The position numbers were made by a program, and so were the translations under genes. From assembly GCF_026619435.1 (NCBI RefSeq), contig NZ_JAOVZQ010000001.1:1433501-1497500 (forward strand): DNA of 64,000 nt, given 5' to 3'. Positions within the stretch are counted from its first letter, which is position 1. Each line of letters starts with the position of its first letter. The notes beneath the pieces are model-generated. The model ran no database searches and had not been told where the DNA came from. It was given only the letters and a program-made list of their open reading frames with translations. The DNA comes from Hoeflea ulvae. GTDB lineage: Bacteria; Pseudomonadota; Alphaproteobacteria; Rhizobiales; Rhizobiaceae. Shown piece after piece: positions 1-64,000 of the stretch.

Positions 1-1193
1 CCACCACCTTCCAGGTGCAATACACGCCGACGCTTGCCGGTGCCTACTCCTTCAATCTGTCCTTTGTGAATGATGATGGCGACGAGAATCCGTTCAATTT
101 CACTGTCTCGGGCACGGCCGGAGGGACGCCTGAAATCGCGGTTTCCTCATCGGTCAGTGGCGCAATTGCGGACAGCGGCAGCGATGCGCAGGGCACGCGG
201 GTGGCCGGCACTCCTGTGACCGTGACCTACACGGTGACCAATTCCGGCACCGGTGACCTGACGCTTGCCACGGCGACTTCGTCGAGCCTGAGCAATGTCA
301 CCGTGGGATCGATCGGCGCGCCTGTCAGCACGACAGTAGCAGGCGGCGGTGGAACCACAACCTTCCAGGTGCAGTATACGCCGACCCTCGCCGGGGCTTT
401 TTCCTTCGGCCTGTCGTTTGTCAACAATGACGGCGACGAAAATCCCTTTGACATGACGGTGTCCGGCACGGCTACCGGTACACCTGAAATCGCGGTTTCG
501 TCTTCCATCGGCGGTGTTGTCAGCGATGGCGGCGCCAATGCGCAGGGTGCCCAGATGGCGGGCACACCGGTGACGGTTACCTATACCGTGACCAACAGCG
601 GCACCGACGACCTGACGCTTGCCACGGCGACATCGTCGAGCCTGAGCAATGTCACCGTCAATGCGATTGGCGCGCCGGGAGCTGCAACAGTGACCGGTGG
701 CGGCGGCTCGACCACGTTCCAGGTGCAATACACACCGATCCTGGATGGAGCCTTCTCCTTCGACCTGGCCTTCACCAACAATGATGGCGACGAGAACCCG
801 TTCAATATGACCGTTTCGGGCACTGCCGCCGGCGCACCGGAAATCGCGGTCTCGTCATCGGTCAGCGGCGCTGTTGCAGATGGCGGCACCGATGCCGCCG
901 GATCCGCCTCAGCCGGTGTCCAGAAGACCATCACCTATACCGTGACCAATACAGGCACCAAGCCACTGAACCTGACCGGCACGGCTACGGCAAGTGCTGC
1001 CACCAATGTCAATGTGGATGCGATTTCGGCTTATGGAAGCTCGTCCATTGCCGTCTCCGGTTCCACGACTTTCACCGTTGCCTACACGCCGGCGGCAGCG
1101 GCGGCGTTTTCCTTCGAGCTGGACATCATCAGCGATGATGCCGATGAAGCCAATTACGACCTTTCCGTCAGCGGCACTGGCGTCTCCCTGCCG
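1..1193 (+). repeat. Tandem 354-bp coding repeats inside the autotransporter
   Basis: The codon pair for Pro-Glu that opens each unit (EIAVSSS...) recurs at 132, 486 and 840, a period of exactly 354 bp (118 codons). The end of a further unit is visible at 1-131. The first two complete units are nearly identical at DNA level, for example in the segment encoding LATATSSSLSNV; the third has diverged. Near-identical in-frame units of this size allow copy-number change by recombination or slippage. Confidence 0.85.
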
Positions 1194-3422
1194 GCAGCCA
1201 TAACGGTGTCCGCCGGCAATGGACAGACGACGGAGGTCAACACCGGCTTCGCAACCGCCCTGTCAGCCAAGGTTGTCGATCATGGCGACAATCCGGTTTC
1301 CGGCGTAACGGTCACGTTCACCGCACCGGCCACCGGCGCCGGCCTAGACACCGCATCGCAGACAGCCACGACAAATGCATCCGGCGTCGCGTCTCTCTCG
1401 GCAACGGCCAATGCAACAGCCGGCGCCTTCATCGTCAATGCCAGCGCTGCAGGCATCTCCACCACGGCGGATTTCAGCCTGACGCTGGTCAACAATGCGC
1501 CGCCGAAGGTTGTCGTGGCGGCGAGCAGTGGTGACGAAATCAAGAACGGCTCCGGCAATACCCTGCTCGGAAACCGGCCGTCCCGCGAGGCTTCCAGCAC
1601 CAGCTACACCATCCGCAACAACGGCATCGGCCCGCTGGTTGTTGCCAGTCCGACCCTGAATTCCGCGTCCAATATTGGCGGCATGACCCTGGCTTTTTCG
1701 AATGTCAGCGCCGTGCTGCGGCAAAACCGGTTCCAGTTTGGCGATCCGGTCCGCTACGCGGCAACCGGCGTCACCGCCTCGGTCACCGGGCCGACATCGG
1801 TGACCATTCCAGCCGGCGGATCGGTCGATCTGCTGGTAACCTACACCCCCGCAAGCTCCGGCACATTTTCCTACACGCTGGGCTTCATCACCAATGACAG
1901 CGACGAGGTGTCGTTCGAACTGACATCCAGCGGAACGGCCAGCGTCGCTTCGGGCATTCTGGCGGTGTCGGGTTCAGCCCAGTCGGCCGAGGTCAACACC
2001 CGGTTCGATGCACCGCTGGTTGCCAAGGTCACGGACACGGCCGGCAATGCCGTTGCCGGGGTGAACGTCACCTTTGCTGCCCCGGCGAGCGGCCCCTCGC
2101 TGACCTTCGCGGCGACCGGCAGCAACACCGAGACGGTGACCACCGACACCGACGGCATTGCGACAAGCTCGGTGATGACCGCCAACAGCATCACGCCGGC
2201 CTTTGTCAGCACCGGCGTCTACGACACCTATCTGGTATCTGCCAGCGCGACCGGACTGACCGGCACGTCGTTTGAGCTCTTCAACAAGCGCGATTCCGTG
2301 GCCGACATCCAGAAGACCCAGGAAGTGATCGCATCCTTTGTCACCAACCGGGCCGACCGGATCGTCGCCGAGCAGCCCGACATCGTCAAACGCCTGATGG
2401 GCGGCGCCTTTGCCCAGCAGCGCAACTTCAATGGCTTCTCCGTCGAGGTGACGCCTTACGGCAGCACCGGCCAGTTCGACTTCAGCCTCGGCGCCTTCCG
2501 CCACAGGCTGGAGCAGGGCCCGGCCGCGGCCGCAGAAGCCGCCACCGCACTCGGCTATGCCACGGACACCTCCGCCGGCGGCGCCAGCGACACGCTGTTT
2601 CCGCTGGCCACAGATGGTGCGCAGGCCAATCAGCCGCAGGGCGCACCCCGTTCCGGCTTCGACGTCTGGGCCTCGGGCACCTATGCGCAGGTTGAAAACA
2701 GCGGCAGCGATAGCCTCAATGCCCTGATCTTTGCCGGCGTGGACTACCGCTTCGGCAACCAGGCCCTGGTCGGGGTGATGGGCTCGCTCGATATCACCGA
2801 AGAAACCAATGCAACGGCCAACAGCAGCGCCGATGGCGTCGGCTGGATGATCGGCCCCTATGCGGCAATGCGGGTTCACCAGAACCTGTTTGCCGACATG
2901 CGCCTGACCTATGGCCAGTCCGCCAACAAGGTCAATGCGCTGGGTCTGTTCGAGGACGACTTCGACACCGAGCGTCTGCTGATGCAGGCCGGTCTGACCG
3001 GAGATTTCGATCTCGGCAGGGTGCGGGTCAATCCGTTCGCGCGGCTGACCTATTTCTGGGAAGAGCAGAAGAGCTATGTCGACACGCTCGGCAACACCAT
3101 CCCGGGCCAGGAATTCGATCTTGGCCGGCTGGAGTTCGGACCGAAGCTGACCATCGCGCTCGAACCGATGGAGGACACCGACATGGCCTTTTCGCTCGGA
3201 CTGTCGGGCCTCTACGACTTCGACCTTCTGACCGAACAGACAGCCACCAACCCGTCGCTGGTCTCTGCCGACCGCAGGTTCCGCGGACGCGTCGAAGGCG
3301 GTGTGGAAGTGCGCACCGGCCAACGCGGTGTCCGTTTTGCCGGCGACCTCTTCTATGACGGCATCGGCGTCCAGAATTACCACGCCTATGGCGGAACCCT
3401 GTCCTTCAGTGTTCCCTTCTGA
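1..3422 (+). CDS. Autotransporter with repeat passenger and C-terminal beta-barrel (5'-truncated by window)
   Basis: The reading frame is open from the first full codon at position 3, so the gene starts upstream of the window; about 1,139 residues are visible. The passenger shows three choice-of-anchor-D-like repeats of about 118 residues (motifs EIAVSSS, YTVTNSGT, FQVQYTP, NDGDENPF). Then come an Ig-like Big-1-type domain (ITVSAGNGQTTEVN), a fourth degenerate anchor repeat, a second Ig-like domain (LAVSGSAQSAEVN) and a linker. The last ~260 residues alternate hydrophobic and polar residues and end in ...LSFSVPF with terminal Phe, as expected of an autotransporter barrel inserted by the BAM complex. 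A surface adhesin or structural role is inferred. The signal peptide and total repeat number lie outside the window. It is transcribed alone and followed by a terminator-like hairpin. Confidence 0.85.
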   Translation, partial: TTFQVQYTPTLAGAYSFNLSFVNDDGDENPFNFTVSGTAGGTPEIAVSSSVSGAIADSGSDAQGTRVAGTPVTVTYTVTNSGTGDLTLATATSSSLSNVTVGSIGAPVSTTVAGGGGTTTFQVQYTPTLAGAFSFGLSFVNNDGDENPFDMTVSGTATGTPEIAVSSSIGGVVSDGGANAQGAQMAGTPVTVTYTVTNSGTDDLTLATATSSSLSNVTVNAIGAPGAATVTGGGGSTTFQVQYTPILDGAFSFDLAFTNNDGDENPFNMTVSGTAAGAPEIAVSSSVSGAVADGGTDAAGSASAGVQKTITYTVTNTGTKPLNLTGTATASAATNVNVDAISAYGSSSIAVSGSTTFTVAYTPAAAAAFSFELDIISDDADEANYDLSVSGTGVSLPAAITVSAGNGQTTEVNTGFATALSAKVVDHGDNPVSGVTVTFTAPATGAGLDTASQTATTNASGVASLSATANATAGAFIVNASAAGISTTADFSLTLVNNAPPKVVVAASSGDEIKNGSGNTLLGNRPSREASSTSYTIRNNGIGPLVVASPTLNSASNIGGMTLAFSNVSAVLRQNRFQFGDPVRYAATGVTASVTGPTSVTIPAGGSVDLLVTYTPASSGTFSYTLGFITNDSDEVSFELTSSGTASVASGILAVSGSAQSAEVNTRFDAPLVAKVTDTAGNAVAGVNVTFAAPASGPSLTFAATGSNTETVTTDTDGIATSSVMTANSITPAFVSTGVYDTYLVSASATGLTGTSFELFNKRDSVADIQKTQEVIASFVTNRADRIVAEQPDIVKRLMGGAFAQQRNFNGFSVEVTPYGSTGQFDFSLGAFRHRLEQGPAAAAEAATALGYATDTSAGGASDTLFPLATDGAQANQPQGAPRSGFDVWASGTYAQVENSGSDSLNALIFAGVDYRFGNQALVGVMGSLDITEETNATANSSADGVGWMIGPYAAMRVHQNLFADMRLTYGQSANKVNALGLFEDDFDTERLLMQAGLTGDFDLGRVRVNPFARLTYFWEEQKSYVDTLGNTIPGQEFDLGRLEFGPKLTIALEPMEDTDMAFSLGLSGLYDFDLLTEQTATNPSLVSADRRFRGRVEGGVEVRTGQRGVRFAGDLFYDGIGVQNYHAYGGTLSFSVPF

Positions 3423-3473
3423 TCAGGACGACCTCTCCTGCAACTGGAGAGGCCTTCCACCCGACTGATCACT

Positions 3474-3525
3474 GATGGCTGCGGACCCCGTCCGGCTTTG
3501 TGCCGGCGCCGGTTTTGCAGCCATC
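3474..3525 (+). terminator. Nested inverted repeat downstream of the autotransporter
   Basis: A perfect 9-bp inverted repeat (GATGGCTGC at 3474-3482, GCAGCCATC at 3517-3525) encloses a smaller one (CCGGC at 3492-3496, GCCGG at 3502-3506). A separate 7-bp hairpin lies at 3432-3452 (CCTCTCC / GGAGAGG). The location after the stop codon at 3420-3422 and before lysR suggests transcription termination. The downstream T-run is weak, so Rho-independent action is uncertain. Confidence 0.5.
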
Positions 3526-3638
3526 GTCATTTATGGGACGTGTAGGAACATTGCGGGCGCCATACGGGCCTGAGGGCAGATGCAACGGGCTCGATCAGGC
3601 TTGACGCGTCATCAAAATTGCTTATCCAATCCCGGCTC

Positions 3639-4571
3639 ATGATAAAAAGCCAGATCACGCTCAAGCAGCTCGAAGCCTTTGTCTGTGTCGTGGACATGGG
3701 ATCTTTCCGCAAGGCCGCCGCGGTCCTTGGAACGACGCAACCCAATATCTCCAACCGCATTTCGACACTTGAAGACAGCATCGGCATCGTCCTGATGCAC
3801 CGCGATGCCGGTTCGGTGCGCCTGTCGGAGAAAGGCGAGGCGCTGCTGGCTACCGCGCGGCAGGTGTTGTGGAATGCCGAGGCGTTCCTCGAAGTGGCGG
3901 AGCGGCAGGATCTGATCGCCGACCGGATGCGGCTCGGTGTCACCGAACTGATCGCCAGCACATGGCTGCATGTCTTCCTGCGCCGGTTTCGCGAGGCCTA
4001 TCCTTCGGTAGCGGTCGAGCTGGAGGTGGAGCTGTCGACCGGCATCGAGCAGAAGCTGGCGGCAGGCCAGATCGACCTCGCTCTGCAGACCGGCCCTTTC
4101 CTGCATGAAAGCACCGATTCCCTGGCGCTCGGCACCTGTCCCTATATCTGGATCGCCCCGCCGGAGCTGATAGCGCGGACCGGACCGAAAACCAGGCTTG
4201 CCGAATTGTTGCTGACGCCAGTGCTCATCCACGCCCGGCACACGCTGGCATCGAAAGAACTGCTCAAATTCGCCGAGACGCGCAAGCTTGCCACCGACCG
4301 CATCGTGTTCTCGAGCAGTCTTGCCTCCTGCGTCCAGATGGCGGTTGACGGCATGGGAGCCGCGCTTCTGCCGGCAGCCCTGGTGCGCGAACAGATCGAA
4401 TCCGGGACATTGGTGGTTCTCGATTGTGACTGGCACCCCAAGCCGCTGGAGTTCTTCGCCCGTTTCAACGGCGCCAAGGTCTCCCGTTTCGTCGAAGCGG
4501 CGGCGAGGCTGGCTGTGGAAGTGGCGACAGGATCCGGTGGCAGGATCAATTCCATTGATCACCCCTCATAA
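3639..4571 (+). CDS. LysR-family transcriptional regulator
   Basis: This is a 310-residue LysR-type regulator. The N-terminal winged helix-turn-helix reads ITLKQLEAFVCVVDMGSF, then a recognition region TTQPNISNRISTLE; the rest is the periplasmic-binding-like effector domain (RMRLGVTELIAS, VDGMGAALLPAAL). I chose the ATG at 3639, which gives the usual LysR N-terminus; an in-frame TTG at 3618 would add seven residues. It lies upstream of and in the same direction as hyuA with a 156-bp gap, so it probably controls hyuA-hyuB-oxidase-SDR. LysR genes are more often divergent from their targets, so this link is inference. I could not identify a convincing T-N11-A operator in the gap. Confidence 0.9.
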   Translation: MIKSQITLKQLEAFVCVVDMGSFRKAAAVLGTTQPNISNRISTLEDSIGIVLMHRDAGSVRLSEKGEALLATARQVLWNAEAFLEVAERQDLIADRMRLGVTELIASTWLHVFLRRFREAYPSVAVELEVELSTGIEQKLAAGQIDLALQTGPFLHESTDSLALGTCPYIWIAPPELIARTGPKTRLAELLLTPVLIHARHTLASKELLKFAETRKLATDRIVFSSSLASCVQMAVDGMGAALLPAALVREQIESGTLVVLDCDWHPKPLEFFARFNGAKVSRFVEAAARLAVEVATGSGGRINSIDHPS

Positions 4572-4727
4572 TTTTTCGAATTTGAACCCATCCTGACGGC
4601 CTGCGACAGTGGCGCCAAGATGGCCGCTACCCCTGCCGGGCCGGCTGCCGCCAGTCCCTGTTCAGGCTCAGGTGATGTCTGGGACCGCGCGGAGTTTGTG
4701 TGCAACCACCAGGTGGAGACAATCCGG

Positions 4728-6806
4728 ATGAAGACAGCTGCAATTCGCCTCGGCGTGGACATCGGTGGCACCTTCACCGATGTGGTTCTTGAAAAAGATG
4801 GCGCGCAATATTCGTCCAAGGTTCTCACCACCTATGCCGCGCCCGAAACCGCGATCATCGACGGCATGCATCAGGTCTGCGCCAAGGCCGGCATTGCCCC
4901 GGGCGACATCGGCCAGATCATCCACGGCACAACGCTTGCCACCAATGCGCTGATCGAACGGCGCGGCGCCAAAACCGCATTGATCACCACACAAGGCTTT
5001 CGCGACGTCATCGAGATGCGCACCGAAAGCCGTTTCGAGCAATATGACCTCAACCTGACCCTGCCCGAGCCGCTGCTGCCGCGGCAGATGCGCTTCACCG
5101 TCCATGAACGCGTCAACGCCAGGGGCGAGGTGATGATCCCGCTTGATCGCGCCGAGGTCGAGGCGGTGGTCGACCGCATTGCCGAAGCCGGTTTTGAAAG
5201 CGTCGCCATCGGGCTTATCCATTCCTACCTCAACCCCGCCCATGAGCGGATGATCCGCGACGTGGTCAGCGCAAGGCTTCCCGATGTGGCGGTGTCGATT
5301 TCCGCCGAAGTCAGCCCGCAGATGCGCGAATATGAGCGCTTCAACACGGTGGTGGCCAACGCCTATATCAAGCCGCTGATGGCATCCTATCTGGGCCGCC
5401 TGGAAGAACGGTTGCGCGGCGAAGGCGTCGATTGCCGCATCTTCCTGATGCATTCGGGCGGCGGCATTATCTCGATCCGCAATGCTGCCGAATTCCCGGT
5501 GCGGCTGGTTGAAAGCGGCCCTGCGGGCGGCGCCGTCTTTGCCGCCCATATTGCGGCCCGCTATGGGCTCGACAAGGTACTCAGCTTTGACATGGGCGGC
5601 ACCACGGCCAAGATCTGCCTGATCAAGAACCAGACGCCCAAGACCTCCCGCGTGTTCGAAGTGGCGCGGACCTACCGGTTCAAGAAGGGCTCGGGCATGC
5701 CGATTTCGATTCCGGTGATCGACATGGTCGAGATCGGCGCCGGCGGCGGTTCGCTCGCCCATGTCGACAGCATGCACCAGATCCGGGTGGGTCCGGAAAG
5801 CGCCGGCTCCGAGCCCGGCCCGGCCTGCTATGGCCGCGACGGCACACGACCGGCGGTCACCGACGCCGATCTGGTTCTGGGCAAGCTCGACCCCGACAAT
5901 TTCGCTGGCGGCTCGATCACGCTGTTCCCCGACAGCTCGCAATCCGCGCTCGCCAGCCATATCGGCGCGAAGCTGGAAATGGACGCGGTCGAGGCAGCCT
6001 TCGGTGTGGCCGAAGTGGTGGACGAGAACATGGCCAATGCGGCGCGGGTGCATGCGGTTGAAAATGGCGAGGACCTGTCCGAATACACCATGATCGCCTT
6101 TGGAGGTGCAGCTCCGCTGCATGCCGGGCGGCTGTGCGAGAAATTGGGCGTCGGCCGGCTGATCGTGCCGCCGGGCGCCGGCGTCGGGTCGGCCATCGGA
6201 TTTCTGCGCGCGCCGTTCAGCTTCGAGGCCAACCGGTCGGTCTACATGAAGCTGTCCGATTTCGATCCGGACCGGATCCGCTCCCTGCTGAGCGAGCTGC
6301 GTGACGAGGCCACCGGCTTTGTCCGTACCTGTGACGAGGTCAGCCCGATCCTGGCCGAGTTCAAGGTCTATATGCGCTATTCCGGCCAGGGTTGGGAAAT
6401 TCCGATCAGCCTGACCGAGGATCAGGCCATGGCGCCGGACGCTGCAACTTTCCTGACGCGGTTCGAGGAGGATTACACCAAATTGTTCGGCCGCACCGTG
6501 GCCGGCATGGACGTGGAAATCACCGTCTGGTCGGTCAATGCCACGACGCCGGCCGAACAGGTCGCGCGCGTCGAGATCACCTCCGGCACCATGGCCGCAA
6601 GGCTGGGGACCACGCGGCAGGTGTTTGACGCAGCAACAGGCGGCTTTGCCAGCGCGCATGTGGTGGAGAGGAGCGGTCTGGAGGCTGACCATCGCGTGCC
6701 GGGACCTGCGGTGATGACCGAGGACGAGACCACCATCATCATTCCGGCAAGCCGGGATGCGATCCGCCAGCCCGATGGCTGCATCGACATCGTCGTGAAA
6801 GGCTGA
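4728..6806 (+). CDS. hyuA: Hydantoinase/oxoprolinase family protein, HyuA-type subunit
   Basis: A 692-residue HyuA/acetone-carboxylase-beta-type protein. The N-terminus carries the actin-fold ATP-binding motif GVDIGGTFTDVVL, and a second phosphate-binding motif LSFDMGGTTAKICL lies in the middle, followed by VEIGAGGGSLAHVD. Family members with a HyuB partner open cyclic amides such as N-methylhydantoin or 5-oxoproline using ATP, or carboxylate ketones. The ATG at 4728 is chosen because the conserved domain begins at once and AGGTGGAG sits nine bases upstream; an in-frame ATG at 4620 would add 36 low-complexity residues with no counterpart in the family. It is followed after four bases by hyuB. 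The substrate cannot be told from the sequence. Confidence 0.9.
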   Translation: MKTAAIRLGVDIGGTFTDVVLEKDGAQYSSKVLTTYAAPETAIIDGMHQVCAKAGIAPGDIGQIIHGTTLATNALIERRGAKTALITTQGFRDVIEMRTESRFEQYDLNLTLPEPLLPRQMRFTVHERVNARGEVMIPLDRAEVEAVVDRIAEAGFESVAIGLIHSYLNPAHERMIRDVVSARLPDVAVSISAEVSPQMREYERFNTVVANAYIKPLMASYLGRLEERLRGEGVDCRIFLMHSGGGIISIRNAAEFPVRLVESGPAGGAVFAAHIAARYGLDKVLSFDMGGTTAKICLIKNQTPKTSRVFEVARTYRFKKGSGMPISIPVIDMVEIGAGGGSLAHVDSMHQIRVGPESAGSEPGPACYGRDGTRPAVTDADLVLGKLDPDNFAGGSITLFPDSSQSALASHIGAKLEMDAVEAAFGVAEVVDENMANAARVHAVENGEDLSEYTMIAFGGAAPLHAGRLCEKLGVGRLIVPPGAGVGSAIGFLRAPFSFEANRSVYMKLSDFDPDRIRSLLSELRDEATGFVRTCDEVSPILAEFKVYMRYSGQGWEIPISLTEDQAMAPDAATFLTRFEEDYTKLFGRTVAGMDVEITVWSVNATTPAEQVARVEITSGTMAARLGTTRQVFDAATGGFASAHVVERSGLEADHRVPGPAVMTEDETTIIIPASRDAIRQPDGCIDIVVKG

Positions 6807-6810
6807 GACT

Positions 6811-8520
6811 ATGGCAAAGCAACATTCCAAGGTTTCCTACCAGGTGATGTGGAACCGGCTGATCTCGGTTGTCGAGGAGCAGGCGCAGGCGCTGGTGCGC
6901 ACCGCCTTCTCCACCTCGGTGCGTGAGGCGGGAGACTTGTCGGCCGGCGTCTATGACACCGATGGCCGGATGCTGGCGCAGGCGGTCACCGGCACACCGG
7001 GCCATGTCAATGCGATGGCCGATGCCGTGGCGCATTTCATCCGCCGCATCGGCCGTGACAACATGTTTGACGGCGATGTCTACATCACCAACGATCCCCG
7101 GGAAGGCACCGGCCACCTGCACGACATCACCATGGTCACGCCGTCCTTTCATGGTGGCGCGCTGGTTGGCTTCTTCGCCTGCACCGCCCATATCGTCGAT
7201 ATCGGCGGACGAGGGTTCGGGGCCGATGCGGCCAGCGTCTATGAAGAGGGGCTCTATATCCCGATCATGAAATTTGCCGAACGCGGCGACGTCGACCAGA
7301 CGCTGGTCCGCATCGTGCGTGGCAATGTGCGCGAGCCCGACCAGCTGATCGGCGACATGTTCGCGCTTGCCACCTGCAACGAGATCGGCCATCGCCGGCT
7401 GATCGAGATGATGCAGGAATTCGATCTCGCTGACTTGAGCGGCATCGCCGATTTCATCCTCGAAAACTCGCGCCGCGCTACGCTGAAACGCATTGCTGCC
7501 TTGACGCGTACATCGGCCACTGGTGAGATGACGGTGGACGGCTTTGACGTGCCGATCACGCTGAAGGTCAAGGTCACCGTGCACGAGGACCGGATCGTGT
7601 CCGATTTCACCGGCTCCTCCGGGCTCGACAAGAAGGGCATCAACTGCCCGCTGGTCTATGCCAAGGCCTATGCCTGCTATGCGCTGAAAGTGGCCATCGC
7701 ACCGGAGATCCCGAACAACCACGCTTCCCTGGCGCCGTTCGAGATCGAGGCGCCGGAAAACACCATCGTCAACGCGCTGCATCCCGCACCGGTGGCGCTG
7801 CGCCATATCGTCGGCCATTTCGTGCCCGACACGGTCTTCAACGCGTTCGACAAGATCGTGCCCGGCCTGGTGCCGGCCGAAGGGGCAGGGTGTCTGTGCA
7901 ATTTCCAGGTGTCGTTGCGGCCCCGCACCGATGCGCCGGCGCCGTCCCATGCGCGGCGGTCCGAGGTGCTGACCTTTAACTCCGGCGGTTCGGGCGCGCG
8001 GCCCGGTTTCGACGGACTCAACGCCACGGCCTTCCCCTCCGGCGTGATGACCATGCCGATCGAGGCCACCGAGCATGCCGGTCCCGTCATCATCTGGCGC
8101 AAGGAGTTGCGACCCGACAGCGGTGGCGCGGGCAAGACCCGCGGCGGACTGGGCCAATATATGGAAGTCGGCGCGATGGAAGGCCATGAGTTCGACATTC
8201 AGGCCATGTTCGACCGCGGCCAGCACCCGGCGCGCGGCCGCCGCGGCGGCGGCAATGGCGGCGCCACGACCATTGCCCAGGACGATGGCACACCGATGCG
8301 GGTCAAGGGCAAGCAATTTGTGCCGCACGGGCGCAAGGTGGTGATGGCATTCCCCGGCGGCGCAGGTTATGGCGATCCTGCAGATCGCGACAAGGCGCTG
8401 GTCAGGCGTGACCTTGCCCGTGGTTACATCTCGGCCGAAACCGCTGCGCGCGATTACGGTCTGAGCCAACAGGATATCGAAGCCGTTGCGGCGGCTGTCA
8501 GCAAAGGGGAGGCATTGTAA
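6811..8520 (+). CDS. hyuB: Hydantoinase B/oxoprolinase family protein, HyuB-type subunit
   Basis: A 569-residue HyuB-type subunit, close to full family length. It shows the conserved features of the family: an early QAQALVRTAFSTSVREAGDLS segment, the FVTNDPREGTGHLHD-like stretch (here YITNDPREGTGHLHD) and a Gly-rich C-terminal region (RGRRGGGNGG). With HyuA it forms an ATP-dependent amidohydrolase (N-methylhydantoinase or 5-oxoprolinase). The stop TAA shares its last base with the ATG of the following oxidase (TAATG), so translation is probably coupled and the two products act in one pathway. Confidence 0.9.
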   Translation: MAKQHSKVSYQVMWNRLISVVEEQAQALVRTAFSTSVREAGDLSAGVYDTDGRMLAQAVTGTPGHVNAMADAVAHFIRRIGRDNMFDGDVYITNDPREGTGHLHDITMVTPSFHGGALVGFFACTAHIVDIGGRGFGADAASVYEEGLYIPIMKFAERGDVDQTLVRIVRGNVREPDQLIGDMFALATCNEIGHRRLIEMMQEFDLADLSGIADFILENSRRATLKRIAALTRTSATGEMTVDGFDVPITLKVKVTVHEDRIVSDFTGSSGLDKKGINCPLVYAKAYACYALKVAIAPEIPNNHASLAPFEIEAPENTIVNALHPAPVALRHIVGHFVPDTVFNAFDKIVPGLVPAEGAGCLCNFQVSLRPRTDAPAPSHARRSEVLTFNSGGSGARPGFDGLNATAFPSGVMTMPIEATEHAGPVIIWRKELRPDSGGAGKTRGGLGQYMEVGAMEGHEFDIQAMFDRGQHPARGRRGGGNGGATTIAQDDGTPMRVKGKQFVPHGRKVVMAFPGGAGYGDPADRDKALVRRDLARGYISAETAARDYGLSQQDIEAVAAAVSKGEAL

Positions 8521-9737
8521 TGGCCGGCAAGACGGAAACGCCAAAACACACATCCTATGATGTTATCATCGTCGGCGGCGCCATCATGGGCGCCTCGACT
8601 GCCTGGTTCCTCACTGACAACAAGGATTTTGACGGCAAGGTTCTCGTCGTCGAACGCGACACCAGCTATCAGTCCTGCTCCACCGCCCACACCAACAGCT
8701 GCATGCGCCAGCAGTTCTCGGCTGAACTCAATGTCCGCATCAGCCAGTTTGCCGCTGATTTCGTCAAGAATCTGCGCGGATATATGGGCGGTGACGAGCG
8801 CGTTCCGGAGCTTTCGATCCACTCTTTCGGCTACATGTATCTGGCCGACAATGATGCCTTTGCCAATGTGCTGCGCGAAAACCAGAAGATCCAGCTTGCG
8901 GCCGGCGCCGCGACTCAACTGATGACGGCCGAGCAGATCGCGGCTGCCTATCCCTTCTACAATGTCGAGGACATCATTCTCGGCTCGATCAATCTGGTCG
9001 ACGAAGGCTACTGGGACGGCAGTGCAGTGTTTGACTGGTGGCGCAGGCAGTCGCGGGAGCGCGGCGTGGAATACATCGAGAATGAGGTAGTGGCGATCAA
9101 CCGCAACGCCGCAGGCACAAGGGTCGAAAGCGTCACGCTGAAATCGGGCGAGGTCATCGCCTGCGAGCAACTGGTCAATGCCTCGGGCCCCCGCGCCGCA
9201 CGCACGGCGAAGATGGCGGGCATTGAAATGCCGGTCGAGCCGCGCAAGCGTTACACCTGGATTTTCAAGGCCGACAAGCCGCTTGACCGCGACCTGCCGC
9301 TGACCATCGATCCTTCAGGCGTGCATGTGCGCGAAAACGGCGGCGGCACCTACCAGTGCGGCGCCCATTCCGAGATTGACCCGGCCGTCGATTATGACGA
9401 CTTCGCAATGGATTTTGACCTGTGGGAATCCCATGTCTGGCCTATAGTGGCGACGCGCATTCCGCAGTTCGAGGCGATCAAGGTGCAGTCGGAATGGACC
9501 GGTCATTATGCCTACAACACCTTCGACCACAACGCGATCACCGGGCCGCATCCGGAACTGCAGAATTTCATTTTCCTCAACGGCTTTTCCGGTCACGGCT
9601 TGCAGCAATCGCCGGCCATGGGGCGCGGCACGGCGGAATGGCTTACCTATGGTGAGTATCGCACGCTGGATCTGACACCGTTCAGCTTTGATCGGATCGC
9701 GGCGGGCCGCCCTGTCGAGGAAAAGGCGATCATCTGA
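8520..9737 (+). CDS. FAD-dependent oxidoreductase, DAO (amine/D-amino-acid oxidase) family
   Basis: A 405-residue flavoprotein. The dinucleotide-binding motif YDVIIVGGAIMGASTAWFL is at the N-terminus, with an acidic ERD after the second strand, and the C-terminal GFSGHGLQQSPAMG motif is typical of the sarcosine-oxidase/DAO family. Known members oxidise secondary amines or amino acids such as sarcosine. Coupling to hyuB by a one-base overlap supports the idea that it oxidises an amino acid released by the HyuAB ring opening. By analogy with creatinine breakdown (N-methylhydantoin to N-carbamoylsarcosine to sarcosine) sarcosine is one candidate, but no carbamoylase is visible, so the substrate is open. 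Confidence 0.85.
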   Translation: MAGKTETPKHTSYDVIIVGGAIMGASTAWFLTDNKDFDGKVLVVERDTSYQSCSTAHTNSCMRQQFSAELNVRISQFAADFVKNLRGYMGGDERVPELSIHSFGYMYLADNDAFANVLRENQKIQLAAGAATQLMTAEQIAAAYPFYNVEDIILGSINLVDEGYWDGSAVFDWWRRQSRERGVEYIENEVVAINRNAAGTRVESVTLKSGEVIACEQLVNASGPRAARTAKMAGIEMPVEPRKRYTWIFKADKPLDRDLPLTIDPSGVHVRENGGGTYQCGAHSEIDPAVDYDDFAMDFDLWESHVWPIVATRIPQFEAIKVQSEWTGHYAYNTFDHNAITGPHPELQNFIFLNGFSGHGLQQSPAMGRGTAEWLTYGEYRTLDLTPFSFDRIAAGRPVEEKAII

Positions 9738-9818
9738 TGCTGCCTGCCTCCAATCCCTTCACCGCGGCCCTGCCGTGGTAATGCAATTGACACTTCCTGA
9801 AACTTGCGGAGACTAACC

Positions 9819-10658
9819 ATGAAAAAACTTGTCCTGACCGGTGCCGCCGGCCGCCTCGGCTCCTACCTGCGCGAGCCGCTTTCCAGGCTTTGCGATGAAC
9901 TCGTCTCCACCGATCTGGCCGAGGATCTCGGCAAGTTGTATCCCGGCGAAAGCTATGTGAAGGCCGATCTGCAGGATCTCGATGCCATGGTTGCGCTGCT
10001 TGAAGGCGCCGACATGGTGGTTCACTTCGGTGCTGTCTGCGACGAGGCCCCGTTCGAAACGCTGCTCGGCCCCAACTTCATCGGCGCCTACAATATCTGG
10101 GAAGCAGCGCATCGCAACGGTTTGCGCCGGGTGGTCTACGCCTCCTCCATCCATGCTGTCGGCATGCACAAGAAGACCGATTTCATCGGCATCGATGCGC
10201 CGCATCGGCCCGACACCTTCTATGGCCTGGCCAAGTGCTTCGCCGAGGATTTGGCGAGCCTGTATTGGGACAAGCGCGGGCTGGAATCGGTCTGCATGCG
10301 GATTCTCTCCTGCGCCCAGGTCTCCAACCCCCGCGCGGTCGGAAGCTGGCTCAGCTATGACGATCTCATCCACATGGTCGAACGCGCCATCGACACGCCG
10401 ATCACCGGCTTTTCCGTCGTCTATGGCGTCTCCAACAATGACCGCGCGCCGGTGGACAACTCCAAGGCGCAGCATCTGGGTTATCGTCCCAAGGACAATG
10501 CCGAGCAATTCGCCAAGGAAATCTATGCCGAGGCCGGTCCGCTCGACCCGCAGGATCCGGGCAACACGCATCACGGCGGCCCGTTCGCAGCCGTTGAACT
10601 GGGCAACAGCGGCGTCGCCCTGTTGAACCTGAAGGAAGAGGGCAACGCCAAGAGCTGA
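9819..10658 (+). CDS. NAD-dependent SDR, uronate-dehydrogenase-like
   Basis: A 279-residue extended SDR. It has the NAD-binding GAAGRLG motif near the start, VVYASSIHAVG, the catalytic YGLAK (Tyr-x-x-x-Lys) and GYRPKDNAEQFA near the end. The overall layout resembles uronate dehydrogenases (Udh), which oxidise glucuronate and galacturonate to aldarolactones with NAD. The ATG at 9819 is preceded by CGGAG. It follows the oxidase by 81 bp in the same direction, so it may belong to the same unit. How a uronate dehydrogenase would join a hydantoinase pathway is unclear, and another sugar-acid or hydroxy substrate is possible. A strong hairpin terminator follows. Confidence 0.8.
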   Translation: MKKLVLTGAAGRLGSYLREPLSRLCDELVSTDLAEDLGKLYPGESYVKADLQDLDAMVALLEGADMVVHFGAVCDEAPFETLLGPNFIGAYNIWEAAHRNGLRRVVYASSIHAVGMHKKTDFIGIDAPHRPDTFYGLAKCFAEDLASLYWDKRGLESVCMRILSCAQVSNPRAVGSWLSYDDLIHMVERAIDTPITGFSVVYGVSNNDRAPVDNSKAQHLGYRPKDNAEQFAKEIYAEAGPLDPQDPGNTHHGGPFAAVELGNSGVALLNLKEEGNAKS

Positions 10659-10742
10659 CCCGAAACCCAGCGCCACCGATATGGCTGGCGCTGTCGCAGG
10701 GGAGGTCTTGCGGCAACAGGATCGCATCCATGCGCACGAACA

Positions 10743-10766
10743 GATCGGGGCCCGAAGGCCCCGATC
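10743..10766. terminator. Bidirectional-type terminator hairpin between convergent units
   Basis: A perfect 10-bp inverted repeat (GATCGGGGCC / GGCCCCGATC) encloses the four-base loop CGAA. It lies between the 3' end of the SDR gene (10658, plus) and the 3' end of glpV (10797, minus), where it can serve both strands. T-runs on either side are short. Confidence 0.75.
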
Positions 10767-10796
10767 GTCATTCAGTCGTTTCGGCGTTGGCCGAAC

Positions 10797-12518
10797 CTAC
10801 TGCCAGCTCTTGACCAGTTCGTCGTAGTTGACGGTCATCGGCTGTTCTTTTTCGTTTTCGATCTTCAGCTGTGGCGCGAGATTGCCCTTCGAGACGGCAT
10901 CCGCATTCCAGTATTCCAGATCGTGCTCTTCAGCCATTTTCGGGCCGATATCGCCCTGCACACCGGCGCGTTCGAGGCGTTCCATCACCTTTTCCTGCTC
11001 GGCACACAGCGAGTCCATGGCTTCCTGGGCAGTCTTGGCGCCCGACGATGCGTCACCGATGGCCTGCCACCAGAGCTGTGCCAGCTTCGGATAGTCAGGC
11101 ACGTTGGTGCCGGTTGGCGACCACTGGACGCGGGCCGGCGAACGGTAGAACTCGACCAGTCCACCGAGTTTCGGTGCGCGTTCGGTGAAGGAGTCGTGGC
11201 TGAGCGTCGACTCGCGGATGAAGGTGAGACCGACATGGCTCTTCTTCACATCGACCGTCTTGGAGGTGACGAACTGCGCATAGAGCCATGCGGCCTTGGC
11301 GCGATCCTCAGGCGTGGACTTCATCAGCGTCCACGAACCGGCGTCCTGGTAGCCGAGCTTCATGCCTTCCTTCCAGTACACACCGTGCGGTGACGGTGCG
11401 AACCGCCATTTTGGCGTGCCGTCCTCATTGACGACCGGCAGGCCTTCCTTGACAAAGTCAGCGGTGAAGGCCGTGTAGGTGAACATCTGCTGGGCAATTT
11501 CACCCTGCGACGGGACAGGTCCCGATTCACCAAAGGTCATGCCCTGGGCTGCCGCAGGCGCATATTTTTCCATCCACTCGAGATATTTCTCGATCGAATA
11601 GACTGCTGCAGGTCCGTTGGTGTCGCCGCCGCGGGCAACGCAGGAGCCGACTGGTCGCGAGTTCTCGTCGACCTTGATGCCCCATTCATCGACCGGAAGG
11701 CCGTTCGGGATGCCCTTGTCGCCATTGCCGGCCATCGACAGCCAGGCGTCGGTGAAGCGCCAGCCGAGGGAAGGGTCCTTCTTGCCGTAGTCCATGTGGC
11801 CATAGACCTTCTTGCCGTCGATTTCGCGACCGGTGAAGAATTCGGCGATGTCCTCATAGGCTGACCAGTTCACCGGTACGCCGAGATCATAGCCATATTT
11901 TTCCTTGAAGTCGGCCTTGTTCTTCTCGTCGTTGAACCAGTCGTAACGGAAGAAGTACAGGTTGGCGAACTGCTGGGTGGGAAGCTGGTAGAGCTTGCCG
12001 TCGGGCGCGGTCGTGAATGAGCGGCCGATAAAGTCCTCCACATCCAGCGTCGGGCTTGTCACCTCGGAGCCCTCATTTGCCATCCAGTCAGTCAGGTTGC
12101 GAACCTGCTGGTAGCGCCAGTGGGTGCCGATCAGGTCGGAATCGTTGACATAGGCGTCATAGATGTTCTCGCCCGACTGCATCTGCGTCTGCAGCTTTTC
12201 AACCACATCGCCTTCGCCGATCAGGTCGTGGGTAACCTTGATGCCGGTGATTGCGGTAAAGGCCGGCGCCAGCACCTTGGATTCATATTCATGCGTGGTG
12301 ATGGTTTCCGAAACCACCTTGATGTCCATGCCGGCGAATGGCTGGGCTGCGTCGACGAACCATTGCATCTCGGCTTCCTGGGCAGCCCGGTCGAGCGTCG
12401 ACATGTCGCCGATTTCCGCATCGAGGAAGCTCGTGGCTTCTTCCATCCCGGCATAGGCGACTCCGGCGCTGAACATGAGCGCCATTGCTGCTGTTGATAA
12501 CAGTAGATGTTTCCGCAT
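10797..12518 (-). CDS. glpV: Glycerol ABC transporter, periplasmic substrate-binding protein
   Basis: A 573-residue extracytoplasmic binding protein with a clear Sec signal peptide (MRKHLLLSTAAMALMFSAGVAYA). The mature part has family-1-type binding-protein features (EGDVVEKLQTQMQSG, YQDAGSWTLMKSTPEDRAKAAWLYAQF). Length and gene order match GlpV of the Rhizobium leguminosarum glycerol system. The start at 12518 is chosen because GAGGA stands eight bases upstream and the signal peptide begins there; an upstream in-frame start would add 20 non-signal residues. It is the last gene of glpSTPQUV and is followed by the hairpin at 10743-10766. Confidence 0.9.
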   Translation of the reverse strand: MRKHLLLSTAAMALMFSAGVAYAGMEEATSFLDAEIGDMSTLDRAAQEAEMQWFVDAAQPFAGMDIKVVSETITTHEYESKVLAPAFTAITGIKVTHDLIGEGDVVEKLQTQMQSGENIYDAYVNDSDLIGTHWRYQQVRNLTDWMANEGSEVTSPTLDVEDFIGRSFTTAPDGKLYQLPTQQFANLYFFRYDWFNDEKNKADFKEKYGYDLGVPVNWSAYEDIAEFFTGREIDGKKVYGHMDYGKKDPSLGWRFTDAWLSMAGNGDKGIPNGLPVDEWGIKVDENSRPVGSCVARGGDTNGPAAVYSIEKYLEWMEKYAPAAAQGMTFGESGPVPSQGEIAQQMFTYTAFTADFVKEGLPVVNEDGTPKWRFAPSPHGVYWKEGMKLGYQDAGSWTLMKSTPEDRAKAAWLYAQFVTSKTVDVKKSHVGLTFIRESTLSHDSFTERAPKLGGLVEFYRSPARVQWSPTGTNVPDYPKLAQLWWQAIGDASSGAKTAQEAMDSLCAEQEKVMERLERAGVQGDIGPKMAEEHDLEYWNADAVSKGNLAPQLKIENEKEQPMTVNYDELVKSWQ

Positions 12519-12581
12519 TACAGTTTCCTCCCGACTTGCGAAAACGGAGGCGGCGGTATTGCCGCATCCGGTAGTCAAACC

Positions 12582-12863
12582 CTAGACAAAGCGGAACACG
12601 CCGATGGCGTAGACCACGGACAGGGCAAGAGCCCACCACAGGTTCGGACCGACTAGTCCGAGCCAGGCGAGATTGATGAAGGCCGAACCCAAGAGCGAGA
12701 CGAACAGACGGTCGCCGCGCGTGGTTTCAAAGCGCAGGATTCCGACCCGCGGCGATCCGCCGGGGACAAAATACTCCCACACCCCCATGCCGATGAGCAG
12801 CATGAGAATGACGAGAAAGAAGATCGCCGTCGGTCCGGTCCAGGCCATCCATGACAGATCCAT
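12582..12863 (-). CDS. glpU: Small integral membrane protein of the glycerol transporter (DUF2160 type)
   Basis: A 93-residue protein with three hydrophobic stretches: TAIFFLVILMLLIGMGVWEYF, FINLAWLGLVGPNLWWALALS and the end of the chain. Proteins of this size (DUF2160) sit between the permease and binding-protein genes in rhizobial glp operons, where the gene is called glpU and its role is unknown. It begins 12 bp after glpQ and ends 63 bp before glpV, so it belongs to the same transcript. Confidence 0.85.
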   Translation of the reverse strand: MDLSWMAWTGPTAIFFLVILMLLIGMGVWEYFVPGGSPRVGILRFETTRGDRLFVSLLGSAFINLAWLGLVGPNLWWALALSVVYAIGVFRFV

Positions 12864-12875
12864 AGCTTGGCCTCC

Positions 12876-13760
12876 TCAGACCCGGCCCAGGGCAAAGCCC
12901 TTGGCGATGTAGTTGCGGACAAACCAGATCACCAGCGCGCCCGGGATGATGGTCAGCACGCCGGCTGCTGCCAGCACGCCCCAGTCGAGCCCCGACGCCG
13001 AGACCGTGCGGGTCATGGTGGCGGCAATCGGCTTGGCGTCGGTGACGGTCAGCGTGCGCGCGATCAGCAGTTCGACCCATGAGAACATGAAGCAGAAGAA
13101 CGCCGCCACGCCGATGCCGCTCGCAATCAGCGGCATGAAGATCTTGACGAAGAATTTCGGGAACGAGTAGCCGTCGATATAGGCGGTCTCGTCGATCTCC
13201 TTGGGCACGCCGGACATGAAGCCCTCAAGGATCCACACGGCCAGCGGCACGTTGAACAGGCAATGCGCGATCGCCACCGCGATATGGGTGTCGATCAGGC
13301 CGAAGGCGGAATAGAGCTGGAAGAACGGCAGCGCGAACACGGCAGGCGGCGCCATGCGGTTGGTGAGCAGCCAGAAGAACAGGTGCTTGTCGCCCAGGAA
13401 CCGGTAGCGCGAGAACGCGTAAGCGGCGGGCAGCGCCACCGCCACCGCAATCACCATGTTCATCACCACATAGATGATCGAATTGATGTAGCCGCTATAC
13501 CAGGACGGGTCGGTGAAGATGACCTTGTAATTGGCAATCGTCGGATCGCGCGGCCAAAGCGAGAAGGCCCCGAGGATTTCGGCATTGGTCTTGAAGCTCA
13601 TATTGATGAGCCAGTAGATCGGCAACATCAGCAAGAAGATGTAGATCACCGGGACCAGGAAGGAAAAGCGCGCTATCGCATTGGACCGCCGCGTCCGCCG
13701 TGCCATGGCGGCGGTGGCGTCGAGACTGGTCTGCGAGGCGGCATTGTCGGACATCGTCAT
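12876..13760 (-). CDS. glpQ: Glycerol ABC transporter permease
   Basis: A 294-residue permease of the MalG/UgpE type with six hydrophobic segments. The coupling-helix motif EAA-like region reads EIDETAYIDGYSFPKFFVKIFMPL, which contacts the ATPases. Start at 13760 (MTMSDNA) has a GGGAG ribosome site; a second in-frame ATG lies six bases later. The first gap to glpP is 13 bp. With GlpP it forms the membrane channel of the glycerol importer. Confidence 0.9.
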   Translation of the reverse strand: MTMSDNAASQTSLDATAAMARRTRRSNAIARFSFLVPVIYIFLLMLPIYWLINMSFKTNAEILGAFSLWPRDPTIANYKVIFTDPSWYSGYINSIIYVVMNMVIAVAVALPAAYAFSRYRFLGDKHLFFWLLTNRMAPPAVFALPFFQLYSAFGLIDTHIAVAIAHCLFNVPLAVWILEGFMSGVPKEIDETAYIDGYSFPKFFVKIFMPLIASGIGVAAFFCFMFSWVELLIARTLTVTDAKPIAATMTRTVSASGLDWGVLAAAGVLTIIPGALVIWFVRNYIAKGFALGRV

Positions 13761-13773
13761 GGTGCGCGCTCCC

Positions 13774-14640
13774 TCAGCCCTTGGCGTCGTTGGTGATCAT
13801 CACGGTGTAGAACACCCATGACAGCAGCAGGATGATCAGGAAGTAGATCAGGCTCATCGCCGCGGCCGGGCCGACATCGAACTGACCGATGGCTGTCTTG
13901 ACCAGGTCGATCGACAGGAAGGTGGTGGCGTTGCCCGGTCCACCGCCGGTGACCACGAAGGGCTCGGTGTAGATCATGAAGGAGTCCATGAATCTCAGCA
14001 GCACCGCGATCAGCAGCACCCGGTTCATCTTCGGCAGCTGAATATAGCGGAACACCGACCAGCGCGAGGCGCCGTCGATCTTGGCCGCCTGGTAATAGGC
14101 GTCGGGGATCGAGACGAGGCCAGCATAGCACAACAGCACCACCAGGCTGGTCCAGTGCCAGACATCCATGATGATCACCGTTACCCAGGCGTCGAACGGA
14201 TCGCTGACATAATTATAGTCAAAGCCCATCGCGTTGAGCGTGTAGCCGAGCAGGCCGATATCGACCCGGCCGAACACCTGCCAAATGGTGCCGACCACGT
14301 TCCACGGGATCAGCAGCGGCAGCGACATGAACACCAGGCAGAACGGCACGCCGAGTCCTTTTTTCGGCATATTGAGCGCGATGAAGATGCCAAGCGGAAC
14401 CTCGATCAGCAAGATGATGCCTGAAAACGCCAGGTTGCGCAAAAGCGCGTCATGGAAGCGGGCAGACGCAAGCACATCGGAAAACCAGTCGGTGCCGGCC
14501 CAGAAGAACTGGTTGTTGCCGAAAGTGTCCTGCACGGAATAGTTCACAACCGTCATCAGCGGGATCACGGCCGAGAATGCCACCAGGAGCAGCATCGGCA
14601 ACACCATGAACCAGGCCTTGTTGTTCCAGGTCTTGTCCAT
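13774..14640 (-). CDS. glpP: Glycerol ABC transporter permease
   Basis: A 288-residue permease of the MalF/UgpA type with six hydrophobic segments. The coupling motif IPDAYYQAAKIDGASRWSVF is intact. It starts one base after the stop codon of glpT, so the two are co-translated. It pairs with GlpQ. Confidence 0.9.
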   Translation of the reverse strand: MDKTWNNKAWFMVLPMLLLVAFSAVIPLMTVVNYSVQDTFGNNQFFWAGTDWFSDVLASARFHDALLRNLAFSGIILLIEVPLGIFIALNMPKKGLGVPFCLVFMSLPLLIPWNVVGTIWQVFGRVDIGLLGYTLNAMGFDYNYVSDPFDAWVTVIIMDVWHWTSLVVLLCYAGLVSIPDAYYQAAKIDGASRWSVFRYIQLPKMNRVLLIAVLLRFMDSFMIYTEPFVVTGGGPGNATTFLSIDLVKTAIGQFDVGPAAAMSLIYFLIILLLSWVFYTVMITNDAKG

Positions 14641-14641
14641 C

Positions 14642-15712
<1,071 letters not shown>

Positions 15713-15721
15713 GGTCTGTCC

Positions 15722-16798
15722 TCATGCTCCCGATGTCTGGGCGCGAACGGTGCGCCCGTCGCGGTCGAACACCAGCAGGTGCGCCGTATCGAGATGCACC
15801 TCCATCATCTCGCCCGCGTCGATGTCGTGAATGCCCTTGGTCAGCATCACCCAGCGCTGGTCTTCGTGAATGAGATGGACATAGCTTTCCGAGCCGGTGA
15901 TTTCGGTGACCATCACCTCGGCAGACAGCGGCGTGGTGCCGGCACCGGCTACGGGGGACAGGTTGTGCGACCGGAAACCGAGCGTGCAGGGCCCGTCGGC
16001 GAGATGCGAAAGGCCAGGGGGAACCGGGATGTCCTTCACGCCCTGCTTGACGAATCTGTCCTGCGTCTTCTGCATCGGCAGCAGGTTCATTGGCGGATCG
16101 GAAAATGTCTGGGCGGTTACCAGGTTGACCGGGTCGCGGAACACATCGACCGTCGGGCCGAACTGGGTGATGCGGCCTTCGCTCAGCGTCGCCGTATCAC
16201 CGCCCAAAAGCAGCGCTTCGGAGGGTTCGGTGGTGGCGTAAACGAAAATGGCGCCGGATTCGGAGAAGATCTTTGGCAGTTCGGCGCGCAGTTCCTCGCG
16301 CAATTTGTAGTCGAGATTGGCGAGCGGCTCGTCGAGCAAAACAAGTCCGGCCTTCTTGACGATGGCGCGCGCCAGTGCGGTGCGCTGCTGCTGGCCGCCC
16401 GACAGGTTGAGCGGCGTGCGCTGCAGATAGGGCCCGAGCCTGAGCAGTTCGGCAGCGCGTGCAACCTCGCGCTCGATCGTCGCCTTGTCGGCGCCGGAGA
16501 TGCGAAGCGGCGAGGCAATGTTTTCATAGACCGTCATCGCCGGGTAATTGATGAACTGCTGGTAGACCATGGCAACATTGCGCTTCTGCACCGCCAGTCC
16601 GGTCACATCTTCACCGTCGCTGAGCACGCGTCCGCGGGTCGGGCGGTCGAGGCCGGCCATGATCCGCATCAGGCTGGTCTTGCCCGACAGGGTCGGCCCC
16701 AGCAGCACGTTCAGCGAACCGCTTTCCAGCCGCAGCGACACGTCACTGATGTGCGCTTCCCCGTTGGAGATCTTGGAGACATTGTCCAGTTCCAGCAT
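15722..16798 (-). CDS. glpS: Glycerol ABC transporter ATPase lacking the H-loop histidine
   Basis: A 358-residue ABC ATPase and first gene of the glycerol operon. Walker A is the unusual GPTLSGKT (residues 34-41), the signature LSGGQ (132-136) is intact and Walker B is LLDEP (D156/E157). Where MalK-type proteins read YVTHDQ, this protein reads YATTEPSEA, placing Thr190 at the switch-histidine position. The C-terminal part is TOBE-like. I chose the ATG at 16798 (MLELDNVSK) because GGGAGGG lies upstream and the ATPase fold begins at once; longer in-frame starts add 74 residues of non-homologous sequence. Confidence 0.9.
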   Translation of the reverse strand: MLELDNVSKISNGEAHISDVSLRLESGSLNVLLGPTLSGKTSLMRIMAGLDRPTRGRVLSDGEDVTGLAVQKRNVAMVYQQFINYPAMTVYENIASPLRISGADKATIEREVARAAELLRLGPYLQRTPLNLSGGQQQRTALARAIVKKAGLVLLDEPLANLDYKLREELRAELPKIFSESGAIFVYATTEPSEALLLGGDTATLSEGRITQFGPTVDVFRDPVNLVTAQTFSDPPMNLLPMQKTQDRFVKQGVKDIPVPPGLSHLADGPCTLGFRSHNLSPVAGAGTTPLSAEVMVTEITGSESYVHLIHEDQRWVMLTKGIHDIDAGEMMEVHLDTAHLLVFDRDGRTVRAQTSGA

Positions 16799-16898
16799 GT
16801 AGAAGAAGCCCTCCCAAGCCTCGCCTCCAGAGTGCGGATCGGTCGCGTCAGAACAGCCGCTGCCAATGCTCGCCGCAGATGAAAATCTTCCCTGCGCA

Positions 16899-16941
16899 TC
16901 CGATAACGGTGAAGATAAAAGGAACCTTAACCGAATGTCAA
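16899..16941 (-). promoter_or_regulatory. Candidate glp operon promoter with possible GlpR-like site
   Basis: The 324-bp stretch between the methyltransferase and glpS contains no gene. On the minus strand it holds TTGACA (16941-16936) and TATCTT (16917-16912) separated by 18 bp, a good sigma-70-like pair. CGATAACG at 16901-16908 matches the centre of the enterobacterial GlpR operator and would overlap the transcription start. A-rich elements AAACGAAAA (16940-16948) and AAGTGAAAC (16950-16958) flank the -35. No glpR gene is in the window, so regulator identity is a guess. Confidence 0.45.
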
Positions 16942-17122
16942 ACGAAAACAAGTGAAACCAAAACAGGGGATGTATACCGCCTGACGCCCTGGTTCCAGCC
17001 GCCGTGCAACAGCACCGCAACCTGCAACTTTAGCATGCGGCATCCGTTGCCCGGGTGCAAGAGCGGCTCGACATCCAAGCTGTGACAGGGCTGGCTGGGC
17101 GAAGGCGGAAAGGCGCCCGTGG

Positions 17123-17935
17123 TTACACCTTGCCTGCCGGTTTGCTGGCGCAGATCGCATAGCGGTGCTGGGTGGCGCGCTCGATGCGCTTGAGAAACGG
17201 AAAATTGTTTTTCTGCGCCCTGTGAATGGCGCGCATATCGGTGTCGATGACAATGTTCTCGAAGCCGGCCCGAGCCAGCAGCGCCACCACGGCTTCGGCG
17301 CGGGCGCCGCCGGAGAAATAGACCCGTGACAGGATGGAGTTGTGGGTTTCCATCATCGTTGCCGGTTGCGCGTTTCCGCTTGCGCCGGGACGCAAGCGGG
17401 CGATGGCGCGGGCAACTGCGTTGGCGAGCCGGGCCGGAAGCCCCGAATTGACGAAATCCCCGTCGACGATCAGCAATTGACCACCTGGCTTGAGCACCCG
17501 CAGCCATTCGGCAAACGCCGCCTCGGGATCGACAAGCGTCCAGACCAGATGCCGGTTGGTGATCACATCATAGCTGTTGTCAGGTTCCATGGTCTTTTCG
17601 GCGTCGCCCATCAGGAAGCGCAGCGGGCGTTCGCGCAGCCTCGCCTTGGCGCGGGCCCGTGCCAGCATCGGCTCGGCCCAGTCCATGCCGGTCACCTCGA
17701 AGCCGAGATCGTCGAGAAGATGCGCCACCACGCCGGTTCCCGAGGCGAGATCGAGCACGCGCCGCTGTTCGCCGGGGCCGAGATGGCGGATGATCAGCTG
17801 GTGCCAGGCGGCCCGTTCTGGTTCCGAAAAGATCTCGTGGCCGGGCTGGCTGTCAAAGCTTTCGGCACGCAACGACCAATAGGCCTTGATCTCGTCTCTC
17901 AGCCCGTAATTTTGCGACATGCCCGACATATCCAC
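17123..17935 (-). CDS. SAM-dependent class I methyltransferase
   Basis: A 270-residue methyltransferase of the UbiE/Methyltransf_11 type. Motif I reads VLDLASGTGVVAHLL; the acidic residue after strand 2 follows as TGMDWAEPML; then come FLMGDAEK and LRVLKPGGQLLIVDGD. It is divergent from the siderophore-type importer operon across a 104-bp gap. In proteobacteria such methyltransferases are often found with metallophore uptake genes, but no function is established from this sequence. An internal start (MSQNYG) five codons in is possible. Confidence 0.8.
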   Translation of the reverse strand: MDMSGMSQNYGLRDEIKAYWSLRAESFDSQPGHEIFSEPERAAWHQLIIRHLGPGEQRRVLDLASGTGVVAHLLDDLGFEVTGMDWAEPMLARARAKARLRERPLRFLMGDAEKTMEPDNSYDVITNRHLVWTLVDPEAAFAEWLRVLKPGGQLLIVDGDFVNSGLPARLANAVARAIARLRPGASGNAQPATMMETHNSILSRVYFSGGARAEAVVALLARAGFENIVIDTDMRAIHRAQKNNFPFLKRIERATQHRYAICASKPAGKV

Positions 17936-17980
17936 GTTCCGGTCTCCGATTGTGCTTGGAACGCTTCTAAAAGATAAAAC

Positions 17981-18008
17981 TTGACTGGGAAAGTCATAAT
18001 ATCATAAT
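17981..18008 (+). promoter_or_regulatory. Candidate promoter for the iron-uptake operon
   Basis: TTGACT at 17981-17986 and CATAAT at 18003-18008 are 16 bp apart, upstream of the binding-protein ATG at 18040, which has GGAG as its ribosome site. A short inverted repeat TGACT-N5-AGTCA (17982-17996) overlaps the -35 and could bind a metal-dependent repressor. I could not match it to a known Fur, RirA or Irr box. Confidence 0.45.
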
Positions 18009-18039
18009 CCACATCCGAGACAAGATTGCTGGAGACAAC

Positions 18040-19179
18040 ATGTTTATTTTCAAGAAGGTGGCATTCGCCGCCACGATTTCGCTTGCGCTTTTTTCCGCCG
18101 ATGTCATGGCCGGCGAGACCGTCACGATCACCGATATCACCGGTCGCGAGGTCGAAGTCAGCGTGCCGGTGGAGCGTGTCATTCTCGGTGAAGGCCGCCA
18201 GATCTACTTTGTTGCAGCCCTGGATACCGAGGCGCCATTCAAGCGCGTTGTCGGCTGGCGCGACGATTTCAGAAAGGCCGATCTCGACGGCTACAACGAA
18301 TATCTCGAGACATTCCCGCAGATGGACGACATTCCGACCTTTGGCGGCATGAAGGACGGCACGTTCAATCTCGAGCAGGCCATCGAGCTCAATCCCGACG
18401 TCATCATCATGAACACCGAAGCCAAATCCGCCACCCAGGAAAGCGGCTATATCGAAAAGCTCGCCAAGGTCGGCATCCCGCTGGTCTATATCGATTTCCG
18501 TGAAAAGCCGATCGCCCACACCGACCAGTCGATGCGCATCATCGGCAAGCTGCTCGGCAAGGAAGCCCGCGCCGAGGACTTCGTCGAATTCCGCCAGCAG
18601 CAGATGGCCAGGGTGACGGATGTGCTCGACAAGGTCGAGAATCTTGAAAAACCGCTGGTCTTCGTCGAACGCGCCGGTGGGTACAGCGATGATTGCTGCA
18701 TGTCGTTCGGCAACGAGAATTTCGGCAAGATGGTGGAGATGGCCGGCGGCGAAAACATGGCCGGGGACATTATTCCGGGCACCTTCGGCACGGTCAATCC
18801 CGAGCAGATCATCGCATCTGATCCGGACCAGATCGTCATCACCGGCGCCAACTGGGAAAACTATGTCCCGAGCGGCAACTGGGTCGGCCTGGGCGCCGGC
18901 GCGGACAATGCTGAATCCGAGCGCAAGCTCAAGGTGCTTATGCAGCGCCCGGCCTTCACCGGCGTCAAGGCGGTCAAGGACGGCAATGTGCACGGTATCT
19001 GGCACCAGTTCTACAACAGCCCCTACCAGTTCATCGCTGTCCAGCAGCTCGCCAAGTGGCTGCATCCGGACCTGTTCCAGGAACTTGATCCGAGCCAGAC
19101 ATTTGCCGATCTGCACGAGAAGTTTCTGCCGGTCGAATACCGTCCGGGCTATTTCGCCTCGCTCAACCCGGCACAGTGA
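18040..19179 (+). CDS. Iron-siderophore-type ABC transporter substrate-binding protein
   Basis: A 379-residue periplasmic protein with signal peptide MFIFKKVAFAATISLALFSA and the class III (BtuF/FepB) fold: TITDITGREVEVSVPVERVILGEGR at the N-terminus, then FGGMKDGTFNLEQAIELNPDVIIMN. It delivers a chelated metal, probably ferric siderophore or haem-like compound, to the FecCD-type permease encoded next. The ligand is not predictable. It heads a three-gene operon. Confidence 0.85.
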   Translation: MFIFKKVAFAATISLALFSADVMAGETVTITDITGREVEVSVPVERVILGEGRQIYFVAALDTEAPFKRVVGWRDDFRKADLDGYNEYLETFPQMDDIPTFGGMKDGTFNLEQAIELNPDVIIMNTEAKSATQESGYIEKLAKVGIPLVYIDFREKPIAHTDQSMRIIGKLLGKEARAEDFVEFRQQQMARVTDVLDKVENLEKPLVFVERAGGYSDDCCMSFGNENFGKMVEMAGGENMAGDIIPGTFGTVNPEQIIASDPDQIVITGANWENYVPSGNWVGLGAGADNAESERKLKVLMQRPAFTGVKAVKDGNVHGIWHQFYNSPYQFIAVQQLAKWLHPDLFQELDPSQTFADLHEKFLPVEYRPGYFASLNPAQ

Positions 19180-19194
19180 TGCCGATTGTTTCTC

Positions 19195-19211
19195 CGGCGG
19201 TTCTGCCGCCG
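19195..19211 (+). terminator. Intercistronic hairpin after the iron-binding-protein gene
   Basis: A 6-bp stem (CGGCGG 19195-19200, CCGCCG 19206-19211) with loop TTCTG, followed by a T-rich stretch (TAGATTTCTGTTTG), lies between the binding-protein stop and the permease start. It may act as a partial terminator or 3'-end stabiliser that raises binding-protein levels above permease levels. Confidence 0.4.
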
Positions 19212-19239
19212 TAGATTTCTGTTTGAACCGGATTTTCCC

Positions 19240-20307
19240 ATGACCCTGGCCAGCCAGACCCTCCCCGAGATCCGTGGCGGACACCGGTACCGCGCGCTGG
19301 CCGCACGGCGGATCCTGCTGATCGCCGGTCTCGTGGCGGCACTTGTCGTCAGTGTGGCCACCGACATGGCGCTCGGCCCGGCCAATTACAGCCTTGGCGA
19401 AGTCGTCACCGCCGTGTTGTGGCCTTCCAGCGTCGATATCCAGCTGCAGGTGGTGATCTGGGATATCCGCATGCCGATCGCGATGATGGCGGTCACCGTC
19501 GGCGCCTGCCTGTCGCTCGCCGGCGCGCAGATGCAGACCATTCTCGCCAACCCGCTGGCCAGTCCGTTCACCCTGGGAATATCGGCTGCCGCCGGCTTCG
19601 GCGCAGCCCTCGGGCTGGTGGCGGGGGTCGCCATTTTCCCGGCCGCGGTTCAGTACATGGTGCCGCTCAATGCCTTTTTCATGGCGATGCTGGCGTCGTT
19701 GTTCATCTATGGCGTGTCCACCATGCGCGGCGTCAATGTCGAAACCATCGTGCTGCTTGGCATCGCACTAGTCTTCACCTTCAATGCGCTGTTGGCGCTG
19801 CTGCAATATCTGGCCTCAGAACAGGCTCTGGCCGCCGTCATCTTCTGGACCATGGGAAGTCTCACCAAGGCCACCTGGGCCAAGGTCTGGATCACCGGCG
19901 GCGTGCTTGTTTTCTGCGCTCCGCTGTTTGCGCGCAATGCCTGGGCGCTGACCGCCTTGCGGCTCGGCGACGACAAGGCGGCCAGCATGGGGGTCAATAT
20001 TCGCCGGTTGCGGCTCGAAACCTTGCTGCTGGTCAGCCTTCTCGCCGCCATTCCCGTTGCCTTTGTCGGCACGATCGGTTTCATCGGCCTCGTCGGGCCG
20101 CATATCGCCCGCATGCTGGTCGGCGAAGACCAGCGCTTCTACCTGCCGGCCTCGGTGATCTGCGGTGCGCTGATGCTCTCGGTCACCTCAGTGGTCAGCA
20201 AGATGATCATTCCCGGCGCCATCCTGCCCATCGGTGTGATCACCGCACTGGTTGGCGTGCCGTTCTTCTTCTCGCTGATCTTCACCAATCGGCGGCGGTC
20301 ATGGTGA
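19240..20307 (+). CDS. FecCD-family iron ABC transporter permease
   Basis: A 355-residue permease with about ten hydrophobic segments. Family motifs include GACLSLAGAQMQTILANPLASPFTLGISAAAGFGAA in broken form and the late TIGFIGLVGPHIARMLVG. I chose the ATG at 19240 (MTLASQTLPEIRGG); an upstream in-frame start gives a long Arg-rich extension. Its last seven bases overlap the ATPase gene. Confidence 0.88.
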   Translation: MTLASQTLPEIRGGHRYRALAARRILLIAGLVAALVVSVATDMALGPANYSLGEVVTAVLWPSSVDIQLQVVIWDIRMPIAMMAVTVGACLSLAGAQMQTILANPLASPFTLGISAAAGFGAALGLVAGVAIFPAAVQYMVPLNAFFMAMLASLFIYGVSTMRGVNVETIVLLGIALVFTFNALLALLQYLASEQALAAVIFWTMGSLTKATWAKVWITGGVLVFCAPLFARNAWALTALRLGDDKAASMGVNIRRLRLETLLLVSLLAAIPVAFVGTIGFIGLVGPHIARMLVGEDQRFYLPASVICGALMLSVTSVVSKMIIPGAILPIGVITALVGVPFFFSLIFTNRRRSW

Positions 20308-21059
20308 ACCTGACGCTCAACGGCATTGGCGCCCGCTATGGCAAGCGCGTGGTGCTCTCCGATGTCAATTCCGGCCTGCTTGTCAGCGGAGAGCTGACGG
20401 CGGTCATCGGGCCCAATGCGGCCGGCAAGTCGACCCTGTTCAAGCGCGTCGCCGATCTGATCGGAGGCGCCGGTGTGGTCGAGGTCAGCGGCGCGGAGGC
20501 CGCCAGCGGCCGTATCTGCTACATGCCGCAGGACACCGGCGTCAACGCGGTGCTGACAGTCTATGAATCGGTGCTGCTGGCCGCCAAGCAGGGCGGCAAC
20601 TGGCGCGTCTCGGACGAACAGTTGGCCGATATCGACGAGACGCTGGATGCGCTGCGGATCACCGAGCTTGCCTTCCGCCACCTGTCGGAATTATCCGGCG
20701 GCCAGCGCCAGCTGGTGTCGATCGCCCAGGCGCTGGTGCGCAAGCCCGGCGTGCTGCTGATGGACGAGCCGACCTCGGCGCTGGACCTGTCGCGGCAGAT
20801 CGAGGTGCTGGCCCTGATCCGCGACCTCGCGGTGCGCATGGACATGACCGTGCTGATCGCCCTGCATGATCTCAACCATGCGCTGCGCTATTGCGACAAC
20901 GTCATCGTCATCGCCGATGGAGCCATGGTGGCCAGCGGGCCGGTGGCATCGGTGATCACCGAAGATCTTCTGCGCGAGGTCTATCACGTCGATGCCCGCA
21001 TCGAGAACTGCTCACGCGGGCTGGCCTATGTCATCGTCGACGGCACCATAGGCATCTGA
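20301..21059 (+). CDS. Iron ABC transporter ATP-binding protein (FepC type)
   Basis: A 252-residue ATPase with Walker A GPNAAGKST (from residue 37), signature LSGGQRQ, Walker B LLMDEPTSALD and switch histidine in ALHDLNHAL. The gene overlaps the permease stop by seven bases (ATG at 20301, permease TGA at 20305-20307), which fixes its start. It energises import of the metal chelate. It ends 20 bp before the convergent hpaI. Confidence 0.9.
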   Translation: MVNLTLNGIGARYGKRVVLSDVNSGLLVSGELTAVIGPNAAGKSTLFKRVADLIGGAGVVEVSGAEAASGRICYMPQDTGVNAVLTVYESVLLAAKQGGNWRVSDEQLADIDETLDALRITELAFRHLSELSGGQRQLVSIAQALVRKPGVLLMDEPTSALDLSRQIEVLALIRDLAVRMDMTVLIALHDLNHALRYCDNVIVIADGAMVASGPVASVITEDLLREVYHVDARIENCSRGLAYVIVDGTIGI

Positions 21060-21078
21060 GCGGCTGCACTCAGAAAGC

Positions 21079-21843
21079 CTACTTGAACTTCCTGGCGAGC
21101 GCACGCATGGCGCCGGCAAACAGCGTGACATCGATACCGACACCGAGGAAATTGGCGCCGGCATCGCGGCAATCGGCGATATAGTCGGGGTCCAGGGTCA
21201 ACACGCCGGCGATCTTGCCGGCGGCGCGAATGCGTCCGAGCGCATCGAGCACCGCAGCCTTGACGACAGGTTCGGACGGATTGCCGATATATCCCATGTC
21301 AGCGGCCAGGTCGGCGGGTCCGATGAACACGCCGTCGACACCGTCGATCTTGAGAATGCCGTCCAGCGCTGCAAGTCCGGCGCGGCTTTCGACCTGCGTG
21401 ATCAGGCAGATCTGATCGTCGGCGGTGGTCAGATAATCCGGGATGGCGGAAAATTTCGAGGCGCGGGCGAGAGCGGAGCCGACCCCGCGGAAGCCAAGCG
21501 GAGGGTAACGGGTGGCGCGGAAGATCTGCTCGGCTTGCGCGGCACTTTCAACCATCGGAATCAGCAGCGTCTGCGCACCGATATCCAGCGCCTGCTTGAT
21601 CTTTGCCGGATTGTCATCGGGCAGGCGGACCACCGCCGCCGAGCCGCCGGCTTCAAGCACTGCCAGTTGGGTGGCCATCGAGCGGATGTCATTGGGCGCG
21701 TGCTCGCCGTCGATCAGCAACCAGTCGAAGCCCGCCGTTGCCGAGATTTCCGCCAGATAGGGCTCCGCCATGCCGAGCCAGCACCCGATCAGGGTTTCAC
21801 CGGCCTGGAGGCGGCGCTTGAGAGTGTTTTCAGGAGCTGGCAT
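21079..21843 (-). CDS. hpaI: HpcH/HpaI aldolase family (4-hydroxy-2-oxoheptanedioate aldolase)
   Basis: A 254-residue metal-dependent class II aldolase. GCWLGMAEPYLAEI, DWLLIDGEHAPND, LIPMVESAAQAE and VFIGPADLAADMG are family motifs. Residues E and D in the last two bind the metal. It cleaves 4-hydroxy-2-oxoheptane-1,7-dioate to pyruvate and succinate semialdehyde at the end of homoprotocatechuate degradation. It is the last gene of the hpa operon, 9 bp after hpaH, and has AAGGA before the ATG. Confidence 0.9.
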   Translation of the reverse strand: MPAPENTLKRRLQAGETLIGCWLGMAEPYLAEISATAGFDWLLIDGEHAPNDIRSMATQLAVLEAGGSAAVVRLPDDNPAKIKQALDIGAQTLLIPMVESAAQAEQIFRATRYPPLGFRGVGSALARASKFSAIPDYLTTADDQICLITQVESRAGLAALDGILKIDGVDGVFIGPADLAADMGYIGNPSEPVVKAAVLDALGRIRAAGKIAGVLTLDPDYIADCRDAGANFLGVGIDVTLFAGAMRALARKFK

Positions 21844-21852
21844 GGGAAATCC

Positions 21853-22653
21853 TTAGCTGAATGAGACGGAAACCGACCCGAATGCACCGAAATCGGCTTC
21901 AAAGGTCGAGCCTGATGGTGCCTCGATCGGGCGGATAAATGAACCGGACAGGACTATGTCACCGGCGGACAGGCCGCCGCCATATTGCGCGAGACGATGA
22001 ACCAGCCACAGGATACCCGTCACCGGATCATTGAGGACCCCGGCGCCGAGGCCGGTTTCTTCGACAATGCCGTCGCGCTTGACGATGGCGCCGACCCAGC
22101 GCAGATCGAACGCGTCAATGGCGTGACGTTCCTTACCCAGGACTATACCCGCATTGGCGGCGTTGTCGGAAATGGTATCGGTGATGATCCGCGCCTTTCC
22201 GGTCTCGGGATCTGCTCGCAGGATTCGCGTGTCGAGAATTTCGAGCGACGGGGCGACGTGAACCGTGGCTGCCAGAACATCCTCGCGGGTGACATGTTTG
22301 CCGGCAAGGTCGCTCTTCATGATGAAGGCAATCTCGGCCTCGACGCGCGGCTGGATGAAGCGGCCTGCAGGGATCGTTGCACCATCGGCAAACAGCATGT
22401 CCTCAAGCAGCACGCCGCTGTCGGGCGTGGTAATGTTGAGTGCCTGCTGCATGGCGCGGCTGGTGAGACCGATCTTCCAGCCGATGACGCCGAGACCGGC
22501 AGCGCGCTTCCTGGCTACAAGAGCCGATTGAACCGCATAGGCATCGTCCAGAGTCATGCCGGGATAGGCAAGGCTCAGCAGGCCGCATTGGATGCCGGTC
22601 TTCTCGGCCTCGAACAGGCGGCTCGCTGCTTCTGCAATCTGCTCGGGCGTCAT
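21853..22653 (-). CDS. hpaH: 2-oxo-hept-4-ene-1,7-dioate hydratase
   Basis: A 266-residue hydratase of the FAH-superfamily HpaH/MhpD group. It shows GWKIGLTSRAMQQALNI, VEAEIAFIMK and the terminal EADFGAFGSVSVSF region. It adds water to the dienoate to give 4-hydroxy-2-oxoheptanedioate for HpaI. The start codon overlaps the stop of the upstream FAH gene (ATGA at 22650-22653). Confidence 0.9.
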   Translation of the reverse strand: MTPEQIAEAASRLFEAEKTGIQCGLLSLAYPGMTLDDAYAVQSALVARKRAAGLGVIGWKIGLTSRAMQQALNITTPDSGVLLEDMLFADGATIPAGRFIQPRVEAEIAFIMKSDLAGKHVTREDVLAATVHVAPSLEILDTRILRADPETGKARIITDTISDNAANAGIVLGKERHAIDAFDLRWVGAIVKRDGIVEETGLGAGVLNDPVTGILWLVHRLAQYGGGLSAGDIVLSGSFIRPIEAPSGSTFEADFGAFGSVSVSFS

Positions 22654-23504
22654 TCGTCCACCACTCCGTTGCGCAAGATGCCGATACCGTCGGCCTCGAT
22701 CTCGATCTCATCGCCGGGAACCAGCCAGACGGGCGGATCGAAGCGGGCGCCGGCGCCGGTCGGCGTTCCGGTGACAATGATGTCGCCCGGAACCAGCGTG
22801 GTGAAAGTCGAGATATAGGCGATCTGCCGCGCCACCGGAAACAGCATCCGCCCGGTGCGGTCGTCCTGGCGGGTGTCACCGTTGACGCGGGTCTGCAGAT
22901 GCACATCGGCAATCTGGCTCGGATCGGTAAATGGCACCAGCCAAGGGCCCATGGCGCCGGAGCCGTCCCAGTTCTTGCCCTGGGTGACGTTGAATTTTGC
23001 ATGCCGCACCCAGTCACGCAGCGTGCCCTCGTTGCAAAGCGTCAGCCCGGCAATGTGGGACAGGGCCTCTGCTTCCGGAATCCGGCGGCCGCCCTTGCCG
23101 ATGACGATGGCGATTTCGCCTTCATAATCGAGCTGCGGGGTTTCGGGCGGCCGGGTCAGCGGCGTCTCATGGCCGACAAAGGAGCGCGGGAAACGGATGA
23201 ACAGGCTCATGTTCGGCGGCGCGTCCTGGCCGTCCTTGTATTCGGCATTGCGGTCGGGGAAATTGACGCCGACGCAGATGATCTTTTCAGGATCGGGCAC
23301 CGGGATATCCCAGCGGAATGTCCCCTCGGCATGGGTGACGGGCCGGCCGATGGCGGCATCCAGCACGGTTTGAACCGCACCGGCTTCGATGACATTGCGT
23401 AAGCTTTTCCACTTCGGAAAATCCGGTGACAACGCGATCATGCCGTTTGACGCGACGACGCCCCAGAATTGCTGATCGGCGGCGGTGAATGTGGCCAGTT
23501 TCAT
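22650..23504 (-). CDS. Single-domain fumarylacetoacetate-hydrolase-family enzyme (HpaG-like decarboxylase/isomerase)
   Basis: A 284-residue FAH-fold protein. ICVGVNFPDRNAEYKD, LDYEGEIAIVIGKGGR (metal-binding acidic residues), GKNWDGSGAMGPWL and VTGTPTGAG are family signatures. In the hpa context it should be the 5-oxopent-3-ene-1,2,5-tricarboxylate decarboxylase step. In E. coli HpaG/HpcE this and the following isomerase are two fused FAH domains of about 430 residues; here only one domain exists. It has a strong GGGAGAAG ribosome site and sits 58 bp after hpaD. Confidence 0.85.
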   Translation of the reverse strand: MKLATFTAADQQFWGVVASNGMIALSPDFPKWKSLRNVIEAGAVQTVLDAAIGRPVTHAEGTFRWDIPVPDPEKIICVGVNFPDRNAEYKDGQDAPPNMSLFIRFPRSFVGHETPLTRPPETPQLDYEGEIAIVIGKGGRRIPEAEALSHIAGLTLCNEGTLRDWVRHAKFNVTQGKNWDGSGAMGPWLVPFTDPSQIADVHLQTRVNGDTRQDDRTGRMLFPVARQIAYISTFTTLVPGDIIVTGTPTGAGARFDPPVWLVPGDEIEIEADGIGILRNGVVDE

Positions 23505-23562
23505 CGGCTTCTCCCATAAAGGTCCGGGTTGATCCGGAGGAATTCAGGCGGTCAAGCCAAGT

Positions 23563-24543
23563 TCACGGCGCAATGATCGGCTGCGCTTTCATATCGCTTT
23601 CCACCAGCTCGGCGCCTTCGAATTCGGAGCCCAACTCGAACCAGCTGCGTGGCGCCGGCGCGCCCCAGAGCGTCTGCCGCTGGGGATCCTTGAGGTCCCA
23701 TTTGATCGGCTCGTGATCGGGGTCGATGGTCTGGTAATCCGAGCAATAGATCTCGGTGCGATGGCCGTCCTTGTCGCGGATATAAAGGAAGAAGGCATTC
23801 GAGATCCCGTGACGGCCAGGGCCGCGCTCGACATTGCTGACATAGCCCGTGGTCGACATCAGATCGAGCAGATCGATGATGTTGAGCGGGGTCGGTACCC
23901 AGAACGCCGTGTGGTGCAGCCGGGGACCGGTGCCATTGGTAAAGGCGATATCATGAACGCCGCCCTTGCGGTGCATCCATGCAGCCCAGCTGCGGCCGGT
24001 TTCTGCGTCTTCGGTATATTCGGTGACGCGAAAACCGATGTCGCCATAGAACTTGATGCTTTCATCGACATTGGAGGAAAACAGGTTGAAGTGGTCGATC
24101 CTGAGCGGTTTGACGCCGCGGTAGAGCTTGTATTTCTGGTGCACCGGTTCGAGCCGGTCCATCTTTGCGTAGAACTCAAGTGGAACGCCAAAGGGATCAC
24201 GGGTGGCCAGCACCCGTCCCATGAACGGTCGTTCGATCCAGGAGGTGGGAAGGCTGCGTGACTTGAACCAGCTTTCAGCCTTGTCGAGATCTTCCTCGCT
24301 CCAGACCTTGAAGCCGAGCACACCGACAGACGGCTGTGCCGCCTTTTTCAGGATCATGCAATGGTGGCCGCGTTCTTCCATCGCGCGCAGATAGATCGTC
24401 TCGGCATCTTCGTGGGTGACCTGCAGGCCCAGCGTATCGACGTAAAATCCGCGCGACCAGGCGAGATCGGTGACACGCAGCTCGGTATGGCTGAGCCGGA
24501 CGATGTTGAAGGGCGGGGTCAGATTGTGTGCGGGAATCGGCAT
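23563..24543 (-). CDS. hpaD: 3,4-dihydroxyphenylacetate 2,3-dioxygenase
   Basis: A 326-residue extradiol dioxygenase of the vicinal-oxygen-chelate family with two betaalphabetabetabeta modules. Probable metal ligands are H151 (RIDHFNL), H210 or H211 (LHHTAFW) and E264 (RTEIYCSDY). It opens homoprotocatechuate to 5-carboxymethyl-2-hydroxymuconate semialdehyde with Fe(II) or Mn(II). A GAGGAGGAGAG ribosome site precedes ATG 24543. It is third in the operon after hpaF and hpaE. Confidence 0.92.
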   Translation of the reverse strand: MPIPAHNLTPPFNIVRLSHTELRVTDLAWSRGFYVDTLGLQVTHEDAETIYLRAMEERGHHCMILKKAAQPSVGVLGFKVWSEEDLDKAESWFKSRSLPTSWIERPFMGRVLATRDPFGVPLEFYAKMDRLEPVHQKYKLYRGVKPLRIDHFNLFSSNVDESIKFYGDIGFRVTEYTEDAETGRSWAAWMHRKGGVHDIAFTNGTGPRLHHTAFWVPTPLNIIDLLDLMSTTGYVSNVERGPGRHGISNAFFLYIRDKDGHRTEIYCSDYQTIDPDHEPIKWDLKDPQRQTLWGAPAPRSWFELGSEFEGAELVESDMKAQPIIAP

Positions 24544-24555
24544 GATCTCTCCTCC

Positions 24556-26061
24556 TCAGGCGCCCAGACGGGCGATCTTGTGCTGGCCCAGGGCAAAGGC
24601 CACGTTTTTCTGTTCCATGTAGAATTCGAACGACCATTGACCACCGTCACGGCCGATGCCGCTGGACTTCACACCACCGAACGGTGTGGGCAGGTGGCGG
24701 ACATTTTCCGAATTCACCCAGATCATGCCGGCCTCGAGCGCATCGGAGAAGCGCAGCGCGCGGGTGACATCATTGGTCCATATGTAGCCGGTCAGGCCAT
24801 ACTGAACGTCATTGGCAATCGCCAGCGCCTCGTCCTCGTCCTTGAACCGGATCGAAGTCAGGAACGGACCAAAGACTTCCTCCTGCGCGATGCGCATCGA
24901 GGTATCGGCATGGGTGAACAGCGTTGGCTGAATGAACCAGCCCGCGTCACCGATCCGTTCGCCGCCGGCGGCAAGTGTGGCGCCATCGGTTTTGCCGATG
25001 CCGACATATTCGGTGACCTTGTCAAAATGCACCTTGTGGATCAACGGGCCGATTTCGGTGGCAGGATCGAGCGGATGCCCGACCTTGATGTTGTTGACCC
25101 GCGCGGCGAGCTTGGCCTCGAATTCGTCGGCGATGGTGTCCTGTACCAGCAACCGGCTTGAGGATGTGCAGCGTTCGCCGTTGAGCGAGTAGATCATGAA
25201 GATCGCTGCATCGAGTGCGCGATCGAGATCGGCGTCATCGAAGACGATGACCGGGTTCTTGCCGCCCAGTTCGAAATGAACCCGCTTGAGCGTGTCGGCG
25301 CCCTGTTTCATGATCATCGAGCCGGTGCGGCTTTCGCCGACAAAGGCGATGGCCTTGATGTCGGGATGCTCGGTCAATGCCTTGCCGGCGTCTTCGCCAA
25401 AGCCGTTGACCAGGTTCCAGACACCGGCGGGCAGGCCTGCCTCATGGGCGATTTCGGCCAGGATGCGCGCGGTCAGCGGGCTGAATTCGGCCGGCTTGTG
25501 CACCACCGTGCAGCCTGCGGCGAGCGCCGGTGCGATCTTCCAGGTGGACAGCATGAAAGGCGTGTTCCACGGCGTAATGACACCCACCGGGCCAATGGCG
25601 CTGCGGCTGGAGACATTGAGATGGGTCTTGGTCGGCAGAGACTGTCCGTCCCGGGCGCTGGGTGCCAGATCGGCGTAATAGCGGAAATTTTCCGCCCCGC
25701 GCAGGGCTGCCTTGGACATGAAACGATAGGCCTGGCCGGTGTCCCAGCATTCGCACAGCGCAATTTCCTCGGCGCGCTCGACGATCAGGTCGGCGATCTT
25801 GTGCAGGATCTTTTTGTGGGCTTCACCGCTGAGCGCATTCCATGCCGGGAAGGCGGCTTTTGCGGCCTTTGCCGCGGCGTCGATATCGGTAGCAGAGCCG
25901 CGGGCGACGGTGCAGATCAGGCTTTCATCGACCGGAGAACGGGTCTCGAAGGTCTCGGAGACTGCGACGTCTTCACCATTGATCAGATTCAAAATACCCT
26001 TGTCGCGATAACGGGCCAGGTGGCTGTCGAGTTTGGCCAGATGCGTGGTTAGATCGCTCAT
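24556..26061 (-). CDS. hpaE: 5-carboxymethyl-2-hydroxymuconate semialdehyde dehydrogenase
   Basis: A 501-residue NAD-dependent aldehyde dehydrogenase. Catalytic glutamate lies in FELGGKNP and catalytic cysteine in NGERCTSSSR; VITPWNTPFML and the C-terminal FGGVKSSGIGRDGG are also conserved. It oxidises the ring-cleavage semialdehyde to the diacid. Its ATG overlaps the hpaF stop (ATGA, 26058-26061). Confidence 0.92.
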   Translation of the reverse strand: MSDLTTHLAKLDSHLARYRDKGILNLINGEDVAVSETFETRSPVDESLICTVARGSATDIDAAAKAAKAAFPAWNALSGEAHKKILHKIADLIVERAEEIALCECWDTGQAYRFMSKAALRGAENFRYYADLAPSARDGQSLPTKTHLNVSSRSAIGPVGVITPWNTPFMLSTWKIAPALAAGCTVVHKPAEFSPLTARILAEIAHEAGLPAGVWNLVNGFGEDAGKALTEHPDIKAIAFVGESRTGSMIMKQGADTLKRVHFELGGKNPVIVFDDADLDRALDAAIFMIYSLNGERCTSSSRLLVQDTIADEFEAKLAARVNNIKVGHPLDPATEIGPLIHKVHFDKVTEYVGIGKTDGATLAAGGERIGDAGWFIQPTLFTHADTSMRIAQEEVFGPFLTSIRFKDEDEALAIANDVQYGLTGYIWTNDVTRALRFSDALEAGMIWVNSENVRHLPTPFGGVKSSGIGRDGGQWSFEFYMEQKNVAFALGQHKIARLGA

Positions 26062-26450
26062 GTGTTGTCTCCGGGAAGATATTTGCGGATCGAGCTGGCC
26101 TTGGGGCTCAGTTCGGGGTCGATGTCACGCATCTCGAGTGACAGCATGAAGGAAGATGTGGCCATGACGTCGGCGCAGAACGCTTCCGCCGCGGCGAAGA
26201 TATGCTTCGTGGCCTGTTTCTTGACCTCGTCCGGCCGTCCGGCACGCAGCCGTACGGAGATGTCGAGGAATGCGTGATCCGGATTGCCGTCGGCGATGAC
26301 CCAGTGGTCGCAGGCGGTCGCGCGGACCCGGATGCCTGCCTGGACAAAAACACCGGTTTCCATCGCAGCGTCACGAATGACCACCAGAAGATCGGCAATG
26401 TTCAGCCTGTCCTCGAGATTGGCGGAATAGTCGACGTGGAAATGCGGCAT
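26058..26450 (-). CDS. hpaF: 5-carboxymethyl-2-hydroxymuconate delta-isomerase
   Basis: A 130-residue CHMI-family protein beginning MPHFHVDYSANL, with the N-terminal Pro after Met that acts as general base in this tautomerase-like fold. It isomerises 5-carboxymethyl-2-hydroxymuconate. It is first in the operon hpaF-E-D-FAH-H-I, with GGGAGGAG before the ATG, and faces hpaR across a 96-bp regulatory gap. Confidence 0.9.
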   Translation of the reverse strand: MPHFHVDYSANLEDRLNIADLLVVIRDAAMETGVFVQAGIRVRATACDHWVIADGNPDHAFLDISVRLRAGRPDEVKKQATKHIFAAAEAFCADVMATSSFMLSLEMRDIDPELSPKASSIRKYLPGDNT

Positions 26451-26471
26451 GCTTCACTCCTCCCAGAATAA

Positions 26472-26512
26472 TTGCTTTGTTAAGTAATAATAGTTGCCTT
26501 GTCAACTATTAT
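26472..26512. promoter_or_regulatory. Probable HpaR operator region between hpaF and hpaR
   Basis: The divergent gap contains a perfect 10-bp inverted repeat (ATAATAGTTG 26487-26496, CAACTATTAT 26503-26512) with a 6-bp spacer. It also contains two direct MarR-like boxes 22 bp apart: TTGCTTTGTTAA (26472-26483) and TTGCCTTGTCAA (26494-26505). The second box lies at the centre of the inverted repeat. TTGACA on the minus strand (26504-26499) could be the hpaF -35. The 22-bp spacing, about two helical turns, suits two dimers on one face. Confidence 0.7.
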
Positions 26513-26546
26513 GTTGCAAGCTCTCCTGGGCCGTCGCGGAGGAAAC

Positions 26547-27008
26547 ATGGACAGACCAGATCAGAGGCCGGCAAACGGCTCAAATTTCGGACCGACTTCG
26601 CGCTCCCTGCCGATCGCGCTGTTGCGCACCCGCGAGCGGATCATGGTGCCGATCCGGGAAATGCTGCAACAGAGCGGGATCTCTGAACAGCAATGGCGGA
26701 TTCTCCGCGTTGTCGACGAGGCCGGTGAAATGGAGCAGACCGCGATCGCGCAGGCAGCCTGCCTGCAGCTTCCGAGCCTGACCAGGATCTTGCGCACGAT
26801 GGATGGCGACGGGCTTGTGGCCCGCAAGACCGATGCGGCCGACCGGCGCCGGACGCTGGTCAGCGTCACTGCGACGGGAAAGGTGCTGATCGCCAGGCAT
26901 CGCGCACGCAATGCCCAAATCTTTTCGACCATAGAGGCCGAGTTTGGTCGCCAGAAACTCGACCTGCTTCTGGATCTGCTGGACGAGCTTCAGCGCATCG
27001 ACGTGTGA
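26547..27008 (+). CDS. hpaR: MarR-family regulator of homoprotocatechuate degradation
   Basis: A 153-residue MarR protein (RSLPIALLRTRERIM, SEQQWRILRVVDEAG, the winged-helix region LPSLTRILRTMDGDGLVARKTDAADRRRTLVSVT in two parts). HpaR represses hpa genes and is released by the aromatic substrate. The start at 26547 is fixed by GGAGG five bases upstream. It is divergent from hpaF and ends 7 bp from the convergent GntR gene. Confidence 0.88.
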   Translation: MDRPDQRPANGSNFGPTSRSLPIALLRTRERIMVPIREMLQQSGISEQQWRILRVVDEAGEMEQTAIAQAACLQLPSLTRILRTMDGDGLVARKTDAADRRRTLVSVTATGKVLIARHRARNAQIFSTIEAEFGRQKLDLLLDLLDELQRIDV

Positions 27009-27015
27009 ACGTCGC

Positions 27016-27720
27016 TCACGCGGCCCCTTTGGTGATCTCGTCAAAAAGCGATGTTTCCTGCAGGGCGGTGCGATAGGCTTCGCCGAGATGGGCGGCGTGG
27101 ACGTCGATCATCCGTTCCGCTTCCTCGACATTCTTCACACGGCATATCTCCAGCAGCGCAAGGTGCTCCTTCATCGAGCGTTCCAGGTTCTCGTTCATGA
27201 TCGTGAAGAGATGGGTCCGCAATGCCATCAGCGGGCCGATGGTCCGCTTGTAGGACGAGGCGATGGAATGGTTGCCGCCGCTCATGATGATCGAATTGTG
27301 AAAGTCGATGTCACCCCTGGTGTAGCTCAGTGCATCGCCGCGATCGGCGGCTTCGGCCATTTTCTTGCAGGCTGCCGACATGCTCTTGAGCAGCGCCGCG
27401 TGGTTGCAGGCGATCGCCTTGCGGACCGAGGCTTTTTCCAGAATGCAGCGATGCTCGCAGATCTCGTCCACGGCCTTGAGATCAGGGGTGAAGACAAAGG
27501 AGCCGCGCTTGGGAGAAATCGTCACCAGGCCCTCCATCTGCAGGGCAGCCAGTGCATCGCGGACCGGGGAGCGGCTGATACCGAGCATGTCGGCCAGCCG
27601 TTGCTCGGACAGCTTGCAGCCCAGCGGTAACTCGCCGGCGATGATCGCGTCCCGGATCCGGTCCACGGTGACTTCCATCAGGGAGATCGGCTGCTCGATT
27701 CGCTTCAAGGGGCTGTTCAT
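27016..27720 (-). CDS. GntR-family (FCD type) transcriptional regulator
   Basis: A 234-residue regulator with an N-terminal winged helix (VTVDRIRDAIIAGELPLGCKLS, LADMLGISRSPVRDALAALQMEGL) and an all-helical FCD effector domain (EHRCILEKASVRKAIACN, DIDFHNSIIMSGGN, MKEHLALLE), where Asp/His residues typically bind a metal. It faces the FAD dehydrogenase gene across a gap holding a perfect 20-bp inverted repeat. It therefore very likely represses itself and that operon, with a hydroxy- or keto-acid as plausible effector. Confidence 0.9.
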   Translation of the reverse strand: MNSPLKRIEQPISLMEVTVDRIRDAIIAGELPLGCKLSEQRLADMLGISRSPVRDALAALQMEGLVTISPKRGSFVFTPDLKAVDEICEHRCILEKASVRKAIACNHAALLKSMSAACKKMAEAADRGDALSYTRGDIDFHNSIIMSGGNHSIASSYKRTIGPLMALRTHLFTIMNENLERSMKEHLALLEICRVKNVEEAERMIDVHAAHLGEAYRTALQETSLFDEITKGAA

Positions 27721-27726
27721 GCGGCG

Positions 27727-27783
27727 AAACTAACATGGTACATGGTGCTTGACAATCTCATCTACCATGTACCATGTTAGTTT
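27727..27783. promoter_or_regulatory. Perfect 20-bp inverted repeat operator with embedded promoter
   Basis: AAACTAACATGGTACATGGT (27727-27746) is exactly mirrored at 27764-27783 across a 17-bp spacer. Each arm contains a doubled ATGGT/GTAC core resembling FadR-type GntR sites, so four half-sites may be present. TTGACA at 27749-27754 lies in the spacer, and the -10 expected 17-18 bp later falls in the right arm; bound regulator would therefore block it. The last arm base is about 53 bp before the GTG of the downstream gene. Confidence 0.8.
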
Positions 27784-27835
27784 GACACAGTGACAGCGCA
27801 CCACCTGGGAGGGTGGCATTGGTGGGGAGAAAAAT

Positions 27836-29302
27836 GTGAGCGAGGCCAGAAAGATCGCGGAGACAGCCATTGCTGATGTCGTGAATGATCTTCGCGGCAT
27901 CGTTGGCGCCGCTCATGTTTTCACCGGTGCCAGCGACATGTCCGCCTATCTGACTGACTGGACGAAGCACTATTTCGGTATGGCAATCGCCGTTGTACGG
28001 CCTGCCGATGTGCAGCAGGTCTCGGCAATCGTGAAACTGTGCGGCGCGGCCGGCATCGCCATTGTTCCGCAAGGCGGCAACACCGGCCTGGCCGGAGGCG
28101 GGGTGCCGTCCGCGGCCCGTCCTTCCATCGTCCTGTCGCTTTCCCGCATGACAACCATCCGCGAACTCCATGAAGCAGGCCGTACTGTCGTGGCTGAGGC
28201 CGGTGTGGTGCTCGAAATTCTGAAGGACCATGCGTCCGCCCACGGGCTTCTGTTTCCCCTGAGCTTCGGCGCAAAGGGCAGTTGCACCATTGGCGGCAAT
28301 CTTGCGACAAATGCCGGCGGATCCAACGTCGTGCGCTACGGCAATACCGGGGAACTCTGCCTCGGCATCGAGGCGGTGTTGCCGGACGGGTCGATCTTCA
28401 ACGGGCTGACCGGCCTGCGCAAGGACAACACCGGCTATGATCTGAAGGATTTGCTGATAGGTGCAGAGGGTACCCTCGGCATCATCACCGCAGCCGTGTT
28501 CAAGCTCTCTCCCCAGCCGCTGACCCAAGTGACGGCCTTTCTCTCGATGGCCTCCGTCGATGCCGCCCTTCATGCCCTCAACCTGATCCAGGACCGGACC
28601 GGCCAGTCCGTCGAGGCCTTCGAATATCTGCCGCAACCGGTCTTGAGTGCGATCGGAAAGGCTTTTCCGGCCCTGAAATCGCCGCTGCAAGGCCCGGTGG
28701 AAACCGGGGTGCTCCTGGAGGTCGGATCAAGCCGTGTGTCGGACGCGCGAACTGACGAGGCCGGGGCCAACCATCTGACCTCGGAGCTTCTCATCCTGTT
28801 TGAAGAACTGATGGAGTCCGGCGACATGATCGATGCCGTGGTCGCCCAGTCGGAACAGCAGCGCGCCGATCTGTGGCACATGCGCGAATCGGTGCTGGAA
28901 TCGATCATGGCCTATGGGCCGTCCTACCATTTCGACATCTCGCTGCCGCTGGCGCGGATTTCCGGCTTTCTCGAGGCGATGGACGCGTCCGCCGCAGCCC
29001 TGGGTTTCGAAACGCTCACCATCGGCCATCTCGGCGACGGCAATCTGCACTATGCGCTGGTGAGCCAGGACCAGGACACCTGGAACGCACTGCCGCTCGA
29101 AGAAGCCAAGGCGAGGGCGTTCGACCTGCTCAAGCAGCTCAACGGCTCCTTCAGCGCCGAACACGGAATCGGGCAGAGCAAGCTCGATGTCATGCGCGCG
29201 CTGAAAGAACCGGCGCAGCTAGATGCCATGCGCGCAATCAAGCGGGCGCTTGACCCGCAGGACATCATGAATCCGGGCAGGCTCATTCCGACAGCGGAAT
29301 GA
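27836..29302 (+). CDS. FAD-binding (VAO/GlcD-type) D-2-hydroxyacid dehydrogenase
   Basis: A 488-residue flavoprotein of the FAD_binding_4 plus FAD-oxidase_C type. FAD-binding motifs are VPQGGNTGLAGGGVP and TIGGNLATNAGG; the C-terminal cap holds TIGHLGDGNLHYAL and GSFSAEHGIGQSK, and the end (DPQDIMNPGRLIP) is typical of D-lactate, D-2-hydroxyglutarate and glycolate dehydrogenases. The GTG start at 27836 follows GGTGGGGAG; the ATG two bases before is followed directly by a stop. The substrate is unknown. It overlaps no gene and is followed 44 bp later by the secreted MBL protein. Confidence 0.88.
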   Translation: MSEARKIAETAIADVVNDLRGIVGAAHVFTGASDMSAYLTDWTKHYFGMAIAVVRPADVQQVSAIVKLCGAAGIAIVPQGGNTGLAGGGVPSAARPSIVLSLSRMTTIRELHEAGRTVVAEAGVVLEILKDHASAHGLLFPLSFGAKGSCTIGGNLATNAGGSNVVRYGNTGELCLGIEAVLPDGSIFNGLTGLRKDNTGYDLKDLLIGAEGTLGIITAAVFKLSPQPLTQVTAFLSMASVDAALHALNLIQDRTGQSVEAFEYLPQPVLSAIGKAFPALKSPLQGPVETGVLLEVGSSRVSDARTDEAGANHLTSELLILFEELMESGDMIDAVVAQSEQQRADLWHMRESVLESIMAYGPSYHFDISLPLARISGFLEAMDASAAALGFETLTIGHLGDGNLHYALVSQDQDTWNALPLEEAKARAFDLLKQLNGSFSAEHGIGQSKLDVMRALKEPAQLDAMRAIKRALDPQDIMNPGRLIPTAE

Positions 29303-29346
29303 CCGCCAGGGCCGCTTCGGCGGCGCAGCGAAACGGGAGGTTGATC

Positions 29347-30354
29347 ATGCACAACTCATATGCCCAGTCCCCTGGGGCAGCGATGACCGGAGTGTTCAGG
29401 ACAATGCCGGGCCTCGCCCTGGCCGCAGCCATGATGGTGACGGCGGCGCCGTTCCAGGCCTCGGCGCAACCGCTGTTCGATGGCTGTCCGTCAGGCCCGA
29501 TCCTGGAGCGCTTCACCGATTTCGGACGCAGCGGCAAGATGCCGCCGGATCTGGGCAAATGGCTCAACGATGCTGATGCACAGAAGGTCGAGCCATGGAA
29601 ACCTTTCGACAATGTCGATTACGTCGGTGTCTGCTGGGTCTCTGCCTGGCTGGTCCACACCGATGAGGGTAGCGTGCTGATCGATACGCTCTATGGCCCT
29701 TTCATCGGCCAGTTGATCGACAATCTCAAAGCCACCGGCACGGATTTCGCCGACATCAAATATGTGCTGATGACGCATGGACATTTCGACCATGTCGGGG
29801 GCGCGGCTGCGCTCAAGCCGCTGCTGCCCAATGCCAAATTCGTCATGACGCAGGGCGGTTGGGACGAGGCCATCGAATCGGCCAAGAAGTCGGAAGCCAC
29901 GCCCCGCGCCTGGGAGATGATCGAGCAGGATGTGGTGGTCGAAGATGGCGACACCATCGAGCTTGGCGGCAACAGCTTCAAGGTGATCGAGACGCCGGGC
30001 CACACCTGGGGAACGGCATCCTATCTCTATGACGTCACGGATGGCGACCAGACCTATCGCGCCATCACCATCGGCGGCCTCGGCCTCAACGCAATCGACG
30101 GTCCGCCCCAGGTGGAAGCCTATATCGAAAGCGTCGACCGGGTGCGCAACATCGTCGAAAGTGGCGATGACCGCGTCGAAGTCCATCTCACCACCCACGG
30201 ATTTTCCAACGATCTCGATGAAAACCGCCAGAAGCATCTGGCCCGGAAGGCCGGAGAGCCGAACATTTTCGTCGACCCGCAGGCGCTGCTCAATCAGGTC
30301 GCGACGCTGCGCGCGGGCGCGGTCGAGCGGCTGGAAATCGAGAAGGCAAAATAG
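29347..30354 (+). CDS. Secreted metallo-beta-lactamase-fold hydrolase
   Basis: A 335-residue protein with a Sec signal region (hydrophobic LALAAAMMVTAAPFQASA, residues ~22-40) and an MBL domain. The zinc motif is MTHGHFDHVGG, with later ligands in ETPGHTWGT and LTTHGFS. It may be a periplasmic lactonase or esterase, which would suit a neighbouring hydroxyacid dehydrogenase (lactone opening, then oxidation), but this is inference. Start 29347 follows GGGAGG; an in-frame upstream start would lack a signal peptide at the terminus. It lies in the GntR-controlled unit. Confidence 0.85.
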   Translation: MHNSYAQSPGAAMTGVFRTMPGLALAAAMMVTAAPFQASAQPLFDGCPSGPILERFTDFGRSGKMPPDLGKWLNDADAQKVEPWKPFDNVDYVGVCWVSAWLVHTDEGSVLIDTLYGPFIGQLIDNLKATGTDFADIKYVLMTHGHFDHVGGAAALKPLLPNAKFVMTQGGWDEAIESAKKSEATPRAWEMIEQDVVVEDGDTIELGGNSFKVIETPGHTWGTASYLYDVTDGDQTYRAITIGGLGLNAIDGPPQVEAYIESVDRVRNIVESGDDRVEVHLTTHGFSNDLDENRQKHLARKAGEPNIFVDPQALLNQVATLRAGAVERLEIEKAK

Positions 30355-30385
30355 CGCAGGGCCATGGGGGCATTGTGTATGGGCT

Positions 30386-30422
30386 CAACAATAATTGTTC
30401 ATTGACATAACAATTATTGTTG
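30386..30422 (+). promoter_or_regulatory. MarR-type operator/promoter of the TRAP-aldehyde dehydrogenase operon
   Basis: A perfect 14-bp inverted repeat (CAACAATAATTGTT 30386-30399, mirrored 30409-30422) has a 9-bp spacer that holds TTGACA (30402-30407), a -35 element. The 26 bp from 30392 to 30417 match 36766-36791 at 25 positions; that second copy precedes the enoyl-CoA hydratase/MarR unit. One repressor, most simply the MarR at 37750-38226, should control both. Confidence 0.82.
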
Positions 30423-30431
30423 GTCACAGTT

Positions 30432-30694
30432 TGGGATGAGGAGTGCCGCCCGGACGGCCGCCACTTGCGAAAGCGGGGAGGCCTGAATGAGGAATTCGCA
30501 TCGCGGTTTGCAGCCTGCGGCACCAGCATCGGGGCCGGTTTTTTAGAGGAACAGGTGCTCCCGCCAAAGCTTTCGGCAGGTGCCAGGAAACCGCTTCGGA
30601 TCGAAACGCCAGGCACTGCACGACAGATCGGGAACGGGGAATCGACCCCGTTCCTTTACGAAAGGGTCCGCGGACCCGAAGGAGGAGTAAGACA
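30432..30694 (+). other. Long 5' leader with two hairpins before the TRAP binding-protein gene
   Basis: About 260 bp separate the operator from the TRAP gene. No credible gene is seen there. Near its end are a 9-bp hairpin (GGAACGGGG 30631-30639, CCCCGTTCC 30646-30654, followed by TTTACG) and, 10 bp on, a perfect 14-bp palindrome GGGTCCGCGGACCC (30664-30677). This ends just before the ribosome site GGAGGAG (30681-30687). The pair could attenuate transcription or gate translation of the operon. Confidence 0.5.
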
Positions 30695-31738
30695 ATGAGC
30701 ATGTTGAAAATGTCACGTCGTCGGGTTCTGGGCGGGATGGCTGCGGTCCTTGCTGCCCCGGCTTTCGTCAGGAATGCCAAGGCCGCCGAAGTCACCCTGC
30801 GCCTGCACCATTTTCTGCCGCCGGTTGCACCGATGCATTCCAAGTTCTTCGTGCCATGGGCACAGGAAATCATGGATGCGTCCAACGGCGCCATCGAAGT
30901 GCAGATATTCCCGGCAATGCAGCTGGGTGGCAAGCCGCCGCAGCTGGCTGACCAGGTCAAGAACGGCATCGTCGATATCGCCTGGGCGCTGCCGACCTAT
31001 ACGCCCGGCCGCTACCCGGTTGCCGAAACCATGGGCTTGCCCTTCATGGTCACCAATGCCGAAAAGACTTCCGTTGCGCTGCACACGCTGATGGATGAGT
31101 TCGGCGGCGATGAATATGCCGGCATGAAGAACCTTGCCTATTGGAGCCATGACGGCGGTAAGCTGCACATGCGCGACAAGGCTATCCGCACCGCGGCCGA
31201 CCTTGAAGGCATGAAGATCCGCAGCCCCAACTCGGCAATGGGCGAACTGCTCGAATCAATGGGCGCCGAGCCGGTGTTCTTCCCGGTCACCGAAATGGTT
31301 GTCGGTCTGAGCAACGGCGTCATCGACGGCTGCTGCCTGCCCTATGAAGTGGTGCCGCCGTTCAAGCTGCAGGAACTGACCAAGGTCTCCTGCGAAGCGG
31401 CTGCCGGCGCGCGCGGCCTGTATGCCAACACCAACACGTTGCTGATGAATCAGGCCTCATACGAAGGACTGTCAGACGATCTGCGTGGCGTCATCGATGC
31501 CAACAGCGGAATCGCCCTGTCCCAGCGCATCGGCAAGACCTTCGACGAGTTCGAAGCGGTCGGCCGCGGAATCGTCGAGAAGAACGGCAACGAGATTGTC
31601 GAAATTTCCACCGACGAGATCGCCAAGTGGCAGGAAGCCTCCAAGCCGGTCTATGCCAACTGGCAGAAGACGCTCGATGATGCCGGCCATGATGGTGCGG
31701 CGATCATTGCACGCGCCAACGAACTGCTGGACAGCTGA
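30695..31738 (+). CDS. TRAP transporter solute-binding protein (DctP family)
   Basis: A 347-residue DctP-family protein with a twin-arginine-type leader (MSRRRVLGGMAAVLAAPAF). Family features are LRLHHFLPPVAPMH, GMKIRSPNSAMGELLESMGAEPVFFP with the arginine that binds ligand carboxylates, and LSNGVIDGC. The ligand should be a carboxylate; the neighbouring CoA ligase and aromatic genes suggest a hydroxycinnamate-like acid. First gene of a five-gene unit (binding protein, small and large permease, aldehyde dehydrogenase, ThDP enzyme). Ribosome site GGAGGAG. Confidence 0.88.
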   Translation: MSMLKMSRRRVLGGMAAVLAAPAFVRNAKAAEVTLRLHHFLPPVAPMHSKFFVPWAQEIMDASNGAIEVQIFPAMQLGGKPPQLADQVKNGIVDIAWALPTYTPGRYPVAETMGLPFMVTNAEKTSVALHTLMDEFGGDEYAGMKNLAYWSHDGGKLHMRDKAIRTAADLEGMKIRSPNSAMGELLESMGAEPVFFPVTEMVVGLSNGVIDGCCLPYEVVPPFKLQELTKVSCEAAAGARGLYANTNTLLMNQASYEGLSDDLRGVIDANSGIALSQRIGKTFDEFEAVGRGIVEKNGNEIVEISTDEIAKWQEASKPVYANWQKTLDDAGHDGAAIIARANELLDS

Positions 31739-31748
31739 ACATGTCCGG

Positions 31749-32279
31749 TTGGTCCAGTCTCTGGCCGGCGCAGCAGGGGGGATATTCCCCCTGCACACCT
31801 GGCTGCTGCGACTCGCGACGCTATCGGGCGCGCTGGGTGGCGCCGTCATCCTCACGGTTGCGCTGATTGTCACGGTGTCGGTTCTCATGCGCAATATCGG
31901 CCTGCGCGGTATTTCAGGCGATTTCGAGCTTGTGCAGATGTCTTGCGTCTATGCTGCCGGATTGTTCCTGCCGCTGTGTCAGCTCAACAAGGGCCACGTC
32001 ATGGTCGACCTCTTCACCAACTGGTTGCCCGGACCGGTTGTCGCGCGGATCGACCAGTTCTGGACGTTTGTCTTCGCCATCGCCTGGGCCTTTCTGTTTG
32101 TCTACATGTTTCGCGGCATGGAAGAAATCCGGGCCTATGACGACCGGTCGATGCTTTTGAAAATTCCGATGTGGTGGGGATTCATCCCGTCCATCATCGG
32201 GGCAGGATTATCGAGCTTCATTGCTCTGGCTCAAACTTTTTTCTGGCGTGATGTGGTCGCCGGGCCGACTGGACACTGA
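31749..32279 (+). CDS. TRAP transporter small permease (DctQ family), start uncertain
   Basis: About 177 residues with four hydrophobic segments (LSGALGGAVILTVALIVTVSV; MSCVYAAGLFLPLC; FWTFVFAIAWAFLFVYMF; IPSIIGAGLSSFIALAQ) and the family motif QLNKGHVMVDLF. No in-frame ATG lies near the expected start. TTG 31749 and CTG 31791 (after GGGGGG) are possible. An ATG at 31741, three bases after the binding-protein stop, is in another frame and would join this one if the G-run at 31776-31781 had seven bases rather than six. The stop is followed by two bases and then the dctM ATG. Confidence 0.8.
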   Translation: MVQSLAGAAGGIFPLHTWLLRLATLSGALGGAVILTVALIVTVSVLMRNIGLRGISGDFELVQMSCVYAAGLFLPLCQLNKGHVMVDLFTNWLPGPVVARIDQFWTFVFAIAWAFLFVYMFRGMEEIRAYDDRSMLLKIPMWWGFIPSIIGAGLSSFIALAQTFFWRDVVAGPTGH

Positions 32280-32281
32280 GC

Positions 32282-33601
32282 ATGGATCCCACACTTCTTT
32301 CCGTCATCATGGTCGTGGTTCTGCTCGGCGCCATCGTGCTTCGGGCGCCGATCGGCCTGGCCATGGGCCTCGTCGGCGCGGCCGGCTATGCGGCCCTTTC
32401 CAGCACGGCCGGTCTTCAGGCCTATATAGCCTCGGCCTGGCCGGACCGGTTCCTGTCCTATGAACTGGCCATTGTGCCGCTGTTCATTCTGATGGGCAAT
32501 CTCGCCACCCGCACCGGCATTTCGGCAGCCCTGTTTTCTGCGTCCAATGCCTGGATCGGCCATTTCCGCGGCGGACTGGCCATGGCCTCCGTGGCCGGTT
32601 GCGCCATGTTCGGCGCGATTTCCGGATCTTCCATCGCCACCGCCTCGACCATGGCGCGCGTGGCGCTGCCGGAAATGCGCAAGCACAAATATTCGGATGC
32701 TTTGGCGTCCGGATGCCTGGCTGCCGGCGGCACGCTGGGGATTCTCATTCCTCCCTCGATCGTGCTGATCATCTATGCGCTGCTGACCGAGCAGAACATC
32801 GTGAAACTGTTTCTGGCCGCCACCTTGCCGGGCCTGCTGGCGATCGTCGGCTTCCTGATCACCATCGCCATCTATGTCCGGCTCTATCCCGAGGAAGGCC
32901 CGTCGCAAGAGCCGGCCAGCATGCGCACCCGGATCAGGAGTCTGGGCGATGTCTGGCACATTGTCGGCATTTTTGTCGTCGTGCTCGGCGGTATCTATGG
33001 CGGATTTTTCACGCCTGCGGAGGGCGCCTCCGTCGGCGTTGTGCTGACGGCACTTGCCGGCTTTGTCGCCCGGCAACTGACGCTCGAGGCGGTGATCACC
33101 AGCCTGATCGACACCGCGGCCGCAAGTGCGATGATCTTCGTCATCATCTTCGGCGCCGACCTGTTCAATGTCGCCATGGCGCTGTCGCGGATGCCGACGG
33201 CGCTGGCCGACTGGTTCATTGCCGCCGACATCGCACCGATGGTGGTGCTTTTGTGCATCGTTGTCTTCTATCTGGTGATGGGCTGCGTCATGGACAGCCT
33301 TTCGATGATTCTGCTGACGGTGCCGGTGTTCTTCCCGACTGTGATGAGCCTTGATTTCGGGTTGATGCCGGAACAGCAGGCAATCTGGTTCGGCATCCTG
33401 ACGCTGGTGGTCGTCGAGGTCGGCATGATCACGCCGCCGGTCGGCATGAACCTGTTCATCATCTCGGCCATCGCCAAGGATATCCCCACACGCCAAATCT
33501 TCCGGGGCACCATTCCCTTTGTCATCGCGGAACTCGTCAGGATCGTGTTGCTGATCTCGTTCCCGTGGCTGAGCTACTGGCTGGTGTCGGTGTGGAATTG
33601 A
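32282..33601 (+). CDS. TRAP transporter large permease (DctM family)
   Basis: A 439-residue protein of usual DctM length with about twelve hydrophobic segments. Motifs SGSSIATASTMARVALPEMRKH, AAGGTLGILIPPSI and the later EVGMITPPVGMNLF are intact. It forms the sodium-coupled translocation unit with the DctQ protein. It starts two bases after dctQ and is followed by aldehyde dehydrogenase. Confidence 0.92.
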   Translation: MDPTLLSVIMVVVLLGAIVLRAPIGLAMGLVGAAGYAALSSTAGLQAYIASAWPDRFLSYELAIVPLFILMGNLATRTGISAALFSASNAWIGHFRGGLAMASVAGCAMFGAISGSSIATASTMARVALPEMRKHKYSDALASGCLAAGGTLGILIPPSIVLIIYALLTEQNIVKLFLAATLPGLLAIVGFLITIAIYVRLYPEEGPSQEPASMRTRIRSLGDVWHIVGIFVVVLGGIYGGFFTPAEGASVGVVLTALAGFVARQLTLEAVITSLIDTAAASAMIFVIIFGADLFNVAMALSRMPTALADWFIAADIAPMVVLLCIVVFYLVMGCVMDSLSMILLTVPVFFPTVMSLDFGLMPEQQAIWFGILTLVVVEVGMITPPVGMNLFIISAIAKDIPTRQIFRGTIPFVIAELVRIVLLISFPWLSYWLVSVWN

Positions 33602-33662
33602 GACTTCGGGCGAAAACGCTGTAAAACCGCGCATGTGTCTGGCGCAAGGAGGAGAAGTGTTG

Positions 33663-35078
33663 ATGACCTATTCACTGACAATCGACGGCAAGGCGGTCGA
33701 CACGCAAGAGACGTTCGACGTGATCAATCCGGCGACCGGCGACGTTGTCGCGGCCTGCCCGCAGGGCTCGGTCGCGGATATGGACAATGCGGTGGCTGCA
33801 GCCAGGCGATCCTTTCCGGCCTGGGCAGCGACGCCGGCTTCGGAGCGTCAGGAGGCGCTGGGCAAGATTGCCGACCTTATTGAAGCCAACCAGCAGGAAC
33901 TGGCGGCACTGATCACCGCCGAACAGGGCAAGCCGCAGGCTGGCCCCGGCGCGCCTTTCGAGGTTGGCGGCTGCATCGCCTGGACCCGCGTGACGCAAGG
34001 GCTTTCGACCGGACCCGAGGTTCTGATCGACAGTGACGAGGAACGGGTGGAGCTGATCCGCGAGCCGGTCGGTGTTGTGGCCTCTATCACGCCCTGGAAC
34101 TGGCCACTGATGATCGCGGTCTGGCACATCATGCCGGCGCTGAGAGCTGGCTGCACGGTGGTGATGAAACCATCGCCCTATACGCCATTGTCTACCTTGA
34201 AGTTGGTGCAATTGATCAACGAGGCGGGTATCCTGCCGGCCGGTGTCCTCAACGTGGTGACCGGTGATGCCGAGGTTGGTGACCGCATCTCCAGCCATCC
34301 CGATATCGACAAGATCGCCTTCACCGGCTCGATCGCCACCGGACGCCGGATCATGGAACGGGCAGGCTCGACGCTCAAGCGGCTGACGCTGGAGCTTGGC
34401 GGCAATGACGCCGGCATCGTGCTGCCCGGCACCGACATGAGCGGCCGCATGGAAGACCTGTTCTGGGGTTCGTTCATCAATGCCGGCCAGACCTGCTCCT
34501 GCCTGAAGCGACTTTATGTGCATGACGAAGACTATGACGCCGTCTGCGAGGGGCTTGCGGAATTCGTAGGCGGGATCAAGGTCGGCAATGGCGCCGAGCC
34601 CGATACGCTGATCGGGCCGCTGTCGAACAAGATGCAGTTCGACAAGATTGTCGAGCTGGTCGAAGATGCCCGCGCCAAGGGCGCGCGCATCCTGACCGGT
34701 GGCGAGACGCCGAACGGCAAGGGCTATATCTACCCGTTGACCATTATTGCGGACGCGACTGAAGACATGCGCGTCGTTGCCGAAGAGCAATTCGGTCCGA
34801 TCCTGCCGGTGATCCGCTATACCAATCTCGGTGACGCAATCGCTCAGGCCAATGCGCTGGAAGTAGGCCTCGGAGCATCGGCTTGGGGCAATGACCCGGA
34901 AGAAGCAGCCAAGGTTGCGCGCAAGCTGGTTGCGGGCACACGCTGGGTCAACCGGCACGGGGTTCTCAACCCGACGGTTCCCATGGGCGGGGTGAAGCAA
35001 TCGGGCATCGGCGTCGAATTCGGCGAAGAAGGCTTGCGCGAATACACCACCGTCCAGATTCTCAGCATGGCAAAGTAG
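33663..35078 (+). CDS. NAD(P)-dependent aldehyde dehydrogenase
   Basis: A 471-residue aldehyde dehydrogenase. SITPWNWPLMIAVWHIMPAL, LELGGNDAGIV (catalytic Glu), NAGQTCSCLKR (catalytic Cys) and MGGVKQSGIGVEFG are present. Nearest family character is the benzaldehyde/aldehyde-dehydrogenase DhaS type without a clear substrate. An aromatic aldehyde made from side-chain shortening is plausible in context. ATG 33663 follows GGAGGAG; in-frame GTG 33657 and TTG 33660 are alternatives. Nine bases separate it from the ThDP enzyme. Confidence 0.88.
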   Translation: MTYSLTIDGKAVDTQETFDVINPATGDVVAACPQGSVADMDNAVAAARRSFPAWAATPASERQEALGKIADLIEANQQELAALITAEQGKPQAGPGAPFEVGGCIAWTRVTQGLSTGPEVLIDSDEERVELIREPVGVVASITPWNWPLMIAVWHIMPALRAGCTVVMKPSPYTPLSTLKLVQLINEAGILPAGVLNVVTGDAEVGDRISSHPDIDKIAFTGSIATGRRIMERAGSTLKRLTLELGGNDAGIVLPGTDMSGRMEDLFWGSFINAGQTCSCLKRLYVHDEDYDAVCEGLAEFVGGIKVGNGAEPDTLIGPLSNKMQFDKIVELVEDARAKGARILTGGETPNGKGYIYPLTIIADATEDMRVVAEEQFGPILPVIRYTNLGDAIAQANALEVGLGASAWGNDPEEAAKVARKLVAGTRWVNRHGVLNPTVPMGGVKQSGIGVEFGEEGLREYTTVQILSMAK

Positions 35079-35087
35079 GATGATCCA

Positions 35088-36713
35088 ATGACCCGCATGA
35101 CCACCGGCGAAGTAATGGCCAAGTCGCTCATTGCCAATGGCGTGGATACCGTCTTCGGCATTCCCGGCGCGCATATGTATGATTTCAACGATGCGATCGC
35201 GCGCGAAGCCGAAAGCATCCGCTTCATTCATACCCGCCATGAGCAGGGCGCGGGCTACATGGCCTATGGCTACGCGAAATCCACCGGACGGGTGGGCGCC
35301 TATACGGTGGTGCCGGGGCCGGGTCTTTTGAATTCCGGTGCAGCGCTCTGCACAGCCTATGGTGCGAACGCGCCGGTGATGTGCCTGACCGGCAACATCA
35401 TGTCGCATCTGATCGGGCAGGGCCGGGGACAGTTGCACGAATTGCCGGATCACCTAGGAACGCTCAAAGGGCTGACCAAATGGGCCGAGCGGATCAATCA
35501 TCCGACCGAGGCCGGGGCCGTGATGGGTGAGGGTTTCAAGCAGATGCTGTCGGGCCGTCAGCGGCCTGTCGGTATTGAAGCGCCGTGGGATGTGTTCGGC
35601 ATGGCGGCGGACGTCGACATGCCCGAGGCCGCGCAGCCAATCGCCGCTCCGCGTCCGGATCCCGAGGCGGTGGAAAAAGCCGCAGCACTGATCCGCGAAG
35701 CCAGCAACCCGATGATCATGCTCGGCTCCGGCGCCATTGGTGCGGAAGCCGAAGTTGCTGAACTGGCGCGGCTGCTGCAGGCGCCGGTCACTGCGCATCG
35801 CTCGGGCAAGGGCGTGTTGACGGATGATGACCCGCTTGCGCTGCTGCCGCCGGCGGCCTGGCATTACTGGCAGACGTGCGATCTGCTGATCGGCATCGGA
35901 TCGCGGCTGGAGCTGCAATATTTCCGCTGGCGCTGGATGCCCGAGGGGCTGAAGGTCGTGCGCGTCGATATTGATCCGACCGAGATGGTGCGATTGAAAC
36001 CCGATGTCGGACTGGTCACGGATTCCGCTGCCGGCGTCCGGGCATTGATTGACGAACTCAAGCGGTTGCCGGAGCGGGCTTCGCGCGAAGCCGAGCTTGG
36101 AAAGCTGAAAGAGGATGCCGTAGAGGCGCTGAGCAGCGTTCAGCCGCAGGAAGGCTATCTGCGGGTGATCCGCGATGTGCTGCCGCGCGACGGGTTCTTT
36201 GTCGAGGAAGTCTCCCAGGTCGGCTTTACCGCAAGGATGTGCTTCCCGGTCTATGCGGCAAGGCAATATGTCACCTGCGGCTATCAGGACAATCTCGGCT
36301 TCGGCTTCAACACCGCGCTGGGCGTGAAAGTCGGCAATCCCGACAAGGCGGTCGTGTCGGTGTCCGGCGACGGCGGCTTCATGTTCGGTGTACAGGAACT
36401 TGCGACAGCCAAGCAATTCAACATTGCCGTCGTGGCCATCGTCTTCAACAATTCGGCCTATGGCAATGTCCGCCGCGATCAGCAGACGGTATACGGCAAC
36501 CGGCTGCTCGGTGCGGATCTGGAAAACCCGGATTTTGTTGCCCTGGCCCAATCCTTTGGCGTCATGGCGATGAAAGCCGACAGCCCGGAAGATCTTCGCG
36601 GGAAACTGGCCGAAGCATTGCAGGCCAATGAGCCCGTGGTGATCGAAGTCAGCATTCCGCGCGGATCGGACACCTCGCCCTGGCCGTTCATTCATCCGGC
36701 GCCGTTGGCTTGA
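35088..36713 (+). CDS. Thiamine-diphosphate-dependent enzyme, acetolactate-synthase-like
   Basis: A 541-residue three-domain ThDP enzyme. The catalytic Glu lies in HTRHEQGAGYMAYGYA, and the cofactor motif GDGG...NN is seen in SGDGGFMFG and VFNNSAYGNVRRDQ. PGPGLLNSGAALCTAYGANAPV is of the acetolactate-synthase/carboligase type. It lacks the His pair region of benzoylformate decarboxylase (LHS after the Glu motif), so a simple MdlC call is not supported despite the adjacent aldehyde dehydrogenase. It could decarboxylate or ligate a 2-oxo acid. Last gene of the first MarR-controlled unit. Confidence 0.82.
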   Translation: MTRMTTGEVMAKSLIANGVDTVFGIPGAHMYDFNDAIAREAESIRFIHTRHEQGAGYMAYGYAKSTGRVGAYTVVPGPGLLNSGAALCTAYGANAPVMCLTGNIMSHLIGQGRGQLHELPDHLGTLKGLTKWAERINHPTEAGAVMGEGFKQMLSGRQRPVGIEAPWDVFGMAADVDMPEAAQPIAAPRPDPEAVEKAAALIREASNPMIMLGSGAIGAEAEVAELARLLQAPVTAHRSGKGVLTDDDPLALLPPAAWHYWQTCDLLIGIGSRLELQYFRWRWMPEGLKVVRVDIDPTEMVRLKPDVGLVTDSAAGVRALIDELKRLPERASREAELGKLKEDAVEALSSVQPQEGYLRVIRDVLPRDGFFVEEVSQVGFTARMCFPVYAARQYVTCGYQDNLGFGFNTALGVKVGNPDKAVVSVSGDGGFMFGVQELATAKQFNIAVVAIVFNNSAYGNVRRDQQTVYGNRLLGADLENPDFVALAQSFGVMAMKADSPEDLRGKLAEALQANEPVVIEVSIPRGSDTSPWPFIHPAPLA

Positions 36714-36765
36714 TGGCCTGAGCCCGGATGCGGAAATTGATCTTCACCAGAAGTAGGTAGTTTCG

Positions 36766-36791
36766 TAATTGTTCATTGACAGAACAATTAT
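36766..36791 (+). promoter_or_regulatory. Second copy of the MarR-type operator, before enoyl-CoA hydratase/MarR
   Basis: TAATTGTTC (36766-36774) and GAACAATTA (36782-36790) form an inverted repeat whose spacer plus first bases carry TTGACA (36776-36781). Over 26 bp it differs from 30392-30417 at one base. TATTTT at 36802-36807 is a possible -10 with a long spacer. It lies 147 bp before the enoyl-CoA hydratase gene, whose unit also encodes the MarR protein, so autoregulation is expected. Confidence 0.8.
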
Positions 36792-36937
36792 AAGTGTTCA
36801 CTATTTTGGCTGGAGAGAAACGCCATGTCCGTCATCTCGCCCGACGCACGAAGTGCCGCAGTCAGGATCGGTCTGGGTGACGCGGCGGCTCGCAGGGCCG
36901 CAGGACAGGCCGGCGACACGGCAATGCAAGGATCAAC

Positions 36938-37711
36938 ATGACAAAGTCCAGTGACATGCTGTTGGTGACGACCGATGGACCGGTTGCCACCCTGACCATG
37001 AACCGCCCGGCCAAGCGCAATGCCATGTGCGATGAGCTCCTTGCCGCACTCGAAGCCTTCTTCACTGCGCCGACCGAGGGTGTCCGGGCGGTTATTCTGA
37101 CCGGCACCGCCGGGCATTACTGTTCCGGCCTCGATCTGTCCGAGCATGTCTCGCGCGATGCCGAAGGCACCATGCGCCATTCCCGCAATTGGCACCGGGT
37201 GATGGACATCATCCAGTTCTCAGGCCTTCCGGTGGTTTCTGCCATGTTCGGCGCCGTCATCGGCGGCGGGCTGGAACTTGCCACATCAACCCATGTGCGG
37301 ATTGCCGAGCCTTCAACCATCTTCCAGCTGCCCGAAGGCATGCGCGGCATCTTCGTCGGCGGCGGCGCCACGGTTCGTGTTGGCCGCATCATTGGCTCTG
37401 ACCGGATGTGCGAGATGATGCTGACCGGGCGCAAGTACAATGCCGAGGAAGGTCTGGCGCTGGGGCTGACGCATTATGCCGTCGGTGACGGCGAGGCGAT
37501 GGCGCTGGCCCAGAAGCTGGCGACCCGGATTGCCAACAATGCCAGCCTGTCCAACTACATGATGATCCAGGCAATCAGCCGGATTTCCGACATGTCGAAA
37601 TCGGACGGGCTGTTCGCCGAAAGCCTCTGCGCTGCAGTCTCACAGACCAGCGCGGATGCCGAGGAAGGCCTGAAATCCTTCCTCGAAAAGCGCCGGCCGG
37701 TGTTCAGGTAG
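36938..37711 (+). CDS. Enoyl-CoA hydratase/crotonase-family protein
   Basis: A 257-residue crotonase. Both glutamates of true enoyl-CoA hydratases are present: E113 in GGGLELA and E133 in LPEGMRG; the oxyanion-hole regions are CSGLDLSEH and GAVIGGG. Feruloyl-CoA hydratase-lyases lack the first of these, so this enzyme looks like a hydratase and the pathway more like beta-oxidation than aldol cleavage. It would hydrate a hydroxycinnamoyl-CoA-like substrate made by the ligase at 38249. The marR gene follows after 38 bp. Confidence 0.87.
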   Translation: MTKSSDMLLVTTDGPVATLTMNRPAKRNAMCDELLAALEAFFTAPTEGVRAVILTGTAGHYCSGLDLSEHVSRDAEGTMRHSRNWHRVMDIIQFSGLPVVSAMFGAVIGGGLELATSTHVRIAEPSTIFQLPEGMRGIFVGGGATVRVGRIIGSDRMCEMMLTGRKYNAEEGLALGLTHYAVGDGEAMALAQKLATRIANNASLSNYMMIQAISRISDMSKSDGLFAESLCAAVSQTSADAEEGLKSFLEKRRPVFR

Positions 37712-37749
37712 GGATCAGCAGCAAGGACTTTTTGGGGGCAGGAGCACAG

Positions 37750-38226
37750 ATGACAAAGCGCGCAACGGATCCAGCGGGAAAAGATGAACAACTGGCGCAA
37801 ACCCGGCTCCGCCAGTTTGTCGGCTATGAGATGAAGATGGCCTATCTGCTGATCCAGCAGGACATGCTGCGGATTCTCAAGCCCACTGGCCTCAGAATCG
37901 TGACATTTTCCGCCCTCGGTATCGTTGTCGAGAACCCGGACATTTCACAGACCCAGCTGGCGCAGGCGCTGCAGATCGAGCGATCCGGCGTGGTCGTCAT
38001 CGTTGACGAACTGGAAAATGCCGACCTGATCTCGCGCAACAAGGTTGAAGGCGACCGTCGCTCCTATGCGCTGCGGGCGACCCTGAAGGGCCGCAACCTG
38101 TGGAGCCGCACCGAAAAGCGCGTCCATGAACACGAAGACGGCATCCTGTCTGCCCTGTCCGGGGCGGAACGCGAGACGCTGAAATTGCTGCTCGGCCGCA
38201 TCATTGAAGACAATCGCAATCGCTGA
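37750..38226 (+). CDS. MarR-family regulator (probable CouR/FerR-like CoA-thioester sensor)
   Basis: A 158-residue MarR protein: VGYEMKMAYLLIQQDMLRILKP helix, SQTQLAQALQIERSGVVVIVDELENADLI recognition region and the wing NKVEGDRRSYALRAT. In Rhodopseudomonas palustris the MarR protein CouR sits with an enoyl-CoA hydratase and a CoA ligase and is released by p-coumaroyl-CoA; the arrangement here is the same. The two matching operators at 30386 and 36766 are its likely targets. ATG 37750 is preceded by CAGGAG. Confidence 0.85.
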   Translation: MTKRATDPAGKDEQLAQTRLRQFVGYEMKMAYLLIQQDMLRILKPTGLRIVTFSALGIVVENPDISQTQLAQALQIERSGVVVIVDELENADLISRNKVEGDRRSYALRATLKGRNLWSRTEKRVHEHEDGILSALSGAERETLKLLLGRIIEDNRNR

Positions 38227-38248
38227 TTGACCGCTTGGGAGGCACGTC

Positions 38249-40063
38249 ATGAAAGACACCACTACGGGGCTGACACTGGTTCCTCATGCCGTCGCGATCG
38301 AACGGCGCACGGACGACATGGTGATGACGAGCAGGACCCCGTCTGATCCGGTGGTCTCCAACACCGGAGTCTGGCTCGACAAATGGGCCGACGAGGCTCC
38401 ATCGCGAATCTATCTTGCCGAACGGTCGGGCGCGGGATGGCGCGAGATGGGCTATGCGGAGGTCCGCGACGCGGTGCGTGCCATTGCCTCGAGCCTGGCG
38501 GCGCGCGGCATGGGCGCCTCCACTCCGATTGTCATTATGTCCGGCAACAGCATTGACCACGCGCTGCTCTCGCTCGGCGCGCAATATGCCGGTGTGCCCA
38601 CCGTGCCGCTGGCCGAGCAATATTCGCTGATAACCGAAGCCCATGAACGGCTTGTCTATGTGCTCGACAAGATCAAGCCGGCCATGGCCTTCGTTGATGA
38701 TGCAGCGCGCTATGGTGCTGCGATATCGCGCCCCGAACTGCAGGGTGTCGAGATCGTCGCAAGCCGGACCGAGGGCGCGCCGGTCGCGGTCACATCCTTT
38801 GCCGAGCTGTTGCGCGGTGATGCCGGCATTGACCTTGCCAGTGTCCACGCGAAGGTCGGTCCCGACACGCTGGCCAAGGTGCTGTTCACCTCCGGCTCCT
38901 CGTCCGAGCCGAAGGGTGTTTTGACCACCCAGCACATGATGTGCGCCAACCAGGCGCAGATGAGCAGCGTGCTGCCCTTCCTCAAGGAACGGCCACCGCG
39001 GATCATGGACTGGCTGCCGTGGAACCATGTCTTTGGCGGCACCCACAACACGCTGATGATGCTGGCGCATGGCGGCAGCCTCTATATCGACAATGGCAAG
39101 CCGACGAATTCCGGTTTCCCGCTCACGGTTCAAAACATCATCGACAGGCCCGGCACACTGTCCTTCAACGTGCCCGTCGGCTTCGGCATGCTGGTCCACG
39201 AGATGGAAACCAACCTGGCGCTGCGCAAGGCCTATTTCGGCGAGCTGGATCTGCTGTTTTACGCCGGCGCCTCGCTGCCGCAGGATGTCTGGACCCGGCT
39301 TGAGGAAATGGCGATCGAGATCCGCGGCAAGCTTCCCTTGATGATCTCGAGCTGGGGCATGACCGAGACCGCCCCGGCAACGCTGATGGTGCATGAGCCG
39401 ATCGGCCGCTCCGGCGTGATCGGCGTGCCGCTGCCGGGAACCGAAATCAAGTTGATCCCGGATGACGAGATGCGCTGCGAACTCCGCGTCAAGGGCCCCA
39501 ATGTCATGACCGGCTATTGGGAAGATGCAGAAAAATCCGCAGCGGCCTTTGACGAGGAAGGTTTTCTGATCACCGGTGACGCCGTGCGTTTCGTCAATCC
39601 TGACGACCCTGAGCGCGGGCTGATCTTCGATGGCCGGGTGTCGGAGGATTTCAAGCTTCTGACCGGCACATGGGTGCAGGCCGGAAGGCTGCGGCTCGAT
39701 GCGCTCGAGCATCTGCGCGGGCTGGTCCAGGACGTGGTCATCTGTGGTCATGACCGCGGCGAGATCGGCCTGTTCATCTTCCCCAAACCGGGCCAGGTGC
39801 ATGGCGACAATAGGTCTGAAGGCGCGGTGATTGATCCCGAGCTTCAGGCGGCCGTCGAAACCCGGCTGCGGGCCATGTCCAAAACTTCTGCCGGATCGGC
39901 CAAACGCATCACCCGTGCCATCATTCTTGCCGATCCGCCAAGCCTGAAAGATTCGGAAATGACGGACAAGGGGTCACTCAACGTCCGCAAGATCATCACC
40001 CGCCGTGCCGACCTTCTCGAACGGCTCTACGACAATGAAGATCCGGCTCTGATCCGGGTGTGA
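38249..40063 (+). CDS. Feruloyl-CoA-synthase-like acyl-CoA ligase
   Basis: A 604-residue ANL-superfamily adenylating enzyme. The phosphate loop is LFTSGSSSEPKGV, followed by DWLPWNHVFGGTHN, SSWGMTETAPA, and ITGDAVRFVNPDDPERGLIFDGRVSEDFKL. The N-terminal pattern (GVWLDKWADEAPSRIYLAE, AEQYSLI) matches feruloyl-CoA synthases. It would activate a hydroxycinnamate to its CoA thioester with ATP, producing the probable MarR effector. It follows marR by 22 bp with GGGAGG upstream, and amidohydrolase follows after 8 bp. Confidence 0.85.
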   Translation: MKDTTTGLTLVPHAVAIERRTDDMVMTSRTPSDPVVSNTGVWLDKWADEAPSRIYLAERSGAGWREMGYAEVRDAVRAIASSLAARGMGASTPIVIMSGNSIDHALLSLGAQYAGVPTVPLAEQYSLITEAHERLVYVLDKIKPAMAFVDDAARYGAAISRPELQGVEIVASRTEGAPVAVTSFAELLRGDAGIDLASVHAKVGPDTLAKVLFTSGSSSEPKGVLTTQHMMCANQAQMSSVLPFLKERPPRIMDWLPWNHVFGGTHNTLMMLAHGGSLYIDNGKPTNSGFPLTVQNIIDRPGTLSFNVPVGFGMLVHEMETNLALRKAYFGELDLLFYAGASLPQDVWTRLEEMAIEIRGKLPLMISSWGMTETAPATLMVHEPIGRSGVIGVPLPGTEIKLIPDDEMRCELRVKGPNVMTGYWEDAEKSAAAFDEEGFLITGDAVRFVNPDDPERGLIFDGRVSEDFKLLTGTWVQAGRLRLDALEHLRGLVQDVVICGHDRGEIGLFIFPKPGQVHGDNRSEGAVIDPELQAAVETRLRAMSKTSAGSAKRITRAIILADPPSLKDSEMTDKGSLNVRKIITRRADLLERLYDNEDPALIRV

Positions 40064-40071
40064 GGTAAGCA

Positions 40072-40950
40072 ATGGTAGATTTTTCAAAAGTCCGCGCAAT
40101 CGACTTCCATACCCATGCGGAAGAATCCTGCGGCTGCCACGCCGATGACGGCTATGACGAGCTGCAGTCGACAATGGCCAAATATTTCGGTGCGCCCTGG
40201 CAGCACCCGCCGACCATTCCCGAGACGGCTGCGCATTACCGCGAGATGAACATCGCGGCGGTGATCTTCCCGGTCGATGCCGAGCGCGAAACCGGCTATC
40301 GCCGTTACAACAACTACGAGGTCGCCGAGGCCTGCGCCGAGGAAAGCGACATCCTGATCCCCTTCGCCTCGATCGATCCGCACAAGGGCAAGCTTGGGGC
40401 CCGTGAGGCGCTCGATCTGGTCAAGAACCACAACATTCAGGGCTTCAAGTTCCACCCGACCATGCAGGGCTTCTACCCCAATGACCGCATGGCCTATGAT
40501 CTTTACGAGGCGATTGCCGAAACCGGTAAGCCGGCGCTGTTTCACACTGGCCAGACCGGTGTCGGCTCCGGCATGCGCGGCGGCAATGGCATGCGGCTGA
40601 AATACTCGAACCCGATGTATATCGACGATCTGGCGGTCGATTTCCCCGACATGCCGATCATCCTCGCGCACCCTTCTTTCCCCTGGCAGGAAGAGGCGTT
40701 GTCGGTCGCCACCCACAAGCCCAATGTCTATATCGATCTCTCCGGCTGGTCGCCGAAATATTTCCCGCCGATCCTGGTGCGCTATGCCAACACGCTTTTG
40801 AAGAAGAAGATGCTGTTTGGCTCCGACTGGCCGATGATCGCACCGGAAAAATGGCTCAATGCCTTCGACAAGGCCGAGTTCAAGGACGAGGTGCGACCAC
40901 TGATCCTGAAGGAAAATGCCATGCGGCTGCTGGGCGTTTCCGAAAGCTGA
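40072..40950 (+). CDS. Amidohydrolase-2-family metal-dependent hydrolase (candidate beta-ketoacyl-CoA hydrolase)
   Basis: A 292-residue TIM-barrel metallohydrolase. Metal ligands appear in IDFHTHAEE (H13, H15), ALFHTGQTG, ILAHPSFPW and LFGSDWPM (D252). In the p-hydroxycinnamate pathway of Rhodococcus, an amidohydrolase-related enzyme (CouO) cleaves the aryl beta-ketoacyl-CoA to aryl acid and acetyl-CoA in place of a thiolase. The position between a feruloyl-CoA-synthase-like ligase and an acyl-CoA dehydrogenase suggests the same job here. A decarboxylase function, also common in the family, is an alternative. Confidence 0.82.
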   Translation: MVDFSKVRAIDFHTHAEESCGCHADDGYDELQSTMAKYFGAPWQHPPTIPETAAHYREMNIAAVIFPVDAERETGYRRYNNYEVAEACAEESDILIPFASIDPHKGKLGAREALDLVKNHNIQGFKFHPTMQGFYPNDRMAYDLYEAIAETGKPALFHTGQTGVGSGMRGGNGMRLKYSNPMYIDDLAVDFPDMPIILAHPSFPWQEEALSVATHKPNVYIDLSGWSPKYFPPILVRYANTLLKKKMLFGSDWPMIAPEKWLNAFDKAEFKDEVRPLILKENAMRLLGVSES

Positions 40951-40995
40951 CAGCGCCGCGAAACCGATGAATGCTGCGTGAGAACGGACACCTGA

Positions 40996-42567
40996 ATGCT
41001 GCCCTTCAAAGCCCCCGTCGATGACATCCTTTTCTCGCTGCTGCGCGTGGCGCGCGCCAGCCGTGTCGAGGGGCTCGATGTCGAGCTGTTGCGGGAGATC
41101 ATCGGTCACTTCGCAAGCTTTGCCGAAGAAGTCATCGCGCCGCTGGACGAACCCGGCGACAGGCAGGGCTGCCGGCTGGAAAACGGACGGGTGCGCATGC
41201 CTTACGGGTTCCGTGAGGCCTATGCGGACTATGCCGCGCAAGGCTGGCCGGGACTGACCCTTGCCGAAACCCATGGCGGCCAGGCGCTTCCCGGCGTGGT
41301 TCTGGCCGCAATCTCCGAGATCTTTTCCGGCGCCTGCCATTCCCTGCAGATGGTGACCGGGCTGGTTCCGGGGGCTGCCCGCACGATCGAACGCTTTGGC
41401 ACTGAGGCGCAGAAGGCGCGTTATCTGCCGGCGCTCGCCTCGGGCGCATGCCTCTCGACCATGTGCCTGACCGAGCCCGGTGCCGGGTCCGATCTGTCGA
41501 TGGTGCGGACCAGGGCGATTAAGGGTGGCAAAGGCTGGAAACTCAGTGGCGAAAAGATCTTCATCTCGGGTGGCGATCAGGATCTCTCCGACGATATTCT
41601 GCATCTGGTTCTGGCCCGCACCGGAGCGCCGGAAGATGGCGTCAAGGGCCTGAGCCTGTTCCTGTGTCCGTCGCAATCAGATGGGGTGCGCAATGCGGTC
41701 AGCGTCATCCGGATCGAGGACAAGATGGGGCTGCACGCCTCGCCAACCTGCCAGCTGCTGTACGACAGTGCCGAGGCGGAGCTGCTGGGCGGTGAAGGCG
41801 AGGGGCTGCACGCCATGTTCACCATGATGAACCATGCCCGTCTCGATGTTGCCCTGCAGGGTGTTGCCCATGCGTCACGCGCCCATGACATTGCCAGTGC
41901 CTATGCGGCAGAACGGCGGCAGGGCCGCAAACCCGATGGCGCACCAGCGGTGCTGAGCGATCATGCCGACATTCGCCGCATGCTCGACACCCAGAGATCG
42001 CTTGCGCTCGGCGCCCGCGCAATGTGCCATATCGCGCTGGTCGAGCTGGAACTGGGAGGCCGTCCGCAACTGATCGAGTTCCTGACCCCGCTGTGCAAGG
42101 TCTTTGCCACCGAGGCAGGCATGCGATCGGCCGATCTCGGCATCCAGGTTCTGGGCGGCTACGGCTATCTGCACGAGTACCGGGTGGAACAGACTTTCCG
42201 CGATGCGCGCATCACCGCCATCTATGAAGGGGCGAACGGCATTCACGAACTCGGGCTGGCGACCCGGGGTCTCAGCGTGCACAAGGGCGCCGGCGCCGAT
42301 GCCTTTGGAAACCTGATCACCGAACTGGCCGAAGACGCCCCTGATGTCATGGGGCAGCTTGAGGCCTGGCGTGCTCTGCGCGCTCAGGTGGTTGCCAGCG
42401 ACCAGCCTGCGGAGCTTGCCCACGAGTTTGCCCAGGCAAGTGCGCAGCTGTTTTTTCGCGCGGTCTGGAACCGCATGGCCACCGGCCGGTCAGACTTTGC
42501 CGATGCGGCCGAAATGGCCAGGCTTTCCGGTTTCGTGGCCCGCAAGCTCAAGGGGTCGTGGTTTTAG
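40996..42567 (+). CDS. Acyl-CoA dehydrogenase (long form)
   Basis: A 523-residue FAD acyl-CoA dehydrogenase, longer than the usual ~380-residue type. TMCLTEPGAGSDLSMVRTRA, EKIFISGGDQDL, GEGEGLHAMFTMMNHARL and IYEGANGIHELGLATRGL (catalytic Glu) are characteristic of the larger FadE/DmdC-like group. It could oxidise a dihydro-hydroxycinnamoyl-CoA to the enoyl-CoA, letting phenylpropanoates enter the same route. Last gene of the MarR unit; it converges on the sulfatase gene, 36 bp apart. Confidence 0.85.
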   Translation: MLPFKAPVDDILFSLLRVARASRVEGLDVELLREIIGHFASFAEEVIAPLDEPGDRQGCRLENGRVRMPYGFREAYADYAAQGWPGLTLAETHGGQALPGVVLAAISEIFSGACHSLQMVTGLVPGAARTIERFGTEAQKARYLPALASGACLSTMCLTEPGAGSDLSMVRTRAIKGGKGWKLSGEKIFISGGDQDLSDDILHLVLARTGAPEDGVKGLSLFLCPSQSDGVRNAVSVIRIEDKMGLHASPTCQLLYDSAEAELLGGEGEGLHAMFTMMNHARLDVALQGVAHASRAHDIASAYAAERRQGRKPDGAPAVLSDHADIRRMLDTQRSLALGARAMCHIALVELELGGRPQLIEFLTPLCKVFATEAGMRSADLGIQVLGGYGYLHEYRVEQTFRDARITAIYEGANGIHELGLATRGLSVHKGAGADAFGNLITELAEDAPDVMGQLEAWRALRAQVVASDQPAELAHEFAQASAQLFFRAVWNRMATGRSDFADAAEMARLSGFVARKLKGSWF

Positions 42568-42603
42568 GCCCCGGCCCGTTTCCCGGACCCCAAGCGGGCA
42601 GGT

Positions 42604-44256
42604 TCAGGAACCGGGCCGGCCGGCCGGGGTCAGGCTGGCAAACGGCATGCCCGTGGCCTCTTCGAATTCGGCCTCGTCCCAGAACCCGATCAGGATGCCG
42701 CTTTCCGCTGTTTTGCCCTGCCGCAGCAGGACCTCGGCAGTCGCCGTGATGCGTGTGTGATATTGCAACGCCCAGGTCAGCAGCGCCTGCTCCATCTCCG
42801 CACGGATCCGTGTGTGGATGGCTGTGTCGGATCCACCCAGATCGATGAGCTCATCCGGGTCGCTTTCGAGGTCGAACAGCACCGGCCGGAACCCTTCGCA
42901 ACGGACATATTTCCAGCGCCCGTCAAAGATCATCACCGTGCGCGCATTTTCCTGCGCAACCTCCAGCGCGCTGGCCATCTCGAAACTGGAATAGTCATGT
43001 TCGCTGATGGCGTAGCGGCGGGAAAACCCTTCGGTCGCATGCAGCAGCGGGGTCAGATCCCGGCCCTCTACGATATGCGGCTTGGACGCGCATCCCATGG
43101 CTTGCATGAAGGTGGGCGCAAGGTCGATCATCTCGACCAGCGCATCGGAGACCGTGCCGCGGGTCGTGTCTGCTTCAGGTCGCGGATCCGCAATGATCAG
43201 CGGCACTTTTGCCGCCACATCGTGATAGAAATCCTTGTCGCCCATCCAGTGGTCGCCCATGTAGTCGCCATGGTCCGAGGTGAACGCAATGATCGTGTTC
43301 TCGCTCAGTCCTTTCTCGTCCATCCAGGCAAGCAGCCGCCCGATATTGTCATCCAGTTGCTTGATCAGTCCCATATAGGCCGGGATCACATGCTCGCGCA
43401 CATGGTCGCGCGAAAAGCTGCGGCAGACGCGGGCCTGCTGATAGGCGCGCAACAAGGGGTGGTCGGTGTCCCGCTCGCCCTGTGAGCGGATCGGATCGAC
43501 AATATGCTCGGCGCCATACATGTCGTGATAGGGTGCAGGCACGATATAGGGCCAGTGCGGCTTGATATAACTCAGGTGACACAGCCACGGCTTGTCGCCC
43601 TCCATCGCCTCACTCATGAAATCCATCGCCCGGTTGGTCATATAGGCGGTTTCGGAATGTTCTTCGGGCACATTGGCGGGCAGGCGCGAATTCTTCAGCA
43701 GCCAGGCCGACATCAGCTCGCCATCGGGATCGATGCCGGAATTGGCGAAATCCTCCCACGGATTATCGGATTTGTAGCCGAGACTGACGAGATAGTCGTC
43801 ATAGGCCGACCAGTGTTGGCGCGGGCTGTCGGGGTGCAGCCCGTCATCGCGCTCGAACGGTTCAAAGCCGCATTCCGAAACGCGCACGCCGATCTCGCTG
43901 GCCGGATCTATGCCGAGCCAGGCCATGCCCTCGCGGTCGGCGATCATATGGGTCTTGCCCACGAGTACTGCCCGGGCACCGGCTTCGCGCAGATGGTCAC
44001 CAAGTGTCGGCTCCCCGACACGCAGTGGTATGCCGTTCCAGGTCGAGCCGTGGCTGCGCACATAGCGGCCGGTATAGGCCGACATCCGCGAGGGACCGCA
44101 GACCGGCGATTGCACATAGGTCTTGGTAAACCGCACGCCGCGCGCTGCCAGGGCATCGATATGCGGGGTGTGCAGATGCGGGTGGCCGTAGCAGCTCAGA
44201 TAATCGAACCGCAACTGGTCGGCCATGATCCACAAGACATTTGGCGTATCGGTCAT
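42604..44256 (-). CDS. Sulfatase of the formylglycine type, cytoplasmic
   Basis: A 550-residue alkaline-phosphatase-superfamily sulfatase. The sulfatase signature is CGPSRMSAYTGR, with Cys53 as the residue normally converted to formylglycine. Metal ligands are in NVLWIMADQLRFD and FTSDHGDYMGDH. There is no signal peptide, so the enzyme is expected in the cytoplasm. The class includes aryl- and choline-sulfatases and phosphonate monoesterases; the CxPSR form favours sulfate esters. Its start overlaps the stop of marR (ATGA, 44253-44256), forming a two-gene unit divergent from a TAXI transporter. Confidence 0.87.
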   Translation of the reverse strand: MTDTPNVLWIMADQLRFDYLSCYGHPHLHTPHIDALAARGVRFTKTYVQSPVCGPSRMSAYTGRYVRSHGSTWNGIPLRVGEPTLGDHLREAGARAVLVGKTHMIADREGMAWLGIDPASEIGVRVSECGFEPFERDDGLHPDSPRQHWSAYDDYLVSLGYKSDNPWEDFANSGIDPDGELMSAWLLKNSRLPANVPEEHSETAYMTNRAMDFMSEAMEGDKPWLCHLSYIKPHWPYIVPAPYHDMYGAEHIVDPIRSQGERDTDHPLLRAYQQARVCRSFSRDHVREHVIPAYMGLIKQLDDNIGRLLAWMDEKGLSENTIIAFTSDHGDYMGDHWMGDKDFYHDVAAKVPLIIADPRPEADTTRGTVSDALVEMIDLAPTFMQAMGCASKPHIVEGRDLTPLLHATEGFSRRYAISEHDYSSFEMASALEVAQENARTVMIFDGRWKYVRCEGFRPVLFDLESDPDELIDLGGSDTAIHTRIRAEMEQALLTWALQYHTRITATAEVLLRQGKTAESGILIGFWDEAEFEEATGMPFASLTPAGRPGS

Positions 44257-44762
44257 TCGGCGGGGTCTCTTTCCAGAATTGTGTCGACGGGGCGGCGCAG
44301 CAAATTTTCCAGCCGGTCGAGAAAATCGACAAAGGTGGCAATCTCCGCGTCTGAAAATTCTTCTTTCAAGGCGTCACGCCGCTGTTTCATCACCGGGGCA
44401 GCGGTTTCATAGGCAATTCGTCCCGCCTCGGCCAGTGCGACGACAACCTGGCGGCCGTCAATGCTGTCGCGGGTCATGGTGACAAACTGTTTCTTGTGCA
44501 TCGCCGGCAGGGCCCGGCTCAGTTGCGAATGGTCGGTGCGCTGGATTTCGGCCAGGTCACGGATCGTCATGGGACCCGCTTCATACAGGTCCCACAGCAC
44601 CCGCCATTCCACCACGGACAGTCCGCCGGCGCGCTGCAACACGCGCTGTCCCTGCAGCCGGGATGCGGCATAGGTGGCGGGCAAACGCGAAAACAGGTTC
44701 TGTTGCTCGCGGGCACGCCGCTGCCTGATCCGTTCGGCCTGTCGCTCTGATGGTTGTTTCAT
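44253..44762 (-). CDS. MarR-family transcriptional regulator
   Basis: A 169-residue MarR protein (GLSVVEWRVLWDLYEAG, MTIRDLAEIQRTDHSQLSRALPAM, wing TRDSIDGRQVVVAL). It is co-translated with the sulfatase and divergent from the TAXI transporter, so it likely controls both. ATG 44762 is chosen for GGGGAG upstream; an upstream in-frame start adds ten residues. The effector is probably the transported or desulfated compound. Confidence 0.86.
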   Translation of the reverse strand: MKQPSERQAERIRQRRAREQQNLFSRLPATYAASRLQGQRVLQRAGGLSVVEWRVLWDLYEAGPMTIRDLAEIQRTDHSQLSRALPAMHKKQFVTMTRDSIDGRQVVVALAEAGRIAYETAAPVMKQRRDALKEEFSDAEIATFVDFLDRLENLLRRPVDTILERDPAE

Positions 44763-44783
44763 TGCTGCTCCCCCACGGGGCCG

Positions 44784-44822
44784 AGTAGACACCGAAAAAA
44801 AATGCGTGACAAGTCATATAAT
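44784..44822. promoter_or_regulatory. Divergent promoter region marR-sulfatase / TAXI transporter
   Basis: On the minus strand TTGTCA (44812-44807) and TCTACT (44789-44784) are 17 bp apart and point at marR. On the plus strand a perfect TATAAT (44817-44822) points at the transporter, with no good -35. TGACAAGTCATATAATATC around 44807-44825 is the likely regulator-binding area; no long palindrome is present. Confidence 0.4.
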
Positions 44823-44900
44823 ATCTGCAACCTTTCGGATACAGCCCCTGTCACATGGGGCGCGGCACCTTTGGAGGGGTGCTCAACCGGGAGGAACATC

Positions 44901-45959
44901 ATGATAAAAACCGCACTTCTTGGGGCAACCCTTGCACTTGTCCCGCTCACCGTCGCCGCACAGCAGGTGACGCTGACGGCCGAGACATCGAGCGTCGGCT
45001 CTTCGCCGCATTATGTCGACACCACACTTGCTGCCGTTCTTGAAAGCGCCGGCGTGGCGACGGTGCAGATCACCGAGGGCGCGACGCTGACCAATTCGGT
45101 CCAGGCTGTTGCCGAGGGGCGGCTGGACATGGCCGCTGCACCGATGATCCTGCCGTTTTTGCTATCCCGCGGAATTGGTCCGTTCAGCGGCGTCGGGCCT
45201 GAAAAGGGCGCCGAAATGGCCAGCAATATCCGGGTGATCTTCTTTCATGCCGGTTCGCATCAGATTTTCGGCCATTACAACTCTGCAAAGGTCGACGATA
45301 TCCGCAAGCTCGACGGCCTGCGCATCTGGAACGGCCCACCGCGCGGCGCGGCGCTCACCTCCGGGCGGGCGATGATCCAGCTCCTGGCCGGTCTCAAGGA
45401 CGGCGAGGGCTATGAGGGTGTCCAGACGGCATGGCCCGACGTGATTTCGTCCGTTACCAGCGGCGGTGTGGATGCCTGGACCTCGCCCGACGGACTTCCC
45501 TCCGGCCGGCAGATCCAGATCGCTGCGGCGGGCGGCATAACCCTTTATGACGTGCCGTCGGATCTTCTTGCCAGCGAGCTGGGACAGCAGATCGTCGCGG
45601 CTCCCGGGCATGCGCCGTTCTCGATGCCGGTTGAAAAATATCGGGCAGCCTATGCCGGCAACGACATCACAATTGTCACCGATGACGACACGTTCGACAG
45701 CTATGCCACCGCCTTTGCCGAAATCGTTCCGGCCGGCATGGATGAACAGCTGGCGTTTGACATCGTCACGGCCTTCCTTGCCGGACAGGAGCGTTTCGAG
45801 ACCAGTTCACCCATGGGGCCGAACCTGGCTTTGACCTTTGGTGATGTCGACGGTGTCAGCCAGGGGGCCTGTGGCGCCGTGAAGATCAAGATGCACCCCG
45901 GCGCCATCCGCGCCTATGAAGCAGCCGGCCACACGATCGCCGACTGCCTGCGTCCCTGA
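44901..45959 (+). CDS. TAXI-family TRAP transporter solute-binding protein
   Basis: A 352-residue TAXI-type binding protein with signal peptide MIKTALLGATLALVPLTVAAQ. Typical TAXI stretches include a signal followed by TLTAETSSVGSSPHYVD, GRLDMAAAPMILPFLLSRG and VDAWTSPDGLPSGRQIQ. It delivers a ligand, unknown for most TAXI systems, to the fused permease encoded next. The ATG at 44901 has GGGAGGAAC upstream. A hairpin separates it from the permease gene. Confidence 0.85.
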   Translation: MIKTALLGATLALVPLTVAAQQVTLTAETSSVGSSPHYVDTTLAAVLESAGVATVQITEGATLTNSVQAVAEGRLDMAAAPMILPFLLSRGIGPFSGVGPEKGAEMASNIRVIFFHAGSHQIFGHYNSAKVDDIRKLDGLRIWNGPPRGAALTSGRAMIQLLAGLKDGEGYEGVQTAWPDVISSVTSGGVDAWTSPDGLPSGRQIQIAAAGGITLYDVPSDLLASELGQQIVAAPGHAPFSMPVEKYRAAYAGNDITIVTDDDTFDSYATAFAEIVPAGMDEQLAFDIVTAFLAGQERFETSSPMGPNLALTFGDVDGVSQGACGAVKIKMHPGAIRAYEAAGHTIADCLRP

Positions 45960-45968
45960 TGCTGTGAT

Positions 45969-46012
45969 CCCGGCCTGAAGCATCCTGCTCATTGCATGCG
46001 TTTCAGGCCGGG
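45969..46012 (+). terminator. Intercistronic hairpin after the TAXI binding-protein gene
   Basis: An 11-bp perfect stem (CCCGGCCTGAA 45969-45979, TTCAGGCCGGG 46002-46012) with a 22-base loop is followed by TCCTTTTCTCC. It lies 9 bp after the binding-protein stop and 29 bp before the permease start. It probably works as a partial terminator or mRNA stabiliser giving excess binding protein. Confidence 0.6.
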
Positions 46013-46041
46013 TCCTTTTCTCCATTGACTGGATCCATGCC

Positions 46042-48408
46042 GTGACAGACGCAAGCTTGCCGCGCCGTTCCGCAGGACAATTGATCGCCATGGCGCTGGC
46101 GCTGATCCTTGTGCTGGTCGGCATGGTCAACACCATGCCCGAAATTGCCGGTCTGCAGGACTGGGCGCGCGATGTCACCGGGCAGCCCTATTTCCGCATC
46201 TCGGGCTTTCCGACCGAGTATTTCTTCCCGCCTGTTTTTCTGCTGATGATGACCATCGTGGTCCTCGATGCCAGTTTTTACCGGGCCTGGAAAGTGGAAA
46301 ACCCGCGTCGGGCCTGGCTCGGACTGGCATTGGATCTGGGCTTGTTGCTGGCCGCCTGTCTGGCCGCCTTCGGCTATCTCGTCGAGATCGACAGTGTCTG
46401 CCTGATCGACCAGATTACCGGCGAGCGTGCCCGGCTGATTGAAGAGGCGGCATCCCGCTCCGACGTCATTCCCGGCATATCATTCGACGCAGAAGTGCCT
46501 GCCTGCCAGACGCGCTTCGGCCTGTGGACTCTGCCGCTGCTGTTTACCATCATCACGCTGTTCTTTCTCTACAATGTCCGGGTCTGGGGCCTGCCGCTCG
46601 TCATCGTCGCCAGCACCGTGGTGATTTACACCGTCGGCACGGCCTTGATCTGGATGTTCGACCTCTCCGACAACAATTTCCTGCTGACCAAGCTTGGTGC
46701 CGATGGTGGCGATGTCATGGCGGCCGCGACCCAGAAGGCCACCAATGTCTTCATTTCGCCTGACGGGTTCATGGGCCGGTTCATGGACATCGTCGTCAAC
46801 GAGGTCTTCCCCTATGTGATCCTCGGGGCGCTGTTCGGATCCTCGGCCGGCGGCACATCGCTGATCAAGCTCGCCGTGCGCCTGACCCGCCGCCTGCGCG
46901 GCGGCCCGGCCCATGCGGCGATCATTTCCTCGGCGCTTTTCGGCACCATCACCGGTGGTCCCGTGACCAATGTGCTCTCCACCGGGCGGCTGACCATCCC
47001 TATGATGCTGCGCAACGGCTTCAGCAAATATTTTGCGGGCGGTGTCGAGGCGGCGGCATCCTCGGGCGGACAGATCATGCCGCCGGTGATGGGGGTGGCC
47101 GCCTTTGTGCTGGTGGCGCTGACTTCGGTGCCCTACACCAAGGTGATCACCGCGGCATTTCTGCCTGCGATGGCGTTCTTCTTTTCGATTTTCCTGGCGG
47201 TGATGTTCCAGGCCCGGCGCGACAAGGTCGAGGCGATGAATGAGATCCCCGAGGATCTCGTCATGCACCGCCAGGACTGGATCAACCTGATCATCATCTT
47301 CGTCCCGATCCTGACCATCCTGTTCCTGCTTCTGGGCAACAAGGACACTGTCGGGCTTGGTCCCCTGGGCTGGATTCTGGGCGCTGAGACCGTGCTGCGG
47401 GACGGCGTCCGAGTGGTGACCGAACGCGGCGCAATTTTGCAGACCATCGTCAATGCCACCGGCGATGCGATTTCCGCCGGTTGGTGGGCTGTGGCGGTGC
47501 TGGTGCCGCTGCTGTTTCTCGATCCAGCAACACGGGCCAGGCCGTCCAAGGTGCTGGTCTCCCTTGCCGAGGGCGGAATCCTGATCTCTCGGCTGTTTTT
47601 GCTGTTGTTTGCGGTGTCGATCATCGCCGCGTTTCTCAATGAGAGCGGCCTGACGGGAGAATTGACCCGGGCAGTCACGACCTGGCTCGAAAACGCCAAT
47701 ATGCTGTACCTGTTCGGCATGCAGATCCCGATTGTCGGCGGGGTTTACCTGATGCTGGCGCTGACCTGCGCCATGCTCTGCGCAATCCTGTTGGGCATGG
47801 GCATGCCCACGGTGCCGGCCTATGTCAATGTGGCCCTTCTGCTCGGCCCGTTGCTTGCCAATCTCGGCGTCAGCTTTTTCACCGCGCATATGTTCGTGTT
47901 CTATTTTGCCGTGGCCTCGGCCATCACGCCGCCGGTGGCGGTGGCGGCCTTTGCGGCGGCAACGATCACCGGCGGAGAGCCGATGCGCACCGGGCTGGCC
48001 GCAGTGCGGGTCGGTATCGTGATGTTCACCATCCCCTTCATCTTTGCCTGGTATCCGGAGATCCTGCTGATCGAAGAGGCGGTGACCATCACCAATGATC
48101 AAGGCCAGAAGGTGCTGATTGCCGGATACACCGGCCAGACCGACTGGGTCCAGCTCGGCCTGCTGCTGGGCCGTCTTGTGCTGTCGCTCTATCTGGTCGC
48201 CTCGGCCCTGGCGCGCTTCGACAAGAGCAGGATGTCGGCAGCGGAAATGTGGCTCAGGCTGCTGGTCGCCGTGCTGGTGCTGTGGAAAACGCCGCTGATC
48301 ATGTCGATCGGGCTTGGCGCAGCCGCTGCCCTGCTTGTCTGGCACCATGTCTTGAAACGACCGGTCAGTCAGCCGGTAGACGGGGAGTCCGAACCGCACC
48401 GGGTTTGA
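46042..48408 (+). CDS. TRAP transporter fused permease (4TM-12TM, TAXI type)
   Basis: A 788-residue membrane protein with about sixteen or more hydrophobic segments, merging the DctQ- and DctM-like parts. DctM-like motifs are SSALFGTITGGPVTNVLSTG, AAASSGGQIMPPVMGVAAF and VASAITPPVAVAAFAAATITGG. The GTG start at 46042 gives MTDASLPRRSAG; the ATG at 46037 is out of frame. Fused permeases are the normal partner of TAXI binding proteins. Confidence 0.9.
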   Translation: MTDASLPRRSAGQLIAMALALILVLVGMVNTMPEIAGLQDWARDVTGQPYFRISGFPTEYFFPPVFLLMMTIVVLDASFYRAWKVENPRRAWLGLALDLGLLLAACLAAFGYLVEIDSVCLIDQITGERARLIEEAASRSDVIPGISFDAEVPACQTRFGLWTLPLLFTIITLFFLYNVRVWGLPLVIVASTVVIYTVGTALIWMFDLSDNNFLLTKLGADGGDVMAAATQKATNVFISPDGFMGRFMDIVVNEVFPYVILGALFGSSAGGTSLIKLAVRLTRRLRGGPAHAAIISSALFGTITGGPVTNVLSTGRLTIPMMLRNGFSKYFAGGVEAAASSGGQIMPPVMGVAAFVLVALTSVPYTKVITAAFLPAMAFFFSIFLAVMFQARRDKVEAMNEIPEDLVMHRQDWINLIIIFVPILTILFLLLGNKDTVGLGPLGWILGAETVLRDGVRVVTERGAILQTIVNATGDAISAGWWAVAVLVPLLFLDPATRARPSKVLVSLAEGGILISRLFLLLFAVSIIAAFLNESGLTGELTRAVTTWLENANMLYLFGMQIPIVGGVYLMLALTCAMLCAILLGMGMPTVPAYVNVALLLGPLLANLGVSFFTAHMFVFYFAVASAITPPVAVAAFAAATITGGEPMRTGLAAVRVGIVMFTIPFIFAWYPEILLIEEAVTITNDQGQKVLIAGYTGQTDWVQLGLLLGRLVLSLYLVASALARFDKSRMSAAEMWLRLLVAVLVLWKTPLIMSIGLGAAAALLVWHHVLKRPVSQPVDGESEPHRV

Positions 48409-48492
48409 CGATCAGCAGGCGGCCAGAACCGGGCTCGCCTATCCGGCAATCGCCACCTTTCTTCCGGCCCGTCGGCTGATAGCGTCGCCGCG

Positions 48493-50040
48493 TCAGCTTT
48501 CAAGCAGTCCCTTGTAGGCGTCGCGCAGCACGTTTTTCTGCACCTTGCCCATGGTGTTGCGCGGCAATTCGTCGAGCACGACGACCCGCTTCGGCTGCTT
48601 GAAGCGCGCGATCTTCGGCTTGATCGAGTCGAGGATCACCGCTTCATCAAGCTCTGCGCCGGGTTTTGGCACCAGCACGGCGACGACGCCTTCGCCGAAA
48701 TCGGCATGCGGCACGCCGATGACGGCGGATTCCAGCACGCCGTCTTCCTCGTCGAGCAGCAATTCGAGTTCCTTGGGATAGATATTGTAGCCTCCGGAGA
48801 TGATCAGGTCCTTGGAGCGGCCGACGATCTGCACATAGCCGTCCGCGTCGATAACGCCGACATCGCCGGTGATGAAGAAGCCGTCATCGCGGAATTCTTC
48901 CTTGGTCTTCTCCGGCATCTGCCAGTAGCCGGCAAACACGTTGGGGCCCTTGACCTCGATAATGCCGATTTCGCCCTGCGGCAGGGTCTTGCCGCTTTCG
49001 GCATCGACAATGCGCAAGTTCACGCCGGGCAGCGGAAAGCCGACTGTGCCGGCGCGGCGCTCGCCGTCATAGGGGTTGGAGGTGTTCATGTTGGTTTCGG
49101 TCATGCCGTAGCGCTCGAGGATGCGGTGACCGGTGCGCTCCTCAAACTGCACATGGGTTTCCGCCAAGAGCGGCGCGCTGCCGGAGACGAACAGCCGCAT
49201 GTGCTTGACCAGGTCACCGGTGAAGGCCGGATCATCCAGCAATCGCGTGTAGAAAGTCGGCACACCCATCAAGGCGGTGGCGCCGGGAATATTGGCAATG
49301 ATCGCCTCGGCGCTGAAACCGGGCAGGAAGATCAGCGATGCGCCGGCGCTCAGCGCCACATTGGTGGCGACGAACAACCCGTGGGTGTGAAAGATCGGCA
49401 GCGCATGCAGCAGCACATCATCGGATGTGAACCGCCAGACCTTCACCAGCGTTTCGGCATTGGACAGCAGATTGGCATGGGTCAGCATGGCGCCCTTGGA
49501 GCGCCCGGTGGTGCCGGAGGTATAGAGGATCGCGGCCAGATCATCGGCTGCTCGGTCGACGCTGTCGAAGGCGGTGGGGGCCTTGAGCCCGGCATCGTTG
49601 AGCGATCCGGCGCTGGTCTCGTGGTTCTGCCAGACACCCATGGTCTCGAGCCCGATGCCGAGACCGGTTGTCAGCCCCTCATACTCGGTGCGTTTCTTCG
49701 GATCGCAGACAAAGATGCGCGGCGTGGCGTTGGAAAGGAAATACTCGATTTCCGCCGGTGTATAGCCGGTGTTGAGCGGCAGGAACACGGCGCCGGCCCG
49801 GACCACGGCGAGATAGAGCATGATCGCTTCGATGGATTTCGGCACCTGCACCGCCACCCGGTCGCCGGGCTGGACGCCCAAGTCCACGAGCACATTGGCA
49901 AAGCGGCCCGAGACGTCCTCGACATCGCCATAGCTGAACTGGCGGCCATCATCGGGCAAAGTCGCGAAAATGGCATTGCGGGTGTCGTCCGTGGCCAGCT
50001 TGTCAGCGAGCAATCCATCAAAGAGAAAATTACGAGCCAT
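48493..50040 (-). CDS. matB: Malonyl-CoA synthetase (malonate-CoA ligase)
   Basis: A 515-residue ANL ligase. The phosphate loop is AILYTSGTTGRSKGAML, then LPIFHTHGLFVATNVALSAG, LERYGMTETNMNTSNPYDGERRAGTVGFPLPG in parts, ITGDVGVIDADGYVQIVGRSKDLIISGGYNIYPKE and the C-terminal lysine in RNTMGKVQK. MatB makes malonyl-CoA from malonate, ATP and CoA. ATG 50040 (MARNFLFDG) overlaps matA by 11 bases and has AGGAAA upstream. It is the last gene of matP-Q-M-A-B and converges on the TAXI permease gene. Confidence 0.9.
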   Translation of the reverse strand: MARNFLFDGLLADKLATDDTRNAIFATLPDDGRQFSYGDVEDVSGRFANVLVDLGVQPGDRVAVQVPKSIEAIMLYLAVVRAGAVFLPLNTGYTPAEIEYFLSNATPRIFVCDPKKRTEYEGLTTGLGIGLETMGVWQNHETSAGSLNDAGLKAPTAFDSVDRAADDLAAILYTSGTTGRSKGAMLTHANLLSNAETLVKVWRFTSDDVLLHALPIFHTHGLFVATNVALSAGASLIFLPGFSAEAIIANIPGATALMGVPTFYTRLLDDPAFTGDLVKHMRLFVSGSAPLLAETHVQFEERTGHRILERYGMTETNMNTSNPYDGERRAGTVGFPLPGVNLRIVDAESGKTLPQGEIGIIEVKGPNVFAGYWQMPEKTKEEFRDDGFFITGDVGVIDADGYVQIVGRSKDLIISGGYNIYPKELELLLDEEDGVLESAVIGVPHADFGEGVVAVLVPKPGAELDEAVILDSIKPKIARFKQPKRVVVLDELPRNTMGKVQKNVLRDAYKGLLES

Positions 50041-51367
50041 TTTTCGGTTTCCTGCCATTGCTGTTTGCGGCCGCTGCATCGGCCAAGGTCCTGACGTCCC
50101 TGGAGGTGAACACCGTATGGGACTCGGCGAAGCCCTCGTGGAACTGGCTGATCTTTTTCAGATCATAGAGATAATTGACCATCAGCCCACAGGACTGGCG
50201 CACCCCGTTGGCCGACAGGTCGGCGCCGGCGTGAATGTCATGGATCATCGCGCCATTGTTGAGATGGAACCGCGCCACCGGATCGCGCGGGGCGCCGTTG
50301 CGGTGCTTCTCGTGAACCAGATAATCGGCCGCTTGCCGGCGCAACCATTGCGACTGTTCGGCAAGCGGGCCCAATTCCCCTGTCTCCATGGCTCGCTCGA
50401 TGTTCCCGGCAGTGACACTGCCCCCCGGCTGCTCGCTGACGGACTGATGAAGCCAGCGGTTGAAGCCCGGGATCGGCGATAGGGTGACAAAGGTGCTGAT
50501 GGACTTCACCTCGGTCTGCAGATCCTCGACCACCTGCTTGATCAGCGAATTGCCGAATGACACGCCGCGCAGACCTGCCTGACAGTTGGAGATCGAATAG
50601 AACACCGCCGTGTCGGCGTTTTCAGGACTGAGGATCTTGCGGTTTTCCGCCAGAATGGCCTGCACCGAACCGGGAACGCCCTTGACCAGCGCCACTTCGA
50701 CGAAAATCAGCGGGTCATCGGGCATGGCGTGATGGAAAAAGGCGTAGCAACGCCGGTCGGACGGCTCCACCCGGCGGCGCAGATCATCCCAGTCGTCGAT
50801 GGCGTGCACGGCCTCGTACTTGATGATCTTTTCCAGGATGTTGGCCGGGCTCTGCCAGTGGATCCGCCGCGGCACCAGGAAACCGCGGTTGAACCAGGAG
50901 CTGAACAGATGCTGAAAGTCCAGATCGGTGCGCTCGAAGCTGGGGTGATCCTTGAGCAGCGTGAGCAGGCGGGCCCGCATCTTGACCAGCTCGCCGGTGG
51001 CGCCGGGAACCCGGTTGATGCGGCGCAGGAGCTCCTGCCGCTTGGGCTCGGCTGCATCCAGCAGCCCGGCGAAATTCTCGGGCGAGCGGTCGTTCTGGTA
51101 CGCCGTGGTCAGCGCCTGCAGCCGCTCGGTGTCGATGTCCATCTCTTCGGTGAGATAATCGAAGAAGGCGATTTCCGCTTCCGGTGTGAGCTCGCTGAAA
51201 CCCGACAGGATCTGCTGGCCCATATTGTGGCCGGAGACCTCGCCCTCGCTGGCAATAAGATCCTTGCACAGCGCGGTGATCGAGCGTCCGTCGCCCTTGA
51301 TGCGGGCGATGCCCGGCCGCTCGAACAGGGTCGACAGCAGGTCGTAGAAGAAGCCGGACCGGTTCAA
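50030..51367 (-). CDS. matA: Malonyl-CoA decarboxylase
   Basis: A 445-residue malonyl-CoA decarboxylase. FDYLTEEMDIDTERL in the helical N-terminal domain and the acetyltransferase-like C-terminal domain (LIFVEVALVKGVPGSVQAIL, VFYSISNCQAGLRGVSFGNSLIKQVVEDL, with TLSPIPGFNRWL) are recognisable. It turns malonyl-CoA into acetyl-CoA. The best start is TTG at 51367, whose bases overlap the stop of matM (TTGA) and which has GGGGG upstream. A longer in-frame start inside matM would add 28 His/Pro-rich residues. Confidence 0.88.
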   Translation of the reverse strand: MNRSGFFYDLLSTLFERPGIARIKGDGRSITALCKDLIASEGEVSGHNMGQQILSGFSELTPEAEIAFFDYLTEEMDIDTERLQALTTAYQNDRSPENFAGLLDAAEPKRQELLRRINRVPGATGELVKMRARLLTLLKDHPSFERTDLDFQHLFSSWFNRGFLVPRRIHWQSPANILEKIIKYEAVHAIDDWDDLRRRVEPSDRRCYAFFHHAMPDDPLIFVEVALVKGVPGSVQAILAENRKILSPENADTAVFYSISNCQAGLRGVSFGNSLIKQVVEDLQTEVKSISTFVTLSPIPGFNRWLHQSVSEQPGGSVTAGNIERAMETGELGPLAEQSQWLRRQAADYLVHEKHRNGAPRDPVARFHLNNGAMIHDIHAGADLSANGVRQSCGLMVNYLYDLKKISQFHEGFAESHTVFTSRDVRTLADAAAANSNGRKPKNGS

Positions 51368-52679
51368 AGCGCGACCCCCATGATCAGTTCCGGCAGGAAG
51401 GTGACGATCTGCGGGAAGATGCACAGGATGATGATGGCGAGGATCATGCACATCACATAGGGCAGCGAGCCGCGCAGGATGGTGCCGAGCGAAATGTCCG
51501 GCGCGATCGAGTTGATCACGTAGAGATTGAGCCCGACCGGCGGGGTGATCAGACCGATCTCCATGTTGATGGTCAGGATCACGGCGAACCAGTAGGGATC
51601 AAAGCCCGCGCTGGTGATGATCGGCAGCAGGATCGGCGCGGTCATCAGGATCACCGCGACCGGCGGCAGGAAGAAGCCGGCGATCAGCAGGAAGACATTG
51701 ATGATCCCCATGAGCACCCAGCGGTTGACCTCAAGATCGGAAATCCAGTTGGCGATGCTCTGGGTGACGAAGGTCGAGGACAGGGTGAAGGCGAACAGTT
51801 CGGACGCAGCGATGATCATCATGATCATCACCGATTCCTTGGTCGAATCGCGGAACATCGAGATGAACGGCTTGGCCGAGAACATCTTGTAGACCACGAC
51901 CACCAGCACCAGGCAGAACAGGGCGCCGACGCCGGCGGCTTCCGATGGCGTGGCAACGCCGCCGTAAAGCACGAACAGGATGCCGGCGACGATGGCCAGG
52001 AACGGCAGCACCCGCGGCAGAATCTCGAGCTTCTGTCTGAGCGAATAGTGCCGTGTGACGTCCGAAAGCGTCAGCCCGCTGCGCCAGCAGGAAAACAGCG
52101 TCCAGGCCATGAAGATGGCCGTCAGCATCATGCCGGGAAGCACGCCGGCGAGAAACAGCCGGCCAATCGAGGTCTCGGTGGCGATGCCATAGACGATCAT
52201 GGTGATCGAGGGCGGAATGAGAATGCCGAGCGTGCCGCCCGCGGCGATCGAACCGGCGGAGATCTCATCGGGATAGCCGCGCTTGCGCATTTCCGGAATG
52301 CCCATCTTGCCGATGGCAGCACAGGTGGCGGGCGAGGAACCTGACAGCGCCGAAAACAGCGAGCAAGCGCCGAGGTTGGACAGCACCAGCCCGCCCGGCA
52401 CCCGGTTGAGCCAGCGGTCGAGCGCCTCGTAGAGGTCCTTGCCGGCAGGGGAGTTGGAGACCGCGGCCCCCATCAGGATGAACATCGGGATCGACACCAG
52501 CGTGAAGGAATTGAGCCCGGAAAAAAGGTCTCGCCGAGAATGTCGAGCGAACGAAAGCCGTCGATGATGAGCAGGGTGCCGATGGAGACGGCGCCCAGAG
52601 CAAAGGCGATGGGCATGCCGATGGCAAACAGCGCAATCAGCACGACGAGAATGAGAAGGCCGATTTCCAGCGGGCTCAT
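51364..52679 (-). pseudogene. matM: Frameshifted TRAP large permease for malonate (DctM family)
   Basis: A normal DctM start (MSPLEIGLLILVVLIALFAIG) begins at 52679, overlapping matQ by ATGA. The frame runs 51-53 codons to a six-base T-run (plus-strand A-run 52521-52526). The rest of the protein (SGLNSFTLVSIPMFILMG...LIPPSITMIV...ITPPVGLNLY) continues in another frame to the stop at 51364. Adding one base to the run restores a 438-residue protein of family length. This is a one-base deletion, either real or a base-calling error. If real, malonate uptake by this system is lost unless slippage restores it. No other damage is seen. Confidence 0.85.
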
Positions 52680-53173
52680 GCGGGACGCTCCTCGGTGGCG
52701 GTCCAGTTCTTGTAGATCTCGGCGATGTATTGCATGCACAGAATGCCGACGCCCAGGGGCAACGGCAGCAGCGGGATCCACAGCGGCAGAGCCCAGACCG
52801 TGTCGGTGGTCCAGCCCTTCGACAGCGCCTCGTAGAAAAAGTGCCAGCCGGACCAGCCGAGCAGCGCGCAAAACGCCAGGCTCAGGATGGCGGCAAGCAC
52901 ATCAAGCAGGCGCTTGCCATTGCCGCCGAGCAGCGTGGGCAAGAGGTCGACCGACACATGGCCCTTGAGCATGAGCACATAGGGTGCGCCGATGAAGGTG
53001 GAGGCGATCATGGCGTAGACGACGAACTCGGTCTGCCAGACGGTGGAGGCGCCCAGAAAATAGCGGATGAACACCATCTGCGAGACCACAAGCGTGGACG
53101 CGGCAATCAGCAGCATGGACGACAGTCCGCACAGCCGCGACAACGTCTCGACGATCGAAACAAAGCGTTTCAT
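52676..53173 (-). CDS. matQ: TRAP transporter small permease for malonate (DctQ family)
   Basis: A 165-residue protein with four hydrophobic segments (GLSSMLLIAASTLVVSQMVF; FVVYAMIASTFIGAPYVL; LLDVLAAILSLAFCALLGW; LPLWIPLLPLPLGVGILC) and the motif MLKGHVSVDLLP. The ATG at 53173 has GAGGA nine bases upstream; a TTG three codons before is possible. It overlaps matM by ATGA and follows matP across a gap with a hairpin. The gene order matches the Sinorhizobium malonate TRAP system. Confidence 0.85.
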   Translation of the reverse strand: MKRFVSIVETLSRLCGLSSMLLIAASTLVVSQMVFIRYFLGASTVWQTEFVVYAMIASTFIGAPYVLMLKGHVSVDLLPTLLGGNGKRLLDVLAAILSLAFCALLGWSGWHFFYEALSKGWTTDTVWALPLWIPLLPLPLGVGILCMQYIAEIYKNWTATEERPA

Positions 53174-53215
53174 GTCAGGCAATCCTCGGATCGATAAAGG
53201 GGCAGGCCGGGCGGG

Positions 53216-53237
53216 AAAAGGGGAGGCGAACCTCCCC
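53216..53237 (-). terminator. TTCG-loop hairpin with T-run between matP and matQ
   Basis: Read on the minus strand, GGGGAGG, loop TTCG, CCTCCCC (53237-53220) is followed directly by TTTT. This is a compact intrinsic-terminator-like structure 11 bp after the matP stop. Partial readthrough would lower permease relative to binding protein. Confidence 0.65.
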
Positions 53238-53248
53238 CGATCCGGTGC

Positions 53249-54244
53249 TTATTCGACGGCGAGCGCGTCGTCGATCAGCTTCTGGCCACCAGGAACCTTC
53301 TCGGCAAATTCCTTGTAGGCCGTCTCCTTGGCGATCGCCAGCCAGGCGTCATAATCGTCCTTCGACATCGACACGACTTCGACGCCGGCCTTCTTGAAGG
53401 TGTCGACCATCTTGTCGTCGAGGCCGGCTGCTTCCTTGTCGAAATATTCCTCGGCCTTCTTGCCGGCAGCCATCACGGCTTCCTGCTGTTCCGGCGTCAG
53501 GCGGTCATAGGTTTCCTTCGAGATCAGCATCGGCTCATACATGAACCACAGCGAGTTTTCGCCCGGTTCTGTCAGGCAGGTGACCTGCTCATAGATGCGG
53601 TAGGAAACGAACGATCCCGACGAGGTGTTGGTGGCATCGAGCACGCCGGTCTGCATGCCGGTGTAGATTTCCGAGGACGCCATCGAGGAGATCGAGGCGC
53701 CGGCGCCAACCAGCATCTGCTCGAATGCCGGACCCGCAGCGCGGGTGACCTGGCCCTTGATCGACTCGGGCGAAGTGATGCAGTTCTTTTTCGAGGCGAA
53801 GGCGCCGCCGAGCCATGCGTCGGCGATGACGATGGCGCCATTGTCTTCGATCAGCTTCTTGATCTCGGTCATGAATGGCGACGAATTGAGCCGCTTGGCG
53901 CGGTCATGGTTGCGCACCAGGCCCGGCATCAGGGTGGCCGAGAACTGCGGCACGCGACCGGATGCATAGTCGAGCGGGAACGAGGTGATGTCGAGCTGGC
54001 CCTTGGTCAGCGCGCCCCACTGTTCCTTGGCCTTGTAGAGCGACTGGCCCGGATAGACCTGAACATCAAGCCCGACATCGGCAGCCGCCAGTTCCTTGGC
54101 GAAAAGCTGAACCATTTCGTCGCGCGCGTCGCCCTTGCCACCGGGAAACTGGTGCGATGCTTTCAGGGTTTCGGCCTGCGCAAGGCCCGTCAAAGCGATG
54201 GATGCGGCGAGTACGCCTGCAAACGCAGATAATCCTAGTTTCAT
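53249..54244 (-). CDS. matP: TRAP transporter solute-binding protein for malonate (DctP family)
   Basis: A 331-residue DctP protein with signal peptide MKLGLSAFAGVLAASIALTG...AQA. The mature start is ETLKASHQFPGGKGDARDEM; the central region includes CITSPESIKGQVTRAAGPAFEQML (ligand-binding Arg) and MASSEIYTGMQTGVLDATN. Location upstream of matQ-matM-matA-matB defines malonate as the likely ligand. ATG 54244 has GGGAGG upstream. The gene is divergent from matR. Confidence 0.87.
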   Translation of the reverse strand: MKLGLSAFAGVLAASIALTGLAQAETLKASHQFPGGKGDARDEMVQLFAKELAAADVGLDVQVYPGQSLYKAKEQWGALTKGQLDITSFPLDYASGRVPQFSATLMPGLVRNHDRAKRLNSSPFMTEIKKLIEDNGAIVIADAWLGGAFASKKNCITSPESIKGQVTRAAGPAFEQMLVGAGASISSMASSEIYTGMQTGVLDATNTSSGSFVSYRIYEQVTCLTEPGENSLWFMYEPMLISKETYDRLTPEQQEAVMAAGKKAEEYFDKEAAGLDDKMVDTFKKAGVEVVSMSKDDYDAWLAIAKETAYKEFAEKVPGGQKLIDDALAVE

Positions 54245-54333
54245 GTCTACCTCCCAGAAGAATGTGCTCGAAGAACCTCCTCCGGTTCCGGCAACAATCA
54301 AGGGGACCATTTTTGGGATGCAATGTCAAACCG

Positions 54334-54345
54334 CTTGTATACAAG
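54334..54345. promoter_or_regulatory. Palindromic GntR operator between matP and matR
   Basis: CTTGTATACAAG is a perfect 12-bp palindrome in the 145-bp divergent gap. TTGTATACAA is a form often used by FCD-type GntR regulators, which is the type encoded by the adjacent gene. TTGACA on the minus strand (54329-54324) lies five bases away and may be the matP -35, so bound protein would block transcription. Confidence 0.65.
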
Positions 54346-54389
54346 AATAATGAATTTGCATTTCGGCGCAGATTGGCGATGATATATCC

Positions 54390-55058
54390 ATGGGCACACG
54401 CATTGCAGATTCCGTTCGCGAACGCATCGAGCAGATGATTGTCACCGGCGAATTCGCCGATGGCGAACGTCTCGACGAGGTCAAGCTGGCCGAGCAGTTC
54501 GGCGTCTCGCGGACGCCCTTGCGCGAAGCATTCCAGGCGCTGGCGGCGTCGGGCCTGCTGACCCTCGAAGCCCGACGCGGCGCCTTCATCCGGCATCCGG
54601 ATTTTGTCGAGCTGGTCGAGATGTTCGAGGTCATGGCCGAGATTGAGGCGATGTGCGGCTTCCGGGCAGCGCGGCGCGTCACCGATGAACAGATGATTGC
54701 CATCGGCCTGACCATCGATGCCTGCGAGGCGGCGATCGCCCACGCCGATTTCGATGAATATTACCGCGAGAACGAGAAATTTCACCACCTGATCTATGAG
54801 GCCAGCGGCAATCGCTTCCTGGCCCGCGAGGCGGCTCGGCTGCACAAGCGGCTCAAACCTTACCGGCGGCTGCAACTGCGCGCCAATGGCCGCATGCCGC
54901 AATCGATGCGCGAGCATCGCGCCGTGTTTTCCGCGCTGAAGAACTCGGACTCAAAGGCGGCCGCTGCGACCTTGCGCCTGCATGTCGCCATTCAGGGCGA
55001 GCGCTTCAACGATCTCATGGCCAGCTACCGGCAGATGGCCGCGCTGAAGATCGGCTGA
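54390..55058 (+). CDS. matR: GntR-family (FCD type) regulator of malonate genes
   Basis: A 222-residue FCD-type GntR protein: winged helix VRERIEQMIVTGEFADGERL, LAEQFGVSRTPLREAFQALAASGLL and effector domain FEVMAEIEAMCGFRAA, ENEKFHHLIYEASGN, MREHRAVFSAL. It is divergent from matP with a palindromic operator between them, so control of matPQMAB by malonate or malonyl-CoA is likely. In S. meliloti a comparable GntR protein regulates the malonate TRAP genes. The symbol is by position only. It converges on dppF. Confidence 0.85.
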   Translation: MGTRIADSVRERIEQMIVTGEFADGERLDEVKLAEQFGVSRTPLREAFQALAASGLLTLEARRGAFIRHPDFVELVEMFEVMAEIEAMCGFRAARRVTDEQMIAIGLTIDACEAAIAHADFDEYYRENEKFHHLIYEASGNRFLAREAARLHKRLKPYRRLQLRANGRMPQSMREHRAVFSALKNSDSKAAAATLRLHVAIQGERFNDLMASYRQMAALKIG

Positions 55059-55119
55059 CGTGGCACGTCTGAACGCCACTGTTCGCTCATTGTCACGCAA
55101 GGCCTGATACGGGCTCGCG

Positions 55120-56130
55120 TCAGTCGTCGCCCTCGACCAGGTGACAGGCGACCATATGTCCATCGCCACAGGGTTTGAATGCGGGAACTTCGCTTTTGCA
55201 GCGGCTGATCGCCACCGGGCAGCGCGTGTGGAAGCGGCAGCCCGAGGGCGGATTGATCGGGCTCGGCAGGTCACCGGCGAGCAGCATGCGCTCCCCGCGC
55301 GACACCGTCGGGTCCGGCGAGGGCACGGAGGACAGCAGCGCCTTGGTATAGGGGTGCCTGGGATTGGAATAGAGCGTGGCACGGTCGGCCAGTTCGACCA
55401 GCTTGCCCAGATACATCACCGCCACGCGATGGCTGATGTGGTAGACGATCGACAGGTCGTGGGCGATGAAGACATAGGCAATGCCGAGTTCCTGCTGCAG
55501 ATCCATCAGCAGATTGACCACCTGCGCCTGGATCGACGCATCGAGCGCGGAGACCGGCTCATCGCAGACGATCACCGACGGGTCCAGCGCCAGGGCCCGG
55601 GCGATGCCGATCCGCTGGCGTTGCCCGCCGGAAAATTCCGACGGCAGCTTATGCATGTCGGCTTCGCGCAGCCCGACGCGGCGGAACAGGTCCTCGGTGC
55701 GCGCCTTGCGCTCATCCGGCGTGCCGATGCGGTGAATGATCAGCGGCTCCATGACGATGGCTCCCGCGGTCATGCGCGGGTTCAGCGACGAATAGGGGTC
55801 CTGGAAGATCATCTGCACGTTCCGGCGCAGCTCTCCATCCTCGATCCCGGCAATATCCTTCCCGCGTAGGCGGACCTGCCCCGAGGTGGGGGTGAGAAGC
55901 CGCGTCATCATCCGTCCGGCGGTGGATTTGCCGCAGCCGCTTTCCCCGACAATGCCGAGCGTCTCGCCCGGCGCCACCGACAGGGTCACGCCATCAACGG
56001 CCTGAACATGCCCGGCCACCCTTTGAAGCAGTCCCTTGTGGACCGCGAAATGCTTGGTCAGATCTGTAACTTCCAGCAGCGGCCCGTTGTGTGGTGTGTC
56101 CGGTGTATCGGGTGTCATGGACTGGCTCAT
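55120..56130 (-). CDS. Dipeptide/oligopeptide-type ABC transporter ATPase (DppF/OppF)
   Basis: A 336-residue ATPase: Walker [10 protein letters not shown], signature [21 protein letters not shown], Walker [13 protein letters not shown], switch IAHDLSIV and the C-terminal cysteine cluster ([16 protein letters not shown]) that holds an iron-sulfur centre in this group. ATG 56130 overlaps the preceding ATPase stop (ATGA). It is the last of eight genes running from the GntR regulator at 63753. Confidence 0.9.
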
Positions 56131-57179
56131 CGGTTCAGTTCCCCCAGAGCTTCGGCCCGGAAACAGGCAACGAACTGCCCCGGCGCGATTTCGTCCAGTG
56201 GCGGGCGGGCCGCGGTGCAACGGTCGGTGACATATTTGCAGCGCGCGGCAAAAGCGCAGCCTTCGGGCAGTTCCTGCAGCGACGGCACAACGCCGGGGAT
56301 TTCCTGCAGCCGTTCCGAGCCGTGCCGGGCGGTGAGGTCGATCTTCGGGATCGCCGCCATCAGGCCCGCGGTGTAGGGGTGGCGGGTGTGCTTGAACAGG
56401 TCCGTGACGCTGGCGCTTTCGACAACCCGCCCGCCATACATCACCACCACGCGGTCTGCCGTTTCGGCGACAACACCCATGTCATGGGTGATGAAGATGA
56501 CAGCCATGCCGAGCCGCTCCTGCAGATCCTTGAGCAGGTTGAGGATCTGTGCCTGGATGGTCACGTCCAGCGCGGTTGTCGGTTCGTCGGCGATCAGAAG
56601 TTGCGGGTTGCAGGCCAGCGCGATGGCGATCATTACCCGCTGCCGCATGCCGCCCGACAGGTTGTGCGGATATTCCCGCATGCGCTGTTCGGGTTCGGGA
56701 ATGCGCACAAGCTGCAGCAACTCGATCGCCCGCGCCGTGCGTTCGGACGATGTCAGCGTGGTATGGGTTTCCAGCACTTCGGTGATCTGCTGGCCGATCC
56801 GCATGATCGGGTGAAGCGACGACATCGGGTCCTGGAAAATCATCGCGATCTTGTTGCCGCGGATCTTGCGCCAGCCCTGGGAGTCCAGGCTGGTCAGATC
56901 TGTTTCGCCGAAGCTGATCCGCCGCGCCGAGATCTGTGCCGCCGGTTCCGGCAGAAGCCGGATCAGGCTCATTGCCGTCACGCTCTTGCCAGAGCCGGAC
57001 TCGCCGACAATGGCCAGTGTCTCCCCGGCCTTGACCGAGAAGGAGATGTCGTCGACGGCAGTGACGCTGCCCGATCTTGACCTGAAACGCGTGGTCAGGC
57101 CCTCGACTTCAAGCACCGTGGATGCGGCGGCACTTGCGTCGGAGTGACCGGCGACCGGTGCGGTATCCGAAGAAATCAT
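56127..57179 (-). CDS. Dipeptide/oligopeptide-type ABC transporter ATPase (DppD/OppD)
   Basis: A 350-residue ATPase: Walker [10 protein letters not shown], signature [17 protein letters not shown], Walker [13 protein letters not shown], switch [10 protein letters not shown], and the C-terminal cluster [17 protein letters not shown]. It begins one base after the DppC-type permease and forms the ATPase pair with the next gene product. Substrates of such systems include peptides, opines and other small organic compounds. Confidence 0.9.
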
Positions 57180-57180
57180 C

Positions 57181-58077
57181 TCAGATATCCTTGGTATGCG
57201 GGTTGAGTGAATCCTGCGTGCCGTCGACCACCAGATTCAGTCCGATAATGGTGATGAAGATGGCGATGACAGGCAGCATTGACGGCCAGGGATTGATGTA
57301 GAGCGTCGAAAGCCCTTCACGCACCATCAGGCCCCAGCTCGGCGTCGGCGGCTGCACCCCCAGGCCAAGGAAGCTCAGGCTGGTTTCGGTCTTGATCGCC
57401 GTGGCCAGCCAGAGTGTCGAAATCGAAGACATCTCGATCATCACATTCGGCAGCAGGTGACGCAGCACGATGCGGGTGGGACTGGCGCCGATGGAGCGGG
57501 CGGCTTCGACGAATTCGCTGGTCACCAGCGTCAGCGCCACACCGCGCGACATCCGCACCATGCGGGGCAGGAACGCCACCGCGATGGCAATGCCGACATT
57601 CATCGTGCCCTGTCCGAGGATGGCAACCACGACCACGCCGAGAATGACCATGGGGAAGGTGAGCAGGATGTCCATTGACCAGCAGATCAGCGAGTCCGTC
57701 CATTTCCCCCGGTTATAGGCCGCAATCAGCCCGATCAGGATGCCGAGCGCGGCCGAGGCCATGAGCGACAGCGATGCCAGGAAGATGGTGTGGCGGGTGC
57801 CCACGATCAGACGGCTGAACACGTCGCGCCCGAAGGCGTCCGTGCCGAACCAGTGCTCCGCCGAAAACCCCTTGTTGCGGTTGATCAGCGACTGTGCCAC
57901 CGGATCCTGGGGGGCGAGCAGGGGTGCAAAGGTTGCCGTAAGGACAATGAACAGCAGGATCAGAACGCCGATCTGGCCGCTTGTCGGCAGGCGGCGCACG
58001 CGGGCCAGCATCTTGCCCGGAATGGCAAGCGGTCCGGTAGCCGGTGCCGCCGCTGCCGAAGTCTGCAGATTGGTCAT
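57181..58077 (-). CDS. Dipeptide-type ABC transporter permease (DppC)
   Basis: A 298-residue permease with an N-terminal membrane segment and the family domain WFGTDAFGRDVFSRLIVGTRHTIFL in parts, then the coupling motif SEFVEAARSIGASPTRIVLRHLLPN and LSFLGLGVQPPTPSWG. It overlaps the DppB gene by ATGA (58074-58077). Confidence 0.92.
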   Translation of the reverse strand: MTNLQTSAAAAPATGPLAIPGKMLARVRRLPTSGQIGVLILLFIVLTATFAPLLAPQDPVAQSLINRNKGFSAEHWFGTDAFGRDVFSRLIVGTRHTIFLASLSLMASAALGILIGLIAAYNRGKWTDSLICWSMDILLTFPMVILGVVVVAILGQGTMNVGIAIAVAFLPRMVRMSRGVALTLVTSEFVEAARSIGASPTRIVLRHLLPNVMIEMSSISTLWLATAIKTETSLSFLGLGVQPPTPSWGLMVREGLSTLYINPWPSMLPVIAIFITIIGLNLVVDGTQDSLNPHTKDI

Positions 58078-59015
58078 GTGTAACGGATCCTCGGGTCAAG
58101 GAAGGTGTAGGTGACGTCGACGATCATGTTCACGATGCTGACGAAGGCGGCGTAGAAGATGATCGCGCCCTGGATCACGGTGAAGTCACCCTGCGATATC
58201 GCCCCGATGACCAGACGGCCGACGCCGGGGCGTCCGAAGACGAGCTCGATTGCCACAGATCCGCCGATGCTGACTGCCGAATAGATCCCGATCAGCGTCA
58301 CGATGCCGACCCAAGCCAGTTTGAGGACATGACGGCTCATCACCCGGTACTCGCTCAGCCCCTTGGCCCGCGCGGTCCGGATGAAGTCGCGCGACATGAT
58401 TTCGAGAACCGAGGTCCGGGTCAGCCGCGCGATATAGGCTGCAACCGCAAGCCCCAGCGCCATGGCCGGCAGGAACAAATGGCTGGCGCGGCTGGACAGG
58501 TCATCGAGATCGCCGCCGCCATTGACCGGAAACATCCGGAAGGTGATCGCGAAGACGATGAGCAGCAGATAGGCGATGATGAAGGGAGGCATCGAGATGC
58601 TGGCCAGCGTGCACACGCGGATGATCTGGTCCCACATGGTGTTGCGCTTGATCGCCGAAATGAAGCCAAGCGGAACGCCGACCACCACCCCGATCACCAT
58701 GCCCCAGAATGTCAGGTCAAAGGTGTTGGGCAGGACCTGCAGGATCTGCTGCAGCACCGGGCGGCCGTTCTGCAGCGAGACGCCGAGATCGCCGCGCAGC
58801 AGGCCGGTCATATACATCACATATTGCTGCCACAGCGGCTTATCGAGCCCCAGGGACTCGCTCAGCAGCGCCACGCTTTCGGCGGTCGCATAGCTGCCTT
58901 GAATGGCAATTGCCGGATCGGTGCCGCCAAGGCGGATGCCGAAAAACATTGCCGTCATGACGACAAACATCGCCATGAACATCAGCAGGAGGCGGCTCAG
59001 TATCAGTCTCGCCAT
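58074..59015 (-). CDS. Dipeptide-type ABC transporter permease (DppB)
   Basis: A 313-residue permease with six hydrophobic segments; LRGDLGVSLQNGRPVLQQI, the coupling motif SRDFIRTARAKGLSEYRVMSRHVLK and FGRPGVGRLVIGAISQGDF are conserved. It follows the binding-protein gene across 92 bp that contain a strong hairpin. Confidence 0.92.
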   Translation of the reverse strand: MARLILSRLLLMFMAMFVVMTAMFFGIRLGGTDPAIAIQGSYATAESVALLSESLGLDKPLWQQYVMYMTGLLRGDLGVSLQNGRPVLQQILQVLPNTFDLTFWGMVIGVVVGVPLGFISAIKRNTMWDQIIRVCTLASISMPPFIIAYLLLIVFAITFRMFPVNGGGDLDDLSSRASHLFLPAMALGLAVAAYIARLTRTSVLEIMSRDFIRTARAKGLSEYRVMSRHVLKLAWVGIVTLIGIYSAVSIGGSVAIELVFGRPGVGRLVIGAISQGDFTVIQGAIIFYAAFVSIVNMIVDVTYTFLDPRIRYT

Positions 59016-59063
59016 GGGCCGGTCAGTTCCTTACGTATCGAGGGACGCGGGAAGCGTGCGATC

Positions 59064-59092
59064 CCGGCCGCCGGAAATCATCCGGCGGCCGG
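59064..59092 (-). terminator. Intercistronic hairpin after the dipeptide-type binding-protein gene
   Basis: An 11-bp perfect stem (CCGGCCGCCGG 59064-59074, CCGGCGGCCGG 59082-59092) has a 7-base loop and no T-run on the minus strand. It is more likely an RNA-stabilising 3' structure than a terminator, protecting the binding-protein transcript. Confidence 0.55.
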
Positions 59093-59107
59093 AAAGCCGT
59101 TCAGGTG

Positions 59108-60745
59108 TCAGACCGAGGTGGCCGGCGACAACTGGTAGAGATATGGCAGGCTGGTCACGTCATCGCCTTCGGCGATCTCGTAGCCCAGATTGACATAGCC
59201 CTGGCGCAGAACCGGGGTCGACATCGTGCCCAGCGGCACGACCGGCAGATCCTTCAGGGCAATCATCTGCGCCTTGGCGAATTCCTCGAGCCTGACATCG
59301 GGATCACCGCTGGCGATCGCCGCCTGATAGGCCACGTCGAAGTCCGGATTGCAGTATTCCGCAAATCCCTGGACGCCGCTCGGCTGGCTGACGCGCGCGT
59401 CGCACAGGAAGAATTCCCGCATCAGATATTCGGCGCTCGGATAACGCGAGCTGATCGACCAGACCAGCGATCCGCGCTTTTCCTTGATGATCGCAGCCAC
59501 CCAGGATCCGTGATCCAGAATGTCCAGTTTCAGCGCGATGCCGACCTTGGACAAGCGCTCCTGCACGATCTGGGCAAGCGCCAGATAGTCGCCGCGCTCG
59601 CTGCACACCGTGCTGATCTCGAAGCCGTCGGGGAAGCCTGCTTCGGCCAGCAATGCCTTTGATTTCTCCGGGTCGAAGCCGTATTTCAGCTCGTCGGGGA
59701 TGTCGGCGGTCTTCAATCCGCCGAAATAGCTCGGCGGAATCGATGAATTGGTTCCCTTGAACACCGGGCCGAAGAACTGCTCGAAATCGTCGCGGTTGAT
59801 CGCATGGGCGATCGCCTGGCGCACCAGCGGGTTACCCAGCGGCTCGACGGTCGCCTTCATGTGCAGATTGACCGAACGTGCCGGTCCAAGCAGATCGACC
59901 TTCGGATTGCCGGGCGTGGAATTGACCACTTCGGTCAGCCAGTCCTCGTTTGAAGCGCCCTGGATGATGTCCAGCTCCTGCTGCACAAAGGCAAACCGGC
60001 GGCTGGTCTCGTCCGGCACATAGGAATAGACGACGCGCTCGAGCGCCGGGGCGCCGGCATAATAGTCCTTGTGCGCGGTAAGGGAGATATTGTCCTGCGG
60101 CGTATAGCGTTCGAACTGGAACGGACCCGAACCCACCGGTTCGGTCCTGTAGAGATCGCCCATTTCCTCAACGGCCTTGCGGCAGATGACGAAACCGCCC
60201 TGCCAGTTGGCCATCGCGGTCACGAAGGTCGGATCGGGTTCGTTGAGGTGGATGACGACGGTGTAGTCATCCGGGGTCTCGATCTCGCCCATATTTGAAT
60301 AGAGCGGGCGGAAGGTCGACTGTTCGCTGTCGCGGACATTGGCAAGCGAATAGGCAACATCGGCCGAGGTCACTTCGCCGTAGCCCTTGTGCCACTGGAC
60401 ACCCTTGCGCAGATGGAAGGTGTGGACGGCAAAGTCGTCGGACATTTCCCAGCTTTCGGCCAGATCGGGCTGAATCGCGGTGATGTTGACGCGGGTCGGC
60501 TCATAGCGGACCAGGCCGCTGAAAATCGAGGCGATGACCGGCACGTCGTTGCCGCCGGTTGCGACATGGGGATGAAGAACGCCGATGTCGCGGGCGTTCA
60601 GGCCGATGCGAAGCGTATTGGCCTGTTGCGCCAGGGCGCTGGTCGGCAGCGACATGCTGGCCGTCGCGATCAAGCCGCCGATACCATAGGCAAGCACCTC
60701 GCGGCGGCTGAGGCCGTTGGTGGTGGAATGAGTAGGTTTTGTCAT
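59108..60745 (-). CDS. Dipeptide-type ABC transporter substrate-binding protein (family 5), Tat leader
   Basis: A 545-residue SBP_bac_5 protein. The leader MTKPTHSTTNGLSRREVLAYG continues into GIGGLIATASMSLPTSALAQ; SRREVLA is a twin-arginine motif. Mature features are LHPHVATGGNDVPVIASIFSGLVRYEP, FHLRKGVQWHKGYGEVTSADVAYSL in parts, and NPLVRQAIAHAINRDDFEQ. ATG 60745 follows GGGAG. The ligand is unknown; the gene follows an MmgE/PrpD gene, which hints at a non-peptide organic acid. Confidence 0.88.
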   Translation of the reverse strand: MTKPTHSTTNGLSRREVLAYGIGGLIATASMSLPTSALAQQANTLRIGLNARDIGVLHPHVATGGNDVPVIASIFSGLVRYEPTRVNITAIQPDLAESWEMSDDFAVHTFHLRKGVQWHKGYGEVTSADVAYSLANVRDSEQSTFRPLYSNMGEIETPDDYTVVIHLNEPDPTFVTAMANWQGGFVICRKAVEEMGDLYRTEPVGSGPFQFERYTPQDNISLTAHKDYYAGAPALERVVYSYVPDETSRRFAFVQQELDIIQGASNEDWLTEVVNSTPGNPKVDLLGPARSVNLHMKATVEPLGNPLVRQAIAHAINRDDFEQFFGPVFKGTNSSIPPSYFGGLKTADIPDELKYGFDPEKSKALLAEAGFPDGFEISTVCSERGDYLALAQIVQERLSKVGIALKLDILDHGSWVAAIIKEKRGSLVWSISSRYPSAEYLMREFFLCDARVSQPSGVQGFAEYCNPDFDVAYQAAIASGDPDVRLEEFAKAQMIALKDLPVVPLGTMSTPVLRQGYVNLGYEIAEGDDVTSLPYLYQLSPATSV

Positions 60746-60842
60746 TGGATACTCCCAGTTTTCAGTTCGGTTCCAGTTGTTTTTTGTAGTTCCCTGCGTC
60801 TTGTCGTTGCCCCTTGATATCGGCACGGGGTCATTGGGCGGC

Positions 60843-62225
60843 CTAAAGATTGACCATGAAGGCGCCCATTCTTGCGGCTTCCGGCAGCGTCTGAACCAGG
60901 TCAAACCGCCGGAGGGCCTCGCTTTCGTCGCAGCCTGCAAAGCTGCAGCACGCGACAAATTTCTGTTGGATTTCCGCAGCACTCAGCGGATTTCTGGCGC
61001 TGCCGCGGGTGTCGGTCACGGTGACCTCGATCTGCTCGCCGCTGTGCAGCGTCGCCCGGGTGCGCACCGGAAGGCCCATAGCATTGGCCCCGTTGGGCAG
61101 GCTGTGCATGGTGATGCGCGACAGGCTGTCATGGGTGGCAAACCGGGCCACGGCTTCGGCGGTCAGATCGCTCAACGCCAGCTCCCCGGTGTCCAGCACG
61201 CGCGCGGCGCAATAGGCCATGCTGAACTGTGCCTGGGTCACGTTTTGCGGCCGGTCAAAGCGAAGATTCCCGGCAAGATCGGCAGGAACCCAGGTTTCGA
61301 GACGGGCGACCGACTGCGCGTCGACACCGCGTGAAAGCAGGTCCAGCACGCCGTCGAGAGATTTGTGGGTGGCAGCGCAGGACGGGAACCGCTTGAGTTG
61401 AAGCACTCCCGCGGCCAGGGCATCGCCGATCCGCAGATCGGCCATAGCGTCGGTTACCTGTTTCTGATCCGGATTGGCGCCGAACTGGCGGAGCATGCCC
61501 CACGTGCCGGATAGCGGTTCGGCGTCGCCTGCAATCCCGGCCCGCGCCAGCAATGCGGCCTCGACCGCAGCGCGCGCCGCCAGACCGGCATGGATCGGCT
61601 TCATCGGCGTGCCGATCTGTTTCCTGCTGCCGCCGATCATGCTTGTGCAATTGCTGATCGCGGCAAGAATGCCGTCGGCACCCAGCCCCAGCAGATGCGC
61701 GCATCCCGCTGCCGCGCCAAGCGCGCACACGGTCGAGGTGGAGTGCCAGCCGGCGGCATAATGTTCGGGATTGGCCACACGGCCGATGCGGTCCTGCACC
61801 TCGACGCCGGCGACAAAGGCACTGACCAGGTCTGCACCCGAGCGGTCTTCTGCCTCGGCAACGGCCAGCAGGGCGGGAACCATGACGGCCGAAGTGTGGC
61901 CTAGCGCCGTGGTGCAGGCGTCGTCGAAATCCAGCGCATGGGCTGCCGTGGCATTGACAAGGGCTGCGTCCGGTGCCGTGCGTCCACCGCCCTGGCCGAC
62001 AACCGTGCAGGCGCCGCCTGCTGTCTGCGCGATGGCGGCAAGCCCCAGCGGAGCGCTTTCGCGCGCACCCGCAATCAGGCAACCGATGGCGTCAAGAATG
62101 GCGGATCGCGCCAGCGGCAACAGCTCCGGGCGCTGGGAGATCCGGAAGCCGGCGGCGGACTCTGCCAGGGCCCGCGCCATGCCGTCAGCGACGCCGGCAT
62201 CTTGAAGTTCGGTGGTCATCCCCAT
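60843..62225 (-). CDS. MmgE/PrpD-family protein
   Basis: A 460-residue MmgE/PrpD protein. ARSAILDAIGCLIAGARE, NATAAHALDFDDACTTALGHTSAVMVPALLAVAEA in parts, GWHSTSTVCALGAAAGCAHLLGL and LKRFPSCAATHKSLDG are family motifs. Characterised relatives are 2-methylcitrate dehydratase, cis-aconitate decarboxylase and iminodisuccinate epimerase, so dehydration, decarboxylation or epimerisation of a polycarboxylate is possible. It shares one base with the SDR stop (TGATG) and lies between the SDR and transporter genes. Confidence 0.87.
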   Translation of the reverse strand: MGMTTELQDAGVADGMARALAESAAGFRISQRPELLPLARSAILDAIGCLIAGARESAPLGLAAIAQTAGGACTVVGQGGGRTAPDAALVNATAAHALDFDDACTTALGHTSAVMVPALLAVAEAEDRSGADLVSAFVAGVEVQDRIGRVANPEHYAAGWHSTSTVCALGAAAGCAHLLGLGADGILAAISNCTSMIGGSRKQIGTPMKPIHAGLAARAAVEAALLARAGIAGDAEPLSGTWGMLRQFGANPDQKQVTDAMADLRIGDALAAGVLQLKRFPSCAATHKSLDGVLDLLSRGVDAQSVARLETWVPADLAGNLRFDRPQNVTQAQFSMAYCAARVLDTGELALSDLTAEAVARFATHDSLSRITMHSLPNGANAMGLPVRTRATLHSGEQIEVTVTDTRGSARNPLSAAEIQQKFVACCSFAGCDESEALRRFDLVQTLPEAARMGAFMVNL

Positions 62226-63001
62226 CAGAACGACCCTCCGTTGACCGGCAGGATCTGTCCGGTGATGTATCCCGATCTGCCGAAGCCGAGAAACAGGACA
62301 GCATCGGCCACATCTTCGGCGGTTCCCAGGCTGCGCAGCGGAATGCTTTCGATGATGTCGCGCTGTTTTTCAGCACTGTAGCTCTCCCACTGTCTGCGGG
62401 TCCCGGGCGAGACCGGCTGCAGGCCGGGCGCCACGGCATTGACGGTCACGCCATAGGGACCGAGTTCGTGGGCAAGCTGGCGGGTCAGCCCGTGAAGGGC
62501 GTGTTTGGCGGTGGTATAGGCCTGAACGCCGGTGCGCGAGGCGCGAAATCCTGCGCCCGAGGTGATGTTGATGATCCGCCCGAAGCCTGCGGCCTTCATC
62601 GACGGGGCGACCAGCCGGCTCATCAGGAACGTGCCGCCGAGATTGACATCGAGCACCGCGTCCCAGTCCGCCAGATCGATATCCTCGATCGGCACCTGGC
62701 CCCGGCCGACGACGCCGCCGGCATTGTTGACCAGGCAGTCGACATGACCCAGTTCGGCAATCGCGGCCGGAATGGCCGCAGCCACGGCAATGCGGTCGGT
62801 AAGATCGAGTTCGCACAAAATGGTGCGGTCGGCGTCAAACTGCGCTGCCTTGAGGCCTGCGCCGTCGAGATCCACCGCGCAGACGCGAATTCCCTCGTTG
62901 AGCAAAGTCTCGACAATCGACTTGCCGAACCCGGTCGCAGCACCTGTCACGATCGCCGTGCGATCATCGGAAGATGTCGGCTGCTGACCTGGTCGTGTCA
63001 T
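62225..63001 (-). CDS. Short-chain dehydrogenase/reductase
   Basis: A 258-residue classical SDR: TAIVTGAATGFGKSIVE cofactor motif, CLVNNAGGVVG, catalytic Ser in NITSGAGF, YTTAK (Tyr-x-x-x-Lys) and the terminal SGYITGQILPVNGGSF. D44 (AVDLDG) suggests NAD preference. It is translated together with the GntR gene (TGATG at 63001) and the PrpD gene. It may oxidise a hydroxy acid or alcohol that enters through the transporter. Confidence 0.88.
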   Translation of the reverse strand: MTRPGQQPTSSDDRTAIVTGAATGFGKSIVETLLNEGIRVCAVDLDGAGLKAAQFDADRTILCELDLTDRIAVAAAIPAAIAELGHVDCLVNNAGGVVGRGQVPIEDIDLADWDAVLDVNLGGTFLMSRLVAPSMKAAGFGRIINITSGAGFRASRTGVQAYTTAKHALHGLTRQLAHELGPYGVTVNAVAPGLQPVSPGTRRQWESYSAEKQRDIIESIPLRSLGTAEDVADAVLFLGFGRSGYITGQILPVNGGSF

Positions 63002-63753
63002 CAGCGGCGCCCCCTTGCCGGGTTGCGGGGCGTGCCCAGGGCGCGCTGGTGTTCCGCAATGATGAGCAGCGCCATTTCCGCGGCGCGTTCGATGTGAATG
63101 CGTGCCGCCTCGGCGGCCCGCTCGGCATCGCGGGCCTGCACGGCCTCGCCGATCTCGCGCAGCTCGGACATGCTGCGCTCGGCCCGCCCCGGCCAGCGCG
63201 TCGACGAGAAGCGGAACAGCGCCATGCGATTGTGAAGGGTTGCCAGAGCCTGGCTGATCGCGCCGTTGTCAGCACCTTCTGCCAGCACTTCATAGAACCG
63301 GCGCGAGGCGTCGATGACGCCGAGCATGTCGCCATCGGCATGGCCGCGCCCGATATCCTGGACGCAGGCGTTGAGCGCCGCGACCTGCGCATCGGAGGCG
63401 CGCTGCACGAACAGCGACGCGCAATGGCTCTCCAGCAGTGCGCGCATCTCGTAAAGATTGCGGGCTTCCTTTTCCGTCAACTGGGTCACGATCGGTCCGC
63501 GAAAACGCACCACGGTGATCAGGCCCTCGGAGGCGAGGGTGCGGATTGCCTCGCGCACGGCGGCACGGCTGACGCCGGTGAGTTCGCACAGCTCGCGTTC
63601 GCTCAAATGCTCGCCGGGGCGGAATTCACCCGCCACGATTCCCTGCCGGATCCGGACTTCTGCGAGCTCGCTCACACCCTGTTCGCGCGCCGCTTGTCCG
63701 GTGGTGTCGGTCAGTTGCGTGGCACTCACGCTGTCCGCCTCGTTTTCTTTCAT
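63001..63753 (-). CDS. GntR-family (FCD type) regulator heading the operon
   Basis: A 250-residue FCD-type GntR protein: LAEVRIRQGIVAGEFRPGEHLS, LCELTGVSRAAVREAIRTLASEGLI, wing VVRFRGPIVTQLT and effector domain YEMRALLESHCASLFVQ, SMSELREIGEA. ATG 63753 is chosen because the longer in-frame start would begin inside the operator. As first gene of the operon and with repeated TTGTC/GACAA boxes just upstream it should regulate itself and the divergent gene. Confidence 0.87.
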   Translation of the reverse strand: MKENEADSVSATQLTDTTGQAAREQGVSELAEVRIRQGIVAGEFRPGEHLSERELCELTGVSRAAVREAIRTLASEGLITVVRFRGPIVTQLTEKEARNLYEMRALLESHCASLFVQRASDAQVAALNACVQDIGRGHADGDMLGVIDASRRFYEVLAEGADNGAISQALATLHNRMALFRFSSTRWPGRAERSMSELREIGEAVQARDAERAAEAARIHIERAAEMALLIIAEHQRALGTPRNPARGRR

Positions 63754-63754
63754 G

Positions 63755-63822
63755 TGACAATCGGTAAAATATTGTCTGACAATTGTCAAACAAATTTGCA
63801 TATGATAATTGACGTATTGTCA
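63755..63822. promoter_or_regulatory. Clustered GntR boxes between the operon and the divergent dehydrogenase
   Basis: The 142-bp gap holds TTGTC-T-GACAA (63772-63782) overlapping a perfect palindrome TGACAATTGTCA (63777-63788). Further copies are TGACAA (63755-63760), TTGAC (63809-63813) and TTGTCA (63817-63822). TTGTC-N-GACAA is typical of FCD regulators. The first copy lies two bases before the regulator's own ATG. Confidence 0.65.
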
Positions 63823-63895
63823 TACTGTGTCGACGAGCGGCGAATCCGGCGTTCGATTGACGGCACGCAAATCAATTCAGGGCAGGGATAGTTTC

Positions 63896-64000
63896 GTGGC
63901 TGATCAAGGTACCCGAACGCAGCACGGCCGGTCTGCATTGCAACCGGTGGTGATCTGGGGCAGCGGCGCAATCGGCGGCACAATCGGCGCAGTGCTGGCG
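63896..64000 (+). CDS. Ketopantoate-reductase-like (PanE/ApbA) dehydrogenase, cut by the window end
   Basis: Only 35 codons are visible from a GTG at 63896 that follows AGGGA. The peptide begins MADQGTRTQHGRSALQPV and then has VIWGSGAIGGTIGAVLA. The GxGAIGGxxG Rossmann motif so close to the N-terminus is typical of 2-dehydropantoate 2-reductase-family proteins, many of which act on other 2-oxo acids. It is divergent from and probably coregulated with the GntR-SDR-PrpD-transporter operon. Confidence 0.7.
   Translation, partial: MADQGTRTQHGRSALQPVVIWGSGAIGGTIGAVLA

Follow-up and report, generated by a model that had tools for sequence, protein, structure and literature searches.

The systems closest to the locus described here are those of the CouR and HcaR repressors, whose targets include transport genes such as couT of R. 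jostii. In R. jostii RHA1, according to the available part of the report, a single MarR protein, CouR, acts at four promoters, one of them that of couT, through boxes that overlap the -35 element (PMC4737184). The CouR regulon of Rhodopseudomonas palustris is described, in the portion of the paper covered, as including uptake genes of both the TRAP (TarPQM) and ABC types (PMC3610893). In A. fabrum C58, the accessible sections state that HcaR represses the genes for feruloyl-CoA synthase, an enoyl-CoA hydratase, a dehydrogenase, and the thiolase step, as well as its own gene (PMC7797058). CoA thioesters act as effectors of CouR, FerC, and A. fabrum HcaR. Saro_0803 of Novosphingobium aromaticivorans is described, in the part of the paper available, as having the inverted repeat GCAATA------TATTGC, which overlaps the -10 element, and resveratrol as its ligand (PMC10046596).

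The window analyzed here is a 64,000-nucleotide stretch of the genome of the marine bacterium Hoeflea ulvae, and it carries two units on the forward strand whose gene orders are as the original prediction gave them. The first unit encodes a dctP/tarP-like TRAP solute-binding protein (positions 30695 to 31738, PF03480), the small membrane subunit DctQ (31737 to 32279, PF04290), the large membrane subunit DctM (32282 to 33601, above the TIGR00786 cut-off), an aldehyde dehydrogenase (33633 to 35078, PF00171), and a ThDP-dependent enzyme of the PRK08266 subfamily (35088 to 36713, 855 bits, cut-off 571). The aldehyde dehydrogenase reached no NCBIfam cut-off among the best 25 of 43 models. The second unit encodes an enoyl-CoA hydratase (ECH) of the crotonase type and PRK08150 subfamily (36938 to 37711, 339 bits, cut-off 232), a putative CouR-like MarR repressor (37750 to 38226), a CoA ligase (38249 to 40063, PF00501), an amidohydrolase (40072 to 40950, PF04909), and an acyl-CoA dehydrogenase (40996 to 42567, PF00441/PF02770/PF02771). 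The best model for the ligase is PRK12582, at 634 bits and below the cut-off of 777, and its relatives carry the name feruloyl-CoA synthase in source annotations. All three subunits of a TarPQM-type transporter are thus present, DctP being of the TarP type at the sequence level: the solved structures closest to it are those of TRAP binding proteins for aromatic acids, among them TarP with ferulate, caffeate, and coumarate, and TarP binding proteins (Csal, Sse, and Rhp) and marine metagenome relatives are 28 to 44% identical to it. The locus as a whole suggests a role in hydroxycinnamate use for the TRAP transporter and for several enzymes that have no specific name.

A short-chain dehydrogenase (SDR) gene lies between the second box and the ECH gene in all five of the other Hoeflea units, but it is absent from the operon in the window; the best paralogue elsewhere in the genome has 51% identity over 223 of 255 residues. 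We infer that this SDR is a phenylhydroxypropionyl-CoA dehydrogenase, and the cluster in the window accordingly contains no gene for that enzyme of the A. fabrum beta-oxidative deacetylation pathway.

Each unit is preceded by a copy of the same box. Positions 30392 to 30417 and 36766 to 36791 are identical at 25 of 26 bases, the sole difference being a T versus a G after TTGACA, and both contain the 16-base core TAATTGTTCATTGACA, which recurs nowhere else in the window even when three mismatches are allowed (chance expectation in shuffled windows, 0.10). As had been proposed, TTGACA sits inside inverted arms in both copies, but the dyad proved larger than first given. The predicted operator 1 extends from 30386 to 30422 and includes the first 26-bp box; its arms, CAACAATAATTGTT and AACAATTATTGTTG, are perfect, 14 bp each, and separated by 9 bp. 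The predicted operator 2 (36766 to 36791) has arms of 9 bp each, TAATTGTTC and GAACAATTA, with 7 bp between them. The TTGACA in each spacer (30402 to 30407 and 36776 to 36781) is a candidate -35 element, followed at 17-bp spacing by a weak candidate -10, CACAGT at 30425 to 30430 for the dctP unit and CACTAT at 36799 to 36804 for the ECH unit; a consensus promoter scan called neither -10. The distance to the ATG is 277 nt from the first box to dctP and 146 nt from the second to the ECH gene. No terminator-like site was called between the first box and dctP, and at the gathering threshold Rfam yielded neither a riboswitch nor any known RNA, there or elsewhere in the window.

In the 5.1-Mb genome, the core occurs exactly in just these two places, with no copy at one or two mismatches; at three mismatches there are ten places, compared to three matches for the reversed control pattern. 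The looser dyad ATTGTT-N9-AACAAT, at up to two mismatches, has 93 matches per strand, compared to 13 for its reversed control, which is not a fair one because it contains TAA and TTA, both rare in coding DNA. Besides the two boxes, the genome has 2 exact dyad sites and 15 at one mismatch, and one of these 17 overlaps the left flank of the first box. Among the 12 of 17 sites inspected, nine, including both exact ones (L043 and L044), lie within an open frame 100 or more amino acids long and three (L047, L050, and L053) lie outside such frames; no third regulon target was named from these 12.

Across the genus, the box follows the MarR gene. In a survey of 18 Hoeflea genomes, with the box counted at up to one mismatch and MarR at E <= 1e-20, the two agree in every genome, both being present in 6 and neither in 12 (one-sided Fisher test for co-occurrence, 5e-5). 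Since box and gene are linked, they could have been gained and lost together, which by itself could account for the agreement. The box lies ahead of the SDR/ECH unit in 6/6 genomes having the MarR gene and ahead of dctP in 3/3 genomes having the TRAP unit, with TTGACA central and in the same place in all nine boxes. H. alexandrii DSM 16655 has the two units on separate contigs of its assembly. The arms of the three TRAP boxes vary symmetrically, at two mirrored positions. G001, G008, and G011 keep the ThDP gene and have neither a TRAP gene (E <= 1e-100) nor a second box at up to one mismatch, the G008 assembly being only 75% complete, and the ThDP gene is therefore not always in the regulon.

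The same survey bears on whether the boxes could be bound by some other regulator, foremost the second MarR-family protein encoded 7.5 kb away at 44253 to 44792. Its distribution does not follow that of the box, and we therefore reject it as the regulator. It is found (E <= 1e-30) in G000, G002, and G010 only, whereas the box is found in G000, G001, G002, G008, G011, and G013, so that four genomes have the box without this protein and G010 has the protein without the box. Furthermore, its neighbors (a sulfatase and a TAXI protein) map in only 1 of 80 loci around relatives of the CouR-like MarR, L150, which is boxless. Control of the boxes by a different regulator is consequently very improbable.

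Those 80 loci also define the operator. ATTGTT-N9-AACAAT occurs exactly in 19 and at up to one mismatch in 39, compared to 0 to 1 and 0 to 5 loci, respectively, for every other spacing between 0 and 20; the best of 29 other half-site permutations at spacing 9 reached 12 loci. Among 629 half-site/spacing controls, the best one that is not simply this palindrome in a shifted register, TTTGAT-N18, was still found in 16/80 loci at up to one mismatch and in none exactly. Each of the 50 dyad sites at up to one mismatch lies outside mapped genes, with a mapped cluster gene no more than 400 bp downstream. Across the family, however, the operator is not universal, since 41 of the 80 relatives, mostly the more distant ones, have no site at up to one mismatch. 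Presence of the box clusters on the MarR tree, with 8 changes versus a shuffled mean of 26.8 (0/500 shuffles as low), a clustering to which near-copies contribute.

The comparison across loci also makes it extremely unlikely that the repeats are simply a conserved strong promoter, or a recent duplicate, with no operator function. A central TTGACA in all nine Hoeflea boxes is what a promoter would predict, but the hexamer is found in only 11 of 31 distinct boxes, while the inverted arms, which were the search seed, are kept. The arms also change in a symmetric manner, not only in the three TRAP boxes but also in L079 and L085, where they read ACTGTT/AACAGT, and outside the dyad the flanks of the two boxes in the window, judged by eye, show no relation to each other.

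The MarR operon itself contains the TRAP genes, between the ECH and MarR genes, in 26 of the 80 loci, whereas in Hoeflea they stand apart from that operon behind their own copy of the box. The DctM of the window falls within a clade (support 100/100) that holds 17 non-Hoeflea DctMs, every one of them encoded between the ECH and MarR genes. The Hoeflea TRAP genes may have split off from such an operon. The units are joined in one genus and separate in another, yet the same operator is kept. As part of a wider and rather improbable reading, the 14- to 15-bp arms of the split-off unit's operator, varying symmetrically between species, hint that the repressor complex at that site is extended or cooperative. 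A division of the first box into two independent 13-bp palindromes, AACAAT-W-ATTGTT, is not supported, on three sequences only, since G002 and G013 keep the whole dyad and have lost the local palindromes.

The original prediction that one MarR serves both boxes is therefore strongly supported by the 6/6 versus 0/12 co-occurrence, the locus-specific 9-bp spacing, and the relatives with TRAP genes inside the operon. Both units carry the same box, and so one CouR-like repressor, to judge by the sequence, very probably represses both and, with a hydroxycinnamoyl-CoA as inducer, switches on, together, the import and degradation of hydroxycinnamic acids from plants. A MarR dimer bound to ATTGTT-N9-AACAAT would cover the central TTGACA and exclude RNA polymerase from both promoters. 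When p-coumarate, ferulate, caffeate, or another such hydroxycinnamic acid entered the cell, the CoA ligase would convert it to its CoA thioester, which would release MarR; TarPQM-like uptake and catabolism by ECH, ligase, amidohydrolase, and acyl-CoA dehydrogenase would then be induced together. Since marR lies within the operon that it would repress, it would also repress itself.

Release by a ligase-made CoA thioester is plausible by analogy to CouR, HcaR, and FerC. The nearest solved relative of the window MarR is CouR, at 33% identity over 141 residues and an rmsd of 1.5 Å to 6c2s; several MarR structures lie within 1 Z unit of CouR and are not separable by Z, the best E-value being that of CouR. 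The proposed likeness to CouR thus holds at the level of sequence and fold, but only one of the two CoA-occlusion arginines is kept, R. jostii CouR Arg36 and Arg38 aligning to Arg49 and Val51. The CouR of entry 6c28, solved with p-coumaroyl-CoA according to the entry title, has neither arginine at the aligned positions; we take it to be the R. palustris protein, which fits the Cogan 2018 reference.

If the boxes are MarR operators, the inducer might instead be the aromatic acid in its free form or an intermediate further along the pathway. We consider this unlikely: the nearest solved relative was solved with a CoA thioester, CouR, FerC, and HcaR respond to such compounds, and a CoA ligase gene directly follows marR among the mapped genes in 50/80 loci. 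It would fit with the single retained CoA-contact arginine and with the best NCBIfam match of the window MarR, the family of Saro_0803, which is released by resveratrol according to the available text (PMC10046596). At 74.2 bits against a curated cut-off of 200, membership of the window MarR in that family was rejected.

The TRAP-aldehyde dehydrogenase-ThDP unit could, as a tentative alternative compatible with the hydroxycinnamate regulon, answer to the same MarR while serving another substrate, aryl-alpha-keto acids that feed the adjacent homoprotocatechuate genes. HpaD and HpaE score above cut-off at 23566 to 26061, hpaFEDG in G011 begins some 750 bp away from the ThDP gene and is divergent from it, and benzoylformate decarboxylase is among the structurally solved relatives of the ThDP enzyme. 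The aldehyde dehydrogenase and the ThDP enzyme, however, reach no equivalog cut-off among the models listed for either, and the chemistry proposed for them is a prediction. It is rather improbable that the regulon joins a CoA-based hydroxycinnamate branch and aryl-alpha-keto acid decarboxylation into the hpa pathway under one CoA-thioester signal. If true, such a joint regulon would be well matched to compounds like rosmarinic acid, whose two halves are caffeate and dihydroxyphenyllactate and which occurs in the seagrass Zostera. R. palustris TarP also binds 4-HPP, as described in the part of the paper covered (PMC3610893).

A search of running text, mainly that of open papers, found no published description of a Hoeflea hydroxycinnamate regulon; searches with the operator strings found no related paper, and neither the available part of PMC12442348 nor the seagrass papers, judged from their listing, has a bearing on this regulon.

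The window MarR shares with the CouR type its nearest relative and an inverted-repeat operator overlapping predicted promoters. With R. jostii CouR it shares the arrangement of one MarR, several promoters, and a box overlapping the -35 element, but the operators differ (cATTGA-N5-TCAATg compared to ATTGTT-N9-AACAAT), and of Arg36 and Arg38, which contact DNA and the CoA phosphates, the second is replaced by Val51. The gene order differs from that of the R. palustris CouR system, the window MarR lying inside the operon and amidohydrolase and acyl-CoA dehydrogenase genes being present. Compared to the HcaR system of A. fabrum, the window lacks the corresponding dehydrogenase gene, and the accessible sections on HcaR mention no TRAP unit (PMC7797058). 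The window operator also differs from the Saro_0803 site as given in the available text. ATTGTT-N9-AACAAT provides a ready, testable operator for a wide marine alphaproteobacterial group of CouR-like repressors. Switches of the CouR/HcaR kind have already been described in R. palustris, R. jostii, and A. fabrum, and the Hoeflea case, new and well supported, therefore confirms and extends the kind rather than coming as a surprise.

The predicted operators at 30392-30417 (box 1) and 36766-36791 (box 2) agree at 25 of 26 bases, as the original prediction had it, and read TAATTGTTCATTGACA-T/G-AACAATTAT. Box 1 is a dyad with perfect 14-bp arms and box 2 a dyad with 9-bp arms, and the claimed TTGACA lies centrally in each; the candidate -10 elements 17 bp beyond it, CACAGT or CACTAT, are weak and were not called by a consensus promoter scan. 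The gene orders proposed for the two units are also confirmed: dctP-dctQ-dctM-aldehyde dehydrogenase-ThDP enzyme behind box 1 (the TRAP unit) and enoyl-CoA hydratase (ECH)-marR-CoA ligase-amidohydrolase-acyl-CoA dehydrogenase behind box 2; the nearest named relatives are Hoeflea. At up to 3 mismatches, the 16-base core occurs in the window only at the two boxes (0.10 expected). The genome-wide scan proposed with the prediction, run here with the core, matched twice at 0 mismatches in the 5.1-Mb genome, nowhere at 1 or 2, and at 10 places at 3; the reversed core, used as a control, gave 3 matches in the whole genome.

The predicted operator extends to relatives of the MarR. In the best 80 of 91 passing loci around such relatives from named genomes (L072-L151), ATTGTT-N9-AACAAT is exact in 19 and present at ≤1 mismatch in 39; leaving out the 4 Hoeflea-type loci (L072-L075), the counts are 17/76 and 35/76. 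The 20 other spacings from 0 to 20 were exact in 0 to 1 loci and within 1 mismatch in 0 to 5. Among the permuted half-sites at spacing 9 (n=30) the runner-up reached 12 loci; all 629 alternative pairings of a permutation with a spacing had a median of 1 locus. The best-scoring controls, TTGTTA-N7 (29 loci) and TGTTAT-N5 (26 loci), match this palindrome shifted to another register, its fuller form being ATTGTTAT-N5-ATAACAAT; TTTGAT-N18-ATCAAA stood above the other unrelated controls, at ≤1 mismatch in 16 of the 80 loci and exact in none. None of the 50 ATTGTT-N9-AACAAT sites falls within a mapped gene, and each has a mapped cluster gene ≤400 bp downstream. In a quick tree built from 79 MarR proteins, 78 from the 80 loci and one from the window (L131 and L146 were too short for the length filter), box presence requires 8 changes versus 26.8 in shuffles; none of 500 shuffles needed so few, a result to which near-copies contribute. 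Loci of more distant MarR relatives mostly lack the box. Three loci of the window's 25-row group without a box at ≤1 mismatch (L079, L085, and L092) carry one at 2 mismatches upstream of the SDR (dehydrogenase) gene, and in two of them the arm changes are symmetric.

Among 18 genomes of the genus, which include incomplete assemblies (G008 and some others), the MarR (E ≤ 1e-20) is found in six, and the box (≤1 mismatch) in the same six and none of the other 12; further matches at 3 mismatches occur in G000, G004, and G011. The ECH unit, which the box precedes in all six, physically ties box to MarR, so this co-occurrence alone could reflect joint gain and loss. The box also lies upstream of dctP in all three genomes that have this dctP (3/18, E ≤ 1e-100). 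In one genome, G013, the TRAP unit is on contig C7 and the MarR unit on C13, and both contigs end within the ThDP gene, so the units are probably neighbors there as in the window; one more ThDP piece maps to contig C9. In genome G001 (locus L022, 7795-8280), the aldehyde dehydrogenase match before the ThDP gene spans just 162 residues, and this dctP was not found in that genome at E ≤ 1e-100.

In other genera the two units are joined. In 26 of the 80 loci ECH and marR flank the TRAP genes, and 18 of the 80, including Celeribacter, Rhodobacter, Martelella, and Poseidonocella, have the mapped order SDR-ECH-dctPQM-marR-ligase-amidohydrolase-acyl-CoA dehydrogenase, most with the box at the head. 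In a DctM tree of 45 rows picked from those mapped, the window DctM falls in a 20-row clade (support 100/100) together with those of the other two Hoeflea TRAP loci; the remaining 17 DctMs of the clade are all encoded between ECH and marR. The window TRAP genes are therefore of the MarR-operon type, now a separate unit headed by a copy of the operator. Because the tree was rooted for drawing only, we infer, rather than read from it, that these genes moved out of the MarR operon and not into it elsewhere. Two boxes serving two units are also seen in seven Thalassospira loci and in loci L097, L098, and L104, so multi-unit regulons recur.

Five other Hoeflea units have an SDR gene separating box from ECH. 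The window lacks it and has a gap of 146 nt (36792-36937) with a 38-codon frame at 36825-36941; the edges of the gap, beside box 2 and beside ECH, still align to the relatives. The closest SDR in the rest of the genome shares 51% identity across 223 of 255 residues. In the A. fabrum pathway a phenylhydroxypropionyl-CoA dehydrogenase acts at this step (PMC7797058), and the window's strain may therefore either draw on a paralogue or produce an aldehyde.

Several features surround the units. The last 60 nt of the long dctP leader (30630-30690) are kept in the three Hoeflea TRAP loci (window, L073, and L054) and, judged by eye, could form two hairpins immediately ahead of the ribosome-binding site, of which the second shows a compensating change; the pattern is single-copy in their genomes, with a 2-mismatch match in genome G015. 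Directly before box 1, a GlcD-like FAD oxidase gene overlaps a B3-type metallo-beta-lactamase-fold gene (27836-30354), which at 422 bits against a cutoff of 500 was not called a lactamase; the pair also precedes the TRAP unit in genomes G002 and G013. A homoprotocatechuate (hpa) cluster lies at 21853-26450 on the minus strand, with HpaD and HpaE above their cutoffs and a GntR regulator following, and in G011 some 750 bp separate the ThDP gene from the start of hpaFEDG; speculatively, the adjacent hpa genes suggest a link to arylacetate catabolism. After the ECH unit come a sulfatase, a second MarR, and a TAXI-type binding protein (42604-45959); the sulfatase is below the cutoff of named models, and a tie to sulfated coumarate (zosteric acid) would be a guess.

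The proposal of one regulon from two box-led units is supported at the level of sequence, with the box tracking the MarR within the genus and the TRAP genes lying within the operon in some relatives. The two-box finding is real and is well explained, with predicted operators, as a regulon of the CouR/HcaR kind (MarR repressors of hydroxycinnamate catabolism), whose units are apart in the window and joined in other genera under the same predicted operator. The window differs from the published regulons of this type in that, in the portions of those accounts consulted, an aldehyde dehydrogenase and a ThDP enzyme are not among the described members.
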